Source: Pseudo-nitzschia pungens (taxonomy: Eukaryota; Bacillariophyta; Bacillariophyceae; Bacillariales; Bacillariaceae). Taken from it: 64,000 bases of DNA. This document shows positions 1 to 64,000 of the stretch, in pieces (position 1 is the stretch's first letter; each line of letters starts with the position of its first letter). The stretch is taken from positions 6,421,001 through 6,485,000 of the forward strand of contig CM074758.1 of the NCBI GenBank assembly GCA_037355855.1, written 5' to 3'. The notes below the pieces were generated by a model. The model did not search any database. It saw only the letters and a list, made by a program, of their open reading frames with translations, and was not told the origin of the DNA. The translations under genes and the position numbers were made by a program.

Positions 1-2
1 TA

Positions 3-962
3 GAAGAACTCCTACATACCAAAGAAGCCTTTCGAAATGCAGCAGAAGATCTTGATCTATCAGCAAATAAATACATCAAATACTTTGGTTGATGCCTTTG
101 CGTCGATGCCCAAACCAAGTGGAGAGCCTTAACAAGAAGCCAACGTGATTATCCAACTACAAGAAATGGATACAACAGAGCCTTCTCATCCTTCATTAAG
201 CAAGAACACTGCAGCGCCGAAGATGCAAAAGACATCATGCACACTTATCTCCGAAGCTCCGAATGCAAGAAGCCAAGCAATGTCGCATGCAAAGACCATG
301 CAGACCGAATGGAACAGCTCTTCAAATACACTGCAAAACTACAAGGCTTTGCAGCTGATCTAAACCACTTACAACAGATGACCATCTTGCTCCATAGCTT
401 CCCAAATGAGTGGGTTGAAGACTACTGCAGAATCCATAGTGGAATCAGACATCACACCACTGTGCAATTTATAGTGGACCATATGAGCTCCCTCGATCGA
501 TTGAGCCGAACGAACTCCTCCATCGACGATCCATACGATTCTGATGATGTCAACAGCGTCAGCAATTCCGACAGCAATCCAAACGCAGATAACGATTCCA
601 ACGCCGACAACAACGCTTCGGACGCTGACAACAACACCAGCTCTAATTCGGACAGTGACACCGATGCTGAATCCAACGAAGAAGACAACAGCAATACCAG
701 CAAGCGCAAGTACAACAACCCTTGCAGAATTACAGGACACGACCATGATTGGTCTGAATGTCCAAGAAACAAATATTCCAAAAGAAATAAGAGCAATAGC
801 AGCAACAACAGTACTGCTTCGGCTCCTAGCAATGAAACTGGAAGCACTGCTTCCAATGAAGCCTTCCAAGCTTACATCAAGCAAGCAATGGAAACTTATT
901 GCATGGAACATGGCGGACGCGTCGAAAGAGACTTCGATGGCGGTCCTACTTGGCAACCATAG
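3..962 (+). pseudogene. gag of LTR element H, 5'-truncated by window edge, one internal stop
   Basis: The reading frame from base 3 encodes a Gag homologous to those of J and E: the blocks EELL..K/EEAFRNAA, CxxxDAQxKW, DIMHTYLRSSEC, CKDHAD and LLHSFP align in order. A TGA at 90-92 interrupts it. The second half is rich in Asn, Asp and Ser (about 500-700). It then gives a zinc-knuckle-like CRITGHDHDWSEC, matching CRIPGHNHDWSEC in J. The role in the family is nucleocapsid assembly around element RNA. The ORF ends at 962, then about 15 bases remain before the TSD of the inserted LINE. The N-terminal part is missing. Confidence 0.75.
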
Positions 963-977
963 CCAAACCAAACAACA

Positions 978-996
978 AACAAAAGGATCACGCATC
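978..996. repeat. Target-site duplication (left copy) of the LINE complex
   Basis: Nineteen bases ending GGATCACGCATC sit directly before the LINE 5' end (ACAATTTTGCG). They recur at 23547-23565 directly after the 3' tail. Matching flanks show that the outer 5' end at 997 and the outer 3' end at 23546 bound one insertion. Confidence 0.9.
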
Positions 997-3735
997 ACAA
1001 TTTTGCGACGCGCGATTTTGTCCGACGTTCCGATGTTCCAGTACTCAAAACACGTAGATTTCTACACACACTTCCCCTTTAATATCTCCCTCACTTCTAA
1101 AGCTCCTACAACAACACCAAGCACTACACCTACTAACAGAGACCTCGCCTATCTGATTCTGCTATTTGTTTGGCTGCTCATTGCTTCCTTTGGTTGCTTT
1201 GGTTGCTTGTTTCCTGTCGGTCGGTCGATTCGGCAGCAACACAAGCAAACAAGGACACATAATTTTCTACAGCAATTGCAGTACTAATTCTACAGCAGCT
1301 CTGCTTCGATTCCGCTTTGTCTCGGAGCTCGGTTTTGTTTTTCGATCTGTTTTCAAGCCATCTTTTTATTTAACGCTATACAGTCTTCCAAGCCCCTTAA
1401 GTGATACCCACTTAACGTTCTACATTCTTCAAGGTCGAACCCACTTAACGTTCTACATTCTTCAAGATAGAACACATACATACCCCCCCTTTCTAGAAGG
1501 TTCCTACTCGCTGATCCCTAAGTCTTTACAGGTACTATCAAGTTCGCGCGAGCATATCACCTTCCAGTTCCCCCTGTTTTCAAGCCAATAGCCCCCTGCT
1601 CCTTAAGTCCCTTTCACTTAAGAGCTACCCTGTTTCCTAGCCAAGCCCCCTAGTCCCTAAGTGTTTTCGCTTAAGGCTCCCCCTACTACAACTGTTTTCA
1701 AGCCAAGCCCATCTGATCCCTAAGTACCTCCTACTTAGTGCACTCTTGTTTCCAAGACTATAGCTACTACTGCCCCTTGTTTTCAAGACTACAATTCCCC
1801 TGGTCCCTAAGTGTTCGCGAGGTCCCTGATCCCTAAGTGTTTTCGCTATTAAGCAACCCCAACTTGAACTTCAAGTTTGACACTGTTTTCAAGACACAAG
1901 CCTCCCCCCAGTCCCTAGGTGTTTCTACTAAAGACCCTGTTTTCAAGCAAGCAGCTTCCCTGGTCCCTAAGTATCTCGCTCAAGGTACCTGTTTTCAAGC
2001 CAATTGCCCCTGGATACTGTTTCCACTGCTTCCCTGGTCACAAAGTGTCTCGCTCAAGGTTCCTGTTTTTTTGGCTTGCACACCAATTGCCCCTGGATAC
2101 TGTTTCCACTTATAAGTACTCACGAGTTTGAACTTCAAGTTCCCTCCTGAGCCTTTTAAGTGTGCCCTGCCATTGATATCCCCCGGTCCCTAAGTGTTCC
2201 TACTAAAGCCCCTTTTCAAGCAAGCAGCGTCCCTGATACCAGGTCTTTGATCCAAGCCAGTTGTCGGTGGTTGGTTTCTACAGTCTGTTTCTACAGTCTG
2301 TTTGGTTTCTACAGTCTGTTTCTACAGTCTGTTTCTACACGATTTGCAGTGGTCTACTGGAGTTTCTAAATTCTGTAACTCCAGAGCACCTCTGTGGGTT
2401 TCGAGCGTGACTCTTCTGGTAGTGCTCCAGTCTTTTCTTTTGGTTCCCCTGGAATTTTTCCTTGTTCAGACCAACATTGGACCTGTTGTTGCTGCTGTAC
2501 CCTGTTTCCCAGCATACAACCTATCACTCAACTGGTGATTCTCCTGCCCCGGCATTTGTCATCATCAGGCATTTCTGCACCAAGGTGCTTTTCAGTTTGT
2601 TGATTTGCCCTCAACCGGTGCTTCTCCTGCCCCGGCCTTTGTCATCACCTGGCACTTTTACATCCCAGAGCAGTGGCTGCTGTTGCTCCAGTACCCAACG
2701 GGTTGCTTTTCAGCTGTTGGTTTGCCCTCCATTGGTGCTTCTCCTGCCCCGGCCTTTGCCCTCAACCGGCCATTGTCAGCACCGGTCACTTCTCCATTCA
2801 AGCGCGGCATTTCAGTTGGTGCCCCTGCGCTCCACCGGAGGTTTTCTGCTGTTGATTTGTCCTCCACCGGTGCTTCTCCTGCCCCGGCCTTTGCCCTCAA
2901 CCGGTGCTTTACCTGCTCCGGCCTTTGTCATCACCTGGCACTTGCGCATCTACGAGGCGTGTCTGCTGTTGGTCCAACACCCAATTGCTTGCTTTTCAGT
3001 TGTTGCTTTGCTCTCAACCGGTGCTTCTCCTGTCCTGGCCTTTGCCCTCACCCGGTGCTTCTCCTGCCCCGGCCTTTGTCTTCAACCGGTGCTTCTCCTG
3101 CCCCGGCCTTTGTCAACACCGGGTACTTCTCCTTTCAAGCGCGGGGTTTCAGTTGTTGCTCCTGCGCTCCACCGGAGGTTTTCTGCTGTTGATTGCCCTC
3201 AATCGGTGCTTCTCCTGCCCCGGCCTTTGTCATCAACCGGTGCTTCTCCTGCCCCGGCCTTTGTCATCACCTGGCATTTGCACATCCAAGAGGCGTGTCT
3301 GCTGTTGGTCCAACACCCAATTGCCTGCTTTTCAGTTGTTGCTTTGATCTCAACCGGTGCTTCTCCTGCCCCGGCCTTTGCCCTCAACCGCAGCTGGTGT
3401 CTCTGCCCTCAGTGCTCCACTTCTGGTACAAGCCTACACATTTTGCAGAGTTCTTCCTCTTCCGCGCGCAGAGTTTTTGGGCTCCAAGTGTGAGACAAAT
3501 TTTGCTTGTTTTTTAGCAAAAATTTCCAAGTTCCCCGGTGACTTTTGTGGGTGTGCTCCAGTATATTTTTTGGATCCCCAGGGACCTTTTCCTTGTCCAG
3601 ACCAAGGTTACCCTTGTTGTTGCTGCTGTACCCTGTTTCCAGAATACACCCATCTGTATATATACATACAGGTTAACACTGACAGCCTACCAGCGCCCGA
3701 GCCAACACGCCTATTCAGATGATACTAGCCCCACC
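997..3735 (+). promoter_or_regulatory. A1 LINE 5' UTR with short repeats
   Basis: This 2.7-kb leader runs from the conserved 5' end (ATTTTGTCCGACGTTCCGATG at about 1011-1031) to ORF1. It contains many copies of TCCCTAAGTG-type motifs followed by inverted TTAAG or CGCTCAAGG (about 1380-2170), which can pair into short hairpins. From about 2610 to 3410 a GC-rich unit around CCGGTGCTTCTCCTGCCCCGG recurs. A pol II internal promoter is likely for such a leader but is not shown by sequence alone. The ORFs read through it are repeat-driven and not supported as genes. Confidence 0.6.
2610..3410. repeat. GC-rich minisatellite in A1 leader
   Basis: About a dozen imperfect copies carry CGGTGCTTCTCCTGCCCCGG joined by GCCTTTGCCCTCAAC or GCCTTTGTCATCA. 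Spacing varies between about 33 and 150 bp. The same block, inverted, is in A3 (about 15650-16165). It is absent from A2, which carries a different array at that place. Confidence 0.75.
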
Positions 3736-6106
3736 ATGCCTCCCCCCCCGCCAGCTTCCAGGCGAAAAAGGCCTCCCTTGGCTGCTACTCCTTCAAACAA
3801 ACGCGCCTTTATGGGGACTCCTTCCCGCCGACCACCTGCTGGTTCCGTTCTTCAGGCTACTCCCTCTCCCCCTCCCTCTCCCCGTACAGCTAGAGATTCA
3901 CTCCCTTCTGATGATGATATGTCCTTCACTTCTGCTGTGTCTACCGGTGCTCTAGATGATGTTGATATGAGCACTGAGCAGTCAGGCACTGGGCATTCAG
4001 ACACAGGGCATTCAGGCAGTGGGCAGTCCGACAGTGGGAAGTCTGACAGTGGGAAGTCCAACAGTGGGAAGTCCAACAGTGGAAAGTCCAACAGTGGGAC
4101 GTCTACCAGTGGGAAGTCCAACAGTGGAATGTCCAACAGTGAGACGTCTAGGGATGGCCAGCCAGGCTCTGAGCACTCAGACTCTAAGCACCCTCCTTCC
4201 AAGGTCTCTCCTTCCAAGTCTAGTCTGAAACAAGCTACTCTTGCATTTCTTTCTGACACACCGTCTGCAGAGCGACATGCCCTGCGCCAGAAAGCCCTGG
4301 CTGCTGCCAACAAAGCTCACTCAGATTCCTTCCTCTGGTGCTTCTACGGTAAGGGGCCTTTTACTGGTCGTGCTTCCATTCCCACCCCTATCCAAACTCT
4401 TCGTAAAACTCCAGCAGGATCCCGGCTATGGACTGGGTGTCCTAGTCCCACTCACTTCTTCAGCAAGAAAGATGGGAATGACAAGAAATCCATCCATGAT
4501 TTCTGTCAGTCTGCCATCCCTCCAGCATATGCTCAAGCTTTTCCTGACAACCCTGATTGGAGAACTGCTTCTGTAGAGTCCCTGGTTTCCCTTGCTTCTC
4601 TCTGTTTTCAAGCCTCTGAAGACTGGACCAAGCAACCTTCTGGCCATGCTCTTAAGAGATGTCTTATTGGTTTGGCCAAGATGTCACCTGAGTGTTTTGA
4701 CACCATGTACTGTGAAGGGAACCTTTTGCCCAGCACTGAAGGAAAAGTTTGGTTGGCAGCTAACCAGGTGCTTGGCTCCCACTGGCATTTCAAGAAGAGA
4801 CCTCCTACACCTGCGCCAACTGCAGTTGATGATGCTTCCACTTCCAAATCAGTGTCCTTTCTTCCTGGTGGTGGTGATACTACTGTCTTGTCCTCTTCTG
4901 CTGGGCATTTCCTCCAACGCCGAGGGGTTTGCTCCAGTGATTCTAGAGCTCCAGTGGATGTCACTGCTGGCACCAAGTGTTCTCATAGTTCTTATGTCAC
5001 TCTGTCCCTTCCAAGGTTGATGTCACAACGCCCTGGGGAACTGTATGATGAGCTGCTCAAGTCTCTCAAGGAAGCTTTGGATCTTCTATGGACTGTTGAC
5101 AAGCGCCTGGTGTTGTATGTTTTTCCCTCCAGAGCCAGGCTCCACCCCAAGGCCAAGCCTGTTACCAAGTTTTGGACGACACTTCCTGACAGGAAGACCT
5201 TGGAATTGTATGTTGCTCAGCTATGGCTTCGCAGTAGAACTGCTCCTCATCTACGCTTCTTTTTGGGACACAGTGCTTCCCTGGAGAAACTCTTTTCAGC
5301 ACAATTGCTCCAGAGGCTCAGAGACCGGGACATGGACCTGAAATATGACCACATACAGGCCCCAGTTATTGTCACCTGTGGCTTTCTCCTTGGATCTTAC
5401 ATGCAGAGTTTTGATCTTGACCACTACAACGAATTGCTTCAGACTCATCCCAGGTTTCAGGCATGTCCTATTGCTGTTATCCGGAAGAATATCAGCCTTG
5501 ACAACTCCAGAACTCCTGATCCCAATCTGGTTCTGGCTGCTCATGTTTTATGTGATGCAACAAAGCGCGCCCAAACTGTTAAGCTCCTCAAAGCCCAGTT
5601 CAACCGTTGCAAACCTTCAGACATTGCCTCTTTACCTGATGGTAAATTCTACAAGTTTATTGAGACAGCTACCAATCCTTCTGACAGACCTCTTCCCCCC
5701 TCCAAGCTCAAGACTGTTCGCCAGGCTAAGCACCGCCAAGCCAAATTTATTGAGAGCCATGAAACTGCTCCTGTTCTGGGGGTAGTTGATCTTGATCTTC
5801 CAGTTGACTTGGGCCAAGGGCTGGGTTTGAAGACACTGCGCAGTGTGCTTCTGGGTATCAGAACCCGTGACAATTGGTCATGGCCTCTTTTTCTTTCTGT
5901 CGATACCAGTTCATACGGAGGCGAGATCCTTGCTTTGTACAACATCACTACCAAGGCTGAAGCAATGGCCATGTTGTCTTTCCTGCCTATTTTTCTGGAA
6001 GCTCAGTATGGTTCTTGTGTTAGACAATGGTTCTCTTCTGAGTGCTTGACTGAAATGGAAGCTTACCATTGGGATGATGCAGTCAATTGTGTTGTGGAAA
6101 CTGCAC
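3736..6106 (+). pseudogene. LINE ORF1 of A1, cut after about 790 codons
   Basis: I chose the start MPPPPPASRRKR because the intact copy A2 opens with the same peptide at 9322; upstream in-frame codons belong to the leader. The product has a Pro/Ser-rich N-terminus, a tract of SGKSNSG-type repeats at about residues 80-130, then a long conserved region (LKQATLAFLSDTP..., LWCFYGKGPFTG..., FFLGHSASLEKL). It has no CCHC knuckle and I do not recognise the fold. LINE ORF1 proteins usually bind element RNA; that role is inferred from position. The A2 5' end replaces the frame after GTGGAAACTGCAC, so translation would add about 17 foreign residues to 6156. Confidence 0.8.
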
Positions 6107-7879
6107 AATTTTGCAACGCGCGATTTTGTCCGACGTTCCAATGTTCCAGTACTTAAAACACGTAGATTTCTACACACAATTCCCCTTTGATATCTCCCTC
6201 ACTTCTAAAGCTCCAACAACAACACCAAGACCTACACCTACTAACAGAGACCTGCGCTACACACTTCTGCCATTAGTTCAGTTGATTGCTGCTCTCTTTG
6301 CTTGCTTTGGTGCCCTCACCATTGTCGGTCGGTCGATCGATTGATTCGGCAGCAACAAGCAAAAGGACACATAATTTTCTACAGCAATCCCAGTACTAAT
6401 TTCTACAGCTGAATTGTTTCGGTTAGTCTCCACGCTCGGTTTTCATTCTGTTTTCAAGCTCTTTTCAAGACCCAAACTTCAAGGTGCTTAAGTATACCAT
6501 TACTTAATGCTCTACATTGTTTCCAGGTCCCTTAAGTGATACCTACTTAACGTTCTCCATTCTTCAAGGTTGAACACATACATACCCCCCTTCTAGAAGG
6601 TTCCTACTCGCTGATCCCTTAAGTATTTCCAGGTTTCGCGAGCATATCTTCCAGCTTCCTCCCTATTTTCAAGTCTACAGCCCCCCCTGCTCCTTAAGTG
6701 TCTATCACTTAACAGCTCCCCTGTTTCCTAGCCCAGCCCCCTAGTCCTTAAGTATTTGCTTAAGACTCCCCTACTACATCGGTTTACAGTTCCTCTGGTC
6801 CCTAAGTGTCCGCAAGTTCCCTGGTCCCTAAGTACCTGTTTTCCAGCAAGCAGCTTCCCTGGTCCCTAAGTGTCTCGCTCAAGGTCTTTGTTTTCAAGCC
6901 AATTGCCCCTGGATACTGTTTCCACCCTCCCCTGATCCCTAAGTGTTCGCAAGTTCCCTGATCCCTAAGTACCTGTTTTCCGGCAAGCAGCTTCCCTGGT
7001 CCCTAAGTGTTCGAGAGTTCCCTGATCCCTAAGTGGCTTTGCTATATAGCACCCCCCAGTTTCTCAAGACAACCGCCTCCCTCCTTGTTCCTACGGCCCC
7101 TACTAAAGCCCCTGTTTTCAAGCAAGCAGCTTCTTTGATCCCTAAGTGTTCGCGAGTTCCCTGGTCCCTAAGTACCTGTTTTCCAGCAAGCAGCTTCCCT
7201 GGTCCCTAAGTGTTCGCGAGTTCCCTGATCCCTAAGTGGCTTTGCTATATAGCACCCCCCCAGTTTCTCAAGACAACAGCCTCCCTCCTTGTTCCTACGG
7301 CCCCTACTAAAGCCCCTGTTTTCAAGCAAGCAGCTTCTTTGATCCCTAAGTGTATTCGAGTTCCCTCATCCTTAAGTACCTGTTTTTCCAGCAAGCAGCT
7401 TCCCTGGTCCCTAAGTGCCTCGCTCAAGGTCCCTGTTTTCAAGCCAATTGCCCCTGGATACTGTTTCCACTTATAAGTACTCGCGAGTTTGAACTTCAAG
7501 TTCCCTCCTGAGCCTTTTAAGTGTGCCCTGTCATTGGTATCCCCCGGTCCCTAAGTGTTTCTACTAAAGCCCCTGTTTTCAAGCCATCTGATCCCTGGCG
7601 CTTAAGTGTACCACTTGGAATCATCCCTGGTTCGAACTTGGATACACAAGTCTACAAGCCATTTTGCTGCAGGTTCTACACGATTTGCAGTAGTCTACAG
7701 GAGTTTCTAAATTTTGTAACTCCAGAGCACCTCTGTGGGTTTCGAACGTGCCTTTTCTGGTAGTGCTCCAGTTCTTTTTGGATCCCCTGGAGTTTTTTCC
7801 TGTCCAGAACAACGTTGGACCTGTTGTTGCTGCTGTACCCTGGTTCAAACCCAGCGTACAACCCCAAGCTATCCATCCC

Positions 7880-9060
7880 GCAGTCAGGCTCCCAGCAGTC
7901 AGGCTCTCAGCAGTCAGCCCACCAGCAGTCAGCCCACCAGCAGTCAGCCAACCAGCAGTCAGCCCACAAGCAGTCAGCCCACCAGCAGTCAGCCCACAAG
8001 CAGTCAGCCCACAAGCAGTCAGCCCACCAGCAGTCAGCTCACCAGCAGTCAGCCCACCAGCAGTCAGCCCACCAGCAGTCAGCCCACCAGCAGTCAGCCC
8101 ACCAGCAGTCCGCTCACCAGCAGTCAGCCCACCAGCAGTCAGCCAACCAGCAGTCAGCCCACAAGCAGTCAGCCCACCAGCAGTCAGCCCACAAGCAGTC
8201 AGCCCACCAGCAGTCAGCCCACCAGCAGTCAGCTCACCAGCAGTCAGCCCACCAGCAGTCAGCCCACCAGCAGTCGGCCCACCAGCAGTCAGCCCACCAG
8301 CAGTCAGCTCACCAGCAGTCAGCCCACCAGCAGTCAGCCCACCAGCAGTCAGCCAACCAGCAGTCAGCTCACCAGCAGTCAGCCCACCAGCAGTCAGCCC
8401 ACCAGCAGTCAGCCCACCAGCAGTCAGCCCACCAGCAGTCGGCCCACCAGCAGTCAGCCCACCAGCAGTCAGCTCACCAGCAGTCAGCCCACCAGCAGTC
8501 AGCCCACCAGCAGTCAGCCCACCAGCAGTCAGCTCACCAGCAGTCAGCCCACCAGCAGTCAGCCCACCAGCAGTCAGCTCACCAGCAGTCAGCCCATCAG
8601 CAGTCAGCTCACCAGCAGTCAGCCCACCAGCAGTCAGCCCACCAGCAGTCAGCTCACCAGCAGTCAGCCCACCAGCAGTCAGCCCACCAGCAGTCAGCCC
8701 ACCAGCAGTCAGCCCACCAGCAGTCAGCTCACCAGCAGTCAGCCCACCAGCAGTCAGGCCCACCAGCAGTCGGCCCACCAGCAGTCAGCCCACCAGCAGT
8801 CAGCCCATCAGCAGACAGGCCACCAGCAGTCAGCCCACCAGCAGTCAGCTCACCAGCAGTCAGCCCATCAGCAGACAGGCCACCAGCAGTCAGCCCACCA
8901 GCAGTCAGCTCACCAGCAGTCAGCCCATCAGCAGTCAAGCTGTCAACAGTCAGCCCATCAGCAGTCAGCCCACCAGCAGTCAGCCGACCAGCAGTCAGCC
9001 CACCAGCAGTGAGCTCCCCAGCAGTCAGCCCACCAGCAGTCAGCTCACCAGCAGTCAGAG
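7880..9060. repeat. 15-bp minisatellite (CACCAGCAGTCAGCC)n in A2 leader
   Basis: About 78 copies of a 15-bp unit run almost without break, with point variants (CACAAGCAGTCAGCC, AACCAGCAGTCAGCC, CATCAGCAGACAGGC). The unit length is a multiple of three and lacks stop codons, so several frames on both strands stay open for about 385-450 codons. That openness is a property of the array, not evidence for a gene. Confidence 0.95.
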
Positions 9061-9321
9061 TCTTTGTGCTCCAAGTGTGAGACAAATTTTGCTCGTTTTT
9101 TAGCAAAAATTTCTGAGTTCCCCGGTGACTTTTGTGGGTGTGCTCCAGTATATTTTTTGGATCCCCAGGGACCTTTTCCTTGTCCAGACCAAGGTTACCC
9201 TTGTTGTTGCTGCTGTACCCTGTTTCCAGGATACCCCCATCTGTACATCTGCATAAAGTTCCCACTGACAGCCTACTAGCGCCCAAGCCAACACGCCTAT
9301 TCAGATGATACTAGCCCCACC

Positions 9322-12279
9322 ATGCCTCCCCCCCCGCCAGCTTCCAGGCGAAAAAGGCCTCCCTTGGCTACCACTCCTTCAAACAAACGCGCCTTTACGG
9401 GGACTCCTTCCCGCCGACCACCTGCTGGTTCCGTTCTTCAGGCTACTCCCTCTCCCCCTCCCTCTCCCCGTACAGCTAGGGATTCACTCCCTTCTGATGA
9501 TGATATGTCCTTCACTTCTGCTGTGTCTACTGGTGCACTAGATGATGTTGATATGAGCACTGAGCAGTCAGGCACTGGGCATTCAGACACAGGGCATTCA
9601 GGCAGTGGGCAGTCCGACAGTGGGACGTCTGACAGTGGGAAGTCCAACAGTGGGAAGTCCAACAGTGGACTTTCCAACAGTGGGACGTCCAACAGTGGGA
9701 AGTCCACCAGTGGAAAGTCCAACAGTGAGACGTCTAGGGATGGCCAGCCAGGCTCTGAGCACTCAGACTCTAAGCACCCTCCTTCCAAGGTCTCTCCTTC
9801 CAAGTCTAGTCTGAAACAAGCTACTCTTGCATTTCTTTCTGACACACCGTCTGCAGAGCGACATGCCCTGCGCCAGAAAGCCCTGGCTGCTGCCAACAAA
9901 GCTCACTCAGATTCCTTCCTCTGGTGTTTCTACGGTAAGGGGCCTTTTACTGGTCGTGCTTCCATTCCCACCCCTATCCAAACTCTTCGTAAAACTCCAG
10001 CAGGATCCCGGCTATGGACTGGGTGTCCTAGTCCCACTCACTTCTTCAGCAAGAAAGATGGGAATGACAAGAAATCCATCCATGATGTCTGTCAGTCTGC
10101 CATCCCTCCAGCATATGCTCAAGCTTTTCCTGACAACCCTGATTGGAGAACTGCTTCTGTGGAGTCCCTGGTTTCCCTTGCTACTCTCTGCTTTCAAGCC
10201 TCAGCAGACTGGACCAAGCAACCTTCCGGCCATGCTCTTAAGAGATGTCTTATTGGTTTGGCCAAGATGTCACCTGAGTGTTTTGACACCATGTACTGTG
10301 AAGGGAACCTTTTGCCCAGCACTGAAGGAAAAGTTTGGTTGGCAGCTAACCAGGTGCTTGGCTCCCACTGGCATTTCAAGAAGAGACCTCCTACACCTGC
10401 GCCAACTGCAGTTGATGATGCTTCCACTTCCAAATCAGTGTCCTTTCTTCCTGGTGGTGGTGATGCTACTGTCTTGTCCTCTTCTGCTGGGCATTTCCTC
10501 CAACGCCGAGGGGTTTGCTCCAGTGATTCTAGAGCTCCAGTGGATGTCACTGCTGGCACCAAGTGTTCTCATAGTTCTTATGTCACTCTGTCCCTTCCAA
10601 GGTTGATGTCACAACGCCCTGGGGAACTGTATGATGAGCTGCTCAAGTCTCTCAAGGAAGCTTTGGATCTTCTATGGACTGTTGACAAGCGCCTGGTGTT
10701 GTATGTTTTTCCCTCCAGAGCCAGGCTCCACCCCAAGGCCAAGCCTGTTACCAAGTTTTGGACGACACTTCCTGACAGGAAGACCTTGGAATTGTATGTT
10801 GCTCAGCTATGGCTTCGCAGTAGAACTGCTCCTCATCTACGCTTCTTTTTGGGACACAGTGCTTCCCTGGAGAAACTCTTTTCAGCACAATTGCTCCAGA
10901 GGCTCAGAGACCGGGACATGGACCTGAAATATGACCACATACAGGCCCCAGTTATTGTCACCTGTGGCTTTCTCCTTGGATCTTACATGCAGAGTTTTGA
11001 TCTTGACCACTACAACGAATTGCTTCAGACTCATCCCAGGTTTCAGGCATGTCCTATTGCTGTTATCCGGAAGAATATCAGCCTTGACAACTCCAGAACT
11101 CCTGATCCCAATCTGGTTCTGGCTGCTCATGTTTTATGTGATGCAACAAAGCGCGCCCAAACTGTTAAGCTCCTCAAAGCCCAGTTCAACCGTTGCAAAC
11201 CTTCAGACATTGCCTCTTTACCTGATGGTAAATTCTACAAGTTTATTGAGACAGCTACCAATCCTTCTGACAGACCTCTTCCCCCCTCCAAGCTCAAGAC
11301 TGTCCGCCAGGCTAAGCACCGCCAAGCCAAATTTATTGAGAGCCATGAAACTGCTCCTGTTCTGGGGGTAGTTGATCTTGATCTTCCAGTTGACTTGGGC
11401 CAAGGGCTGGGTTTGAAGACACTGCGCAGTGTGCTTCTGGGTATCAGAACCCGTGACAATTGGTCTTGGCCTCTTTTTCTTTCTGTCGATACCAGTTCAT
11501 ACCGAGGCGAGATCCTTGCTTTGTACAACATCACTACCAAGGCTGAAGCAATGGCCATGTTGTCTTTCCTGCCTATTTTTCTGGAAGCTCAGTATGGTTC
11601 TTGTGTTAGACAATGGTTCTCTTCTGAGTGCCTGACTGAAATGGAAGCTTACCATTGGGATGATGCAGTCAATTGTGTTGTGGAAACTGCACCTGCTGCA
11701 GATCCAATGCAGGATAACTCTCTTCCCTTTTTTGGTGATGGGGATGCAAGAGATTGGGAACTTGTTGATGATGACTTGTCAGTTGACCTTGCTCCCGATC
11801 TCACTTTTGATCTGGATTTGCACTTTAACCTCCAAGCCCGTGCTGACAGTGGTGGTGGAGGCTTTGATGATTCTCAATCCATGGATACTTTAGCGACTGG
11901 CACTTCCAATCTTACTGCTGTCCAGGCCTCAGCGCCTGCAGGTGCTGTTCCTCCTGGCGGTGATCCTACCCATGTGGCCAAGGCTGATGCCTCCCCTGGT
12001 ATCTCTCCTGAAGTTCCCCCTGAAGTTCCTGACCCTCCCCATAATGCCATGGCTGGTGACCTCCCTGTGGTCTCTCCTGAGTCCTCAACTGCAGTTCCTG
12101 CTGCCGGTGGTGGGGAAGATGCAGCCTCTGCATTGAGGCTTGGAGTTGCTGCAATTGCATTCTCTTCCAGTCATGATGCTAGTGTCAGTGACTTGAGCCA
12201 TGCCAATGTCTCCACCAAATCAGCTCCGGCAACTCTTCCTTCCGTGCGACAGACTCCGTTTCCTTCTGATCATGGTTAG
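9322..12279 (+). CDS. LINE ORF1 protein, complete (985 aa)
   Basis: This is the only full ORF1 in the window. Residues 1-75 are Pro/Ser/Thr/Arg-rich. About 80-130 are Asp-Ser-Gly and Ser-Gly-Lys repeats that vary between copies. About 150-790 is the conserved part shared with A1 and A3. The C-terminal about 195 residues are acidic and Pro/Val-rich (DDDLSVDLAPDLTFDLDL, then PEVPPEVPDPP). There is no recognisable RRM, CCHC knuckle or esterase motif. By position it should be the RNA-binding partner of ORF2. Its stop TAG (12277-12279) overlaps the ORF2 ATG at 12272. The start is the first Met after the in-frame leader stop and is shared with the other copies. Confidence 0.85.
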   Translation: MPPPPPASRRKRPPLATTPSNKRAFTGTPSRRPPAGSVLQATPSPPPSPRTARDSLPSDDDMSFTSAVSTGALDDVDMSTEQSGTGHSDTGHSGSGQSDSGTSDSGKSNSGKSNSGLSNSGTSNSGKSTSGKSNSETSRDGQPGSEHSDSKHPPSKVSPSKSSLKQATLAFLSDTPSAERHALRQKALAAANKAHSDSFLWCFYGKGPFTGRASIPTPIQTLRKTPAGSRLWTGCPSPTHFFSKKDGNDKKSIHDVCQSAIPPAYAQAFPDNPDWRTASVESLVSLATLCFQASADWTKQPSGHALKRCLIGLAKMSPECFDTMYCEGNLLPSTEGKVWLAANQVLGSHWHFKKRPPTPAPTAVDDASTSKSVSFLPGGGDATVLSSSAGHFLQRRGVCSSDSRAPVDVTAGTKCSHSSYVTLSLPRLMSQRPGELYDELLKSLKEALDLLWTVDKRLVLYVFPSRARLHPKAKPVTKFWTTLPDRKTLELYVAQLWLRSRTAPHLRFFLGHSASLEKLFSAQLLQRLRDRDMDLKYDHIQAPVIVTCGFLLGSYMQSFDLDHYNELLQTHPRFQACPIAVIRKNISLDNSRTPDPNLVLAAHVLCDATKRAQTVKLLKAQFNRCKPSDIASLPDGKFYKFIETATNPSDRPLPPSKLKTVRQAKHRQAKFIESHETAPVLGVVDLDLPVDLGQGLGLKTLRSVLLGIRTRDNWSWPLFLSVDTSSYRGEILALYNITTKAEAMAMLSFLPIFLEAQYGSCVRQWFSSECLTEMEAYHWDDAVNCVVETAPAADPMQDNSLPFFGDGDARDWELVDDDLSVDLAPDLTFDLDLHFNLQARADSGGGGFDDSQSMDTLATGTSNLTAVQASAPAGAVPPGGDPTHVAKADASPGISPEVPPEVPDPPHNAMAGDLPVVSPESSTAVPAAGGGEDAASALRLGVAAIAFSSSHDASVSDLSHANVSTKSAPATLPSVRQTPFPSDHG

Positions 12280-13126
12280 CTCTTCTGGTATGAGGTGTGA
12301 TGGGATGCCTTCCAATCCAAATCCCATCAATGCTTCTCCTGTTTCTCCCTTTTCCCCCTCCGCCTCTTCCCCTGTCTCTCATTTTGTCCAATTAACTCTT
12401 CATGGAGACTCTCTTGCTGCTAAGGATTCTGACAGTTTTGGTCATTCCTTTCCTCAAGCTCCATCATCTAATTCCACCATCATCACCTTCCAAAACATTG
12501 GACCCCAGCGTAGAGCTGCCTTTATGTCCATGTCCAAGCACAACGCCCGTCAATTTGTCAAGAGCAATGCCAGTGTGGCTCTTTTTGCTGAACATTGTTT
12601 GAATGAATCCAAACTCCTGCCCTGTGATCTTTTCAATCGGCGCATGAAGAATGTCTGTCCCTCAAGTTTTTCCTATCTTGCCAACAACAAGCATGAAGCT
12701 TCTGACTGCTCATGGCTTCAGCCTGGTGGCACAGGGTTTTCCATTGATCAACTGTTCAGTTCCCACAAGATTGCCCATGGGGCTGATCCTTCTGGTCTTG
12801 GAAGATGGTCCTTTGTCAAGTTTCAAGGCAGGGATGGCTACAATGTCACTATGTTTTCTGCTTACTGCCCAGTTGAAAATGATAGGGATCTTGGCTCAGT
12901 CTGGAATCAACAGTACCGATACTTTCAAGCAGCTGAAAATCTTTTCAGTCCCAATCCATGCATTCTCTTTCACAGGGATTTGACTGCTGCCCTTCAGGTC
13001 TGCCTGGGTGCAGGTGATCAAGTCATTGTTGGGATTGACCAGAATGCTGATGTTCGAACTGATGGCTTGTCTTTTGAGCTCAAGGCTCTTGGTTTCAGAG
13101 AGGCCATTCTTACACTTCATGGTATG
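12272..13126 (+). pseudogene. LINE ORF2, N-terminal endonuclease part of A2, broken at 13122-13126
   Basis: The ATG at 12272 lies inside the end of ORF1 (ATGGTTAG). That spacing suits termination-reinitiation or leaky coupling of ORF2 to ORF1. The protein carries an apurinic-like endonuclease: FQNIG, LFAEHCLN (catalytic Glu), MFSAYCPVEND and GIDQNADV. The SDH end of the domain is lost because the sequence switches to inverted A3 ORF1. Earlier upstream codons in frame belong to ORF1 sequence. Where it overlaps the ORF2 at 17706 (about 550 bp), several substitutions separate the two, so they are different copies. Confidence 0.8.
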
Positions 13127-15302
13127 AACTGGTATCAACAGAAAGAAAAAGAGGTCATGACCAATTGTCACGGGTTCTGATACCCAGAAGCACACTGCGC
13201 AGTGTCTTCAAACCCAGCCCTTGGCCCAAGTCAACTGGAAGATCAAGATCAACTACCCCCAGAACAGGAGCAGTTTCATGGCTCTCAATAAATTTGGCTT
13301 GGCGGTGCTTAGCCTGGCGAACAGTCTTGAGCTTGGAGGGGGGAAGAGGTCTGTCAGAAGGATTGGTAGCTGTCTCAATAAACTTGTAGAATTTACCATC
13401 AGGTAAAGAGGCAATGTCTGAAGGTTTGCAACGGTTGAACTGGGCTTTGAGGAGCTTAACAGTTTGGGCGCGCTTTGTTGCATCACATAAAACATGAGCA
13501 GCCAGAACTGGATTGGGATCAGGAGTTCTGGAGTTGTCAAGGCTGATATTCTTCCTGATAACAGCAATAGGACATGCCTGAAACCTGGGATGAGTCTGAA
13601 GCAATTCGTTGTAGTGGTCAAGATCAAAACTCTGCATGTAAGATCCAAGGAGAAAGCCACAGGTGACAATAACTGGGGCCTGTATGTGGTCATATTTCAG
13701 GTCCATGTCCCGGTCTCTGAGCCTCTGGAGCAATTGTGCTGAAAAGAGTTTCTCCAGGGAAGCACTGTGTCCCAAAAAGAAGCGTAGATGAGGAGCAGTT
13801 CTACTGCGAAGCCATAGCTGAGCAACATACAATTCCAAGGTCTTCCTGTCAGGAAGTGTCGTCCAAAACTTGGTAACAGGCTTGGCCTTGGGGTGGAGCC
13901 TGGCTCTTGAGGGAAAAACATACAACACCAGGCGCTTGTCAACAGTCCATAGAAGATCCAAAGCTTCCTTGAGAGACTTGAGCAGCTCATCATACAGTTC
14001 CCCAGGGCGTTGTGACATCAACCTTGGAAGGGACAGAGTGACATAAGAACTATGAGAACACTTGGTGCCAGCAGTGACATCCACTGGAGCTCTAGAATCA
14101 CTGGAGCAAACCCCTCGGCGTTGGAGGAAATGCCCAGCAGAAGAGGACAAGACAGTAGCATCACCACCACCAGGAAGAAAGGACACTGATTTGGAAGTGG
14201 AAGCATCATCAACTGCAGTTGGCGCAGGTGTAGGAGGTCTCTTCTTGAAATGCCAGTGGGAGCCAAGCACCTGGTTAGCTGCCAACCAAACTTTTCCTTC
14301 AGTGCTGGGCAAAAGGTTCCCTTCACAGTACATGGTGTCAAAACACTCAGGTGACATCTTGGCCAAACCAATAAGACATCTCTTAAGAGCATGGCCAGAA
14401 GGTTGCTTGGTCCAGTCTTCAGAGGCTTGAAAACAGAGAGAAGCAAGGGAAACCAGGGACTCTACAGAAGCAGTTCTCCACTCAGGGTTGTCAGGAAAAG
14501 CTTGAGCATATGCTGGAGGGATGGCAGACTGACAGAAATCATGGATGGATTTCTTGTCATTCCCATCTTTCTTGCTGAAGAAGTGAGTGGGACTAGGACA
14601 CCCAGTCCATAGCCGGGATCCTGCTGGAGTTTTACGAAGAGTTTGGATAGGGGTGGGAATGGAAGCACGACCAGTAAAAGGCCCCTTACCGTAGAAGCAC
14701 CAGAGGAAGGAATCTGAGTGAGCTTTGTTGGCAGCAGCCAGGGCTTTCTGGCGCAGGGCATGTCGCTCTGCAGACGGTGTGTCAGAAAGAAATGCAAGAG
14801 TAGCTTGTTTCAGACTAGACTTGGAAGGAGAGACCTTGGAAGGAGGGTGCTTAGAGTCTGAGTGCTCAGAGCCTGGCTGGCCATCCCTAGACGTCTCACT
14901 GTTGGACATTCCACTGTTGGACTTCCCACTGGTAGACGTCCCACTGTTGGACTTTCCACTGTTGGACTTCCCACTGTTGGACTTCCCACTGTCAGACTTC
15001 CCACTGTCGGTCTGCCCACTGCCTGAATGCCCTGTGTCTGAATGCCCAGTGCCTGACTGCTCAGTGCTCATATCAACATCATCTAGAGCACCGGTAGACA
15101 CAGCAGAAGTGAAGGACATATCATCATCAGAAGGGAGTGAATCCCTAGCTGTACGGGGAGAGGGAGGGGGAGAGGGAGTAGCCTGAAGAACGGAACCAGC
15201 AGGTGGTCGGCGGGAAGGAGTCCCCATAAAGGCGCGTTTGTTTGAAGGAGTAGCAGCCAAGGGAGGCCTTTTTCGCCTGGAAGCTGGCGGGGGGGGAGGC
15301 AT
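13122..15302 (-). pseudogene. LINE ORF1 of A3, 3'-truncated
   Basis: It starts at the MPPPPPASRRKR methionine (15302) and runs about 727 codons, homologous to the first three quarters of the complete ORF1 at 9322. The Ser-Gly-Lys tract has the A1 pattern with one change (SGQTDSG). The frame ends where the segment joins A2 ORF2 at GTATG; the shared 5 bases hide the exact junction. No internal stop is visible. Function as for the complete ORF1; this copy cannot make the conserved C-terminal part. Confidence 0.8.
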
Positions 15303-17707
15303 GGTGGGGCTAGTATCGTCTGAATAGGCGTGTTGGCTTGGGCGCTGGTAGGCTGTCAGTGTTAACCTGTATGTATATATACAGATGGGTGTATTCTGGA
15401 AACAGGGTACAGCAGCAACAACAAGGGTAACCTTGGTCTGGACAAGGAAAAGGTCCCTGGGGATCCAAAAAATATACTGGAGCACACCCACAAAAGTCAC
15501 CGGGGAACTTGGAAATTTTTGCTAAAAAACAAGCAAAATTTGTCTCACACTTGGAGCCCAAAAACTCTGCGCGCGGAAGAGGAAGAACTCTGCAAAATGT
15601 GTAGGCTTGTACCAGAAGTGGAGCACTGAGGGCAGAGACACCAGCTGCGGTTGAGGGCAAAGGCCGGGGCAGGAGAAGCACTGGTTGAGATCAAAGCAAC
15701 AACTGAAAAGCAGGCAATTGGGTGTTGGACCAACAGCAGACACGCCTCTTGGATGTGCAAATGCCAGGTGATGACAAAGGCCGGGGCAGGTAAAGCACCG
15801 GTTGATGACAAAGGCCGGGGCAGGAGAAGCACCGATTGAGGGCAATCAACAGCAGAAAACCTCCGGTGGAGCGCAGGGGCACCAACTGAAACGCCGCGCT
15901 TGAATGGAGAAGTGACCGGTGCTGACAATGGCCGGTTGAGGGCAAAGGCCGGGGCAGGAGAAGCACCAATGGAGGGCAAACCAACAGCTGAAAAGCAACC
16001 CGTTGGGTACTGGAGCAACAGCAGCCACTGCTCTGGGATGTAAAAGTGCCAGGTGATGACAAAGGCCGGGGCAGGAGAAGCACCGGTTGAGGGCAAATCA
16101 ACAAACTGAAAAGCACCTTGGTGCAGAAATGCCTGATGATGACAAATGCCGGGGCAGGAGAATCACCAGTTGAGTGATAGGTTGTATGCTGGGAAACAGG
16201 GTACAGCAGCAACAACAGGTCCAATGTTGGTCTGAACAAGGAAAAATTCCAGGGGAACCAAAAGAAAAGACTGGAGCACTACCAGAAGAGTCACGCTCGA
16301 AACCCACAGAGGTGCTCTGGAGTTACAGAATTTAGAAACTCCAGTAGACCACTGCAAATCGTGTAGAAACAGACTGTAGAAACAGACTGTAGAAACCAAA
16401 CAGACTGTAGAAACAGACTGTAGAAACCAACCACCGACAACTGGCTTGGATCAAAGACCTGCTGGTATCAGGGACGCTGCTTGCTTGAAAAGGGGCTTTA
16501 GTAGGAACACTTAGGGACCGGGGGATATCAATGGCAGGGCACACTTAAAAGGCTCAGGAGGGAACTTGAAGTTCAAACTCGTGAGTACTTATAAGTGGAA
16601 ACAGTATCCAGGGGCAATTGGTGTGCAAGCCAAAAAAACAGGAACCTTGAGCGAGACACTTTGTGACCAGGGAAGCAGTGGAAACAGTATCCAGGGGCAA
16701 TTGGCTTGAAAACAGGTACCTTGAGCGAGATACTTAGGGACCAGGGAAGCTGCTTGCTTGAAAACAGGGTCTTTAGTAGAAACACCTAGGGACTGGGGGG
16801 AGGCTTGTGTCTTGAAAACAGTGTCAAACTTGAAGTTCAAGTTGGGGTTGCTTAATAGCGAAAACACTTAGGGATCAGGGACCTCGCGAACACTTAGGGA
16901 CCAGGGGAATTGTAGTCTTGAAAACAAGGGGCAGTAGTAGCTATAGTCTTGGAAACAAGAGTGCACTAAGTAGGAGGTACTTAGGGATCAGATGGGCTTG
17001 GCTTGAAAACAGTTGTAGTAGGGGGAGCCTTAAGCGAAAACACTTAGGGACTAGGGGGCTTGGCTAGGAAACAGGGTAGCTCTTAAGTGAAAGGGACTTA
17101 AGGAGCAGGGGGCTATTGGCTTGAAAACAGGGGGAACTGGAAGGTGATATGCTCGCGCGAACTTGATAGTACCTGTAAAGACTTAGGGATCAGCGAGTAG
17201 GAACCTTCTAGAAAGGGGGGGTATGTATGTGTTCTATCTTGAAGAATGTAGAACGTTAAGTGGGTTCGACCTTGAAGAATGTAGAACGTTAAGTGGGTAT
17301 CACTTAAGGGGCTTGGAAGACTGTATAGCGTTAAATAAAAAGATGGCTTGAAAACAGATCGAAAAACAAAACCGAGCTCCGAGACAAAGCGGAATCGAAG
17401 CAGAGCTGCTGTAGAATTAGTACTGCAATTGCTGTAGAAAATTATGTGTCCTTGTTTGCTTGTGTTGCTGCCGAATCGACCGACCGACAGGAAACAAGCA
17501 ACCAAAGCAACCAAAGGAAGCAATGAGCAGCCAAACAAATAGCAGAATCAGATAGGCGAGGTCTCTGTTAGTAGGTGTAGTGCTTGGTGTTGTTGTAGGA
17601 GCTTTAGAAGTGAGGGAGATATTAAAGGGGAAGTGTGTGTAGAAATCTACGTGTTTTGAGTACTGGAACATCGGAACGTCGGACAAAATCGCGCGTCGCA
17701 AAATTGT
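13122..17707 (-). mobile_element. A3: inverted LINE 5' half (leader plus ORF1)
   Basis: Read on the minus strand, this is the family 5' end (rc of CGCAAAATTG at about 17697-17706), the A1-type leader, and ORF1 up to a point matching A1 base about 5918. It is nearly identical to A1: a 141-codon stretch of leader translates identically. ORF1 differs by only a few residues (for example D to E in NPDW, T to A in GGDTT, L to P in DPNL). It has no 3' half. The layout matches the inverted piece expected from twin priming. Confidence 0.85.
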
Positions 17708-20700
17708 GTGGCTCTTTTTGCTGAACATTGTTTGAATGAATCCAAACTCCTGCCCTGTGATCTTTTCAATCGGCGCATGAAGAATGTCTGTCCCTCAAGT
17801 TTTTCCTATCTTGCCAACAACAAGCATGAAGCTTCTGACTGCTCATGGCTTCAGCCTGGTGGCACAGGGTTTTCCATTGACCAACTGTTCAGTTCCCACA
17901 AGATTGCCCATGGGGCTGATCCTTCTGGTCTTGGAAGATGGTCCTTTGTCAAGTTTCAAGGCAGGGATGGCTACAATGTCACTATGTTTTCTGCTTACTG
18001 CCCAGTTGAAAATGATAGGGATCTTGGTTCAGTCTGGAATCAACAGTGCCGCTACTTTCAAGCAGCTGAAAATCTTTTCAGTCCCAATCCATGCATTCTT
18101 TTTCACAGGGATTTGACTGCTGCCCTTCAGGTCTGCCTGGGTGCAGGTGACCAGGTCATTGTTGGGATTGACCAGAATGCTGATGTTCGAACTGATGGCT
18201 TGTCTTTTGAGCTCAAGGCTCTTGGTTTCAGAGAGGCCATTCTTACACTTCATAGTATGTCTTCGCCTCCTGCCACTCACAACCGCAACACTACCAGAAC
18301 ACCAATTGATGCCATTTGGGTCTCTGAGAATGTTGATGTTCTCAGGGCTGGGTATTGTCCCTTTGGTGGTGTCTATGGTATGGAATCTGACCACAGAATG
18401 CTTTGGATTGAAGTCTGTAATTGCAGCCTCATGGGCAAACATTTGCCACCTCCTGTGAGCTTCTCTCATTCCAAACTCCAGTCCTCCCACCCTCATCTGC
18501 GCCACCGGTATTTCAAGCGTGTCAGGCACAGCTTTCTCCAGGCTGGGGTGTTTTCTCTCCAAGCTAAGCTGGAGCACCTCCTGGCTCAGTTTCAGTCTGG
18601 GGATATTTCTGTGCGCACTGATCTCATCACCACATATGAAGTACTCCATGAAACCTCTACCTCTCTTAGGCTCTCTGTTGAACAAAACCTCTGCCACACT
18701 AGAGCTGGTTTGGTTCCATGGTCACCAAAGCTGCAAGTCTATCGTGATACAATTGACTTTTGGCGGCGTGTTGTTAAGTTGAGACAGGGTGTGTCCACCA
18801 GTCATACTGTTTTGAAAAGGTTGGCCTGCAAGCTTTCTCTCTACAAAGGAGAACACAGTGACCTTTCCAGTGCTCTCCTCCATCTGAAACAAGCTTACAA
18901 GCAATACCGGGCAGTGAAGAAATTGGCCCCCTCATGGAGAGACTCCTTCAATCAAGGCCTGGTGGATGCACTTCTTGCTGAAGGCAAGCCTCACAACCAG
19001 ACTGCTTCCCAGATTCGTGCCAGGATGCGCAGGGAACGTCTTCAAAGAGAGCTTGGTCTTGCTGCTCGGTCTATTCGGGGACGTGTCAACAAGTCAGCAG
19101 TCTTGCGAGCTATTGCAGTTGGCCATGATGGTGTTGAACAGGTCTTGGAGTCTCAGTCTACTATGGTTCCAGCTATGGCTGAATCCAATGTCCGGCGTCA
19201 ACAGCAGTGTATTGGCACTCCTTCCATGACTCCCTCCTTCATTCAAGATTTTGGCTACCTAGGCACTGCCCAGGCTGCTACTCATGTTCTTGATGGCACA
19301 TATAATCCTCCTCCTGCCACTGACAAATACCTTTCTGAATTTCTTTCCTGTCTCAAAGTCCCTGACTCTATACTGAGTTTGCCCCCCTTTGACTATTCAG
19401 TGTGTCCAGCTGACAATGCTGCTGCCTGGAAACGCCAGAGGGAACGCACAGCAAGTGAACCTTCTTGTTTGAGTTTTGCCCACCACAAGGCATTTGCCAT
19501 GGATCCCCAGCTGAACAAGTTTGACACTCTCCTGAGATCCGTCCCATTGATTGTTGGCTTCTCTCCTTCTGCTTGGCAGGTCATCACTGATGTTGAGATC
19601 TTCAAGAAACCTGGTGAATATAGAGTGGATAAGATGAGGCTTATTCAGCTGATGTCTCCTGAGTTCCAAATCAACAACAAGATGATTGGCAGACGCATTC
19701 TTGCCCATGCTGAACGTGCCAATGCCGTGGCTGCTGATCAACATGGAAGCAGGAAACACCACAAGGCCATCAACACCTGCCTGAACAAGAAGCTCATCTG
19801 TGATGTGTTGCGGCAGAAGCGCAGATCCGGTGCTGTTGCTATGAATGATGCTAAGGGCTGTTATGATAGAATCTCTCATCCCATTGCAGGTCTCACTCTC
19901 CAGAGCTTTGGGGTTCCTGCACATGTGTGTGAAGTTCTTCTGTCTACTCTGCAACATGCTAAGCATCACATCAAAACTGGTTTTGGTCGGTCCGGCCCTG
20001 TGTATGGTGATGAACCTGTTCCTCTCAGTGGTTGTGGCCAAGGCAATGGTATTGGTCCAACTCTTTGGGCCTTGGTGTCAACAATTGTCTTCCGAATGAT
20101 GCAACAGGCTGGGCATGGTGTCCATCTTATCACTTCTTTGTCACTGCAACTGGTTTCTCTTGTGGGTTTTGCCTTTGTGGATGACACAGATTTGTTTTGT
20201 GCTGGCTCTGATTCCTCAACATCTGGTGAGGAATTGGCTGTTGACTTTCAGGCAGCTCTTGACCGATGGGCTGGTGGGATTATTGCCACTGGTGGTGCGA
20301 TTGAACCTGCCAAATCCTTCTGTTATTTGATTGATTTCAAATGGAATGGATCCGGTTGGGATTATCGCTCCATTGCTGACATGCCTGGTGACTTCTCAGT
20401 TGCTGACAAGAATGGCAATCGAGCTACCCTGGATCGTTTTGAAGTTGACCATGCTGACAAGACTCTTGGGGTTTTTATCTCCATGGATGGCAATGAGGAA
20501 GCACAGATTGCTCACATGAAGTCACAGTCTCAGTCTTTTGGCTCTCAGCTCAAGGCTTCCAAGTGTGAGAAGCGCGCATCCCTCTACACCTTCAAGTATT
20601 CTTTCATGAAGTCTGTTGAATACCCCATGCCTGTCACGCAACTTGATGAGGCCACTTGGACTAAGATAATTCACCCAGCTCTTGTTCCTGTGCTGAATAA

Positions 20701-23245
20701 AGCTGGGATGTCACGGACATTTCCCAGACATGTATTCTATGGTCCTTCCCTCTATCAAGGCTTTGGTTTCATTCATCCCTACCTCCTCCAAGAGTTCAGT
20801 CATATTGCCACCCTCTTTCAGGAATCTGTCAGGTCCTCACAAACTGGTAGGATTCTCAGGCTCACTGCTGAGTCTCTCAGGCTGGAACTTGGCATTCCTC
20901 TCCATCTTGGTGTCACCCCATATCATCCTTTTGCTTCCTACGTCACTCCTTGCTGGTACAAACATGTGTGGAAGTTTTTCTCTGTTCACCCTGTGAGCTT
21001 GTTTGAAGACTTCCCAGATCTTCCCCTGCTACGTTCCAATGACTGCTATCTCATGCAAGCCTTTGTCAACGCTGGCTTCAGAGGTGCTGACTTGTCCCTC
21101 TTGAACCACATTCGAATGTCACTCAAGGCTATTTCCCTTGCTGATGTTTGTACTCCAGATGGGAAAAGACTCTCTCCCATGGCCTTCCAGCTGACATCCT
21201 CCAATCACTTGAGGGATCATCTTGACTGGCCTAGATGTCCTCCATCTTGGCCTCCAGCAGCACAGCGCTTATGGACTAAGGCTCTTCAGACCTGTTTTCT
21301 TCCCCCCTGTCCACCCCCTGCAGCCAGGGCATTGGCTCCTTCTTTTCACCTTGGGAATTGGCTCTCTCCCCAGACAGCTTCTCTTTGGCCTTGGTTTTTG
21401 TCTCCATCCACCAACAGAATATTCTTCAAAACTTCTACTGGCTGGATCGTGAGCACCTCCCAAGGCAGGGGCAGATACAGGGTCACTTCTGAAATCCTTT
21501 CTGACAAACCAGCCTGTGCTGATGTGCTTGTCTGCCCTGTTATTTGCGGCCAAGTTGTACGCATTGTTGGGTCCTCAGCCTTTGTTTCTGAACCTCCTGA
21601 CATGGATCCTCTGGAGTACAATCCATTTGATTCTCTTCCAGACTCCCCAGTAGATGCCTTTGATGAACTCTGTGAGTCTCCGAGAGTACTTCTCCACAAA
21701 TATTCTCTACCACAGGCTGGCTGTCAGCCCCTTGTTGATGCTATCCAGAGTGGTACTGCCAGTGCTGTATGTGATGGTTCATTTGATCCGGACCTTCTCA
21801 GAGGAACTTCCGCATTCATTCTGTCACCCAATACCTCCACCAAGAATGCTTCATTGTTCCTCACTGGCTGTAATTTTGTCAGTGGATCCCCTGAGGACCA
21901 ATCATCCTATAGGAGTGAGCTGGCAGGCATCCTTGGGGTTCTCACCTGTTGCACTGCTCTGGTGAGTCTTTTTGATATTGCTTCTGGCTCTATCACCATT
22001 GCTCTGGATGGTGACACAGCTCTCAAACAGGCTGAGGGATCATGGCCATTGGTTATTTCCCAGAAGTCTTTTGATTATGTTTATGTCATCAGAAACATGA
22101 TTTCTGCCCTGCCAATCTCTGTGCACTTTCGGTGGGTTCAGGGCCATCAAGCTGGATTCTTTCTTGATTGGTGGGCCCTTCGCAATCATCAGGTTGACAG
22201 CATGGCAAAGGCCTTTCTCTCTGTCCATAGAGCTTCTGCCCATCACTATCCCAGACTTGTGTTTGAGCCTTGGGCATTTTCTCTCAATGGATGCAAGTGT
22301 TCAAGGTTTGATCAGAATGCTTTGCATGTTGCTATTTCTGGTCCTCCTCTTCTTAAATATTGGCAGACCCACCATGACATCCCCATTCCACAACCTGTTC
22401 TGAGTTCCATCCATTGGTGTGCCCATCTGTCTGCCTTCAAGCGTCTACCTCCTGGCATGCAAAGGTGGTTTGTCAAGTTTGCTTCTGGATGCATTGGTGT
22501 TGGCAACCAACTACTTCACTACCAGTATCAGGATCACTCCAGGTGTCCCTTGTGTGATGCAGACAACGAGAAGGTTTCTCATGTGCTCTCCTGCAAGGAT
22601 ACTGGGGCTGTCACGCATAGTGTGTCTGCCTTCACGGGACCACTGCAGAAGAGGCTTGAAGCTGAACAAACTGCTCCATCATTGGCTGTTGCCATTGTGG
22701 ATCTCCTCACCAGAGTTCGGAAGGGCCAGAGAATTTATCCATCATCCTACTCACTTGCAATTGCTTCTGCTGTCAGGGCACAGAGGACTATTGGTTGGCA
22801 CAACTGGCTTCTTGGTAGGTGGTCTCCTCGCTGGTACCAAATCCAGGCTGACTACTACTCCCACATTGGAAGCAAGCGCTCTCCCAAACGTTGGGCTACA
22901 GCTATCATCCATCAGTTCTTTCTTACCTCCTGGGATCTTTGGACTTATAGGAATGAACGACTCCATGGTCCTGGGGGTACCCTTGATGCTGAACAACACC
23001 AATCTCTTGATGCTTCCATCTCCTCTGAATTGGCCATTGGTGCAGCCGGTGCACTTCCCCAGTCACACTCCCTTTTACAAACCCCTTTCCAAGTCCTACA
23101 AGGTTACACCCTGACTGCCAAGAGGCAGTGGCTTGCAACCATTCACCTTGCCAGGAAGCAGTATGCAGCGCCTGTCCAACCTGAGCAGCCATACCAACGA
23201 GAGGCTGCTCTCCTCAGAGCCTGGCTTACTGGACCTCAGGGTTGA
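17706..23245 (+). CDS. LINE ORF2 polyprotein: endonuclease, reverse transcriptase, RNase H, zinc knuckle (N-terminally truncated)
   Basis: About 1,845 codons are open without a stop. The first about 100 residues of ORF2 (see A2) are missing; no native ATG starts it. Domains, numbered from 17708: endonuclease residues 1-235 (AEHCLN Glu6, GIDQNAD, SDHRM Asp228/His229). Reverse transcriptase spans about 500-900, with GCGQGNGIGPTLW and FVDD (Asp825-826). RNase H spans about 1350-1500, with Asp1356 in CDGSF, Glu1404 in YRSELAG, Asp1434 in LDGDTAL and WVQGHQ. A knuckle C-x2-C-x8-H-x3-C lies at 1613-1629. It should nick DNA and reverse-transcribe LINE RNA at the nick. APE plus RNase H fits the I/Tad-like LINE groups. 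The loss of the start makes activity from this locus doubtful. Confidence 0.9.
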
Positions 23246-23546
23246 TTACACTTTGTACTTTGGTTTTGTCTTATGTTCCTGCTACTCATCCTGTCATTTA
23301 CCTTTTGATACTGGATCTTATCCCACTATCTTCATTCCCATCTCACTTTCTCTCAAGTCCCTATTTTGTGGGACTTGCTTGTCTTTTTCCCTGCTTGATG
23401 TTCAAGGTTTGTTTGAAAATTTGTCGTTCTGCCACTTGGGGTCCTGACTCTCTGATGGAGGCGACGTTAAAGTCTGGTTACAGACTGAGTAATTTAGTTT
23501 CACCTTTGGTGATTAAAGTTCTTTAAATACGTATATTAATATTAAT
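23246..23546 (+). promoter_or_regulatory. LINE A 3' UTR with two terminal hairpins and TTA-type tail
   Basis: After the ORF2 stop there are about 300 bases ending in a short AT repeat (ATATTAATATTAATAA) rather than poly(A). Two hairpins lie near the end: AGTCTG-GTTA-CAGACT at 23471-23486 and TCACC-TTT-GGTGA at 23500-23512. Both recur in every A 3' end here (29163-, 31010-) and, with changed bases, in B1-B3. Such 3' structures are where some LINE reverse transcriptases bind; that role here is inference. Confidence 0.7.
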
Positions 23547-23565
23547 AACAAAAGGATCACGCATC
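23547..23565. repeat. Target-site duplication (right copy) of the LINE complex
   Basis: Exact repeat of 978-996, directly after the AT-repeat tail. H sequence resumes here. Confidence 0.9.
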
Positions 23566-23888
23566 CAGGATCACGATATCCACAGCACCGTGCCTTCAGC
23601 TCCACTGGACCTGAATGCCAGTACAGCACTGCTGTCTGGGAAGACGCATGGAGGAGAACTCCCAAAGAAAAAAGAAGGGAAGGAACCTACAGAAATGAGC
23701 CCTGTTGCAACCAAAATATTCGAACTCAATCAAAGCGCTCAGTCCGATCCAAAGTGACGGCAACAACAATCAACCAAATAAATAAAATAAAAGATTCAAA
23801 ACTGGCAAATACAAACAACAGACGCGAACTAATTGCACGGGTACAGACGCTTATGCCAAACGAATCAAACAATCGAATCGAATCATAT
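23566..23888 (+). pseudogene. H gag-pol linker remnant
   Basis: One frame gives LDLNASTALLSGKTHGGE and GKEPTEMS. These align with ELDASTALLSGMTHGGD and GKEPTGWS in the linker after the E gag (55769-56218). The H frame stops soon after (Lys-stop at about 23754). The remainder is A-rich and without a clear protein match, ending in an ATCGAT-rich stretch where B1 inserted. Similarity to E at protein level in this one frame suggests the linker is translated in this family. Confidence 0.6.
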
Positions 23889-23908
23889 ATCGATATCGAT
23901 ATCGATAA
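23889..23908. repeat. TSD of B1 (left)
   Basis: The 20-base ATCGATATCGATATCGATAA is repeated exactly at 25946-25965 after the B1 tail. The target itself is a simple ATCGAT repeat. Confidence 0.9.
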
Positions 23909-25945
23909 CAATTTGCGCATCGCGCATTTTGTCCGACGTTCCGATGTTCCAGTACTAAAAATACGTAGATTTCTACACAACTTTACCATGCGATATCTCG
24001 CTCCCTTTTACACCACCAATCACAACCCCAGGACCTACATGTATTAACCGAGACCTGCGCTCTTTGTTTCTGCTATTGGTTCAGTTGCTGGCTGCTTCTT
24101 TTGGTTGATTTGGTTGCCAATTCACCACTCGGCTGATCGATCAGCAGCAACAACCAAAACAAAACCGACACCTAATTTTCTACAGCACCTCCAGTACCGA
24201 TTCTACAGCGATTCGAAAATACTTCTAATACTGTTGCCGTCTTACTGTTGCCGTCTGTACTGCTTCGATCTGTTTCCAAGCTCCACCCTCAAGGCCCTTA
24301 AGTATATATTATACTTAATGTTCTACATTGTTTCCAAGCTTCCTAAGTGATTTCCACTTAACGTTCTACATTCTTCAAGGTTCCTTGCTAAGTCCCCTAA
24401 GTCTTTTCAAGGTGTAGTTCACGAACAGCCCCTTCCACTGTAGGTATATTTCTACAAGAAATTCCAGCTGTCATCTGTTTTCAAGTCCATTGCCCTGCTG
24501 GACCATATGTGTTTTCGCTTATGGTCCTACTGTTTTCTGACCCAAGCCCCAAAGCCGCTTAGTACAGTTTGCTTAAGGCTCCACCACCTACATAACCCTC
24601 TCAGGTGTACGGTATAATTGTCATCTGTTTTCAAGTCTACTGCCCTGCTGGATCATAAGTGTTTTCGCTTATGGTCCTACTGTTTCCTGACCCAAGCCCC
24701 AAAGCCGCTAATTACAGTTCGCTTAAGGCTCTCCTACCTACATAACCCTCTCAGGTGCACACTTCAACTGTCATCTGTTATCAAGTCTACTGCCCTGCTG
24801 GACCATAAGTGTTTTTGCTTAAGGTCCTATTGTTTTTTACCCAAGCCCCAAAGCCGCTAAGTACAGTTTGCTTAAGGCTCTCATACCTACATATACCTCT
24901 CAGATGCATTCTTCAACTGTCATCTGTTTTCAAGTCTACTGCCCTGCTGGACCATAAGTGTTTTCGCTTAAGGTCCTACTGTTTTTCTGACCCAAGCCCC
25001 AAAGCCGCTAAGTACAGTAAAGTACAGTTCGCTTAAGGCTCCACCATCTACATATACCTCTCAGATGCACACTTCAACTGTCATCTGTTTTCAAGTCTAC
25101 TGCCCTGCCGGACCATAAGTGATATTTCCTTATGTCCACCTGTTTTTTTGACCCAAGCCCCAAAGTCGCTAAGTATTCTTTACTTAATGCACCACCACCA
25201 TTATATACCCCTCCAGTTCACAGTACAGCTGAGACCTGTTTTCAAGCCTACAGCCCTGATGGTCCATAAGTGTTATCACTTAGAGCCACTGTTTCCAAGC
25301 TACTACGGGAGAGCAAGTTCAAGTTCTAACAGAAGGCCAGCTGTTACGAATTTGAATTTGGTAGTAGGCTCCACTGCCTCTACGTGGCTACTACTAAGTT
25401 CGAACAGGAGGACAGCTGTTCCGAATTTGGTAGTAGGCTCTGCACTTCATGTACCATACAGTGGTAAGGAATGTGTTCGGGGCTGACTACTCGCATTACT
25501 GATGCTGCAGTCCAGCATTTAGAGAGGAGTTTTGCTTTTGTACGCTGACCACTTGCATTACTGATACTATGTATCTGAGGAAGGGTTTTGCTTGTGTCGA
25601 CTGACAACTAGCATTACTGATGCTTTACAGCAGCATTCCAGGGACAGTTTTGCTTGTGTCTTTCCCTTTCACGTTCTTGTTACCCCGTCTCCTGTACGCT
25701 TTGCAACAGCAGTGTCTGTTGTGCTCTGGACTGGTTTGTTTTTTTTCCTGTTTCTTACCAAGGTTCGTTTGCAAAATAGCCGTATTTACAACCTGGGGCC
25801 TATTCCCCATGGTTGAGGCGGCGCGTCGTTCTACGACTTGGGGTCCTGACTCTTCGATTGAGGCGACGATAAAGTCTGGTTACAGACTGAGTAGCTTTTA
25901 ACCACCTTCGGTGGATTTTCCTACTTAAATAAGTATATTATTATT
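23909..25945 (+). mobile_element. B1: non-coding LINE-derived element with TSD
   Basis: This 2,037-bp element begins CAATTTGCGCATCGCGCATTTTGTCCGACGTTCC-like, the same 5' end as the A LINEs. It ends with the LINE-type 3' module: AGTCTG-GTTA-CAGACT at 25873-25888, CCACC-TTC-GGTGG at 25902-25914, and a TTA-repeat tail. Between them are five to six about 150-bp repeats (24470-25270), paired CAGCTGTTACGAATTTG blocks (25290-25460) and repeated TGCTGCA..CAGCATT blocks (25480-25660). No ORF over 120 codons or conserved domain exists, so it must borrow reverse transcriptase, probably from a LINE that reads this 3' end. Confidence 0.85.
24470..25270. repeat. 150-bp tandem repeats with hairpins in B1
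   Basis: The word TCATCTGTT recurs at about 24471, 24621, 24771, 24920 and 25081, a period of about 150 bp. Each unit holds an inverted repeat of the type GGACCATAAG / CTTATGGTCC around a loop with TTTT, followed by CCAAGCCCCAAAGCCGCTAAGT. Confidence 0.85.
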
Positions 25946-26240
25946 ATCGATATCGATATCGATAAGGGTACAGACGCGAAACATAATAATCGAATCGAAT
26001 CATATATCGATATCAAAAAAGGGTACCACAGCAGCAATAACAAAGGCAACCTGGTTCCGGACAAACAAATAGTCCACAGGGAGCTCCACAAATAATAGAG
26101 CAATCCCACAAAATCCATATTCAAAACCCATAGAGGTGCTCTGGAGTTACAGAAATTCACAACTCCAATCGACTGCTGCAAATACACCCAAACAAAAGAC
26201 CGGATAAAGTATATGGCATTTCTCGAAATACAAAATAACA
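25946..26240. other. H internal remnant between B1 and B2, with an antisense LINE-leader-like stretch
   Basis: 25946-25965 is the right B1 TSD and 26220-26240 the left B2 TSD (21 bp, begins TTCTCGAAATAC). In between, about 26020-26195 reads as the reverse complement of A LINE leader sequence (compare 2345-2510). It shares TAGAGGTGCTCTGGAGTTAC and GGGTACNNCAGCAGCAA. No intact protein is encoded. Confidence 0.55.
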
Positions 26241-28340
26241 CAATTTGCGCGACGCGCATTTTGTCCGACGTTCCGATGTTCCAGTACTAAAAATACGTAG
26301 ATTTCTACACAACTTTACCATGCGATATCTCGCTCCCTTCTACACCCCCAATCACAACCCCAGGACCTACATGTATTAACCAAGACCTGCGCTCTTCGTT
26401 TCTGCTATCGGTTCAGTTGCTGGATGCTTCCTTTCGTTGAGTTTGTTGCCAATTCACTGCTCGACCGAGGGATCAGCAGCAGCACCAAAACCAAGATCGA
26501 CACATAATTTTCTACAGCACTTCCAGTACAGACTCTACAGCAATTCACCACTCTTTTTCGATGTACGGTACTGCTTCGATCTGTTCCCAAGCTCCAACCA
26601 AGGCCCTTACGTATATCTTGCTATACTTAATGTTCTACACTGTTTCCAAGCTGCTTAAGTGATTCTCACTTAAAGTTCTTCCACTGTAGGAATATTTCTA
26701 CACGAAATTCCAGATGTCATCTGTTTCCAAGTCTAATGCCCTGCTGGTACATAAGTGTTTTCGCTTATGGTCCTGATGTTTTCTGACCCAAGCCCAAAAG
26801 CCGCTAAGTACAGTTCACTTAAGGCTCTACCATCTACATATACCTCTCAGGTGTACAGTATAAATGTCATCTGTTTCCAAGTCTACTGCCCTGCTGGACC
26901 ATAAGTGTTTTCACTTATGGTCCTACTGTTTCTTGACCCAAGCCCCAAAGCCGCTAAGTACAGTTTGCTTAAGGCTCCACCACCTACATAACCCTCTCAG
27001 GTGTACTGTATAAATGTCATCTGTTTCCAAGTCTTCTGCCCTGATGGACCCTAAGTGTTTTCGCTTATGGTCCTACTGTTTCCTGACCCAAGCCCTAAAG
27101 CCACTAAGTACAGTTTGCTTAAGGCTCCCCTACCTACATATACCTCTCAGATGCATTCTTCAACTGTCATCTGTTTTCAAGTCTACTGCCCTGATGGACC
27201 ATAAGTGTTTTCGCTTATGGTCCTACTGTCTCCTTACCCAAGCCCCAAAGCCGCTAAGTACAGCTTGCTTAAGGCTCTCCTACCTACATATACCTCTCAG
27301 ATGCACACTTCAACTGTCATCTGTTTTCAAGTCTACTGCCCTGCTGGACCATAAGTGTTCTCACTTAAGGTCCTACTATTTCCTGACCCAAGCCCCAAAG
27401 CCGCTAAGTACAGCTTGCTTAAGGCTCTCCTACCTACATAACCCTCTCAGATGCACACTTCAACTGTCATCTGTTTTCAAGTCTACTGCCCTGATAGTCC
27501 ATAATTGTTTTTGATTATGGACCTACTGTTTTTATGACCCAAGCCCCAAAGCTGCTAAGTACATGTTACTTAACGCACCACCACCTACATATACCCCTCC
27601 AGTTCACAGTACAGCAGAGACCTGTTTTCAAGCCTACAGCCCTGATGGTCCATAAGTGTTTTCACTTAAAGGCCCTGTTTCCAAGCTACTACGGGAGAGC
27701 AAGTTCAAGTTCGAACAGAAGGCCAGCTGTTACGAATTTGAATTTGGTAGTAGGCTCCACCGCCTCTACGTGTCTCCTACTACGAAGTTCGAACAGAAGG
27801 ACAGCTGTTACGAATTTGGTAGTAGGCTCCGTACTATATGTACCATACAGTGGTTACGGGAATGTGTTTGGGGATGACTACTCGCATTACTGGTGATGCT
27901 GCAATCCAGCATTCAGAGAGGAGTTTTGCTTTTGTACGCTGACCACTAGCATTACAGATACCATGTATCTAGTCAGGGTTTTGCTTGTGTCAGCTGACCA
28001 CTAGCATTACGGATGCTGCACACCAGCATTGGAGGGACAGTTTTGCTTGTGTCTTTCCCTTTCACGTTCTTGTTACCCCGTTTCCTGTACGCTTTGCAAC
28101 AGCAGTGTCTGTTGTGCTCTGGACTGGTTCGTTTTTTTCCTGTTTCTTACCAAGGTTCGTTTGCAAAATAGCCGTCCTTACAACCTGGGGCCTATTCCCC
28201 ATGGTTGAGGCGGCGCGTCGTTCTACAACTTGGGGCCTAACCTCTCTTCGATTGAGGCGACGATAAAGTCTGGTTACAGACTGAGTAGCTTTTAACCACC
28301 TTCGGTGGATTTTCCTACTTAAATAAGTATATTATTATTA
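26241..28340 (+). mobile_element. B2: non-coding LINE-derived element with TSD
   Basis: This 2,100-bp element has the same ends and order as B1: 5' CAATTTGCG..., 150-bp hairpin repeats (about 26715-27600, six units), CAGCTGTTACGAATTTG blocks, GCATTAC repeats, the twin 3' hairpins and a TTA tail. It is flanked by a 21-bp exact TSD (26220-26240 and 28341-28361). One repeat has a perfect 12-bp stem, GGACCATAAGTG / CACTTATGGTCC, with a TTTT loop (26896-26923). The longest open frame (166 codons at 27014) is just the repeat and is not conserved as protein. Confidence 0.88.
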
Positions 28341-28828
28341 TTCTCGAAATACAAAATAACACCCGAACTAACAATGCGTCCCCTCTCTGCTTTACACATA
28401 CAATCGCAGATACGGCAAGCAAACATCCAACGCAGCTCGGCTTTTCACCTACCTTAAACTCCTATTATTACAGGAGGTGTTTTTATGCCTAAGAGCAATC
28501 GATTTCAAATCAATTGATTTCAATTTTAAATCAGCTCCACTACCCCGAGAGGTACATCACAGTTGGGGGAGGAAAAGAATTTTCTTCGACTCTTTTTCTA
28601 TTTTTACCATGTCTTTATGACCCTTCTCGAATACAAGAAACAAATCTGAAGAACCTTCTTCAATCCCAGTTCGATCGACATTACCATATATCTTCCGAAT
28701 ATCTCAAAGGGCATATATCATCTTCAACCGGTTCTCCAAACAAGCATATCTCTTTTCATCGATACTACTCAACTCCGAACCTATTGTATTGAACTACATG
28801 CAAACTTCACCTAATCATTGGGGAACTA
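28341..28828 (+). other. H 3' internal sequence, no recognised gene
   Basis: 28341-28361 is the right TSD of B2. The rest lies between B2 and the H 3' LTR, ending GGGGAACTA just before the LTR. This is the same position as the GAGGCACTA tract that precedes the LTRs of E, F and J (a polypurine-tract-like site). A 92-codon frame (28514-28792) has no features I recognise. Confidence 0.45.
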
Positions 28829-29149
28829 TGTTACGGGCTGACGTAGGTACCCCTACAAGAGGCTCTAAATGATTATTGAATCCCGCATATATTCCAATAT
28901 ATATGGTATTCATGTACATATACTGAATATTCAACGTACAAGAATACACATACAATTCAAACAAAGATTCCCATGACTCGACGAACATTATTATTGTTCG
29001 ATCGTTCATTCATTCCATACTCAAGAAATCATTCCCATTTCGTAAAGTATTCATCCATTCTCTTTATAACACAATTTATTAACCTTCCATCTTTAAAATA
29101 CCTCTATCCCGTATTACTCCATCTAATTCTACTCTAGACCGTAACACAG
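28829..29149 (+). repeat. 3' LTR of H (321 bp)
   Basis: It starts TGTTACGGGC and ends CTAGACCGTAACA. This gives TG...CA termini with an 8-base inverted end (TGTTACGG / CCGTAACA). The end matches the J LTR end and the start is related to the J LTR start (TGTGACGGGC). The preceding purine-rich tract supports a 3' LTR. No matching 5-bp flank is visible because the left LTR is outside the window. Confidence 0.65.
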
Positions 29150-29162
29150 GCCCCGCATAATC

Positions 29163-31009
29163 AATAATAATAATATACGTATTTAAATAACTTTAATCAC
29201 CAAAGGTGATACTAAATTTCTCAGTCTATATCCAGACTTTAACGTTGCCTCCATCAGAGAGTCAGGACCCCAAGTGGTAGAACGACAAATTTTCAAACAA
29301 ACCTTGAACATCAGACAGGGAAAGAGACAAAATAAGTCCCACAAAATAGGGACTTGAGAGAAAGTGAGATGGGAATGTAGATAGTGGGAGAAGACCCAGT
29401 ATCAAAAGGGATGGGACAGGATGAGAAGCAGGAACAGAAGACAAAACCAAGGGACAAAGTGGACTCAACCCTAAGGTCCAGTAAGCCAGGCTCGTAGGAG
29501 AGCAGCCTCTCGTTGGTATGGCTGCACCAGGGTTGCAGGTGCCGCATACTGCTTCCTGGCAAGGTGGATGGTTGCAAGCCACTGCCGCTTGGCAGTCAGG
29601 GTGTAACCTTGTAGGACTTGGAAAGGGGTTTGTAAAAGGGAGTGTGACTGGGGGAGTGCACCAGCTGCACCAATTGCCAATTCAGAGGAAATGGAAGCAT
29701 CAAGAGATTGGTGTTGTTCAGCAGCAGGGGCGCCCCCAGAACCATGGAGTCGTTCATTCCGGTAAGTCCAAAGATCCCAGCAGGTGAGAAAGAACTGATG
29801 GATGATAGCTGTAGCCCAATGTCTGGGGGAGCGCTTGCTTCCAATGTGGGAGTAGTAGTCAGCCTGGATTTGATACCACCTACCAAGGAGCCAGTTGTGC
29901 CAACCAATTGTCCTCTGTGCCCTGACAGCCGAGGCAATTGCAGGGGAGTCGGATGATGGATAAATGTTCTGGCCCTTCCGAACCCTGGTGAGAAGATCCA
30001 CAATGGCAGCAACTAAGGAGGGATCGGTCTGCTCAACCTCAAGCCTCTTCTGCAGGGGTCCTGTGAAGGCAGACACACTGTGTGTGACAGCCCCAGGATC
30101 CTTGCAGGAGAGCACATGAGAAACCTTCTCGTTGTCTGCATCACACAAGGGACACCTGGAGTGATCCTGATGCTTGTAGTGGAGTAGTTGGTTGCCAACA
30201 CCAATGCAGCCAGAAGCAAATTTGACAAACCACCTTTGCATGCCAGAAGGGAGACGTTTGAAGGCAGACTGATGGGCACACCAATGGATGGAACTCAAAA
30301 CAGGTTGTGGAATGGGGATATCATGGTGGGTCTGCCAGTATTTAAGAAGAGGAGGGACAGAAATGGCAACATGCAAAGCATTCTGATCAAACCTTGAGCA
30401 CTTGCAGCCATTGAGGGAAAATGCCCAGGGCTCACACACAAGTTGGGGGTAGTGATGGGCAGAAGCTCTATGGACAGAGAGAAATGCCTTGGCCATGCCA
30501 TCAACCTGGTGATTGTGAAGGGCCCACCAATCAAGAAAGAATCCAGCTTGATGGCCCTGAACCCACTGAAAGTGCACAGAAATTGGCAGGGCAGAAATCA
30601 TGTTTCTGATGACATAAACATAATCAAAAGACTTCTGGGAAATAACCAATGGCCAAGATCCTTGAGCCTGTTTGAGAGCTGTGTCACCATCTAGGGCAAT
30701 GGTGATAGAGCCAGAAGCAATATCAAAAAGACTCACCAGAGCAGTGCAACAGGTGAGAACCCCAATGATTCCTGCCAGTTCACTCCTATAGGATGACTGA
30801 TCCTCAGGGGATCCACTGACAAAATTACAGCCAGTGAGGAACAATGAAGCAGACTTGGTGGAGGTATTGGGTGACAGGATGAAAGCAGAAGTTCCTCTGA
30901 GAAGGTCCGGATCAAATGAACCATCACATACAGCACTGGCATTACCACTCTGAATAGCATCGACAATGTGCTGACAGCCAGCCTGTGGTAGGGAATATTT
31001 GTGGAGAAT
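29163..31009 (-). mobile_element. C1: 5'-truncated A-family LINE 3' end
   Basis: The minus strand carries ORF2 from the RNase H domain to the stop (29471-31009), then the 3' UTR with both hairpin sites and a TTA tail at 29163. The 5' end is truncated at CTCCACAAATATTCCC and abuts the tail of C2 with nothing between. This gives a head-to-tail pair. Confidence 0.85.
29471..31009 (-). pseudogene. LINE ORF2 C-terminal part in C1 (RNase H and knuckle)
   Basis: About 513 codons are open to the truncation point. They contain AVCDGSFDPD, SYRSELAGI, ALDGDTAL and WVQGHQ of RNase H, and CPLCDADNEKVSHVLSC. It is close to the ORF2 at 17706-23245 but lacks a few residues (WLLGRW then YQIQ, omitting SPRW). 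It has no endonuclease, reverse transcriptase or start codon, so it is a dead 5'-truncated copy. Confidence 0.85.
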
Positions 31010-32267
31010 AATAATAATAATATACGTATTTAAATAACTTTAATCACCAAAGGTGAAACTAAATTACTCAGTCTGTATCCAGACTTTAACGTCGCCTCCA
31101 TCATAGAGTCAGGACCCCAAGTGGCAGAACGACAAATTTTCAAACAAACCTTGAACATCAAGCAGGGAAAAAGACAAGCAAGTCCCACAAAATAGGGACT
31201 TGAGAGAAAGTGAAATGGGAATGAAGATATTGGGATAGGATCCAGTATCAAAAGGGATGGGACAGGATAAGAAGCAGGAACAGAAGACAAAACCAAGGTA
31301 CAAAGTGTAATCAACCCTGAGGTCCAGTGAGCCAGGCTCTGAGAAGAGCAGCCTCTTGTTGGTATGGCTGCACTGGTGGGTCAGGCGCTGCATACTGTTT
31401 CCTTGCAAGGTGGATGGTTGCAAGCCACTGCCGCTTGGCAGTCAGGGTGTAACCTTGTAGGACGTGGAAAGGGGTTTGTAACAGGGAGTGTGACTGGGGA
31501 AGTGCACCAGCTGCACCAATTGCCAATTCTGAGGTGATGGAAGCATCAAGAGATTGGTGTTGTTCAGCATCAAGGGTACCCCCAGGACCATGGAGTCGTT
31601 CATTCCTATAAGTCCAAAGATCCCAGGAGGTAAGAAAGAACTGATGGATGATAGCTGTAGCCCAACGTTTGGGAGAGCGCTTGCTTCCAACGTGGGAGTA
31701 GTAGTCAGCCTGGATGTGGTACCAGCGAGGGGACCACCTACCAAGGAGCCAGTTGTGCCAACCAATAGTCCTCTGTGCCCTGACAGCAGAAGCAATTGCA
31801 AGTGAGTAGGATGATGGATAAATCCTCTGACCCTTCCGAACTCTGGTGAGAAGATCCACAATGGCAGCCACCAATGATGGATCAGTTTGTTCAACTTCAA
31901 GCCTCTTCTGCAGTGGTCCCTTGAAAGCTGACACACTATGCGTGACAGCCCCAGTATCCTTGCAGGAGAGCACATGAGAAACCTTCTCGTTGTCTGCATC
32001 ACACAAGGGACACCTGGAGTGATCCTGATACTGGTAGTGGAGTAGTTGGTTGCCAACACCAATGCATCCAGAAGCAAACTTGACAAACCACCTTTGCATG
32101 CCAGCAGTATTTGTGGAGAAGTACTCTTGGAGACTCACAGAGTGCATCAAAGGCATCTGCAGGGGAGTCTGGAAGAGAATCAAATGGATTGTACTCCAGA
32201 GGATCCATGTCAGGAGGTGCAGAAACAAAGGCAGAGGACCCAACCACGCGTACAACTTGGCCAAAGC
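31010..32267 (-). mobile_element. C2: A-family LINE 3' end with an internal deletion
   Basis: Minus strand: the 3' UTR and TTA tail begin at 31010 and ORF2 runs to about 32267. Near 32107 ORF2 jumps from LLHKY to GMQRWFVKF, dropping about 250 codons that include most of RNase H. At its 5' side it is joined to a short LTR (32268-32447). Confidence 0.8.
31311..32267 (-). pseudogene. LINE ORF2 C-terminal remnant in C2
   Basis: The frame from the stop at 31311 is open through CPLCDADNEKVSHVLSC to the deletion junction. Upstream of the junction the true ORF2 frame (GQVVRVVGSSAF...DPLEYNPFD) lies in another phase, so the deletion also shifted the frame. The RNase H catalytic core is missing and there is no start codon, so no enzyme can come from it. 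What survives is the junction-proximal linker and the C-terminal zinc knuckle region. Confidence 0.75.
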
Positions 32268-32447
32268 TGCCATACCCCAGGTCTACTAGTGATTGGAAAG
32301 TAGTAGTGATATGCAAATTGTGAGCTCTAGTGGTTAGTCTATCTGCTACAGTTCTAAGCGCTCTCTGGATCGGCGATTCTATCGGCTCGCCGATTGTTTT
32401 TATCCTTATCCTTAATCCAGTCCCGTGTATACTCGCGACTGTATCCA
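32268..32447 (-). repeat. Solo short LTR-like repeat (D type)
   Basis: This is one of four related copies (also 53668-53853 +, 61349-61517 - and 61692-61858 -). All share an end GGGTATGGCA or GGGTTTGGCA, an inner AGAGCTCACAATTTGC-type block and a start near TGNACNGGATACAGTC. Two of the others follow the end of a D-type pol. This one separates C2 from C3 with no internal element sequence, so it is read as a solo LTR. A tRNA-derived SINE is the main alternative. Confidence 0.5.
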
Positions 32448-33178
32448 TGTCAGGAGGTTCAGAGACAAAGGTAGAGGACCCACCCAAGGGAACAACTTGG
32501 CCTTGGATCACAGGGGAGACAAGCACATCAGCACAGGCTGGTTTATCAGAAAGGTTTTCAGAAGTGAACCTGTATCTGCCCCTGCCTTGGGAGGTGCCCA
32601 CAATCCAACCAGTAGAAGATTTGGAGAATATTCTGTTGGTAGATGGAGACAAAAACCAAGGCCAAAGAGAAGCTGTCTGGGTAGAGAGCTAATGCCCAAG
32701 GTGAAAAGAAGGAGCCAGTGCCCTGGCTGCAGGGGTTGGGCAGGAGGGAAGAAAACATGTTCGGGACATCCTTGCTTTATTCAGCACTGGAACAAGAGCT
32801 GGGGTAAGAATCTTTGTCCAGGTAGCCTCATCAAGTTGGGTAACAGGCATGGGATATTCAACAGACTTCATGAAAGAATACTTGAAGGTGTAGAGGGAAG
32901 CTCTCTTCTCACACTTGGAAGCCTTGAGTTGAGACCCAAAAGACTGAGACTGGGACTGCATGTGAGCAATCTGGGCTTCCTCATTGCCATCCATGGAGAT
33001 AAAAACCCCAAGGGTCTTGTCAGCATGGTCAACCTCAAACCGATCCAGGATAGCACGATTGCCATGCTTGTCAGCAACAGAGAAGTCACCAGGCATGTCA
33101 GCAATGGAGCGATAGTCCCAACCAGAGCCCGTCCATTTGAAATCAATCAAATAACAGAATGATTTGGCAGGTTCAATA
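32448..33178 (-). pseudogene. C3: LINE ORF2 middle part with deletion and nonsense codon
   Basis: The minus strand encodes IEPAKSFCYLIDFKW to MSRT and then jumps to CFLPSCPTPAARALAP, losing about 200 codons. A Trp codon of LGNWLSP has become TAG. The sequence resumes exactly where the ORF2 in 42835-45659 stops, so the two are halves of one LINE copy separated by the 9.65-kb insertion. The short overlap with C2 (GQVVxxxGSS...DMD, about 60 bases) differs at several sites, suggesting C2 is another copy. Confidence 0.75.
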
Positions 33179-33289
33179 CGTCTGATAACTGATTTTAGAC
33201 GTGGGTCGAAAATTTTTGTGCCGGGTCCTTTTGGGGTCAAATATTTGACCAGATCCTTGTCCCTGGCTTAATTTTTTCAGTCCCGTACC

Positions 33290-33660
33290 ATATATATTTT
33301 TGAGGCAATGCCAATTATTTTTAGAGGCAACCCCCATCAATTTTTGAGGCACCGTTCATCAATTTTTGAGGCACCGTTCATCAATTTTTGAGGCACCGTT
33401 CATCATTTTTAGACGCAACGCCCATCATTTCAAGAGGCAACGCCCATCAATTTTCGAGGCAACGCCCATCATTTTTAGAGGCAACGCCCATCGTTTCAAG
33501 AGGCAACGCCCATCATTTTTAGAGGCAACGCCCATCATTTCAAGAGGCAACGCCCATCATTTTTAGAGGCAACGCCCATCATTTCAAGAGGCAACGCCCA
33601 TCAGTTTTAGACGCAACGCCCATAATTTCTAGAGGCAACGCCCGCCCATTATCACATGAT
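33290..33660. repeat. 22-bp minisatellite (GGCAACGCCCATC...)
   Basis: About fifteen copies of GGCAACGCCCATC followed by ATTTTTAGA or ATTTCAAGA alternate, giving a 44-bp dimer pattern in the middle. The left units are degenerate (GGCACCGTTCATCAATTTTTG). Confidence 0.85.
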
Positions 33661-33719
33661 AATAATGTTACACTATTATTGATGTTAAGAACCACTAGTA
33701 TTCTGATACTGTATTGGTA

Positions 33720-34319
33720 CAAACTGGATTTCAGTTGCCGTCGTATTGCATTTCAATTCCCATTGCATCCTATTTCAATTGCCGTCGGATTGTATTGCCG
33801 TCGCATCCTATTTCAGTTCCCCGTCGCATTGTATTATCCTATTTCAATTGCCGTCGGATTGTATTGCCGTCGCATCTTATTTCAGTTCCCCGTCGTGTTC
33901 CCGTCGCATCCTTGCATCGTATTTCAGCAGTTGCCGTCGGATTGTATTTCAGCAGTTGCCGTTGCCGTCGCATTGTATTTCAGTTCCCGTCGCATTGTAT
34001 TTCAGTTGCGTTTAGTGTATTCTTCCTTACGAGGAGCAAGCAGGCAATTACATGCATGGTTAGAATTGAACTCCATGATCAATACCCCCGATCCTGATGC
34101 AGTTCACTCACCGTCGCATTGTATTTCAGCAGTTGCCGTCGGATTGTATTTCAGCAGTTGCCGTTGCCGTCGCATCGTATTCCAGTTCCCGTCCAATCGT
34201 ATTCAGTTCCCGTTGCATCGTATTTCAGTTGCTGCGTTCAGTATGTTCTTCCCTACCAGGAGCAAGCAGGCAATTAAATGCATGGTTAGAAGTGAACTCC
34301 ATGATCGATACCCCTGGCC
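33720..34319. repeat. GCCGTCGxATTGTATTTCAG repeats in a higher-order array
   Basis: Short units such as TTGCCGTCGGATTGTATTTCAG occur more than fifteen times. A larger unit containing GGAGCAAGCAGGCAATTA and CTCCATGAT recurs at about 34040, 34260 and 36500. The third copy is on the far side of B3, so B3 inserted into this array. Confidence 0.8.
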
Positions 34320-34338
34320 AATCTTGATGCAGTTCACT
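34320..34338. repeat. TSD of B3 (left)
   Basis: AATCTTGATGCAGTTCACT is repeated exactly at 36366-36384. Both copies lie in the same satellite. Confidence 0.85.
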
Positions 34339-36090
34339 AATAATAATAATAATAATATACTTATTTAAGTAGGAAAATCCACCGAAGGTGGTTAAAAGCT
34401 ACTCAGTCTGTAACCAGACTTTATCGTCGCCTCAATCGAAGAGAGGTTAGGCCCCAAGTTGTAGAACGACGCGCCGCCTCAACCATGGGGAATAGGCCCC
34501 AGGTTGTAAGGACGGCTATTTTGCAAACAAACCTTGGTAAGAAACAGGAAAAAAACGAACCAGTCCAGAGCACAACAGACACAGCGGTTGCAAAGCGTAC
34601 AGGAGACGGGGTAACAAGAACGTGAAAGGGAAAACACAAGCAAAACTGTCCCTTGAATGCCGCTGTACAGCATCAGTAATGCTTGGAGTGGTCAGCTGAC
34701 ACAAGCAAAACCCGTCCTCAGATACATAGTATCAGTAATGCAAGTGGTCAGCTGACGCAAGCGAAACTGGTCTCAGCATGCTGTGTTGCAGCATCAGTAA
34801 TGCGAGTGCCCCAAACACATTCCTTACCACTGTATGGTACATATAGTACGGAGCCTACTACCAAATTCGTAACAGCTGTCCTCCTGTTCGAACTTCGTAG
34901 TAGCACTTCAGAAACACGTAGAGGCAGTGGAGCCTACTACCAAATTCAAATTCGTAACAGCTGGCCTTCTGTTCGAATGAATTTGCTCTCCCGTAGTAGC
35001 TTGGAAACAGGGGCTCTAAGTGATAACACTTATGGACCATCAGGGCTGTAGGCTTGAAAACAGGTCTCAGCTGTACTGTGAACTGGAGGGGTATATGTAG
35101 GTGGTGGAGCGTTAAGTAACATGTACTTAGCGACTTTGGGGCTTGGGTCAGGAAAAACAGTAGGGCCATAAAAGAAAACAATTATGGTCCAGCAGGGCAG
35201 TAGACTTGAAAACAGATGACAGTTGAAGTGTGCATCTGAGAGGGTTATGTAGGTAGGAGAGCCTTAAGCAAGCTGTACTTAGCGGCTTTGGGGCTTGGGT
35301 CAGAAAACAGTAGGACCTTAAGCGAAAACACTTAGGGTCCAGCAGGGCAGTAGACTTGAAAACAGATGACAGTTGAAGTGTGCATCTGAGAGGTATATGT
35401 AGATGGTGGAGCCTTAAGCGAACTGTACTTAGCGGCTTTGGGGCTTGGATCAAGAAACAGTAGGACCATAAGCGAAAACACTTATGGTCCAGCAGGGCAG
35501 TAGACTTGAAAACAGATGACAATTATACTGTACACCTGAGAGGTATATGTAGATGGTGGAGCCTTAAGCAAACTGTACTTAGCGACTTTGGGGCTTGGGT
35601 CAGAAAACAGTAGGACCATAAGCGAAAACGCTTATGGACCAGCAGGGCAGTAGACTTGGAAACAGATGACATTTGTACTGTACACCTGAGGGGGTTATGT
35701 AGGTAGTGGAGCCATAAGCAAACTGTACTTAGCGACTTTGGGGCTTGGGTCAGAAAACAGTAGGACCATAAGCGAAAACGCTTATGGACCAGCAGGGCAA
35801 TGGACTTGAAAACAGATGACAGCTGGAATTTCTTGTAGAAAGATTCCTACAGTGGAAGGGGCTGTTCGTGAACTTCGACTTGAAAAGACTTATGAGGACT
35901 CAGCAAGGAACTTCGAAGAATGTAGAACATTAAGTGAGAATCACTTAAGCAGCTTGGAAACAGTGTAGAACCTTGAGTATAGTAAGATATATCGAAGGGC
36001 CTTCAGGGGAGCTTGGGAACAGATTGCAGATCGAACGAATTGCTGTAGAATCTGTACTGGAGTTGTGCTGTAGAAAATTATGTGTCGGTT

Positions 36091-36124
<34 letters not shown>

Positions 36125-36365
36125 GATCGATCGATCGTCCGTCGAGTGGTGAATTGGCAACCAACTCAACCAAACAAAGCATCAAGCAACTGAACAAATA
36201 GCAGAATCAAAGAGAGAGGTCGCTGTTAGTATGTGTAGGTCCTGGGGTTGTGATTGGGGGTGTAAAAGGAAGCAAGATATCGCATGGTAAAGTTGTGTAG
36301 AAATCTACGCATTTTTAGTACTGGAACATCGGAACGTCGGACAAAATGCGCGATGCGCAAATTGT
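34339..36365 (-). mobile_element. B3: non-coding LINE-derived element with TSD, minus strand
   Basis: This 2.03-kb element is a reverse-oriented copy of B1 and B2. Its 3' TTA tail starts at 34339, the CCACC-TTC-GGTGG hairpin is nearby, and GCATTAC and CAGCTGTTACGAATTTG blocks follow. The 150-bp hairpin repeats lie at about 35040-35830 and the 5' end is near 36364. A GCT/GCA-rich microsatellite (CTGCTGCTG, about 36089-36119) lies in the 5' leader, unlike B1 and B2. It is flanked by a 19-bp TSD. No coding capacity. Confidence 0.85.
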
Positions 36366-36384
36366 AATCTTGATGCAGTTCACT

Positions 36385-36600
36385 CACCGTCGGATTGTAT
36401 TTCAGTTCCCGTCGTATCGTATTCCAGTTCCCGTCCAATCGTATTCAGTTCCCGTTGCATCGTATCTCAGTTGCTGCGTTCAGTATGTTCTTCCCTACCA
36501 GGAGCAAGCAGGCAATTAAATGCATGGTTAGAAGTGAACTCCATGATCGATACCGCTGGCCAATCTTGATGCAGTTCACTCACCGTCGGACCGTCCGATT
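36385..36600. repeat. Continuation of the CCGTCG...TATTTCAG satellite right of B3
   Basis: It contains the same units as 33720-34319, including GTATGTTCTTCCCTACCAGG and CTCCATGATCGATACC. It ends with a second CTTGATGCAGTTCACTCACCGTCGGA at about 36565-36595. Confidence 0.75.
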
Positions 36601-36840
36601 ATTGTGAAGTCTGGCACGCATTTTTTATGTGCATTTTTTGCTTCCTTTTTTTTGCAGAAGATAAGTACTCATATGCTGTGTGTTAGCAGCATTTGCAGTC
36701 CGCGCCATAATTTTTGACTACATTTTTACTACAAAACCTGGCGCGCACCCCGACAAGGAAAAAGGACAAAGGACAGACATCCGTTCGCAAATCAGCCAAA
36801 AGACACTAAAAAATACACTACTAGTAACAGTAACTACTAC
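36601..36840. other. Short non-repeated stretch inside the 9.65-kb element
   Basis: T-rich then A-rich sequence with no ORF, repeat or motif that I can name. Confidence 0.4.
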
Positions 36841-37890
36841 TAAACTATAAAATGACTTATGTAAATCAATACATGGAATATTTCCACCATTCCAGTGCCA
36901 ATAGTCATCCCTCTATGTATGCTTGGGACTATGAAAAAAGTCTGAGTGAGCAAGACCCAATACTTTGGGTGTCACATCTATTTAATGCACATTTCCTCCA
37001 GTACTGGCATATTTCACTAGAAAATATACAAAATGACCTATGTAAATTAAGAAATGGATTATTTCCACCATTCCAGTGTCAAGAGTCCTCACCCTATGTA
37101 TGCTTGGGACTACGAAAAAAGTCTGAGTGAGAAACACCCAATACTTTGGATGTCACATCTATTTAATGCATATTTCCTCCAGTACTGGCACATTTCACTA
37201 GAAAATAGACAAAGTGACCTATGTAAATTCAGAAATGGATTATTTCCACCATTCCAGCACCAATAGTCCTCACCCTATGTATGCTTGGGACTATGAAAAA
37301 AGTCTGAGTCAGAAACACCTCAAACTTTCGATGTCACATCTATTTAATGCACATTTCCTCCAGTACTGGCACATTTCACTAGAAAATAGACAAAGTGACC
37401 TATGTAAATTCAGAAATGGATTATTTCCACCATTCCAGCACCAATAGTCCTCACCCTATGTATGCTTGGGACTATGAAAAAAGTCTGAGTCAGAAACACC
37501 TCAAACTTTCGATGTCACATCTATTTAATGCACATTTCCTCCAGTACTGGCATATTTCACTAGAAAATATACAAAATGACCTATGTAAATTAAGAAATGG
37601 ATTATTTCCACCATTCCAGTGTCAAGAGTCCTCACCCTATGTATGCTTGGGACTACGAAAAAAGTCTGAGTGAGAAACACCCAATACTTTGGATGTCACA
37701 TCTACCTCCAGTACTGGCACATTTCACTAGAAAATATACAAAATGACCTATGTAAATTCAGAAATGGATTATTTCCACCATTCCAGCACCAATAGTCCTC
37801 ACCCTATGTATGCTTGGGACTATGAAAAAAGTCTGAGTGAGAAACACCCAACACCTTGGATGTCACATCTATTTAATGTACTTTGAGATT
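36841..37890. repeat. 181-bp tandem repeat, about six copies
   Basis: The word GATGTCACATCTATTTAATG recurs at about 37148, 37329 and 37510, a period of 181 bp. The first copy (about 36968) has GGTGTCACATC and the copy near 37692 is shortened by about 12 bp after the TCACATCTA. Each unit can be read as a 70-90-codon frame, and neighbouring frames repeat the same peptide with frame-breaking variants. I therefore treat it as non-coding satellite. Confidence 0.85.
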
Positions 37891-37899
37891 GTACTGGGT

Positions 37900-38475
37900 G
37901 GTAGAATCCTGTAATAGGATAGATATGTATCATAGTTACATTCCTCGGCTATTAGAACACTGATACAGTATGTTACCGTATTAGAAGACCGTATTAGAAG
38001 ATCTACAGGGGGTGCTAACTGATAAATGGAACTGTAGTGTGCTAAGGGGGACGCTTAGCAAGATGCTAAGCAGGATGCTGGGCCTTGTATCATGTAGAAT
38101 TTGTACCAGATTTACATGCCCCTGTTCTTATCAGATCAATATTGGGAGATTTACAGGGGGTGCTACCTGATTAACCGAATCTCTATTGTGCTAAGGGGGA
38201 CACTTAACAGGGTGCTAAGCAGGACGCTGGGCCCTGTATGTAGAACTTGTACCAGATCTACATACCCTATCTCTTATCAGACCAATATTATTAAGATATT
38301 CAGTGTGCTAACTGATAAACCGAACTGTACTGTGCTAAGGGGGGAACTGAACAGGATGCTAAGCAGGATGCTGGGTCCTTCCACTAGAATTTGTACCAGA
38401 TCTAAATACCCTATCTCTTATCAGACCAATATTATTAAGATATTCAGTGTGCTACCTGATAAACCGAATAGTCTT
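37900..38475. repeat. About 145-bp repeats containing CTAAGCAGGATGCTGGG
   Basis: Three full imperfect units and a partial one carry TGTGCTAAGGGGGAC, GATGCTAAGCAGGACGCTGGGCC and GTACCAGATCTACATACCC. Adjacent ATATTATTAAGATATTCAGTGTGCTA is shared by the last two. Confidence 0.75.
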
Positions 38476-38479
38476 TTGC

Positions 38480-38790
38480 TTTGCTTAGTGTTTTGCTTTG
38501 CTTGCTGCTTTGCTTGCTGCTTTGCTTGCTGCTTTGCTTGCTGCTTTGCTTGCTGCTTTGCTTGCTGCTTTGCTTGCTGCTTTGCTTGCTGCTTTGCTTG
38601 CTGCTTTGCTTGCTGCTTTGCTTGCTGCTTTGCTTGCTGCTTTGCTTGCTGCTTTGCTTGCTGCTTTGCTTGCTGCTTTGCTTGCTGCTTTGCTTGCTGC
38701 TTTGCTTGCTGCTTTGCTTGCTGCTTTGCTTGCTGCTTTGCTTGCTGCTTTGCTTGCTGCTTTGCTTGCTGCTTTGCTTGCTGCTTTGTT
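38480..38790. repeat. 12-bp minisatellite (TTTGCTTGCTGC)n
   Basis: About 25 nearly perfect copies. Because 12 is a multiple of three, five long frames on both strands stay open (poly Cys-Phe-Ala-Cys, Leu-Leu-Cys, Ala-Ala-Leu-Leu or Lys-Ala-Ala-Ser). None has other support. Confidence 0.95.
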
Positions 38791-38794
38791 TAGG

Positions 38795-39160
38795 TGCTCA
38801 CAATATGGGCTTGGAATCGATCGTAGGGGGAAACAAACCACCAATCACACACCAGCTGGGAATGGATCGTAGGATCATATGGCTTGGAATCGATCGTAAG
38901 GGGAATAAATGCCACACAGGCTTGGAATCGATCGATTGTAAGGGCAATGAATACCACACAGACTTGGAATCAATCGTAGGGGGAATGAATACCACACCGG
39001 CTTGGAATCGATCGTATGGGGAATAAATACGACACAGGCTTGGAATCGATCGATTGTAAGGGCAATGAATACCACACAGACTTGGAATCAATCGTAGGGG
39101 GAATGAATACCACACCGGCTTGGAATCGATCAACAACGCATCCAGTTACAAAGGTAGGTA
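38795..39160. repeat. CTTGGAATCGATCG repeats
   Basis: About eight units of CTTGGAATCGATCGTAnGGGGAATnAATACCACAC with alternating variants; a two-unit block (about 38930-39130) is duplicated. Confidence 0.8.
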
Positions 39161-39284
39161 GGTGAACAACGATTCGAGTTACAAGGGAGATCTACAACAC
39201 TGCAGTCTACGTTAAATTATCATTTAATATTACTAATAGAGGATCAGCTCTCAGTATGATTTTGCGTGACATGTAGGTGCTCAC
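39161..39284. other. Spacer between two satellite blocks
   Basis: Short AT-rich segment without repeats or ORFs. Confidence 0.4.
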
Positions 39285-39685
39285 AATATAGGCTTGGAAT
39301 CGATCGTTGGGGGAAACAAACCACGTATGGGTTGGAAGGAACAAACCACCGGCTTGGATCGTACGCTTGGATCGCAGGGGTTGAAAGGAACAAACCACAG
39401 GCTTGGATCGTAGGATCGTACGCTTGGATCGATGGATCGTAGGCACCGGCTTGGATCGCAGGGGTTGAAAGGAACAAACCACAGGCTTGGATCGTAGGAT
39501 CGTACGCTTGGATCGATGGATCGTAGGCACCGGCTTGGATCGATGGATCGTACGCTTGGATCGTATGGGTTGGAAGGAACAAACTACCGGCTTGGATCGA
39601 TGGATCGTACGCTTGGATCTTATGGGTTTAAAGGAACAAACTACCGGCTTGGATCGATGGATCGTACGCTTGGATCAACCCCAAC
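39285..39685. repeat. CGTACGCTTGGATCG repeats
   Basis: Units combine GGCTTGGATCGATGGATCGTACGC with GGGTTGAAAGGAACAAACCAC. The ATCGAT core links this block to the arrays on both sides, suggesting that they derive from one another. Confidence 0.8.
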
Positions 39686-40480
39686 CCCAACAAAACCAGA
39701 GGTTTGGAAAAATCGTAGTAGGGTTGCTGAATCGATCGGGGTTTGGGATGAATCGTAGTAGGGTTGCTGAATCGATCAGGGTTTGGAAAAATCGTAGGGT
39801 TGCTGAATCGATCGGGGTTTGGGATGTTTGGGGTGAATCGTAGTAGGGTTGCTGAATCGATCGGGGTTCGTAGTAGGGTTGCTGAATCGATCGGGGTTTG
39901 GGATGAATCGTAGTAGGGTTGCTGAATCGATCAGGGTTTGGAAAAATCGTAGGGTTGCTGAATCGATCAGGGTTTGGAAAAATCGTAGTAGGGTTGCTGA
40001 ATCGATCGGGGTTTGGGATGTTTGGGGTGAATCGTAGTAGGGTTGCTGAATCGATCGGGGTTTGGGATGTTTGGGATGAATCGTAGTAGGGTTGCTGAAT
40101 CGATCGGGGTTCGTAGTAGGGTTGCTGAATCGATCGGGGTTCGTAGTAGGGTTGCTGAATCGATCAGGGTTTGGAAAAATCGTAGGGTTGCTGAATCGAT
40201 CGGGGTTTGGGATGTTTGGGGTGAATCGTAGTAGGGTTGCTGAATCGATCGGGGTTCGTAGTAGGGTTGCTGAATCGATCGGGGTTTGGGATGAATCGTA
40301 GTAGGGTTGCTGAATCGATCAGGGTTTGGGATGTTTGGGATGAATCGTAGTAGGGTTGCTGAATCGATCGGGGTTTGGGATGAATCGTAGTAGGGTTGCT
40401 GAATCGGTCGGGGTTTGGGGTGAATCGTAGGGTTGCTGAATCGATCGGGGTTTGGGATGAATCGTAGTAGGGTTGCTGAA
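39686..40480. repeat. Array of AGGGTTGCTGAATCGATCGG units
   Basis: About 20 units of AATCGTAGTAGGGTTGCTGAATCGATCGGGGTTTGGGATG vary in length through loss of the GGATGTTTGG or TAGTAG parts. Multi-unit blocks recur, indicating unequal exchange. Confidence 0.85.
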
Positions 40481-40700
40481 GAACACTGACGTTCTCTTCT
40501 TAATCCTCGACGCGAAAACCAAGAACTTGACCGTGTTGAAGTGTTTACCAATCGGTATTCCTTCGTTTACCACTTCAAGGAGGTTATTCGGACTAAAATA
40601 CAATGAGCAAAAGAGCCTACCGTAGGGCGGGTTCTATTCGTTCTCAAGACGGAGTGCAATAAAGCAACTCTACTCAAAATAAGTCGGATTGTGAATCGAA
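40481..40700. other. Non-repeated island, possible captured coding fragment
   Basis: On the plus strand a 47-codon frame (about 40478-40627) reads KNTDVLFLILDAKTKN, then LPIGIPSFTTSRRLFGL, and stops. I do not recognise it. It could be a captured exon piece or chance. Confidence 0.25.
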
Positions 40701-41540
40701 ACAGCAGTGATTTGTGTTATTCCTGAAGAAAATAGTGAGCGGAGCACAAAAAGAGTGATTCTGCGAGGATACACAGTGAAAATAAAGTGATTTGTGAGCG
40801 AGGAGCAAAATACAGTGATTTAATACAGTGATTTGCGAGAGCAAAATACAGTGATTTAATACAGTGATTTGCAAATCCGGTGGGTGTCGTCGGCTCGTTT
40901 CCCATATTGTCATAATGACGTAAAAGATACCAAATAAATAATGAGCCGATTAGACGTACAACGCTACAACCCTTACCCCTAATGGTGGTTCAACAACGAA
41001 TTGCAAGAGCAAAATACAGTGATTTAATACAGTGATTTGCAAATCCGGTGGGTGTCGTCGGCTCGTTTCCCATATTGTCATAATGACGTAAAAGATACCA
41101 AATAAATAATGAGCCGATTAGACGTACAGCGCTACAACCCTTACCCCTAATGGTGGTTCAACAACGAATTGCAAGAGCAAAATACAGTGATTTAATACTA
41201 CAGTGATTTGCAAATCCGGTGGGTGTCGTCGGCTCGTTTCCCATATTGTCATAATGACGTAAAAGATACCAAATAAATAATGAGCCAATTAGACGTACAG
41301 CGCTACAACCCTTACCCCTAATGGTGGTTCAACAACGAATTGCAAGAGCAAAATACAGTGATTTAATACAGTGATTTGCAAAACCGGTGGGTGTCGTCGG
41401 CTCGTTTCCCATATTGTCATAATGACGTAAAAGATACCAAATAAATAATGAGCCGATTAGACGTACAGCGCTACAACCCTTAACCCTAATGGTGGTTCAA
41501 CAACGAATTGCAAGAGCAAAATACAGTGATTTAATATAGT
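40701..41540. repeat. 168-171-bp tandem repeat, four copies
   Basis: The word CATAATGACGTAAAAGATACC starts at 40911, 41079, 41250 and 41418. Each unit carries CGGTGGGTGTCGTCGGCTCG, CTACAACCCTTACCCCTAATGG and several copies of AAAATACAGTGATTT, which also appears as a short array before the first unit (40780-40870). Confidence 0.9.
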
Positions 41541-41544
41541 GCGT

Positions 41545-41865
41545 TGCTGCTTGCAGTCCCCCCCTGTATTATCGACGCGTTGCTGCTGCTTGCTGCTTGC
41601 TGCCCCCCCCCCTGTATTATCGACGCGTTGCTGCTGCTTGCTGCTTGCAGTCCCCCCCCTATATTATTGACGCGTTGCTGCTGCTTGCTGCTTGCTGTCC
41701 CCCCCCCCTGTATTATCGACGCGTTGCTGCTGCTTGCTGCTTGCTGCCCCCCCCCCCTGTATTATCGACGCGTTGCTGCTGCTTGCTGCTTGCTGCTTGC
41801 TGCTTGCTGCTTGCTGCTTGCTGCCCCCCCCCCCCTTGTATTATCGACGCGTTGCTGCTACAGCG
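41545..41865. repeat. Minisatellite with C-runs: TGTATTATCGACGCGTTGCTGCTTGC
   Basis: Seven units join CCCCCCC (7-12 C), TGTATTATCGACGCG and TTGCTGCT / TGCTTGC runs. The reverse complement of this unit forms the two arrays inside the element at 45660-47980. Open frames here are repeat artefacts. Confidence 0.85.
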
Positions 41866-42060
41866 CTACAGGGGAAACAGCGCTACAGGGGATACAGCGC
41901 TAAAGGGGATACAGCGATACAGCGATACAGCGATACAGCGATACAGGGATACAGCGATACAGGGATACAGCGCTGCAACGCTACAGCGCTACAGGGGAAA
42001 CAGCGATACAGCGCTACAGGGATACAGCGCTGCAGCGCTACAGCGCTACAGGGGATGAGC
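41866..42060. repeat. ACAGCGCTACAGGGGATACAGCGATAC array
   Basis: Short overlapping units of ACAGCGCTACAGGG and ATACAGCGAT. A second block is at 42475-42600. CTACAGCGCTAC also closes the array in the element at 45660-47980 (about 47280). Confidence 0.8.
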
Positions 42061-42474
42061 GCAGCTCAGCTCTGTATCGTATCGTGACAGCGCTCCGCTA
42101 ACTCGTAAAATAACAGAGCTCTGTAGCTCCAGTACTGTATTCTACGGGTAGCGTAGTGTGTGCGGAGTAGCGTAGCGTAGCTCCGCTTTTAATTAGATTC
42201 AAAGGTGTGCTAGCGCGTTGGGTAACTGTCTGGGTCAGGTATCCGGTCATAGTACATATTATACACCAATGACCCGACCCCGGCGGTAGCATAGTATCTT
42301 AGCATGGTAGCATCGTAGGTTAACATATCTAATATTTCGTAGCATTAGCAACCCTAACCTTGTAGCACTCAGCTACACTGTATTAGTGCGGATGCTATAC
42401 CCGGGGTATGTACAACTGGTACAAATCGTACGCGACAACCCTAGTATCTTTGGAGTTAGCACCCCTTACCACAC
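42061..42474. other. Low-repeat stretch within the 9.65-kb element
   Basis: Short TAGCGTAG repeats (about 42145-42175) and otherwise unique sequence with no gene seen. Confidence 0.35.
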
Positions 42475-42832
42475 GTGCGCTACAGCGCTACAGCGATAAA
42501 GGGGATACAGCGCTACAGCGTTACAGCGCTACAGCGTTACAGCGCTACAGCGTTACAGCGCTACAGGGATACAGGGATACAGCGCTACAGCGTTACAACA
42601 CTTAACCCTAATGGTGGTTCAATAACGAATTTCGACCCCGGCTCTTAATTTTTCGACCCAAATATTCGAGTTTGCAGCGAAAAATTAATTTTTGGAGCCA
42701 AAAAATAATAATTCGAGCTTAAGAAAGACCCTTTCGCTCCAAATAATAAAAATATTGGAGCTAAAAACATCTAAAAAAAAAGAGGGGGGTGGTCGAAATG
42801 GGTCAAAATGGTCAAAAATCAGTTATTAGACG
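42475..42832. other. Second ACAGCGCTAC block and right terminal region
   Basis: 42475-42600 repeats ACAGCGCTACAGCGTT. 42600-42790 is AT-rich with repeated TTCGACCC, TTCGAG and GGAGC words. 42790-42832 holds TGGTCGAAATGGGTCAAAATGG-type repeats and the right terminal inverted repeat. The left end similarly has TCGAAAATT and GGGGTCAAATATTTGACC words. Confidence 0.5.
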
Positions 42833-42834
42833 TA

Positions 42835-45659
42835 GCACCTCCAGTTGCAATAATACCACCAGCCCACCTGTCAAGAGCCTCCTGGAAGTCAACAGCCAAG
42901 GTCTCACCAGGTGTTGAGGAATCAGAGCCAGCACAAAACAAATCTGTGTCATCCACAAAAGCAAAACCCACAAGAGAAACCAGCTGCAGGGACAAAGAAG
43001 TGACAAGGTGGACACCATGCCCGGCCTGTTGCATCATTGGGAAGACAATTGTAGAAACCAAAGCCCAGAGAGTAGGACCAATACCATTGCCTTGGCCACA
43101 ACCACTGAGAGGAACAGGTTCATCACCATACACAGGGCCTGACCTACCAAAACCAGTTTTGATGTGGTGCTTGGCATGCTGCAGGGTAGACAGGAGAACT
43201 TCACACACCTGTGCAGGAACTCCAAAGCTCTGGAGAGTGGGGCCAGCAATGGGATGGGAGATTCTATCATAGCAGCCCTTGGCATCATTCATTGCAACAG
43301 CACCAGATCTACGCTTCTGCCGCAACACATCACAGATGAGCTTCTTGTTCAGGCAGGTGTTGATGGCCTTATGGTGTTTCCTACTCCCATGTTGATCAGC
43401 AGCCGCTGCATTGGCAAGTTCAGCATAGGCAAGAATGCGTCTGCCAATCATCTTGTTGTTGATCTGGAACTCAGGAGACATCAACTGGATAAGCCGCATC
43501 TTGTCCACCCTATATTCACCAGGTTTCTTGAAGATCTCCACATCAGTGATGACCTGCCAAGCAGAAGGAGAGAAGCCAACAATCAAGGGGACTGATCTCA
43601 GAAGAGTATCAAACTTGTTCAACTGTGGATCAAGGGCAAAAGCCTTGTGGTGGGCAAAGCTCAAACAAGAAGGCTTGCTGGCTGTGCGTTCCCTCTGGCA
43701 TTTCCAGGCAGCAGCATTGTCAGCTGGACACACGGAATAGTCAAAAGGGGGCAATCTCAGTATAGAGTCAGGGACTTTGAGACAGGAAAGAAATTCAGAA
43801 AGGTACTTGTCGGTGTCAGGCGGGGGAATGTATGTGCCATCAAGAACTTGAGCAGAAGCCTGGGCTGTGCCGAGGTATCCAAAGTCGTGAATGAAGGAGG
43901 GAGTCATGGAAGGAGTGCCAAGACACTGTTGTTGGCGCCGGACATTGGATTCAGCCATAGCTGGAACCATAATAGATTGGGACTCCAAGACCTGTTCAAC
44001 ACCATCAGGGCCAACTGCAATAGCCCTCAAGACTGCTGCCTTGTTGACACGACCCCAAATAGACCGAGCAACAAGGCCAAGCTCTCTTTGAAGCCGTTCC
44101 CTGCGTATCCTAGCACGAATCTGGGAAGCACTCTGGTTGTGAGGCTTGCCTTCAGCAAGAAGTGCATCCACCAGGCCTTGATTGAAGGAGTCTCTCCATG
44201 AGGGAGCCAACTTTTTCACTGACCGGTACTGCTTGTAAGCTTGTTTCAGATGTAGTAGAGCACTGGAAAGATCACTGTGTTCACCTTTGTAGAGAGAAAG
44301 CTTGCAGGCCAGCCTCTTCAGAACAGTGTGACTGGTAGACACACCCTGCCTCAACTTGACAACATGCCGCCAAAAGTCAATTGTATCACGATAGACCTGG
44401 AGCTGTGGTGACCATGGAATCAAACCAGCCCGAGTGTGGCAGAGGTGTTGTTCAACAGACAGCCTGAGAGAGGTGGAGGTGTCATGAAGGACTTCATAGG
44501 TGGTGATGAGATCAGCACGCACAGAAATGTTACCAGACTGAAACTGAGCCAGCAGCTGCTCCAGCTTAGCTTGGAGGGAAAACACTCCAGCCTTGAGAAA
44601 GCTGTGCCTCACACGCTTGAAATACCGTTGACGCAGATGAGGGTGAGAGGACTGCAGTCAGGACAGAGAGAATTGCACAGGAGGTGGCAGATGTTTGCCC
44701 ATGATGCTGCCATTACAGACCTCAATCCAGAGCATGCGATGATCAGACTCCATACCCTGGGCACCACCAAAGGGACAGTACCCTGCCCTGAGAACATCAA
44801 CATTCTCAGAGACCCAAATGGCATCAATTGCGGTCCTAGTGGTGTTTCTGTTGTGGATGGCAGGAGGGGAAGACTGAGAATGAAGTGTAAGAATAGCCTC
44901 TCTGAAACCAAGAACCTTGAGCTCAGAAGACAAGCCATCAGTCCGAACATCAGAATTGTGATCAATCCCAAGAATGACATGGTCACCAGCGCCCAAGCAG
45001 GCCTGAAGGGCAGCAGTCAAATCCCTGTGAAAAAGGATGCATGGATTGGGACAGAAAAGATTCTCAGCTGCTTGAAAGTAACGGTACTGTTGGTTCCAAA
45101 CTGAGCCAAGATCCCTGTCATTTTCAACAGGACAGTAGGCAGAAAACATGGTTACAGTGTAGCCAGCCCTGCCCTGAAACTTGACAAAGGTCCACCTTCC
45201 AAGACCAGAAGGATCAGCCCCATGAGCAACCATGTGGGAGCTAAACAGTTGGTCAATGGTAAAACCAGTGCCGCCAGGCTGAAGCCACATGCAGTCAGAA
45301 GCCTCATGCTTGTTGTTGGCAAGATAGGAAAAACTTGAAGGGCAGACATTCTTCATGCGCCGGTTGAAAAGGTCACAGGGAAGGAGCTTGGATTCATTCA
45401 AACAATGCTCAGCAAAAAGCACCACACTAGCTTTACTCTTGACAAATTGGCGGGAGTTGTGCCTGGACCTGGACATAAAAGCAGCTCTGCGCTGACGCCC
45501 AATGTTTTGGAAGGTGATGATGGTGAAATTGGAGGATGGAGCTTGAGGAAAAGGATGTCCAAAACTATCAGAATCCTTAGCAGCAAGAGAGTCTCCATGA
45601 AGAGTTAATTGGACAAAATGAGAATCAGGGAGAGAGTCAGAGGGGGGAAGGGAAGAACT
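42835..45659 (-). pseudogene. LINE ORF2, 5' half (endonuclease to RT catalytic motif), one nonsense codon
   Basis: The minus strand is open from about 45659 to 42835 apart from one TGA at about 44658-44660, in a stretch that aligns FSHSKLQSSHP. It includes ITFQNIG, LFAEHCLN, GIDHNSDV and SDHRM of the endonuclease, and GCGQGNGIGPTLW and FVDDTDLF of the reverse transcriptase. It ends at GIIATGGA where the 9.65-kb element inserted; the partner half is C3 (32448-33178). At the other end it is cut by the element at 45660-47980, and the ORF2 start lies beyond that (47981-48080). Confidence 0.85.
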
Positions 45660-46230
45660 GGAGCGGTCGGAAATAGAAAAACGTGCGCACCGCGACAGGT
45701 TAAGCTTTTTCAAAATGATACATATGAACTTACCGTACATACTACATATATCGACGTGTGATTTACATATTAATACGTAGAACGAGATAAGTAACGTTCA
45801 TGAAAAAAATCTCCACGGTTCAAATTTAAAAAGTGGGAACCGGGAAACTAAAAATAGTTGTTTTTGGGTCACGTAATTAATTAATTACGTACGTAATGAA
45901 AATAATTACCTACGTAATTAATATTAGTACGATTGGATTTAATTACGTACGATTGGATTTAATTACGTACGATTGAAGATTAATTACGTAACTATGTGGC
46001 TTAAATAGGTAAACCAGCCAATTTAATGACCCAATAATAATTTAAATATGCCCTTTATCAATGTAAAACATAAGCCTCTTGTTAGAGCCTCCAAATTGCT
46101 TCAATTTGATGACAAAGACGATGTATGCGCCTTTTAAAGTGCCGCTAACAGCCACATAACAGCCACATAATAGATACTATAGACGTATATGCGCCATTTA
46201 AAGTGCCGCTGATAGCCACTTATTCGGTAC
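45660..46230. repeat. Left long terminal inverted repeat
   Basis: The arm pairs with 47564-47980 over its outer 200 bp closely and again at its inner end. The middle is more diverged and about 150 bp longer than the right arm because of extra TTAATTACGTACGATTGGAT repeats (about 45930-45985). Confidence 0.7.
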
Positions 46231-46409
46231 GGGCTGTCGGCGCCACTTTAAATGGCGCCCTTACTGGTAAGGTAAGCCCCTTTAAGTGGCGCTACACTAG
46301 AAGTCACTCTGCCGGAGCTGAGTACTTGTAAATGGCTGTCGTGATGAGCCAATAAAAAAATTCGATTTTCCAGTACAAATTGTACAGGGATTTATGTGGA
46401 AAAAAAAAT

Positions 46410-46765
46410 TAATGCAAGGGGGACAGCAAGCAGCAAGCAGCAACGCGTTGATAATACAGGGGGGGGGACAGCAAGCAGCAAGCAGCAACGCGTCGATAAT
46501 ACAGCGGGGGACAGCAAGCAGCAAGCAGCAACGTGTCGATAATACAGGGGGGGGGACAGCAAGCAGCAAGCAGCAACGCGTCGATAATACAGCGGGGGAC
46601 AGCAAGCAGCAAGCAGCAACGTGTCGATAATACAGCGGGGGGGGGGGGACAGCAAGCAGCAAGCAGCAACGCGTCGATAATACAGCGGGGGACAGCAAGC
46701 AGCAAGCAGCAACGCGTCGATAATACAGGGGGGACAGCAAGCAGCAACGCATCGATAATACAAAA
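46410..46765. repeat. Minisatellite CAGCAAGCAGCAACGCGTCGATAATACAGGGGG
   Basis: Eight units of ACAGCAAGCAGCAAGCAGCAACGCG + TCGATAATACAG + 3 to 12 G. This is the reverse complement of the unit at 41545-41865. A second small block is at 47140-47270. G-runs of this spacing could form quadruplexes; no test is possible here. Confidence 0.85.
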
Positions 46766-46789
46766 CAAAAATCACGTACATCATCAATC

Positions 46790-47090
46790 AAAGGAATACC
46801 TCGAGAGCGATGGGCGTTGCATCGCATTGGTCAGGGAAACGATAAAAATGCTCACGAAGGCGTCTTCCTGCAGGGTTGGCGAGCCGTCCCCTTGCTGCAC
46901 TTTCGCCAATCATGTTAGAACCGATGTCTGCAGCAAACTGGATGCGATAATCGATAGCAGACTCCTTTCGTCGTTGCTGCTTGCTACGATCGTCTTCGTC
47001 GTTTTTCTCTGGAAAGACAGAAATGGAACAACGAACTGTTAGTGCCGTTCATTATTTGTCGGTCTTTCTTGTTCCGATGTGTATTCGTCG
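46790..47090 (-). other. Possible coding remnant inside the 2.3-kb inverted-repeat element
   Basis: Between the two minisatellite blocks is about 300 bp of non-repeated DNA. One minus-strand frame reads about 60 codons without a stop (RRKESAIDYRIQFAADIG, then MIGESAARGRLANPAG). It is hydrophilic and protein-like. It might be the remains of the element's own gene, but I cannot assign a family. Confidence 0.3.
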
Positions 47091-47139
47091 TTGCTGCTTG
47101 CTACGATCGTCTTCGTCATTTTTCTCAGAAAAGGCAGAA

Positions 47140-47290
47140 AGCAGCAAGCAGCAACGCGTCGATAATACGGGGGGGGGGCAGCAAGCAGCAGCAACGCGTC
47201 GATAATACAGGGGGGGCAGCGAGCAGCAGCAAGGAGCAACGCGTCGATAATACAGGGGGGACAGCAAGTTAGCGCTACGCTACAGCGCTA
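47140..47290. repeat. Second GCAGCAACGCGTCGATAATAC block
   Basis: Three units like those at 46410-46765, followed by CGCTACGCTACAGCGCTACGG. Confidence 0.75.
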
Positions 47291-47563
47291 CGGTGCATCC
47301 TGTAAATAGACACTTTTAAGATGGGCTATCAGCGTCACTGAGAGGGGCAGTCCCACTAAAAGGCTGACAGCCACTGTAACGTACGGTAAGATCTTAGTCA
47401 TACGGTACTCCGTACCGTATATCTGTGGTTCTAGTACCGGTAAGTACTTTTAGCGCCACTTGAAGGGGCGTTTCATGGTAAGTTTAGAAGTGCACTGACT
47501 TACCTGTAACCCTAAACCCTAACTTACCTTACCTTACCAGTAAAGGCGCGTACGTACGTACGG

Positions 47564-47980
47564 AATAAGTGGCTATCAGCGGCACTTTGAATGGCGCGTA
47601 TACCTTATACGTCTATAGTAATAGCCTAAGCGCTACATTGATAGACTCAAGTACATTTTTTAATCTTATTATCTAGCTTATTTAATTATGATATAAGCCA
47701 CTTAAAAGCTTAATTGTGAAATCGTGCGTAATATTAATTATGTACGTAATTAATTAATTACGTAAAAAACCCAATTTTTAATTTCCCGGTTCCCCCTTTT
47801 TTAAATTTGAATCGTGGAGATTTTTTTCATGAACGTTACTTATCTCGTTCTACGTATTACTTCGGTAATACGTAAATCACACGTTGATATATGTAGTATG
47901 TATGGTAAGTTTATACGTATCATTTTGAAAAAACTCAACCTGTCGCGCGGTGCGCACGTTTTTCTATTTCCGACCGCTCC
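47564..47980. repeat. Right long terminal inverted repeat
   Basis: Reverse complement partner of 45660-46230, see there. Just inside it is a short AACCCTAAACCCTAAC stretch (about 47506-47521). Confidence 0.7.
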
Positions 47981-48080
47981 CGGGAGAAGCACGGATGGGA
48001 TTTGGAGTGGAAGGCATCCCATCAAACCTCACACCAGAAATCCTAACCATGATCAGAAGGAAACCGAGTCTGTCGCACGG
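47981..48080 (-). pseudogene. LINE ORF1 end / ORF2 start fragment
   Basis: On the minus strand these 100 bases match A2 12243-12345. They cover the end of ORF1 and the start of ORF2 including CATGATCAGAAGGAAAC (compare the ATGGTTAG junction in A2; here the equivalent reads CATGGTTAGGATTTC). The LINE copy is 5'-truncated here at CCGTGCGACAGACTC and abuts element D. It belongs to the same LINE as 42835-45659. Confidence 0.8.
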
Positions 48081-48082
48081 TA

Positions 48083-50017
48083 GAAACAATCAACAGGTTT
48101 GCGGACGTCAGAGGGGAGGTATTGGACCACAAGGGAAGGGGAAGGATGCTCCGGGGCCTACTAGACTCCGGATGCTCCAAATCCATTATCTTAAGGCACT
48201 TTGTCGACCGAAGTCAACTAACGAACCGAGACCAAAGATCTGTCACCTATAACACCTACGGGGGCAACTTTCGGACCAAGTCTGCGGCTTCAGTGGGACT
48301 GAGATTGATAGAATTTTCAAACTCCAAGACCATCAAATGGACCTTCCAAGTGGATGAATACCATCACCATGAAGAGGTGCCCTATGACATGATCATAGGA
48401 TTGGATCTGATGGCGCAACTAGGACTGGATATAAAATACAGCTTCCGAACAATCAAATGGCAGGGTGACTCCATCCCCATGAAGGGAATGGGGGAGCTCG
48501 CTGATCCGGACAAATGTGAGGCAGTCTTCTTTGCCAACACACAAAGTCCAATCCTCCAACAGGAGGAAGAGAGACAATCCAAAATTCTGGACGCAGATTA
48601 CTCCAAAGTCGATATAGACGCTATGGTCAATGACCTGGAGATTACAGACGCTTCCAAGGAAGCGCTGAAACAAACCCTGAAGAAATTCCCAACACTCTTT
48701 GGAGGAGGACTGGGTCTGCTCAAAAATATAGAACCGGTATCGATTGAACTCCAACCAGGGGTCAAACCGGTCCGGCAGAGGTACTATTCCGTGCCCCATG
48801 CCTTTGAGCAAGCACTATGGAAGGAGATCACAAGACTCTGTGATATGAGTTCTGGAAAAAAAAACCCATGACGATGATTCACCATGGGCATCTCCGACAT
48901 TTTGTCAGCCCAAGAAAACTGGGGACATCCCGCGTTCTCACTGACTTTCGCAAGATGAACGCAGCCATTCAGTGGAAACCGTTCCCACTACCACAAATAG
49001 GGGAAACAATCCAAAGACTGCAAAAGTTCAAATCAGCTACGGCGCTGGACTTATCCCAGGGATATTATACCATTCCCATCTGCAAGGAGAGCCAGAAAAT
49101 CTGTTCAACCATTTTACCATGGGGGAAGTATGCCTACAAGCGACTGGCAATGGGGATTGCTTGTGCGCCGGACATCTTCCAATCAGTCATGATGAATCTA
49201 CTCGGCGATCTGGACTATGTCCTGGTCTATATTGATGATATCCTAATCATTCAGCGAGAGGGAGAATCTGAACAGGATCACCTCAACAAAATCGATACAG
49301 TCCTACAGAGGCTTGACAACGCTGGCTTTCGAGCCAACCTAAGAAAATCCTTTTTCATGCAAAAAGAAGTGGAATATCTGGGATTTCTATTAACAACAGA
49401 GGGCATTCAGCCCCAGCCAAAGAAGCTGGAGGCGATGAAACGCTTGGAAGCGCCCAAGAACACCAAGCAACTCAAGATGTTCCTTGGAATGGTAAATTTC
49501 TACAGGGATATGTGGAAGCGCCGCTCCCACATCCTGGCTCCCCTCAACAAACTAGCAGGGAAGAAGGGCAAAATGAACTGGTATTGGGGCCCAGCAGAGC
49601 AGAAAGCTTTCATGGAGGCAAAACGAATGCTGGCAGAGGAAGCCAAACTAGCATTCCCGGACTTTACGAAACCATTTCATCTCTACTCAGACGCCAGCGA
49701 CAGGCAACTGGGAGCAACTGTATGCCAAGATGGCAAGCCCCTTGGATTCTACACAAGGAAACTGAACTCAGCGCAGCTCAACTACACTGTAGGGGAAAAA
49801 GAACTCCTTGGTATAGTGGAAGGCCTAAAGACGTTTGAAGGAATCCTACAAGTCAAGAGGTGATTATCCACACAGACCACCTTAACCTGCTCTACCAGCA
49901 GATGCCCACCCAAAGAATGGTACGATGGAGACTCCTTATGGAGGAGTTCCACCCTGTGGTCAAGCATGTCGCTGGCAAGGACAATGATGCAGCAGATGCG
50001 CTATCTTGCCTGGACAT
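48083..50017 (+). pseudogene. D pol, protease to RNase H, two frameshifts
   Basis: The frame opens at 48083 (ETINRFADVRGEV). Protease is at LLDSGCSKSII (about 48165). The frame breaks in an A-run near 48860. The next frame (48868-49863) has DFRKMNAAI, SQGYYTIP, LAMGIACAPDIFQ and YIDD (about 49228-49239) of reverse transcriptase, then LYSDASDRQLGA of RNase H. A second break is near 49860 and the third frame (HTDHLNLLYQQ ... DAADALSCLDIT) finishes RNase H. The A9 run at 48857 may be an assembly or sequencing indel instead of a true mutation. Confidence 0.85.
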
Positions 50018-50022
50018 CACTG

Positions 50023-50342
50023 TGTTACGGTCTAGAGTAGAAATTTTGGAGTGGTATGAAATTGTGAATGTTTAGATACTTTACGAGATATTGTTACGTG
50101 AATTATAAATGGAGACATATAAAATTTGAGGTCGCAGCATAGCCACATTTTGGCATGCTCTGCCATAAATGTTGATTCATTGTCGATTCCCACGATTGGG
50201 CATATATCACCTTTCTGGCACTCGACCATAATAGTTAGAACACATATCGAATGTATTCATGACTGAATATATAATATTCGATTCCCATATGGGATTCGGT
50301 TAATTATTCAATCGTGACTGCTAGCTACGCTAGCCCGTCACA
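50023..50342 (-). repeat. J 3' LTR (320 bp)
   Basis: Read on the minus strand it runs TGTGACGGGCTAGC ... CTAGACCGTAACA. An AGGCACTA tract precedes it, as in E and F. It ends next to the TSD. Confidence 0.88.
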
Positions 50343-50896
50343 TAGTGCCTCCACTGAACTGCTCCTTCTTTGAATAGGAGATTGATCTGTGCTAGGTGGA
50401 GGAAGTCTCTGCCTAGTATCAAATTGTATTTGCAGTTCGGGGAATGGAAGAGCCTTGCCTCGTGTAGGTCGATGGTATAGTTGCCAAACTCTTGTAGCTT
50501 GAGGTTCTTCATGATGATGTATTCTGTAGTGTCAAAGCTTCCATTTGCTGTCGTGGTTAGGACTTGATGCTTGCTTCTTATTGGCATGGTGCCAAATGGT
50601 AGGGCTCTTTTGTTGATTATAGTTCCGGACGATCCACTATCAAGTAGTGCAAGTAGTGGTCTTGATTTCGTTGGTATGCCTTGTATATACTGTACTGTGG
50701 TTAGTAGAATAGGAGCCACGTTGCTCGTATTCTGAATAGGAGCCACATTGCTCTTATTCATGTATGCCTGTTCTGGGGAGCTGGAGGCAAGGTGATTGCT
50801 GGTTTTGGTGAAGCCCGGGGCTTCTTGTTCGGCCGGGGGCCTTTGGAGATTCAGGCGAGCCACACAAGTTCCCCATCGATGCTCCGTTTGGTTCAT
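50330..50896 (-). CDS. J protease-like ORF (188 aa)
   Basis: The start ATG (50896-50894) overlaps the gag stop as ATGA, a layout that suits coupled reinitiation. The N-terminal 45 residues are a linker. A duplicated SNVAPI segment follows at about 49-62. The retropepsin motif LLDSGSSGTIINKRALP has its catalytic Asp at residue 86, and LILGRDFL near the end is the usual flap-side hydrophobic-Gly block. The protein is almost identical in layout to the protease part of E pol, but stops right after AVQW at the LTR edge, where E continues into reverse transcriptase. Role: Gag processing. Confidence 0.75.
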   Translation of the reverse strand: MNQTEHRWGTCVARLNLQRPPAEQEAPGFTKTSNHLASSSPEQAYMNKSNVAPIQNTSNVAPILLTTVQYIQGIPTKSRPLLALLDSGSSGTIINKRALPFGTMPIRSKHQVLTTTANGSFDTTEYIIMKNLKLQEFGNYTIDLHEARLFHSPNCKYNLILGRDFLHLAQINLLFKEGAVQWRHYVTG

Positions 50897-51906
50897 CCAC
50901 CATGGTTGGCATGGTATTCTTCGATTGCCGCGTCGCGTGCTGCATTCATGTGGGCCTGGAAGGTTTCATTGCTTCCTGGTATCATGAGAGCATGGGTGTG
51001 GGTGTGGAAGGACTCAGTTTGTTGGTTGTTTCCAGAGCCCTTGTTGTAGTTTTTGGAAAACCGGTTCTTTGGGCACTCAGACCAATCATGATTATGGCCT
51101 GGAATCCGACAAGGGTTGGATTTCTTCTTGGTGTTGTTTCCCTTGTGGTTGTGTGAGTTGCGCTTGCGCGAGTTGTTATTGCTGTTGGAATTGTTCGAGC
51201 GCTTTTGGTGTTGTTTGTTGTTGTTCTTGTTGCTCTTCTTGTTGGCTTGGCGCTCGTGACAGCTCATATGATCCACAATGTGTTGTACTGTGGTGTCTTC
51301 TTGAATTCCACTGTGGATGATTCCATAGCTCTCGATCCACGCAGATGGAAAGGAGTGTAGAAGAATAGTGAGTTTTTCCACTCTGGATAGCGGCGCGCTG
51401 CTACCATCCAGTTTCTGGGTGTATTTCATGAGGATGAGGATCCTGTCAGCATGGTCCTTGCATGTAACTGATGGGGTCTTTCTACACTCGGAGCTGCGGA
51501 GATAAGTGTGCATGATGTCTCTAGCGTCCCTGGCGTTGCAGTAGAGCTTGGTGAAGTCAAGGAACGCTTGGTCGTAGCCTCCAATCTCTTCTTGCAAGTA
51601 TTGGTATTCCTCTGGGTCCAATGGATCCTTTATCATATCATTCCACTTACTCTGTGCATCAGTGGTGAGGCATCGACTGAAGTGGGTGAGGTAGGTGTCC
51701 ATTGGAAGTCTCAGGAGCTTGGCGGCGTTCCGAAAGGACTCTTCCACAAAGAGTAGTTCTTCTAGTGCTCCGGTCTCTGTGAACAGGGGGACTTTCATGC
51801 TGTCGGTCCGGTCCTCATCGACATTGTACAGGGTGAAGAGCTTGGGCTTGGTTCGATCGAACGAGCTCTTGTAGGCAATCGGTGGGTCTCTGTAGATGCC
51901 GGCCAT
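50893..51906 (-). CDS. J Gag (337 aa)
   Basis: Starts MAGIYRDPPIAYKSSFDRTKP, as in E. The conserved part (about 1-205) has DSMKVPLFTETG, FRNAAKLLRLP, CLTTDAQSKWNDMI, DIMHTYLRSSEC and LLHSFPSAW. Residues about 205-245 are Lys/Asn-rich. Residues near 250 form CRIPGHNHDWSEC, a short Cys/His motif in place of a CCHC knuckle. The frame is intact from Met to stop, which is unusual in this wreckage. It should build the particle that carries J RNA, and possibly the RNA of relatives. Confidence 0.85.
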   Translation of the reverse strand: MAGIYRDPPIAYKSSFDRTKPKLFTLYNVDEDRTDSMKVPLFTETGALEELLFVEESFRNAAKLLRLPMDTYLTHFSRCLTTDAQSKWNDMIKDPLDPEEYQYLQEEIGGYDQAFLDFTKLYCNARDARDIMHTYLRSSECRKTPSVTCKDHADRILILMKYTQKLDGSSAPLSRVEKLTILLHSFPSAWIESYGIIHSGIQEDTTVQHIVDHMSCHERQANKKSNKNNNKQHQKRSNNSNSNNNSRKRNSHNHKGNNTKKKSNPCRIPGHNHDWSECPKNRFSKNYNKGSGNNQQTESFHTHTHALMIPGSNETFQAHMNAARDAAIEEYHANHGG

Positions 51907-52007
51907 GTTGCTTGTTGGAGATACAAGGTGCCTGTTTTGTTGAGGATAAGGGGGGTTTGGTTTTGAATTCAGTACTGAGTTCTACTGTTTCTACTGTAAA
52001 GCACAAA

Positions 52008-52019
52008 CAGTAATTACTG
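52008..52019 (-). promoter_or_regulatory. J primer-binding position: 12-nt palindrome
   Basis: CAGTAATTACTG lies directly inside the 5' LTR and is its own reverse complement. The identical word is at the same position in E (54585-54596). There is no TGG-starting tRNA primer match here. Self-priming or dimer formation is inference. Confidence 0.55.
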
Positions 52020-52340
52020 TGTTACGGTCTAGAGTAGAAATTTTGGAGTGGTATGAAATTGTGAATGTTTAGATACTTTACGAGATATTGTTACGTGAAT
52101 TATAAATGGAGACATATAAAATTTGAGGTCGCGAGCATAGCCACATTTTGGCATGCTCTGCCATAAATGTTGATTCATTGTCGATTCCCACGATTGGGCA
52201 TATATCACCTTTCTGGCACTCGACCATAATAGTTAGAACACATATCGAATGTATTCATGACTGAATATATAATATTCGATTCCCATATGGGATTCGGTTA
52301 ATTATTCAATCAAGACTGCTAGCTACGCTAGCCCGTCACA
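52020..52340 (-). repeat. J 5' LTR (321 bp)
   Basis: Near-identical to 50023-50342. Differences seen are GTCGCGAGC against GTCGCAGC and CAATCAAGAC against CAATCGTGAC. Confidence 0.88.
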
Positions 52341-52345
52341 CACTG

Positions 52346-53634
52346 ATGACCCAGCAGATACAGTAGAATGGCTACCACCAAATAAGCGATGAGGAAGAGC
52401 ACCTCCGGCAACTCCTATTCCCACTTGGAGAAGAAGCGCCGGAAGAATTCCATGGCAATAGTGCATTCCCACTTGCCCCGGACATGATTCAGTTCTACCA
52501 ACAAAAGGACACAGAAATCACGAGTGCTCTGGAAAAAGACAACCGACTAACCACCAAAATGGTGGAAGGTTATAGTCTAATCCACAAAGAAGGGAAGATC
52601 CTGATTCCCGACAAACTCAAGGAAAGGGTTATGGAATGGTACCACACCATGCTGGTCCATCCCGGAGAAAAGAGAATGGAACAGAGCATATGCTCAGTGT
52701 TCACCTGGAGAGGCCTCCGAAAGGACGTCCAGGACCTTTGCAAACACTGTCACACGTGCCAGATGTTCAAAAAGAGTGGCCGGAAGAAGTATGGACTACT
52801 ACCGGAAAAAGCAGCCGAAGTCACCACATGGTAGAGGGTCAATGTGGACCTCTGGGGACCGGCAACTGTCCACAACAAGAATGGTAAAGATTACCACATC
52901 CATGTTCTCACCATGGTGGACCCGGTGACCGGATGGTTTGAACTGGCGCACCTGAAGTACTCACCAAATGCAGCGGAAACCCAAAGATTGTTGGACAGTA
53001 CCTGGCTAGCAAGATATCCCCGACCGAAAGAAATCGGATTCGATGGTGGAAGTGAGTTCAAAGCAGAGTTCCAGGAACTCTGCGAGAACATGGGCATGAA
53101 AAGAAAGCCCAGTGGCGCCTGGAACCCCCAATCCAATGCTATATTGGAGAGGATCCACCAAGTGCTGAAGGATTGCCTACTATCCTTCAACCTGGAGCAG
53201 AGGGACCTCCATGAGAGGGACCCTTTCAAGGAATTCACCACCAAGGCAGCCTATGCTATTAGGAGTGCCATCCATACCACCCTGGGGTACTCCCCAGCGC
53301 AACTGGTTTTGGAAGGGACATGTTTATGCCTGTGAATTTCCCAGTGGATTGGGAAGCAATCCAAGCAAGGAAACAAAAGAGTATCCATAAGAGTAACATC
53401 AGGGAGAACCGGAAGAGGATTCCCCATGTCTATAAGGAAGGAGACTATGTCACCCTGGAAAGGAAGGGCATTATTCCAAAACTATCCTTCCCACGGCAGG
53501 GACCTTACAAGGTGCTCAAGGCCCATGATGATGGAACTGTAACTATCAAGACTGCTCCCTTTGTAACCGATTGGGTTAATATCAGGAGAGTGCATCCCTA
53601 TTATTGCAGGGATAGCCCCGAACTGGAGAAGTAA
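52346..53634 (+). pseudogene. D pol continued: integrase and GPY-like end, stops and frameshift
   Basis: After J the frame continues with DDPADTVEWLPP but meets stops. From about 52484 (MIQFYQQKDTE) the integrase zinc region is clear (HPGEKR..., CKHCHTCQMF). A single TAG at 52832-52834 interrupts before the catalytic core (VDLWGPA, IGFDGGSEF, NAILERIHQ, giving D, D, E). A frameshift near 53320 moves to the last frame, with GDYVTLERKG and FPRQGPYKVLKAHDDG, the GPY/F-type module. It ends at 53634. The protein could not be made as one chain. Confidence 0.85.
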
Positions 53635-53667
53635 CGATTCGTAATAGTCCCATGGAGGAGTATGCCG

Positions 53668-53853
53668 TGCACCGGAATACAGGCAAGAGTCTGCTCGGGA
53701 CTGGATTAAGGATAAGGATAAAAGAACAATCAGCGAGTCGACAGAATCGCCGATTCAGAGGGCTCTTAGAACTGTAGCAAATAGACTAACCAATAGAGCT
53801 CACAATTTGCATATCACTACTACTCTAATCACTAGTAGACCCGGGGTATGGCA
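53668..53853 (+). repeat. D 3' LTR, short (186 bp)
   Basis: It starts about 30 bases after the pol stop with TGCACCGGAATACAG and ends GGGTATGGCA, giving TG...CA. A minus-strand relative follows a D-type pol tail at the same distance (61692-61858). Another starts a minus element at 61349-61517. Confidence 0.6.
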
Positions 53854-54304
53854 TATCTCAGCTTGATTCTATGCAGATAACTTTTCCAACCTATGCAAGT
53901 CCTGCATCTGCCCTGATAATTGCATCCAATACAAGAACAGACAACCCAAATATGGGAAACTTCCTCCCAAAGAAGCCCCACTATCTCCTTTCGACAAAGT
54001 ACATGTGGATCTCATAGGCCCCTGGAAAATTACAGCTCAAGGCAAGACCTATAACTTCAAGGCTCTCACCTGTATTGATCCAGTCACAAACCTCCTCGAA
54101 ATCACCCGGATCAGAGACAAGTCATCACAGCATGTCTCAGATCAATTCAAAAACTGCTGGCTCTCAAGATATCCCAGACCTAACAGGTGCATCCATGACA
54201 ATGGTGGTGAGTTCCTAGGAGCTGAATTCCAAATCACCCTTAAGCAATATGAAATCCAATCTGTTCCCACTACAGTCAAGAATCCCCAAGCCAATGCCAT
54301 ATGC
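53854..54304 (+). pseudogene. F integrase, first part
   Basis: Encodes NLCKSCICPDNCIQYKN, VHVDLIGPW (first catalytic Asp), CIDPVTNLLEI and IHDNGGEFLGAEF (second Asp). It is then cut before the catalytic Glu by E at CCATATGC. It aligns with E pol from about residue 900. The 5' edge is where D inserted, so the zinc region is incomplete here, and the catalytic Glu lies in the continuation at 59933. Confidence 0.8.
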
Positions 54305-54584
54305 TGTGATATGCTAGTGTAGCATGAACCACGATTAAATAATTAACCGAATCCCACATACAAGCCGCCCGGCTTTAAATATAAGAGCTGACCGGTGTTT
54401 GAATACAAATATTCAAACTGTACGCCGGACGCTCCAGCAATGCATGTGCGCCGTTATTCAAATAGTAACAAGGCGCGCTCGTGTGTATTCAAACGTTCAC
54501 ACGAAAACTGAAATGCTCTTTTAAGAGTTAACGATTAGTCACTTTTTTTATACTACTCCAATTTTTCTACCTTAGAGTGTAACA
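54305..54584 (+). repeat. E 5' LTR (280 bp)
   Basis: TGTGATATGC ... TAGAGTGTAACA. It contains TTTAAATATAAGAGC (about 54374-54388), a possible TATA-like promoter element, and several ATTCAAA repeats. Confidence 0.9.
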
Positions 54585-54596
54585 CAGTAATTACTG
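54585..54596 (+). promoter_or_regulatory. E primer-binding position: 12-nt palindrome CAGTAATTACTG
   Basis: It directly follows the 5' LTR and is identical to the word at the same place in J although the LTRs have diverged. Conservation argues for a role in minus-strand priming or RNA dimer formation, but that is inference. Confidence 0.55.
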
Positions 54597-54700
54597 TTTA
54601 TCTTCAACGTAGGAAAACAGTAGAATTCAGTACTGAAACAAAACAATCGAACAAACAACCCTTATCCTCAACAACAGAGGCAAGTTGTGTCTCCAACAAG

Positions 54701-55729
54701 ATGGCCGGTATCTACAGAGACCCACCTATCACCTACAAGAGCTCCTTCGATCGAACCAAGCCAAAGCTCTTTACCCTCTACAACGTCGATGAGGAGCGGA
54801 CTGACAGCATGAAGGTCCCACTGTTCACAGAGACCGGAGGATTGGAAGAACTTCTCTATGTGGAGGAGTCTTTCCGGAACGCCGCCAAGCTCCTAAGACT
54901 TCCGATTGATATCTACCTCACTCACTTCAGTCGCTGTCTCACAACTGATGCTCAGAGCAAGTGGAATGACATGATAAAAGACCCCCTGGATCCAGAAGAA
55001 TATCAATACTCCCAAGACGAGATTGGCGGATATGAACAAGCGTTCCTTGATTTTACCAAGCTCTACTGCAATGCCAGAGACGCCAGAGACATCATGCACA
55101 CCTATCTACGCAGCCCGGAGTGTCGAAAGACCCCATCAGCTACATGCAAGGAACACGCCGACCGGATCCTCATCCTCATGAAGTACACCCAAAAACTAGA
55201 TGGGAGCAGCGCTCCTCTCTCTAAAGTGGAGAAACTCACTATCCTTCTCCATTCTTTCCCCTCTTCATGGATTGAGAGCTATGGCATAATCCACAGTGGA
55301 ATCCAAGAAGATACAACAGTACAACACATTGTGGATCACATGAGCTGTCACGAGCGCCAATCCAACAAGAAGAGCAACAAGAATAACAACAAGCAACAGA
55401 AGCGCTCAAACAACTCCAACAACAACAATTCGCGCAAGCGCAACTCGCAGAACCACAAGGGCAACAACAATAAGAAGAAATCCAACCCTTGCAGGATCCC
55501 TGGTCACAACCATGACTGGTTGGAGTGCTCGAAGAACAAGTACTCTAAGAACTACAACAAGCCTTCTCACTCCAAACAAGCTGAAACGTTCCACACTCAG
55601 GCTCAGCTTATCTCCGGAAGCAATGAAACCTTCCAAGCACACATGCGAGCAGCAGTGGAATCCTACCACACAGCACATGGAGGCCGTACAGAGAGAAGCA
55701 TCGATGGGGAACTCATATGGCTCCCCTGA
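54701..55729 (+). CDS. E Gag (342 aa)
   Basis: Starts MAGIYRDPPITYKSSFDRTKP; the ATG follows a leader shared with J (CCTCAACAACAGAGGCAAG). The conserved domain is about residues 1-205, a Lys/Asn tract about 215-258, and the Cys/His motif CRIPGHNHDWLEC at 264-276. The C-terminus ends TERSIDGELIWLP with TGA (55727-55729). After that TGA the same frame stays open to 56218 and is conserved with H. Role: particle formation and RNA packaging. Close to J Gag and complete. Confidence 0.9.
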   Translation: MAGIYRDPPITYKSSFDRTKPKLFTLYNVDEERTDSMKVPLFTETGGLEELLYVEESFRNAAKLLRLPIDIYLTHFSRCLTTDAQSKWNDMIKDPLDPEEYQYSQDEIGGYEQAFLDFTKLYCNARDARDIMHTYLRSPECRKTPSATCKEHADRILILMKYTQKLDGSSAPLSKVEKLTILLHSFPSSWIESYGIIHSGIQEDTTVQHIVDHMSCHERQSNKKSNKNNNKQQKRSNNSNNNNSRKRNSQNHKGNNNKKKSNPCRIPGHNHDWLECSKNKYSKNYNKPSHSKQAETFHTQAQLISGSNETFQAHMRAAVESYHTAHGGRTERSIDGELIWLP

Positions 55730-56218
55730 CTCCACGAAGGCTCCAAGCTTTCAAAGAAGCCCCGGGCTTTGACAAAACCAGCAATCACCTTGCCTCCAGC
55801 TCCCCAGGAACTGGATGCCAGCACAGCCCTGCTGTCTGGGATGACGCATGGAGGAGATCTCCCGGATAAAGAGGGGAAGGAACCTACAGGATGGAGTATT
55901 CCTGTTGAAAGCTCAGCAAAGCCTGCGAACGCAGCAAAAACAATCGTCCGAAACATCCTCCAGGATATAATACGTGGATCAGAATCGATCAAAGGGTACA
56001 GACGCAACATCGATCAACGCGATCGATCTGAAGAAGACAGCAGCAACAAATGGACCAACCTTGTCCCTGGCAAGAAATTGGTCTACCGGTACAGCAAAAA
56101 ACTTCTATTGCAATACCGGAAAACCCAGAGACTACACCAAAGGAGGTGCGCTGGAGCAAAATTATTTAAAACTGCTGTCGACTGCTGGAAATCCAGCAGA
56201 ACAGGCATCCCCGAATAA
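55730..56218 (+). CDS. E gag-pol linker frame after the gag TGA
   Basis: This is the same frame as gag, 162 codons from the TGA to a stop at 56218, overlapping the start of the pol frame. It includes LTKPAITLPPAPQELDASTALLSGMTHGGDLP and GKEPTGWS (split here only by description), shared with H at about 23600-23680. Conservation of that peptide suggests translation, perhaps by TGA read-through or reinitiation at an internal Met (55769). The pol frame (open from 55773) also reads a plausible peptide before the protease, so which frame is used over 55973-56218 is open. Confidence 0.45.
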   Translation, partial: LHEGSKLSKKPRALTKPAITLPPAPQELDASTALLSGMTHGGDLPDKEGKEPTGWSIPVESSAKPANAAKTIVRNILQDIIRGSESIKGYRRNIDQRDRSEEDSSNKWTNLVPGKKLVYRYSKKLLLQYRKTQRLHQRRCAGAKLFKTAVDCWKSSRTGIPE

Positions 56219-59200
56219 GAGCAACGTGGCTCCTATTCTTCTAACCAACGTACAGTACATACAAGGCATCCCCCTCAAAGCAAGACCACTATTAGCGCTA
56301 CTAGATAGTGGATCCTCCGGAACTCTAATCAACAAAAGAGCACTACCATTTGGCACTATGCCACTTCGAAGCAAGCATCAAGTCATAACTACTACAGCCA
56401 ACGGAAGCTTCGATACTACAGAATACGTCATCATGAAGAACATTAAGTTACAAGAGTTCGGCAACTATACCATCGATCAACAAGAGGCAAGGCTCTTCCA
56501 TTCCCCAAACTGCAAATACGATTTAATACTAGGCAGAGACTTTCTCCACCTAGCAAAGATCAATCTCCTATTCAAAGAAGGAGCAGTTCAGTGGATGGAT
56601 AGAACCATTCCTATGAAGGATACCTCCTCCCTATACCACGAGTCAGACTACACCATGCTCATGGAAGAACTAGAAGACGCCGAACTCTTCGCTGATGATC
56701 CTTCCTTCGCCAATCCATACAAGTCCAAGGTCATCCTAGACAGAGCCTACCAAGAAACAGATCCATCTACAGTCGCACAACAGCAGTCCCACATGTCCGA
56801 AGCAGAGCAACACCAGTTCCAAGCAATACTGAACAAGTATCCAAATGTCTTCAATGGAGAACTTGGCAAGTATCCACACAAGCAAATCTCTCTAAGACTG
56901 AAGCCCGGATCCAAGCCCATCCACAAGAAGCCATATCCAGTCGCATACAAAAGAGAAGACCTATTCAAAAGGGAGCTCCAGAATCTTTGTAATGATGGAG
57001 TACTCAAGCGTTGTACTGGACCGGCTGAATGGGCATTCCCTACCTTTATTGTTCCAAAGAAAGACAACAGAGTTAGATGGGTATCAGACTTCAGAGAACT
57101 GAATGAACTCCTTGAGCGCAGACCTTATCCCATACCAAGGATACAAGATATCATGAACAAGCGTGGCAAGTATACTCACTTTACCAAGATCGATTTGTCC
57201 ATGCAATACTACTGCTTCGAACTGGATGACGCAAGCAAGAAACTCTGTACCATAGTAACCCCATATGGTTGCTATGAATACCAAAGACTACCAATGGGTG
57301 TCAAAGTCTCTCCAGATGTTGCCCAGCAACTAATGGAAGATATACTACAAGACACCGACTGCACTGTTTATATTGATGATATTGGCATCTGGACCAATGG
57401 ATCCTTTGACCTCCACATGAAGACCATTGACAAGATCCTCGACAGACTTAACCAGAATGGCCTCAAGTGCAACCCACTCAAATGTGATTGGGCTGTACAA
57501 GAAACCGACTTCCTTGGATATTGGATGACACCTACAGCAGTTAAGCCCTGGCGTAAGAAGATAGAAGCCATCCTACACATGGACCGGCCAAGAACTGTGA
57601 CCCAAGTCAAGTCCTTCCTCGGCGCCGTAGGTTACTACAGGGATATGTGGCCTCGCAGATCACATGTCTTAGCTCCTCTATTTGATATCACAGGGACCCC
57701 CAAGAAAACTCCCCAAGCAGCTGCCATCAAGGGCAAGCAAAGGAAAGCTCCTTCAACTTTCACTTGGGGTCCTGCTCAAGATAAAGCCTTTCAAGAGATG
57801 AAAGCAATGGTGGCAACAGATGCGCTGAACACCTATCCAGACCTTAACAAGCCCTTTGAACTGTATACTGATGCCTCCGACCTACAACTAGGCGCTGCCA
57901 TCCTACAAGATGGCAAGCCTATTGCATACTGGTCCAAGAAACTGTCTGATGCCCAAAAGAACTATACTACTACAGAGAAAGAACTCCTCGCAATTGTACT
58001 CTGTTGCAAAGAGTACCGAAAAATGCTACTTGGTGGTGTTATCAACGTATACACCGACCACAAGAACCTTACATTCAGGACCCTTTCAGTCCACCGAGTC
58101 CTCCGGTGGAGACTATTCCTAGAAGAATTCGGTGTCAACCTCACCTATATTGAAGGCAAGAGGAATGTTCTTGCTGATGCCTTCTCCAGACTCCCCAGGA
58201 TGGATCCACCTACTGTGGGGAAGAAAGAAGCCCTTGGTAAGGGCACTCTTATTAATTTTTTGAAACTTGAAGTCCCCAAGCAAGATGAAGAATTGTTCTT
58301 AGCAGAGTTCCCAAACCTATTCCAGCACTTATGCAATGACGCAGACCAGGAGTTATACTCTTGTTTGCTGAACAATGAGTGTCTAGTCAATCTACCAAAC
58401 AACCAAGACATGGAATGCCCGGTTAACTATAACAAGATATACCTCCATCAGCAAAAGGATCCGACTGTCAAGTTCAAGATCCAATCCAAAGCATTCTTCT
58501 ACCAGGAATTACAAGGCAATAACATCCTTTGCTATGCCAACCAATCCAATCCAGATAATTGGAGAATTTACATACCAAGCTCTCTTACGAACGATACCAT
58601 CAAATGGTACCATCTCCTGTTGGGTCATTGTGGATCCACCAGATTATATAAGACTATCTCAGCTCGCTTCTACGCAGACAACCTGTCCAACTTGTGCAAG
58701 TCCTACATTTGCCCTGATGACTGCATCCAATACAAGAGCAGGCAAGCTAAATATGGAAAGCTTCCCCCCAAAGAAGCGCCAATATCTCCCTTCGATGAAG
58801 TCCATGTTGATCTCATAGGCCCCTGGAAGATTACAGCTCAAAACAAGACCTACAACTTCAAGGCCCTCACCTGTATTGATCCAGTTACCAACCTTCTTGA
58901 AATCATCCGGATCAGAGATAAATCTTCTCAACATGTCTCTGATCAATTCAAGAACTGCTGGCTCGCAAGATATCCCAGACCAAACAGATGCATACATGAC
59001 AATGGTGGTGAATTCCTAGGGGCTGAATTCCAACTCACCCTCAAACAGTATGGAGTCCAATCAGTCCCCACTACAGTGAAGAATCCACAAGCTAATGCCA
59101 TCTGCGAGCGAGTCCACCACACAGTGGCTGATATCCTATGCGTTCTAGTACATGTCAACCCTCCACAAGTTAATGCTAGAGCCACTCAGCTAATGGACAA

Positions 59201-59618
59201 CGCGCTGGCAACATGCATGCATGCCTCCAGGTGTGCCATCAGTACCTCCCTACAGGCATCTCCCGGTTCCCTGGTATTTAACAGGGACATGATGATAGAT
59301 CTACCACTAACATCCAACCTGCTGGCACTTAAGCAACTGAGACAACAGGGAATCAACAGGGCCCTGCTCCGAGACAATGCTAAACGAGTAGAACATACCT
59401 TTCGGATCAATGATAAGGTATGGTTGCAGGAGCCGGATCCGGACAAGCTACAGCCTAGAAGAACAGGTCCCTTTCCTATCATCCAAGTTAATGATAATGG
59501 TACAGTAAAATTGCAGAAGACCCCTTCAGTGTCCGGAACAGTGAACATTCGGAAGCTAACCCCGTACAAGGAACCATCGAACGAGTCGGAGTCGCCGGCA
59601 ATTCACTGGTCAACTTGA
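55974..59618 (+). CDS. E Pol: protease, reverse transcriptase, RNase H, integrase (1,214 aa from first possible start)
   Basis: The frame is open from 55773; the first possible start in the track frame is a GTG at 55974, so true initiation is unclear. Protease LLDSGSSGTLINKRALP (Asp111). Reverse transcriptase about 300-570, with DFRELNELL, LPMGVKVSPD and YIDD (466-469). RNase H about 620-750, LYTDASDLQLG (Asp633) and TTEKELLAIV. Integrase zinc-type region about 880-930 (GHCGSTRLYK, CKSYICPDDC) and core with Asp946, Asp1009 and Glu1045 (35 residues apart). The GPF module RRTGPFPIIQVNDNG is near 1160. All catalytic residues are present and no stop interrupts, so this is the likeliest active pol here. 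Confidence 0.92.
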   Translation: MDQNRSKGTDATSINAIDLKKTAATNGPTLSLARNWSTGTAKNFYCNTGKPRDYTKGGALEQNYLKLLSTAGNPAEQASPNKSNVAPILLTNVQYIQGIPLKARPLLALLDSGSSGTLINKRALPFGTMPLRSKHQVITTTANGSFDTTEYVIMKNIKLQEFGNYTIDQQEARLFHSPNCKYDLILGRDFLHLAKINLLFKEGAVQWMDRTIPMKDTSSLYHESDYTMLMEELEDAELFADDPSFANPYKSKVILDRAYQETDPSTVAQQQSHMSEAEQHQFQAILNKYPNVFNGELGKYPHKQISLRLKPGSKPIHKKPYPVAYKREDLFKRELQNLCNDGVLKRCTGPAEWAFPTFIVPKKDNRVRWVSDFRELNELLERRPYPIPRIQDIMNKRGKYTHFTKIDLSMQYYCFELDDASKKLCTIVTPYGCYEYQRLPMGVKVSPDVAQQLMEDILQDTDCTVYIDDIGIWTNGSFDLHMKTIDKILDRLNQNGLKCNPLKCDWAVQETDFLGYWMTPTAVKPWRKKIEAILHMDRPRTVTQVKSFLGAVGYYRDMWPRRSHVLAPLFDITGTPKKTPQAAAIKGKQRKAPSTFTWGPAQDKAFQEMKAMVATDALNTYPDLNKPFELYTDASDLQLGAAILQDGKPIAYWSKKLSDAQKNYTTTEKELLAIVLCCKEYRKMLLGGVINVYTDHKNLTFRTLSVHRVLRWRLFLEEFGVNLTYIEGKRNVLADAFSRLPRMDPPTVGKKEALGKGTLINFLKLEVPKQDEELFLAEFPNLFQHLCNDADQELYSCLLNNECLVNLPNNQDMECPVNYNKIYLHQQKDPTVKFKIQSKAFFYQELQGNNILCYANQSNPDNWRIYIPSSLTNDTIKWYHLLLGHCGSTRLYKTISARFYADNLSNLCKSYICPDDCIQYKSRQAKYGKLPPKEAPISPFDEVHVDLIGPWKITAQNKTYNFKALTCIDPVTNLLEIIRIRDKSSQHVSDQFKNCWLARYPRPNRCIHDNGGEFLGAEFQLTLKQYGVQSVPTTVKNPQANAICERVHHTVADILCVLVHVNPPQVNARATQLMDNALATCMHASRCAISTSLQASPGSLVFNRDMMIDLPLTSNLLALKQLRQQGINRALLRDNAKRVEHTFRINDKVWLQEPDPDKLQPRRTGPFPIIQVNDNGTVKLQKTPSVSGTVNIRKLTPYKEPSNESESPAIHWST

Positions 59619-59647
59619 AGTAGGCTTCGACTAATCATGAGGCACTA

Positions 59648-59927
59648 TGTGATATGCTAGTGTAGCATGAACCACGATTAAATAATTAACCGAATCCCAC
59701 ATACAAGCCGCCCGGCTTTAAATATAAGAGCTGACCGGTGTTTGAATACAAATATTCAAACTGTACGCCGGACGCTCCAGCAATGCATGTGCGCCGTTAT
59801 TCAAATAGTAGCAAGGCGCGCTCGTGTGTATTCAAACGTTCACACGAAAACTGAAATGCTCTTTTAAGAGTTAACGATTAGTCACTTTTTTTATACTACT
59901 CCAATTTTTCTACCTTAGAGTGTAACA
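59648..59927 (+). repeat. E 3' LTR (280 bp)
   Basis: Matches 54305-54584 except at one seen position. Preceded by the purine-rich AATCATGAGGCACTA. Confidence 0.9.
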
Positions 59928-59932
59928 TATGC
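59928..59932. repeat. TSD of E (TATGC)
   Basis: Exact copy of 54300-54304. Joining the two sides restores the F codons for NAICERV. Confidence 0.9.
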
Positions 59933-60438
59933 GAGCGAGTATATCACACAGTAGCTGATATCTTGCGAGTCCTAGTATATGTGAATCCTCCACAGGCTAA
60001 TGCCAGAGTTACTCAGTTAATGGACAACGCCCTTGCTATATGCATGCATGCCTCTTGATGTGCAGTCAGCGCTTCCTTACAAGCTTCTCCAGGCTCCCTG
60101 GTGTTCAACAGGGACATGATGATAGATTTACCATTAACTTCCAACCTATTGGCCCTGAAGAAGCTTAGACAACAAGGAATCAACAGAGCGCTGCTCAGGG
60201 ACAATGCCAAAAGGATAGACCATACATTTTGGACCAATGACAAGGTATGGTTGCAAGAACCGGATCCAGACAAGCTACAGCCCTGAAGAACAGGACCCTT
60301 TCTCACTACCCAAGTCAACGAGAATGGTAGAGTAAAACTGCAGAAAGCCCCTTCAGTGGTCAAAACAGTGAACATCCGGAAGCTAACTCCTTACAAGGAA
60401 CCGGAGTGGGAGTCTTCAACCATTCATTGGTCAGCTTA
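59933..60438 (+). pseudogene. F integrase C-terminal part with stops
   Basis: It continues F from the catalytic Glu (CERVYHTVADI). A TGA occurs in MHAS-stop-CAVS (about 60057-60059) and another in LQP-stop-RTGPF (about 60284-60286). It ends TIHWSA. Homologous to E pol residues about 1044-1214. The protein could not be completed without suppressing both stops. Confidence 0.85.
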
Positions 60439-60468
60439 AAGCAGAATTCGTTCAATCATGAGGCACTA

Positions 60469-60725
60469 TGTGACATGCTAGCGTACAAGCATAAACCATG
60501 ATTAAATAATTAACTGAATCCCACATACAAGCTAACCGGTGTTTGAAATAATTCAAACTATACGTTGGACGCTCCAACAATGCATGTGTGCCGTTATTCA
60601 AATAGTGGCAAGGCATGCTTGCAGATATTCAAACGTTCACATGGAAACTGAAAAGCTCTCTTAAGAGTTAATGATTAGTCACAATTTTTCATACTACTCT
60701 GAATTTTCTACTTTAGAGTGTAACA
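60469..60725 (+). repeat. F 3' LTR (257 bp)
   Basis: TGTGACATGC ... TAGAGTGTAACA. Related to the E LTR with a deletion of the CCGCCCGGCTTTAAATATAAG part. Confidence 0.85.
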
Positions 60726-61348
60726 CCACAGTTCTCGTGATATCTCGTGTTGTAACTGATTTATTTCACTTTTGCACAGTGGTAGGAGTTGTTTCTCTCT
60801 TTATTTCATGGGAATCCTTTGGTTCCCCGGAGTTGTTTCTCTTTTTATTTCATGGGAATGGATTCCTGTGGTTCTCCAGCGTTGCTCCTCTGTTAAGCAT
60901 TTGCTGGGCCGGTCCCACTTCCCTTTTCCCATGGGATTGGTGGTGTTTGAGTATTTATTATATACCTTCCCTGATATCCGTATATTTTGGTTTTGGTTGG
61001 CATCCCCTTCTTCTGTCTGTCCATCCACTCAGTGTTGGTCCAATTAGTTCACTCACTGGATTTTGTGTCACTTTTTTGACACTTATTTTTTTGTTTGATT
61101 ATTTCTGTTGTCGACCATGGTCCTGTTGAGGTCCTCAGGTGTCTCTGTTGTTGCTGTTGCTCCATTCAATGGTGCTAACTGCTCCTGGGATTGGTGTTCC
61201 TTAGTGCTGCAGACACCGGAATGTCTTTCTCCCTGTCTTTGCTTCTCTATGCCTCCATTTTTTGGTAGTTTCCTTATCGTTGGTTTTTCAGCCGATCGGT
61301 CGGTTGTTCTGCTCATGGTCATCAGCGCTCAGCTTGATTTTAAAATCA
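60726..61348 (-). pseudogene. K: start of a minus-strand D-type element (gag-like leader ORF), truncated
   Basis: Directly inside the short LTR at 61349-61517 is a 14-nt palindrome (61335-61348). About 30 bases further is an ATG opening a 78-codon hydrophilic frame (MSRTTDRSAEKP ... NRNNQTKK, to about 61083). A second hydrophilic frame follows at 60801-61028. The first position fits a gag start, but I cannot confirm homology. The plus strand here has repeated TTGTTTCTCTNTTTATTTCATGGGAAT (60790-60860). The element is cut off at the F LTR. Confidence 0.35.
61335..61348 (-). promoter_or_regulatory. K primer-binding position: 14-nt palindrome TGATTTTAAAATCA
   Basis: A perfect palindrome directly inside the short LTR, as CAGTAATTACTG is in E and J. 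The sequence differs but the geometry is the same. Confidence 0.45.
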
Positions 61349-61517
61349 TGCCATACCCTGGGTCTACTAGTGAATAGAATAGTAGTGATATGCAAATTGT
61401 GAGCTCTATTCATTAGTCTATTGCTATTGCTTCCGACAATCGCAAGTCTCCTGTAATTCAGCAATTCCGGAGACTCGCCAATTCTTAGTCCTGAGTAAAC
61501 TCGTGATTGTTCCGGCA
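61349..61517 (-). repeat. Short LTR of K (169 bp)
   Basis: Minus strand TGCCGGAACAATCACG ... CAGGGTATGGCA. Related to 32268-32447, 53668-53853 and 61692-61858. Confidence 0.55.
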
Positions 61518-61691
61518 CTCAGGCCTGTAGACCTGGTACAGTTCCCTACATAGCGGCCTTAGCATCCTCCATAACATCTTGAATATCTTCATAGCATAGG
61601 GGTTGTTTGATGTAATATTTGTTGAAGCGGTGAAAACCTTAAGTATCACACTTAATGTACTTTTGCTCTTATACACATCCCAATTATTTCT
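61518..61691. other. Spacer between two short LTRs
   Basis: 174 bases with a chance minus frame and no recognised content. Confidence 0.35.
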
Positions 61692-61858
61692 TGCCAAACC
61701 CTGCTCTGTTAGTGATTAAAAGAATAGTGCTGGTATGCAACTTATGAGCTCTATTGATTAGTCTATCACCATTAGTTTGAGCAGTTCCTGTAATTGGCGA
61801 TCTGGAGACTCACTAGTAATTCTCAGTCCCAAGTGAACTTGTGACTGAATCCAGTGCA
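61692..61858 (-). repeat. Short 3' LTR after a D-type pol tail (167 bp)
   Basis: Minus strand TGCACTGGATTCAGTC ... GCAGGGTTTGGCA. It stands about 30 bases after the pol stop, the same spacing as in D. Confidence 0.6.
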
Positions 61859-61887
61859 TGACATACTCTTCCATGGCATTGTTACTA

Positions 61888-62146
61888 CTACTCCATTTTT
61901 GTGCTATCTCTGCAATAGTAGGGGTGGATATGTCTCATAATGCAGCCAGTGACAAAGGGAGCAGTTTCAATAGTAACAGTTCCATTGTCATGGGCCTTGA
62001 GTATCTTGCAAGGTCCTTGCCATGGGAAGTAGAGTTTGGGTATAATCCCCTTCCTTTCCAGAGTGATATAATCTCTTTCTTTATAAACATGGGGAATTTG
62101 TTCTTTCTATCAGCATATTTGATTCGCTGAATCGATGTTCAAAATT
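61888..62146 (-). pseudogene. D-type pol C-terminal fragment (GPY-like module)
   Basis: The minus frame reads DYITLERKGIIPKLYFPWQG, then CKILKAHDNGTVTIETAPF and IHPYYCRD, ending TKME-stop. This aligns residue for residue with the D tail (GDYVTLERKG, FPRQGPYKVLKAHDDG, HPYYCRD). The Pro-Tyr of GPY is Pro-Cys here. The upstream integrase part is absent beyond about 62146. The plus-strand 90-codon frame over the same bases is its shadow. Confidence 0.8.
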
Positions 62147-62860
62147 TCTGCAGAAGATTCCCAGACCAGCGCACCAATACAGCCCTTTAGATAGTGCTCT
62201 TATAGTCTATGTGCATGAAGGAGGTTCTATGAAAGTGTTGATAATTGATTCATCATCAATCTCACTTTATCATCTATTTTCAACTGAAAAGAATGATATT
62301 TTTTTTGACGGGACTCAAATTTTTCAAGATTGGCATATACAAGGCATAGATACTAATATTGCCCCCACCCAATATTTTCTCTTGTTTAATCCCAAGGTCA
62401 GAAATTCTAAAATTCACATAACAATCACTTATGACACATCATACTGCATGTAATCAACACCTCTCATTGGGACACTTCCATTGTGGTATAACCTTCATAA
62501 GTATTATTATGTTGAAGAGGAAACATACATGCGCCAATATGCGCTAATGATATTCACAGTGAGCCATTTCTCCTGGAGCAACCATGCAGTAGCTACGAGG
62601 GGTGTCAACAGACAGATGGGAGAAGGTAAGGCCAGAGCGCTTGCGTGTTATTAAGCAGCAAACGCAATAACAGCAGCAAGTTCCACTGTAGCAAAGCGCA
62701 GGGAAGCAGTGAGCTCATAAACAACACTGAAGACCACTTGCCCTGGACTTCTCCCCCTCCTTTGAGTGACTAAGTCAGTGAAAGAATTCCAGTAGACAGG
62801 AAAGCTCACCCTGATCAGCTTCCAGCTTGCTAAGTCTATTTTATGCCGCAAGGTCAGCAC
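62147..62860. other. No recognised gene
   Basis: AT-rich sequence. An 80-codon plus frame (62211-62453) and a 70-codon minus frame (62651-62863) have no features I know. The DNA near 62640-62860 is not part of the mariner coding region. Confidence 0.4.
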
Positions 62861-62863
62861 CAC

Positions 62864-63581
62864 TAGTCAGAAAGACAGAAGAGTTTGCATGCTTCTGGAA
62901 ACAGAAAACGGTCAACAAGAATGTTGACTCTGCCGAGTACAAACGGATGTTGCTCGAGAAGGTCCTTCCAGCAATCTACGAGAAATGGCCTAACCGGAAC
63001 GAGTCTATTATCCTCCAAGAAGACAACGCCAAGCCTCACCATGCGAGTATTAGGGCTGCTGTCCGTGAGAAAGCTTTGGCTGACGGTTGGAACATTTCCG
63101 TAAAGCCTCAGCCGCCCAATAGTCCTGATTTCAACGTTTGTTGGATTTGGGCTTCTTCAGCTCCATCCAGAACTTGCAGTACAAGGAGCGTACACCTCGT
63201 GACATTGACGGTCTTATCGCAACTGTTGAAACTGCATTTCAGAAGACTGACCGCAATACATTGAACGATGTGTTCCTGTCATTGCAATGTTGCTTGGAGG
63301 ATTCTTTGTCAGTTGGCGGTGACAACACCTACAAGCTCCGTCATATGGGAAAGGATCGTCTCCGCAGAGAGGGTATACTCCCTGTTTCTATTGCTTGCGA
63401 CCCAGCTAATATTGCTAAGGAGGGACGTGAGATCCTGCGTCAAGCTGCTGCTGCTGGTAGTACTAGTAGTAACACTCGCCGTAGTAGTGCTCGTGGTGCT
63501 GCTGCCAATCGCCACAGCAACGCTGCTACTAGCAATACTAGTACCACTAGTACTGGTAATGCTCGTAGTAGCGAAAATTAG
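62864..63581 (+). pseudogene. Mariner-type (DD39D) transposase, 5'-truncated, frameshifted
   Basis: The frame from about 62864 has FWKQKTVNKNVDSAEYKRML, then WPNRNESIILQEDNAKPHHAS (second catalytic Asp, codon 63022) and PQPPNSPDFNV. An extra two bases just before TTGGATTTGGGC (about 63136) shift the frame. The second frame (from 63138) gives LDLGFFSSIQ (third catalytic Asp), ERTPRDIDGLI and a C-terminal Ser/Thr/Ala/Asn-rich tail to 63581. Thirty-nine residues separate the two Asp, hence the DD39D group. The first catalytic Asp and the DNA-binding N-terminus are missing. A member of this group could be a source of TA-targeting activity, but not this copy. Confidence 0.85.
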
Positions 63582-63940
63582 CCATAGTGTACGTATTCCT
63601 GTTAATTTATTTTAAAGTTTTCATTTTCGTGGTACATTTTCTACTTATTTCTACGGTAGACGTTCAGTTAATAGGAATAGTTCAGTTATTGAGTGATTCC
63701 CGGAAGTACATATTGACATAACACATATAAGCATTCCCGGAATGACATAACACATATAAAAATTGCGCGCCCAACGGAAAACCTAGATCTCTCTCAACGC
63801 ATGAGGCCTATTTTGGAATTAGGAATCTTGGGAAAAGAAACAAAAATTCCCTTTTAACTGTCGACCCGCACCTCTATCGACTATTTTTTGCGCAACAGCA
63901 ATCTTGTGTTCTTTGAAATTTTGTCCATGTTTGCAAATTT
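63582..63940. other. Downstream of mariner, no gene seen
   Basis: AT-rich. GGAATGACATAACACATATA-like words recur at about 63710 and 63740. No clear inverted-repeat partner for a mariner end was identified. Confidence 0.35.
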
Positions 63941-64000
63941 GCTAGCCTCAACAACAGGGGGTAGTTTGCTCTCCAATAAAAAAAATTGTTGCTGCTCACT
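63941..64000 (+). mobile_element. Start of another E-type element leader (partial, window edge)
   Basis: CCTCAACAACAGGGGG then TTTGCTCTCCAA resembles the leader before the E gag (CCTCAACAACAGAGGCAAG then TGTCTCCAACAAGATG at 54670-54704). The gag should start just outside the window. Confidence 0.4.

What the first reader, a model, noticed from the sequence alone, without database searches (positions are those of the whole stretch)
23909..36365. A family of 2-kb non-coding retroelements that keep only LINE ends and a hairpin-repeat core
B1 (23909-25945), B2 (26241-28340) and B3 (34339-36365, minus) have the LINE A 5' terminus and an A-like 3' module. In between they hold no ORF, only 150-bp repeats and two other repeat types. 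Each copy has its own exact TSD (20, 21 and 19 bp), which proves that they move as discrete units by a LINE-like route and reach full length. Two-kilobase, ORF-free, LINE-ended elements are much larger than SINEs and keep a full 5' UTR, which is unusual and may be undescribed in this lineage.
Basis: partly seen in the sequence, partly recalled or inferred. Interest (0 to 1): 0.87.

Follow-up and report, generated by a model that had tools for sequence, protein, structure and literature searches.

The report
Protein-free 2-kb parasites of a LINE
In an alga that is likely a diatom, about 300 copies of a 2-kb jumping element with no sign of a protein-coding gene carry both ends of a LINE, and most copies checked have clean insertion marks, so they likely spread by borrowing that LINE's copying machinery.

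Summary
B1, B2 and B3 belong to a genome-wide family: by pattern count 315 B-type 3' ends and 337 B-type 5' ends in a 66.9-Mb genome with silicon-transporter genes. Of 73 full-length copies examined, 67 have exact target-site duplications of at least 15 bp, median 19. Seven frames tested show no coding signature. None of 40 newly sampled B 3' ends belongs to a LINE frame. About 500 bp of the core has no LINE match. The first 72 nt are 92-96% identical to the LINE, the next 128 nt only 70-75%. The 3' end keeps the LINE's stems and carries one stem-loop module twice. B is best read as an unusually long relative of SIDEs (RIME, NARTc, Persaeus) with an SVA-like repeat core, likely moved in trans by LINE A: a new variant of a known kind. 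Transcription, RNA structure and trans-mobilisation are inferred.

The parts
23909..25945 (+). B1, full-length non-autonomous element (2037 bp)
   Evidence: three other copies listed at 100% (rounded)
23889..23908 (+). left target-site duplication of B1 (its last A may be element base 1)
25946..25965 (+). right target-site duplication of B1
23908..23979 (+). 5' hallmark, 72 nt, 92-96% identical between B and LINE A (2-4 gaps), against 70-75% for the next 128 nt
   Evidence: 31-nt core found 643 times in the genome at up to 3 mismatches
23980..24378 (+). LINE-5'UTR-like segment
24469..25296 (+). array of five 150-bp hairpin units and a partial one, homologous to units in the LINE A 5' UTR
25293..25814 (+). 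segment without LINE match in the profile search (profile positions 1377-1895, mapped approximately), with two long stem-loops (about 25286-25461) and three shorter repeated modules (about 25480-25660)
   Evidence: sense fold of B1 1380-1850 z -4.44, 0 of 60 shuffles as low; 58 predicted pairs, none covarying
25788..25823 (+). first copy of the duplicated 3' stem-loop module
   Evidence: score 27 against a maximum of 22 in 1000 shuffles; no second module in the LINE (score 15, reached by 122 of 500 shuffles)
25833..25868 (+). second copy of the 3' stem-loop module, shared with LINE A
25871..25945 (+). conserved 3' end: AAAGTCTGGTTACAGACTGAGTA stem, CCACCTTCGGTGG hairpin, (ATT)n tail
26241..28340 (+). 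B2, full-length element (2100 bp)
26220..26240 (+). left target-site duplication of B2
28341..28361 (+). right target-site duplication of B2
34339..36365 (-). B3, full-length element (2027 bp)
36366..36384 (-). target-site duplication at the 5' side of B3
34320..34338 (-). target-site duplication at the 3' side of B3
997..3537 (+). 5' end and 5' UTR region of a LINE A copy; hairpin unit homologous to the B unit at 1563-1695
6105..9321 (+). 5' end and 5' UTR region of a second LINE A copy; hairpin unit at 6661-6790
17708..23543 (+). LINE A ORF2 (reverse transcriptase) and 3' UTR: proposed source of the mobilising enzyme

Best explanation
B is a family of about 2-kb elements with no coding signature that carries both ends of LINE A and is likely copied in trans by the LINE A enzyme, presumably through target-primed reverse transcription. 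Shown by sequence: discrete copies with TSDs, a LINE-like 5' hallmark, expanded LINE 5'-UTR hairpin units, a segment of about 500 bp of unknown origin, a 3' end with the LINE's stem sequences, and an (ATT)n tail. Inferred: the conserved 72-nt 5' hallmark would act as promoter and/or 5'-end signal, giving a full-length transcript. LINE A ORF2p would recognise the 3' stems, one module of which B carries twice, and prime at a nick with T residues. The RNA would then be copied to its 5' end. The hairpin array would protect the RNA or load it with LINE proteins, as the VNTR influences mobilisation of SVA and LAVA.
For: TSDs: 67 of 73 full-length copies have exact TSDs of at least 15 bp. They start with T in 54 of 67 and have T at position 2 in 42 of 67, as priming on an (AUU)n tail would give. 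Paralogous empty sites: where B interrupts LINE ORF2 in L055, L071, L072 and L075, the LINE coordinates overlap by 18, 19, 20 and 18 bp, equal to the TSD; L049 (19 against 21) and L068 (23 against 20) agree within alignment edges. Shared ends. Two LINE A insertions of about 11 kb, read at their ends only, have the same hallmark and tail and exact 19-bp TSDs, one of them inside a B. Possible enzyme source: 144 of 454 RT candidates were scored, all 98-100% identical, about half of them (about 75 by hand) with a 1971-aa open frame. Two 3'-end types, 519 LINE-type and 315 B-type, stand against 858 exact shared motifs. Recent spread: 57 of 69 copies have a relative within 1%. Completeness: 42 of 52 exact B 3' ends on contig C1 have their 5' end in the fetched stretch; 5' to 3' counts are 337 to 315 for B and about 306 to 519 for the LINE.
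Against: No transcript, enzyme or retrotransposition assay is available. B and LINE A differ by 9-12% with 12-18 gap columns in the last 110 nt, so trans recognition is plausible, not shown. The 5' hallmark is not the only similar stretch: B 201-460 is 78-85% identical but with 81-116 gap columns. 310 of 454 RT candidates were not scored, and diverged LINE 3' ends exist (L004:4360-4504, L024:575-719), so another LINE could be the partner. Structural support is modest: at the 3' end 2 pairs change on both sides, no more than in shuffles (422 of 500), though cell counts and score exceed all 500; in the 150-bp unit 3 such pairs, reached by 43 of 500; in the unique stem-loops none of 58. Six of 73 copies lack a TSD of 15 bp or more, and no TSD was found for four copies without a 5' end. 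The end counts use different mismatch limits, so their ratios are rough.
Confidence: 0.8

Rival explanations
1. B is mobilised by a different LINE family than LINE A, one more diverged or rarer in this assembly.
For: B and LINE A ends are only about 90% (3') and 70-96% (5') identical. 310 of 454 RT candidates were not scored. Diverged LINE 3' ends exist.
Against: The LINE-type and B-type 3' ends (519 and 315, with mismatches) come close to the 858 exact shared motifs. All 144 scored RTs are one family. The 31-nt 5' core is identical between B1-B3 and one window LINE and differs by one base in the other.
Confidence: 0.13
2. B copies are independent internal deletions of LINE copies and do not move as a family.
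For: Both ends and much of the core match LINE sequence.
Against: Copies share a segment of about 500 bp that matches no LINE piece searched and a duplicated 3' module (seen in the distinct B-type ends). 67 of 73 have own TSDs. Groups of 24, 14 and 14 of 69 copies link at 3% (the sample is partly chosen by similarity to B1).
Confidence: 0.02
3. B is a SINE: transcribed by RNA polymerase III from a small-RNA head, with only its tail LINE-derived.
For: Non-coding, LINE-like tail, high copy number.
Against: No tRNA in the window (ARAGORN) and no Rfam match to the B1 region at E up to 5. The head is LINE 5' UTR. B1 has 25 runs of four or more T, one of eight, expected to stop polymerase III (recalled). 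A- and B-box-like matches are scattered.
Confidence: 0.03
4. The repeat core is a host or satellite sequence captured by the element, and it spreads for reasons unrelated to LINE proteins.
For: The stretch of profile positions 1377-1895 has no LINE match.
Against: The 150-bp units have homologues in the LINE 5' UTR.
Confidence: 0.02

Closest known systems
[quoted passage not shown] PMC3414825, passages seen)
   Same: 5' and 3' ends of non-LTR elements without the coding middle; ends diverged with structure kept; proposed there to use the machinery of the full-length elements.
   Different: R2 SIDEs insert in rDNA and release their 5' end by an HDV-like ribozyme; none was found here by Rfam. 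B is about 2 kb, dispersed, and has an expanded repeat core.
RIME and NARTc with ingi and L1Tc (trypanosomatids; PMC4035085, passages seen)
   Same: Autonomous and non-autonomous partners share a strongly conserved 5' hallmark (Pr77, 77 nt), like the 72-nt hallmark here.
   Different: RIME and NARTc are short truncated versions screened there by a poly-A tract and 7-11 nt TSDs; B has an (ATT)n tail, about 19-bp TSDs, repeat units and a non-LINE segment. Pr77 is a promoter and ribozyme; no function is shown here.
Persaeus with its CR1 partner Zenon (Lepidoptera; PMC6740152, passages and sections 9 and 11 seen)
   Same: LINE 5' and 3' ends around a central region unlike the LINE; high copy number.
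   Different: The first Persaeus copy is 352 bp, poly-A tailed, and includes the edges of the Zenon ORF; B is about 2 kb with an array of LINE 5'-UTR hairpins.
SVA and LAVA VNTR-composite retrotransposons (hominoids; PMC4432496, passages seen; parts of the anatomy recalled)
   Same: Composite non-coding element with a central tandem-repeat domain of varying unit number, mobilised in trans by a LINE.
   Different: Their 5' domain is a hexamer repeat and Alu-like, and their 3' domains have other origins (recalled in part); in B both ends match its proposed partner LINE.
LARD/TRIM (LTR retrotransposon derivatives; recalled)
   Same: Non-coding derivative that keeps the ends needed for copying; LARDs are large.
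   Different: They keep LTRs; B has LINE-type TSDs and tail, and no LTRs were seen.

Membership tests
SIDE (short internally deleted element of a non-LTR retrotransposon) | Keeps the 5' end of a non-LTR element | tested here: met
   72-nt hallmark 92-96% identical; profile match of B to the LINE 5' UTR
SIDE (short internally deleted element of a non-LTR retrotransposon) | Keeps the 3' end of a non-LTR element | tested here: met
   88-91% identity over 100-104 aligned nt with 12-18 gap columns, and the same stems
SIDE (short internally deleted element of a non-LTR retrotransposon) | No coding capacity | tested here: met
   seven frames tested on 69 copies; third positions never the most variable, no frame open in more than 45 of 69
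SIDE (short internally deleted element of a non-LTR retrotransposon) | TSDs and tail of the partner type | tested here: met
   67 of 73 B copies with exact TSDs of at least 15 bp; two LINE insertions checked at their ends, both 19-bp TSDs
SIDE (short internally deleted element of a non-LTR retrotransposon) | Short, formed simply by internal deletion | tested here: not met
   about 2 kb; unit array expanded; about 500 bp without LINE match; duplicated 3' module
SIDE (short internally deleted element of a non-LTR retrotransposon) | Mobilised in trans by the autonomous partner | not testable with these tools
   needs expression or a retrotransposition assay
SINE | Polymerase III-transcribed small-RNA head | tested here: not met
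   no tRNA or Rfam match; LINE-type head
SVA/LAVA-type VNTR composite | Central tandem-repeat domain with varying unit number | tested here: met
   full units per copy: 5 in 51, 6 in 9, 4 in 6, 3 in 1, 2 in 2 of 69
SVA/LAVA-type VNTR composite | Alu-like 5' domain; hominoid origin | tested here: not met
   LINE 5' hallmark instead; host genome has silicon transporters
HDV-like ribozyme at the element 5' end | Match to an HDV-type ribozyme family | tested here: not met
   no Rfam match up to E 5 over window 23900-25960; an unlisted ribozyme is not excluded

The most novel reading that the evidence does not exclude
B is a protein-free RNA parasite that has out-engineered its LINE. It amplified the LINE's 5'-UTR hairpins into an array, added further stem-loops and doubled the 3' recognition module, so that LINE proteins copy it to the very 5' end far more reliably than their own 11-kb RNA. 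This would be an SVA-like element that arose independently in a diatom from LINE parts.
Probability: 0.3. Interest if true: 0.75.

Novelty: new variant of a known kind. Interest (0 to 1): 0.6.

Why it matters
LINE-derived non-autonomous elements with both ends are called rare in PMC6740152, which lists them from fruit flies, a mosquito and a trypanosome and adds moths and butterflies. A young, abundant, mostly full-length 2-kb version in a likely diatom gives a natural set of variants (unit number, duplicated 3' module, subfamilies) beside a LINE with many open copies. It makes testable which RNA parts a LINE enzyme needs, and whether repeat arrays help mobilisation as in SVA and LAVA. It also warns annotators that 2-kb repeats with LINE ends and no coding frame can be mobile elements, not decayed LINEs.

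Tried and rejected
B-type LINE as parent: I looked for LINE frames joined to B-type ends. Among 40 newly sampled exact B-type 3' ends, 36 have no LINE 3' end directly before the B piece. In four (L053, L056, L059, L069) a LINE with its own 3' end precedes a B piece that starts inside B. L053 shows B on both sides of the LINE, and L069 is a LINE insertion into B with a 19-bp TSD (B body listed). L056 and L059 look the same, but their far sides were not fetched. Three B-type 5' ends without a near 3' end were B copies broken by other sequence; other such 5' ends on C1 (for instance near 3105582 and 4178007) were not fetched. B-type 3' ends with 1-2 mismatches were not sampled, since the list showed only exact ones.

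Coding: the 166-216-aa frames and six others were tested and dropped. Known RNA families: none at gathering scores in the window and none up to E 5 in the B1 region. SINE head: none. Hallmark or 3' motif in other collections: 0 exact hits in viral contigs and 0 for the 3' motif in genome contigs; these hold viruses and prokaryotes, so this says little. 5' end: a predicted hairpin without covariation in 5 sequences; single-stretch folds were only mildly better than shuffles.

Sampling: L001-L008 came and L009-L040 were cut from its list, all chosen by similarity to B1. L041-L080 were chosen by an exact B-type 3' end in listing order (39 of them are the C1 sites not yet held, one is on C2). Of 78 5'-3' pairings, 3 duplicates were dropped and 2 false pairings before the counts on 73. 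Four nested composites were left out of the length, ORF, alignment and divergence sets, leaving 69. Structure alignments used non-redundant subsets: 18 of 141 distinct units plus 2 LINE units, 12 of 13 non-redundant 3' ends from 41 distinct (one chimeric, L024:999-1143, dropped), 9 of 34 distinct stem-loop regions.

Completeness on C1 (my tally): of 52 exact 3' ends, 42 have a 5' end in reach. Four abut other sequence without a 5' end (L042, L043, L050, L063), 4 follow a LINE insertion (L053, L056, L059, L069), 1 has no recognisable 5' end (L044) and 1 is an outer nested copy (site of L076).
Full report
What is there. B1, B2 and B3 are at the stated coordinates with exact TSDs. The window lies in a 66.9-Mb genome of 28 contigs. 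That genome has 11 silicon-transporter matches, best E 4.1e-232, and 72 chlorophyll-binding-protein matches. Among the 120 of 159 relatives listed for the LINE protein, the only one named after a eukaryote is from the diatom Cylindrotheca closterium, at 35% identity. I therefore call the host a likely diatom.

Family size. A 48-nt B-type 3' end occurs 315 times at up to 2 mismatches. A 36-nt B-type 5' end occurs 337 times at up to 3. A LINE-type 3' end occurs 519 times at up to 3, and a 23-nt stem shared by both occurs 858 times exactly. The 5' hallmark core occurs 643 times, leaving about 306 for the LINE; one window-type LINE 5' pattern alone found 63. The limits differ, so these are rough, but B has about one 5' end per 3' end and the LINE about 0.6. 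On contig C1, 42 of 52 exact B-type 3' ends have their 5' end in the fetched stretch.

Movement. Of 73 full-length copies, 67 have exact TSDs of at least 15 bp, median 19. The other six are L003, L012, L019 and L046 (none), and L025 and L066 (9 bp). The first TSD base is T in 54 of 67 and the second in 42 of 67; microhomology with the tail may contribute. Fifteen of 73 copies have LINE sequence on both sides, five have B on both sides, six have one such flank, 47 neither. In L055, L071, L072 and L075 the interrupted LINE coordinates overlap by 18, 19, 20 and 18 bp, equal to the TSD; L049 gives 19 against 21 and L068 23 against 20. This serves as a paralogous empty-site test. Two LINE A insertions of about 11 kb on C1, fetched at their ends only, have the hallmark, the (ATT)n tail and exact 19-bp TSDs; one lies inside a B, and one search lists a 1971-aa RT frame within each span. 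Fifty-seven of 69 B copies have a relative within 1%, and the largest groups linked at 3% hold 24, 14 and 14 copies, in a sample partly chosen by similarity to B1.

Anatomy. A profile of 69 copies matches the LINE 5' UTR from position 4-8 to 676-799 and again over 1033-1376, and the LINE 3' end over 1896-2018 (similar at the LINE). So the 150-bp hairpin units have LINE 5'-UTR counterparts that B multiplied; 51 of 69 copies have five full units, the others two to six. Between profile positions 1377 and 1895 (about window 25293-25814) no LINE match was reported; a pairwise alignment suggests that its last part may still be LINE-related. The first 72 nt are 92-96% identical to the LINE, the next 128 nt 70-75%, and B 201-460 is 78-85% with 81-116 gap columns, which suggests a constrained 5' signal. 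The 3' end keeps the LINE stems. B1 carries the first stem-loop module twice (25788-25823 and 25833-25868; score 27 against a maximum of 22 in 1000 shuffles), and in L044 the two modules are nearly identical by eye. The LINE has no second copy above chance (score 15, reached by 122 of 500 shuffles).

Structure. In the 3' end 97.0% of cells pair, above all 500 shuffles, but pairs changed on both sides (2) are not (422 of 500 reach it). In the 150-bp unit 94.5% pair, again above all shuffles, with 3 double-change pairs reached by 43 of 500. In the unique stem-loops a 58-pair fold has no covarying pair. The sense strand of B1 1380-1850 folds at z -4.44 (0 of 60 shuffles as low), the antisense at z -1.86; the other segments are milder: first 470 nt z -1.83, array z -2.39, 3' end z -2.87. 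RNA structure is thus likely for the 3' end and the units, predicted for the unique stem-loops.

No protein. Longest ATG frames are 77-216 aa in 69 copies, in or just behind the unit array in the copies printed. In seven frames tested on 69 copies third positions are never the most variable, and the best-kept frame (99 codons) is open in 45 of 69.

Partner. 144 of 454 RT candidates were scored; all are 98-100% identical to the window's LINE A, and about half (about 75 by hand) have a 1971-aa open frame. No LINE frame with B-type ends was seen among 40 newly sampled 3' ends (L056 and L059 not fully resolved) or behind three orphan 5' ends. LINE A is therefore the likely partner; a rarer LINE is not excluded.

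Mechanism. Shown: discrete insertion with TSDs, shared ends, close relatives at separate sites, no coding signature. Inferred: transcription from the hallmark, recognition of 3' stems by LINE A ORF2p, target-primed reverse transcription, help from the hairpin array. [quoted passage not shown]

Comparison. SIDEs are the nearest kind: R2 SIDEs (PMC3414825, passages), RIME and NARTc with the Pr77 hallmark (PMC4035085, passages), Persaeus (PMC6740152, passages and sections 9 and 11), where SIDEs are called rare. B meets the end, TSD and non-coding criteria but not 'short, simple internal deletion'. By repeat core, and by size as I recall it, it works like SVA/LAVA without being one. A Phaeodactylum repeat table (PMC5859163, passage) lists 13 putative SINEs covering 1,454 bp and, in the passage seen, no LINE row. 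The listings of my paper searches (only one search was listed in full) show no such element in a diatom.

Noticed in passing
window 13121-23544: A LINE 5' half on the minus strand (17708 to 13121) lies head to head with a LINE 3' part on the plus strand (17706-23544), resembling a 5' inversion (twin priming) or two abutting insertions.
   Followed up: no
L023 and L070: B copies with two successive 3' tails; the TSD matches the outer tail, as a template jump or tail duplication would give.
   Followed up: partly
L051 (C1:4673863-4677160) and L052 (C1:4711756-4715053): The same B copy with the same left flank on opposite strands about 38 kb apart: probably an inverted segmental duplication.
   Followed up: no
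L084 and L085: Two B copies of different subfamilies are both broken just behind the hairpin of the first 150-bp unit (about B position 620) by different sequences; the hairpin may be a breakage or insertion hot spot.
   Followed up: no
73 full-length B copies: Fifteen lie inside LINE sequence and five inside another B, and LINE copies also lie inside B (L053, L069), so nesting is frequent.
   Followed up: partly
window 7880-9058: A 15-bp minisatellite of about 78 copies in the 5' region of a LINE copy, open in several frames.
   Followed up: no
window 38494-38788: A perfect 12-bp tandem array (TGCTTTGCTTGC, 24.6 copies, 100% match).
   Followed up: no
window 54701-59618: LTR-retrotransposon frames: one with protease, RT, RNase H and integrase domains, one upstream without a Pfam match, perhaps gag.
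   Followed up: no
L004:4360-4504 and L024:575-719: Diverged LINE-type 3' ends, signs of older LINE lineages in this genome.
   Followed up: partly
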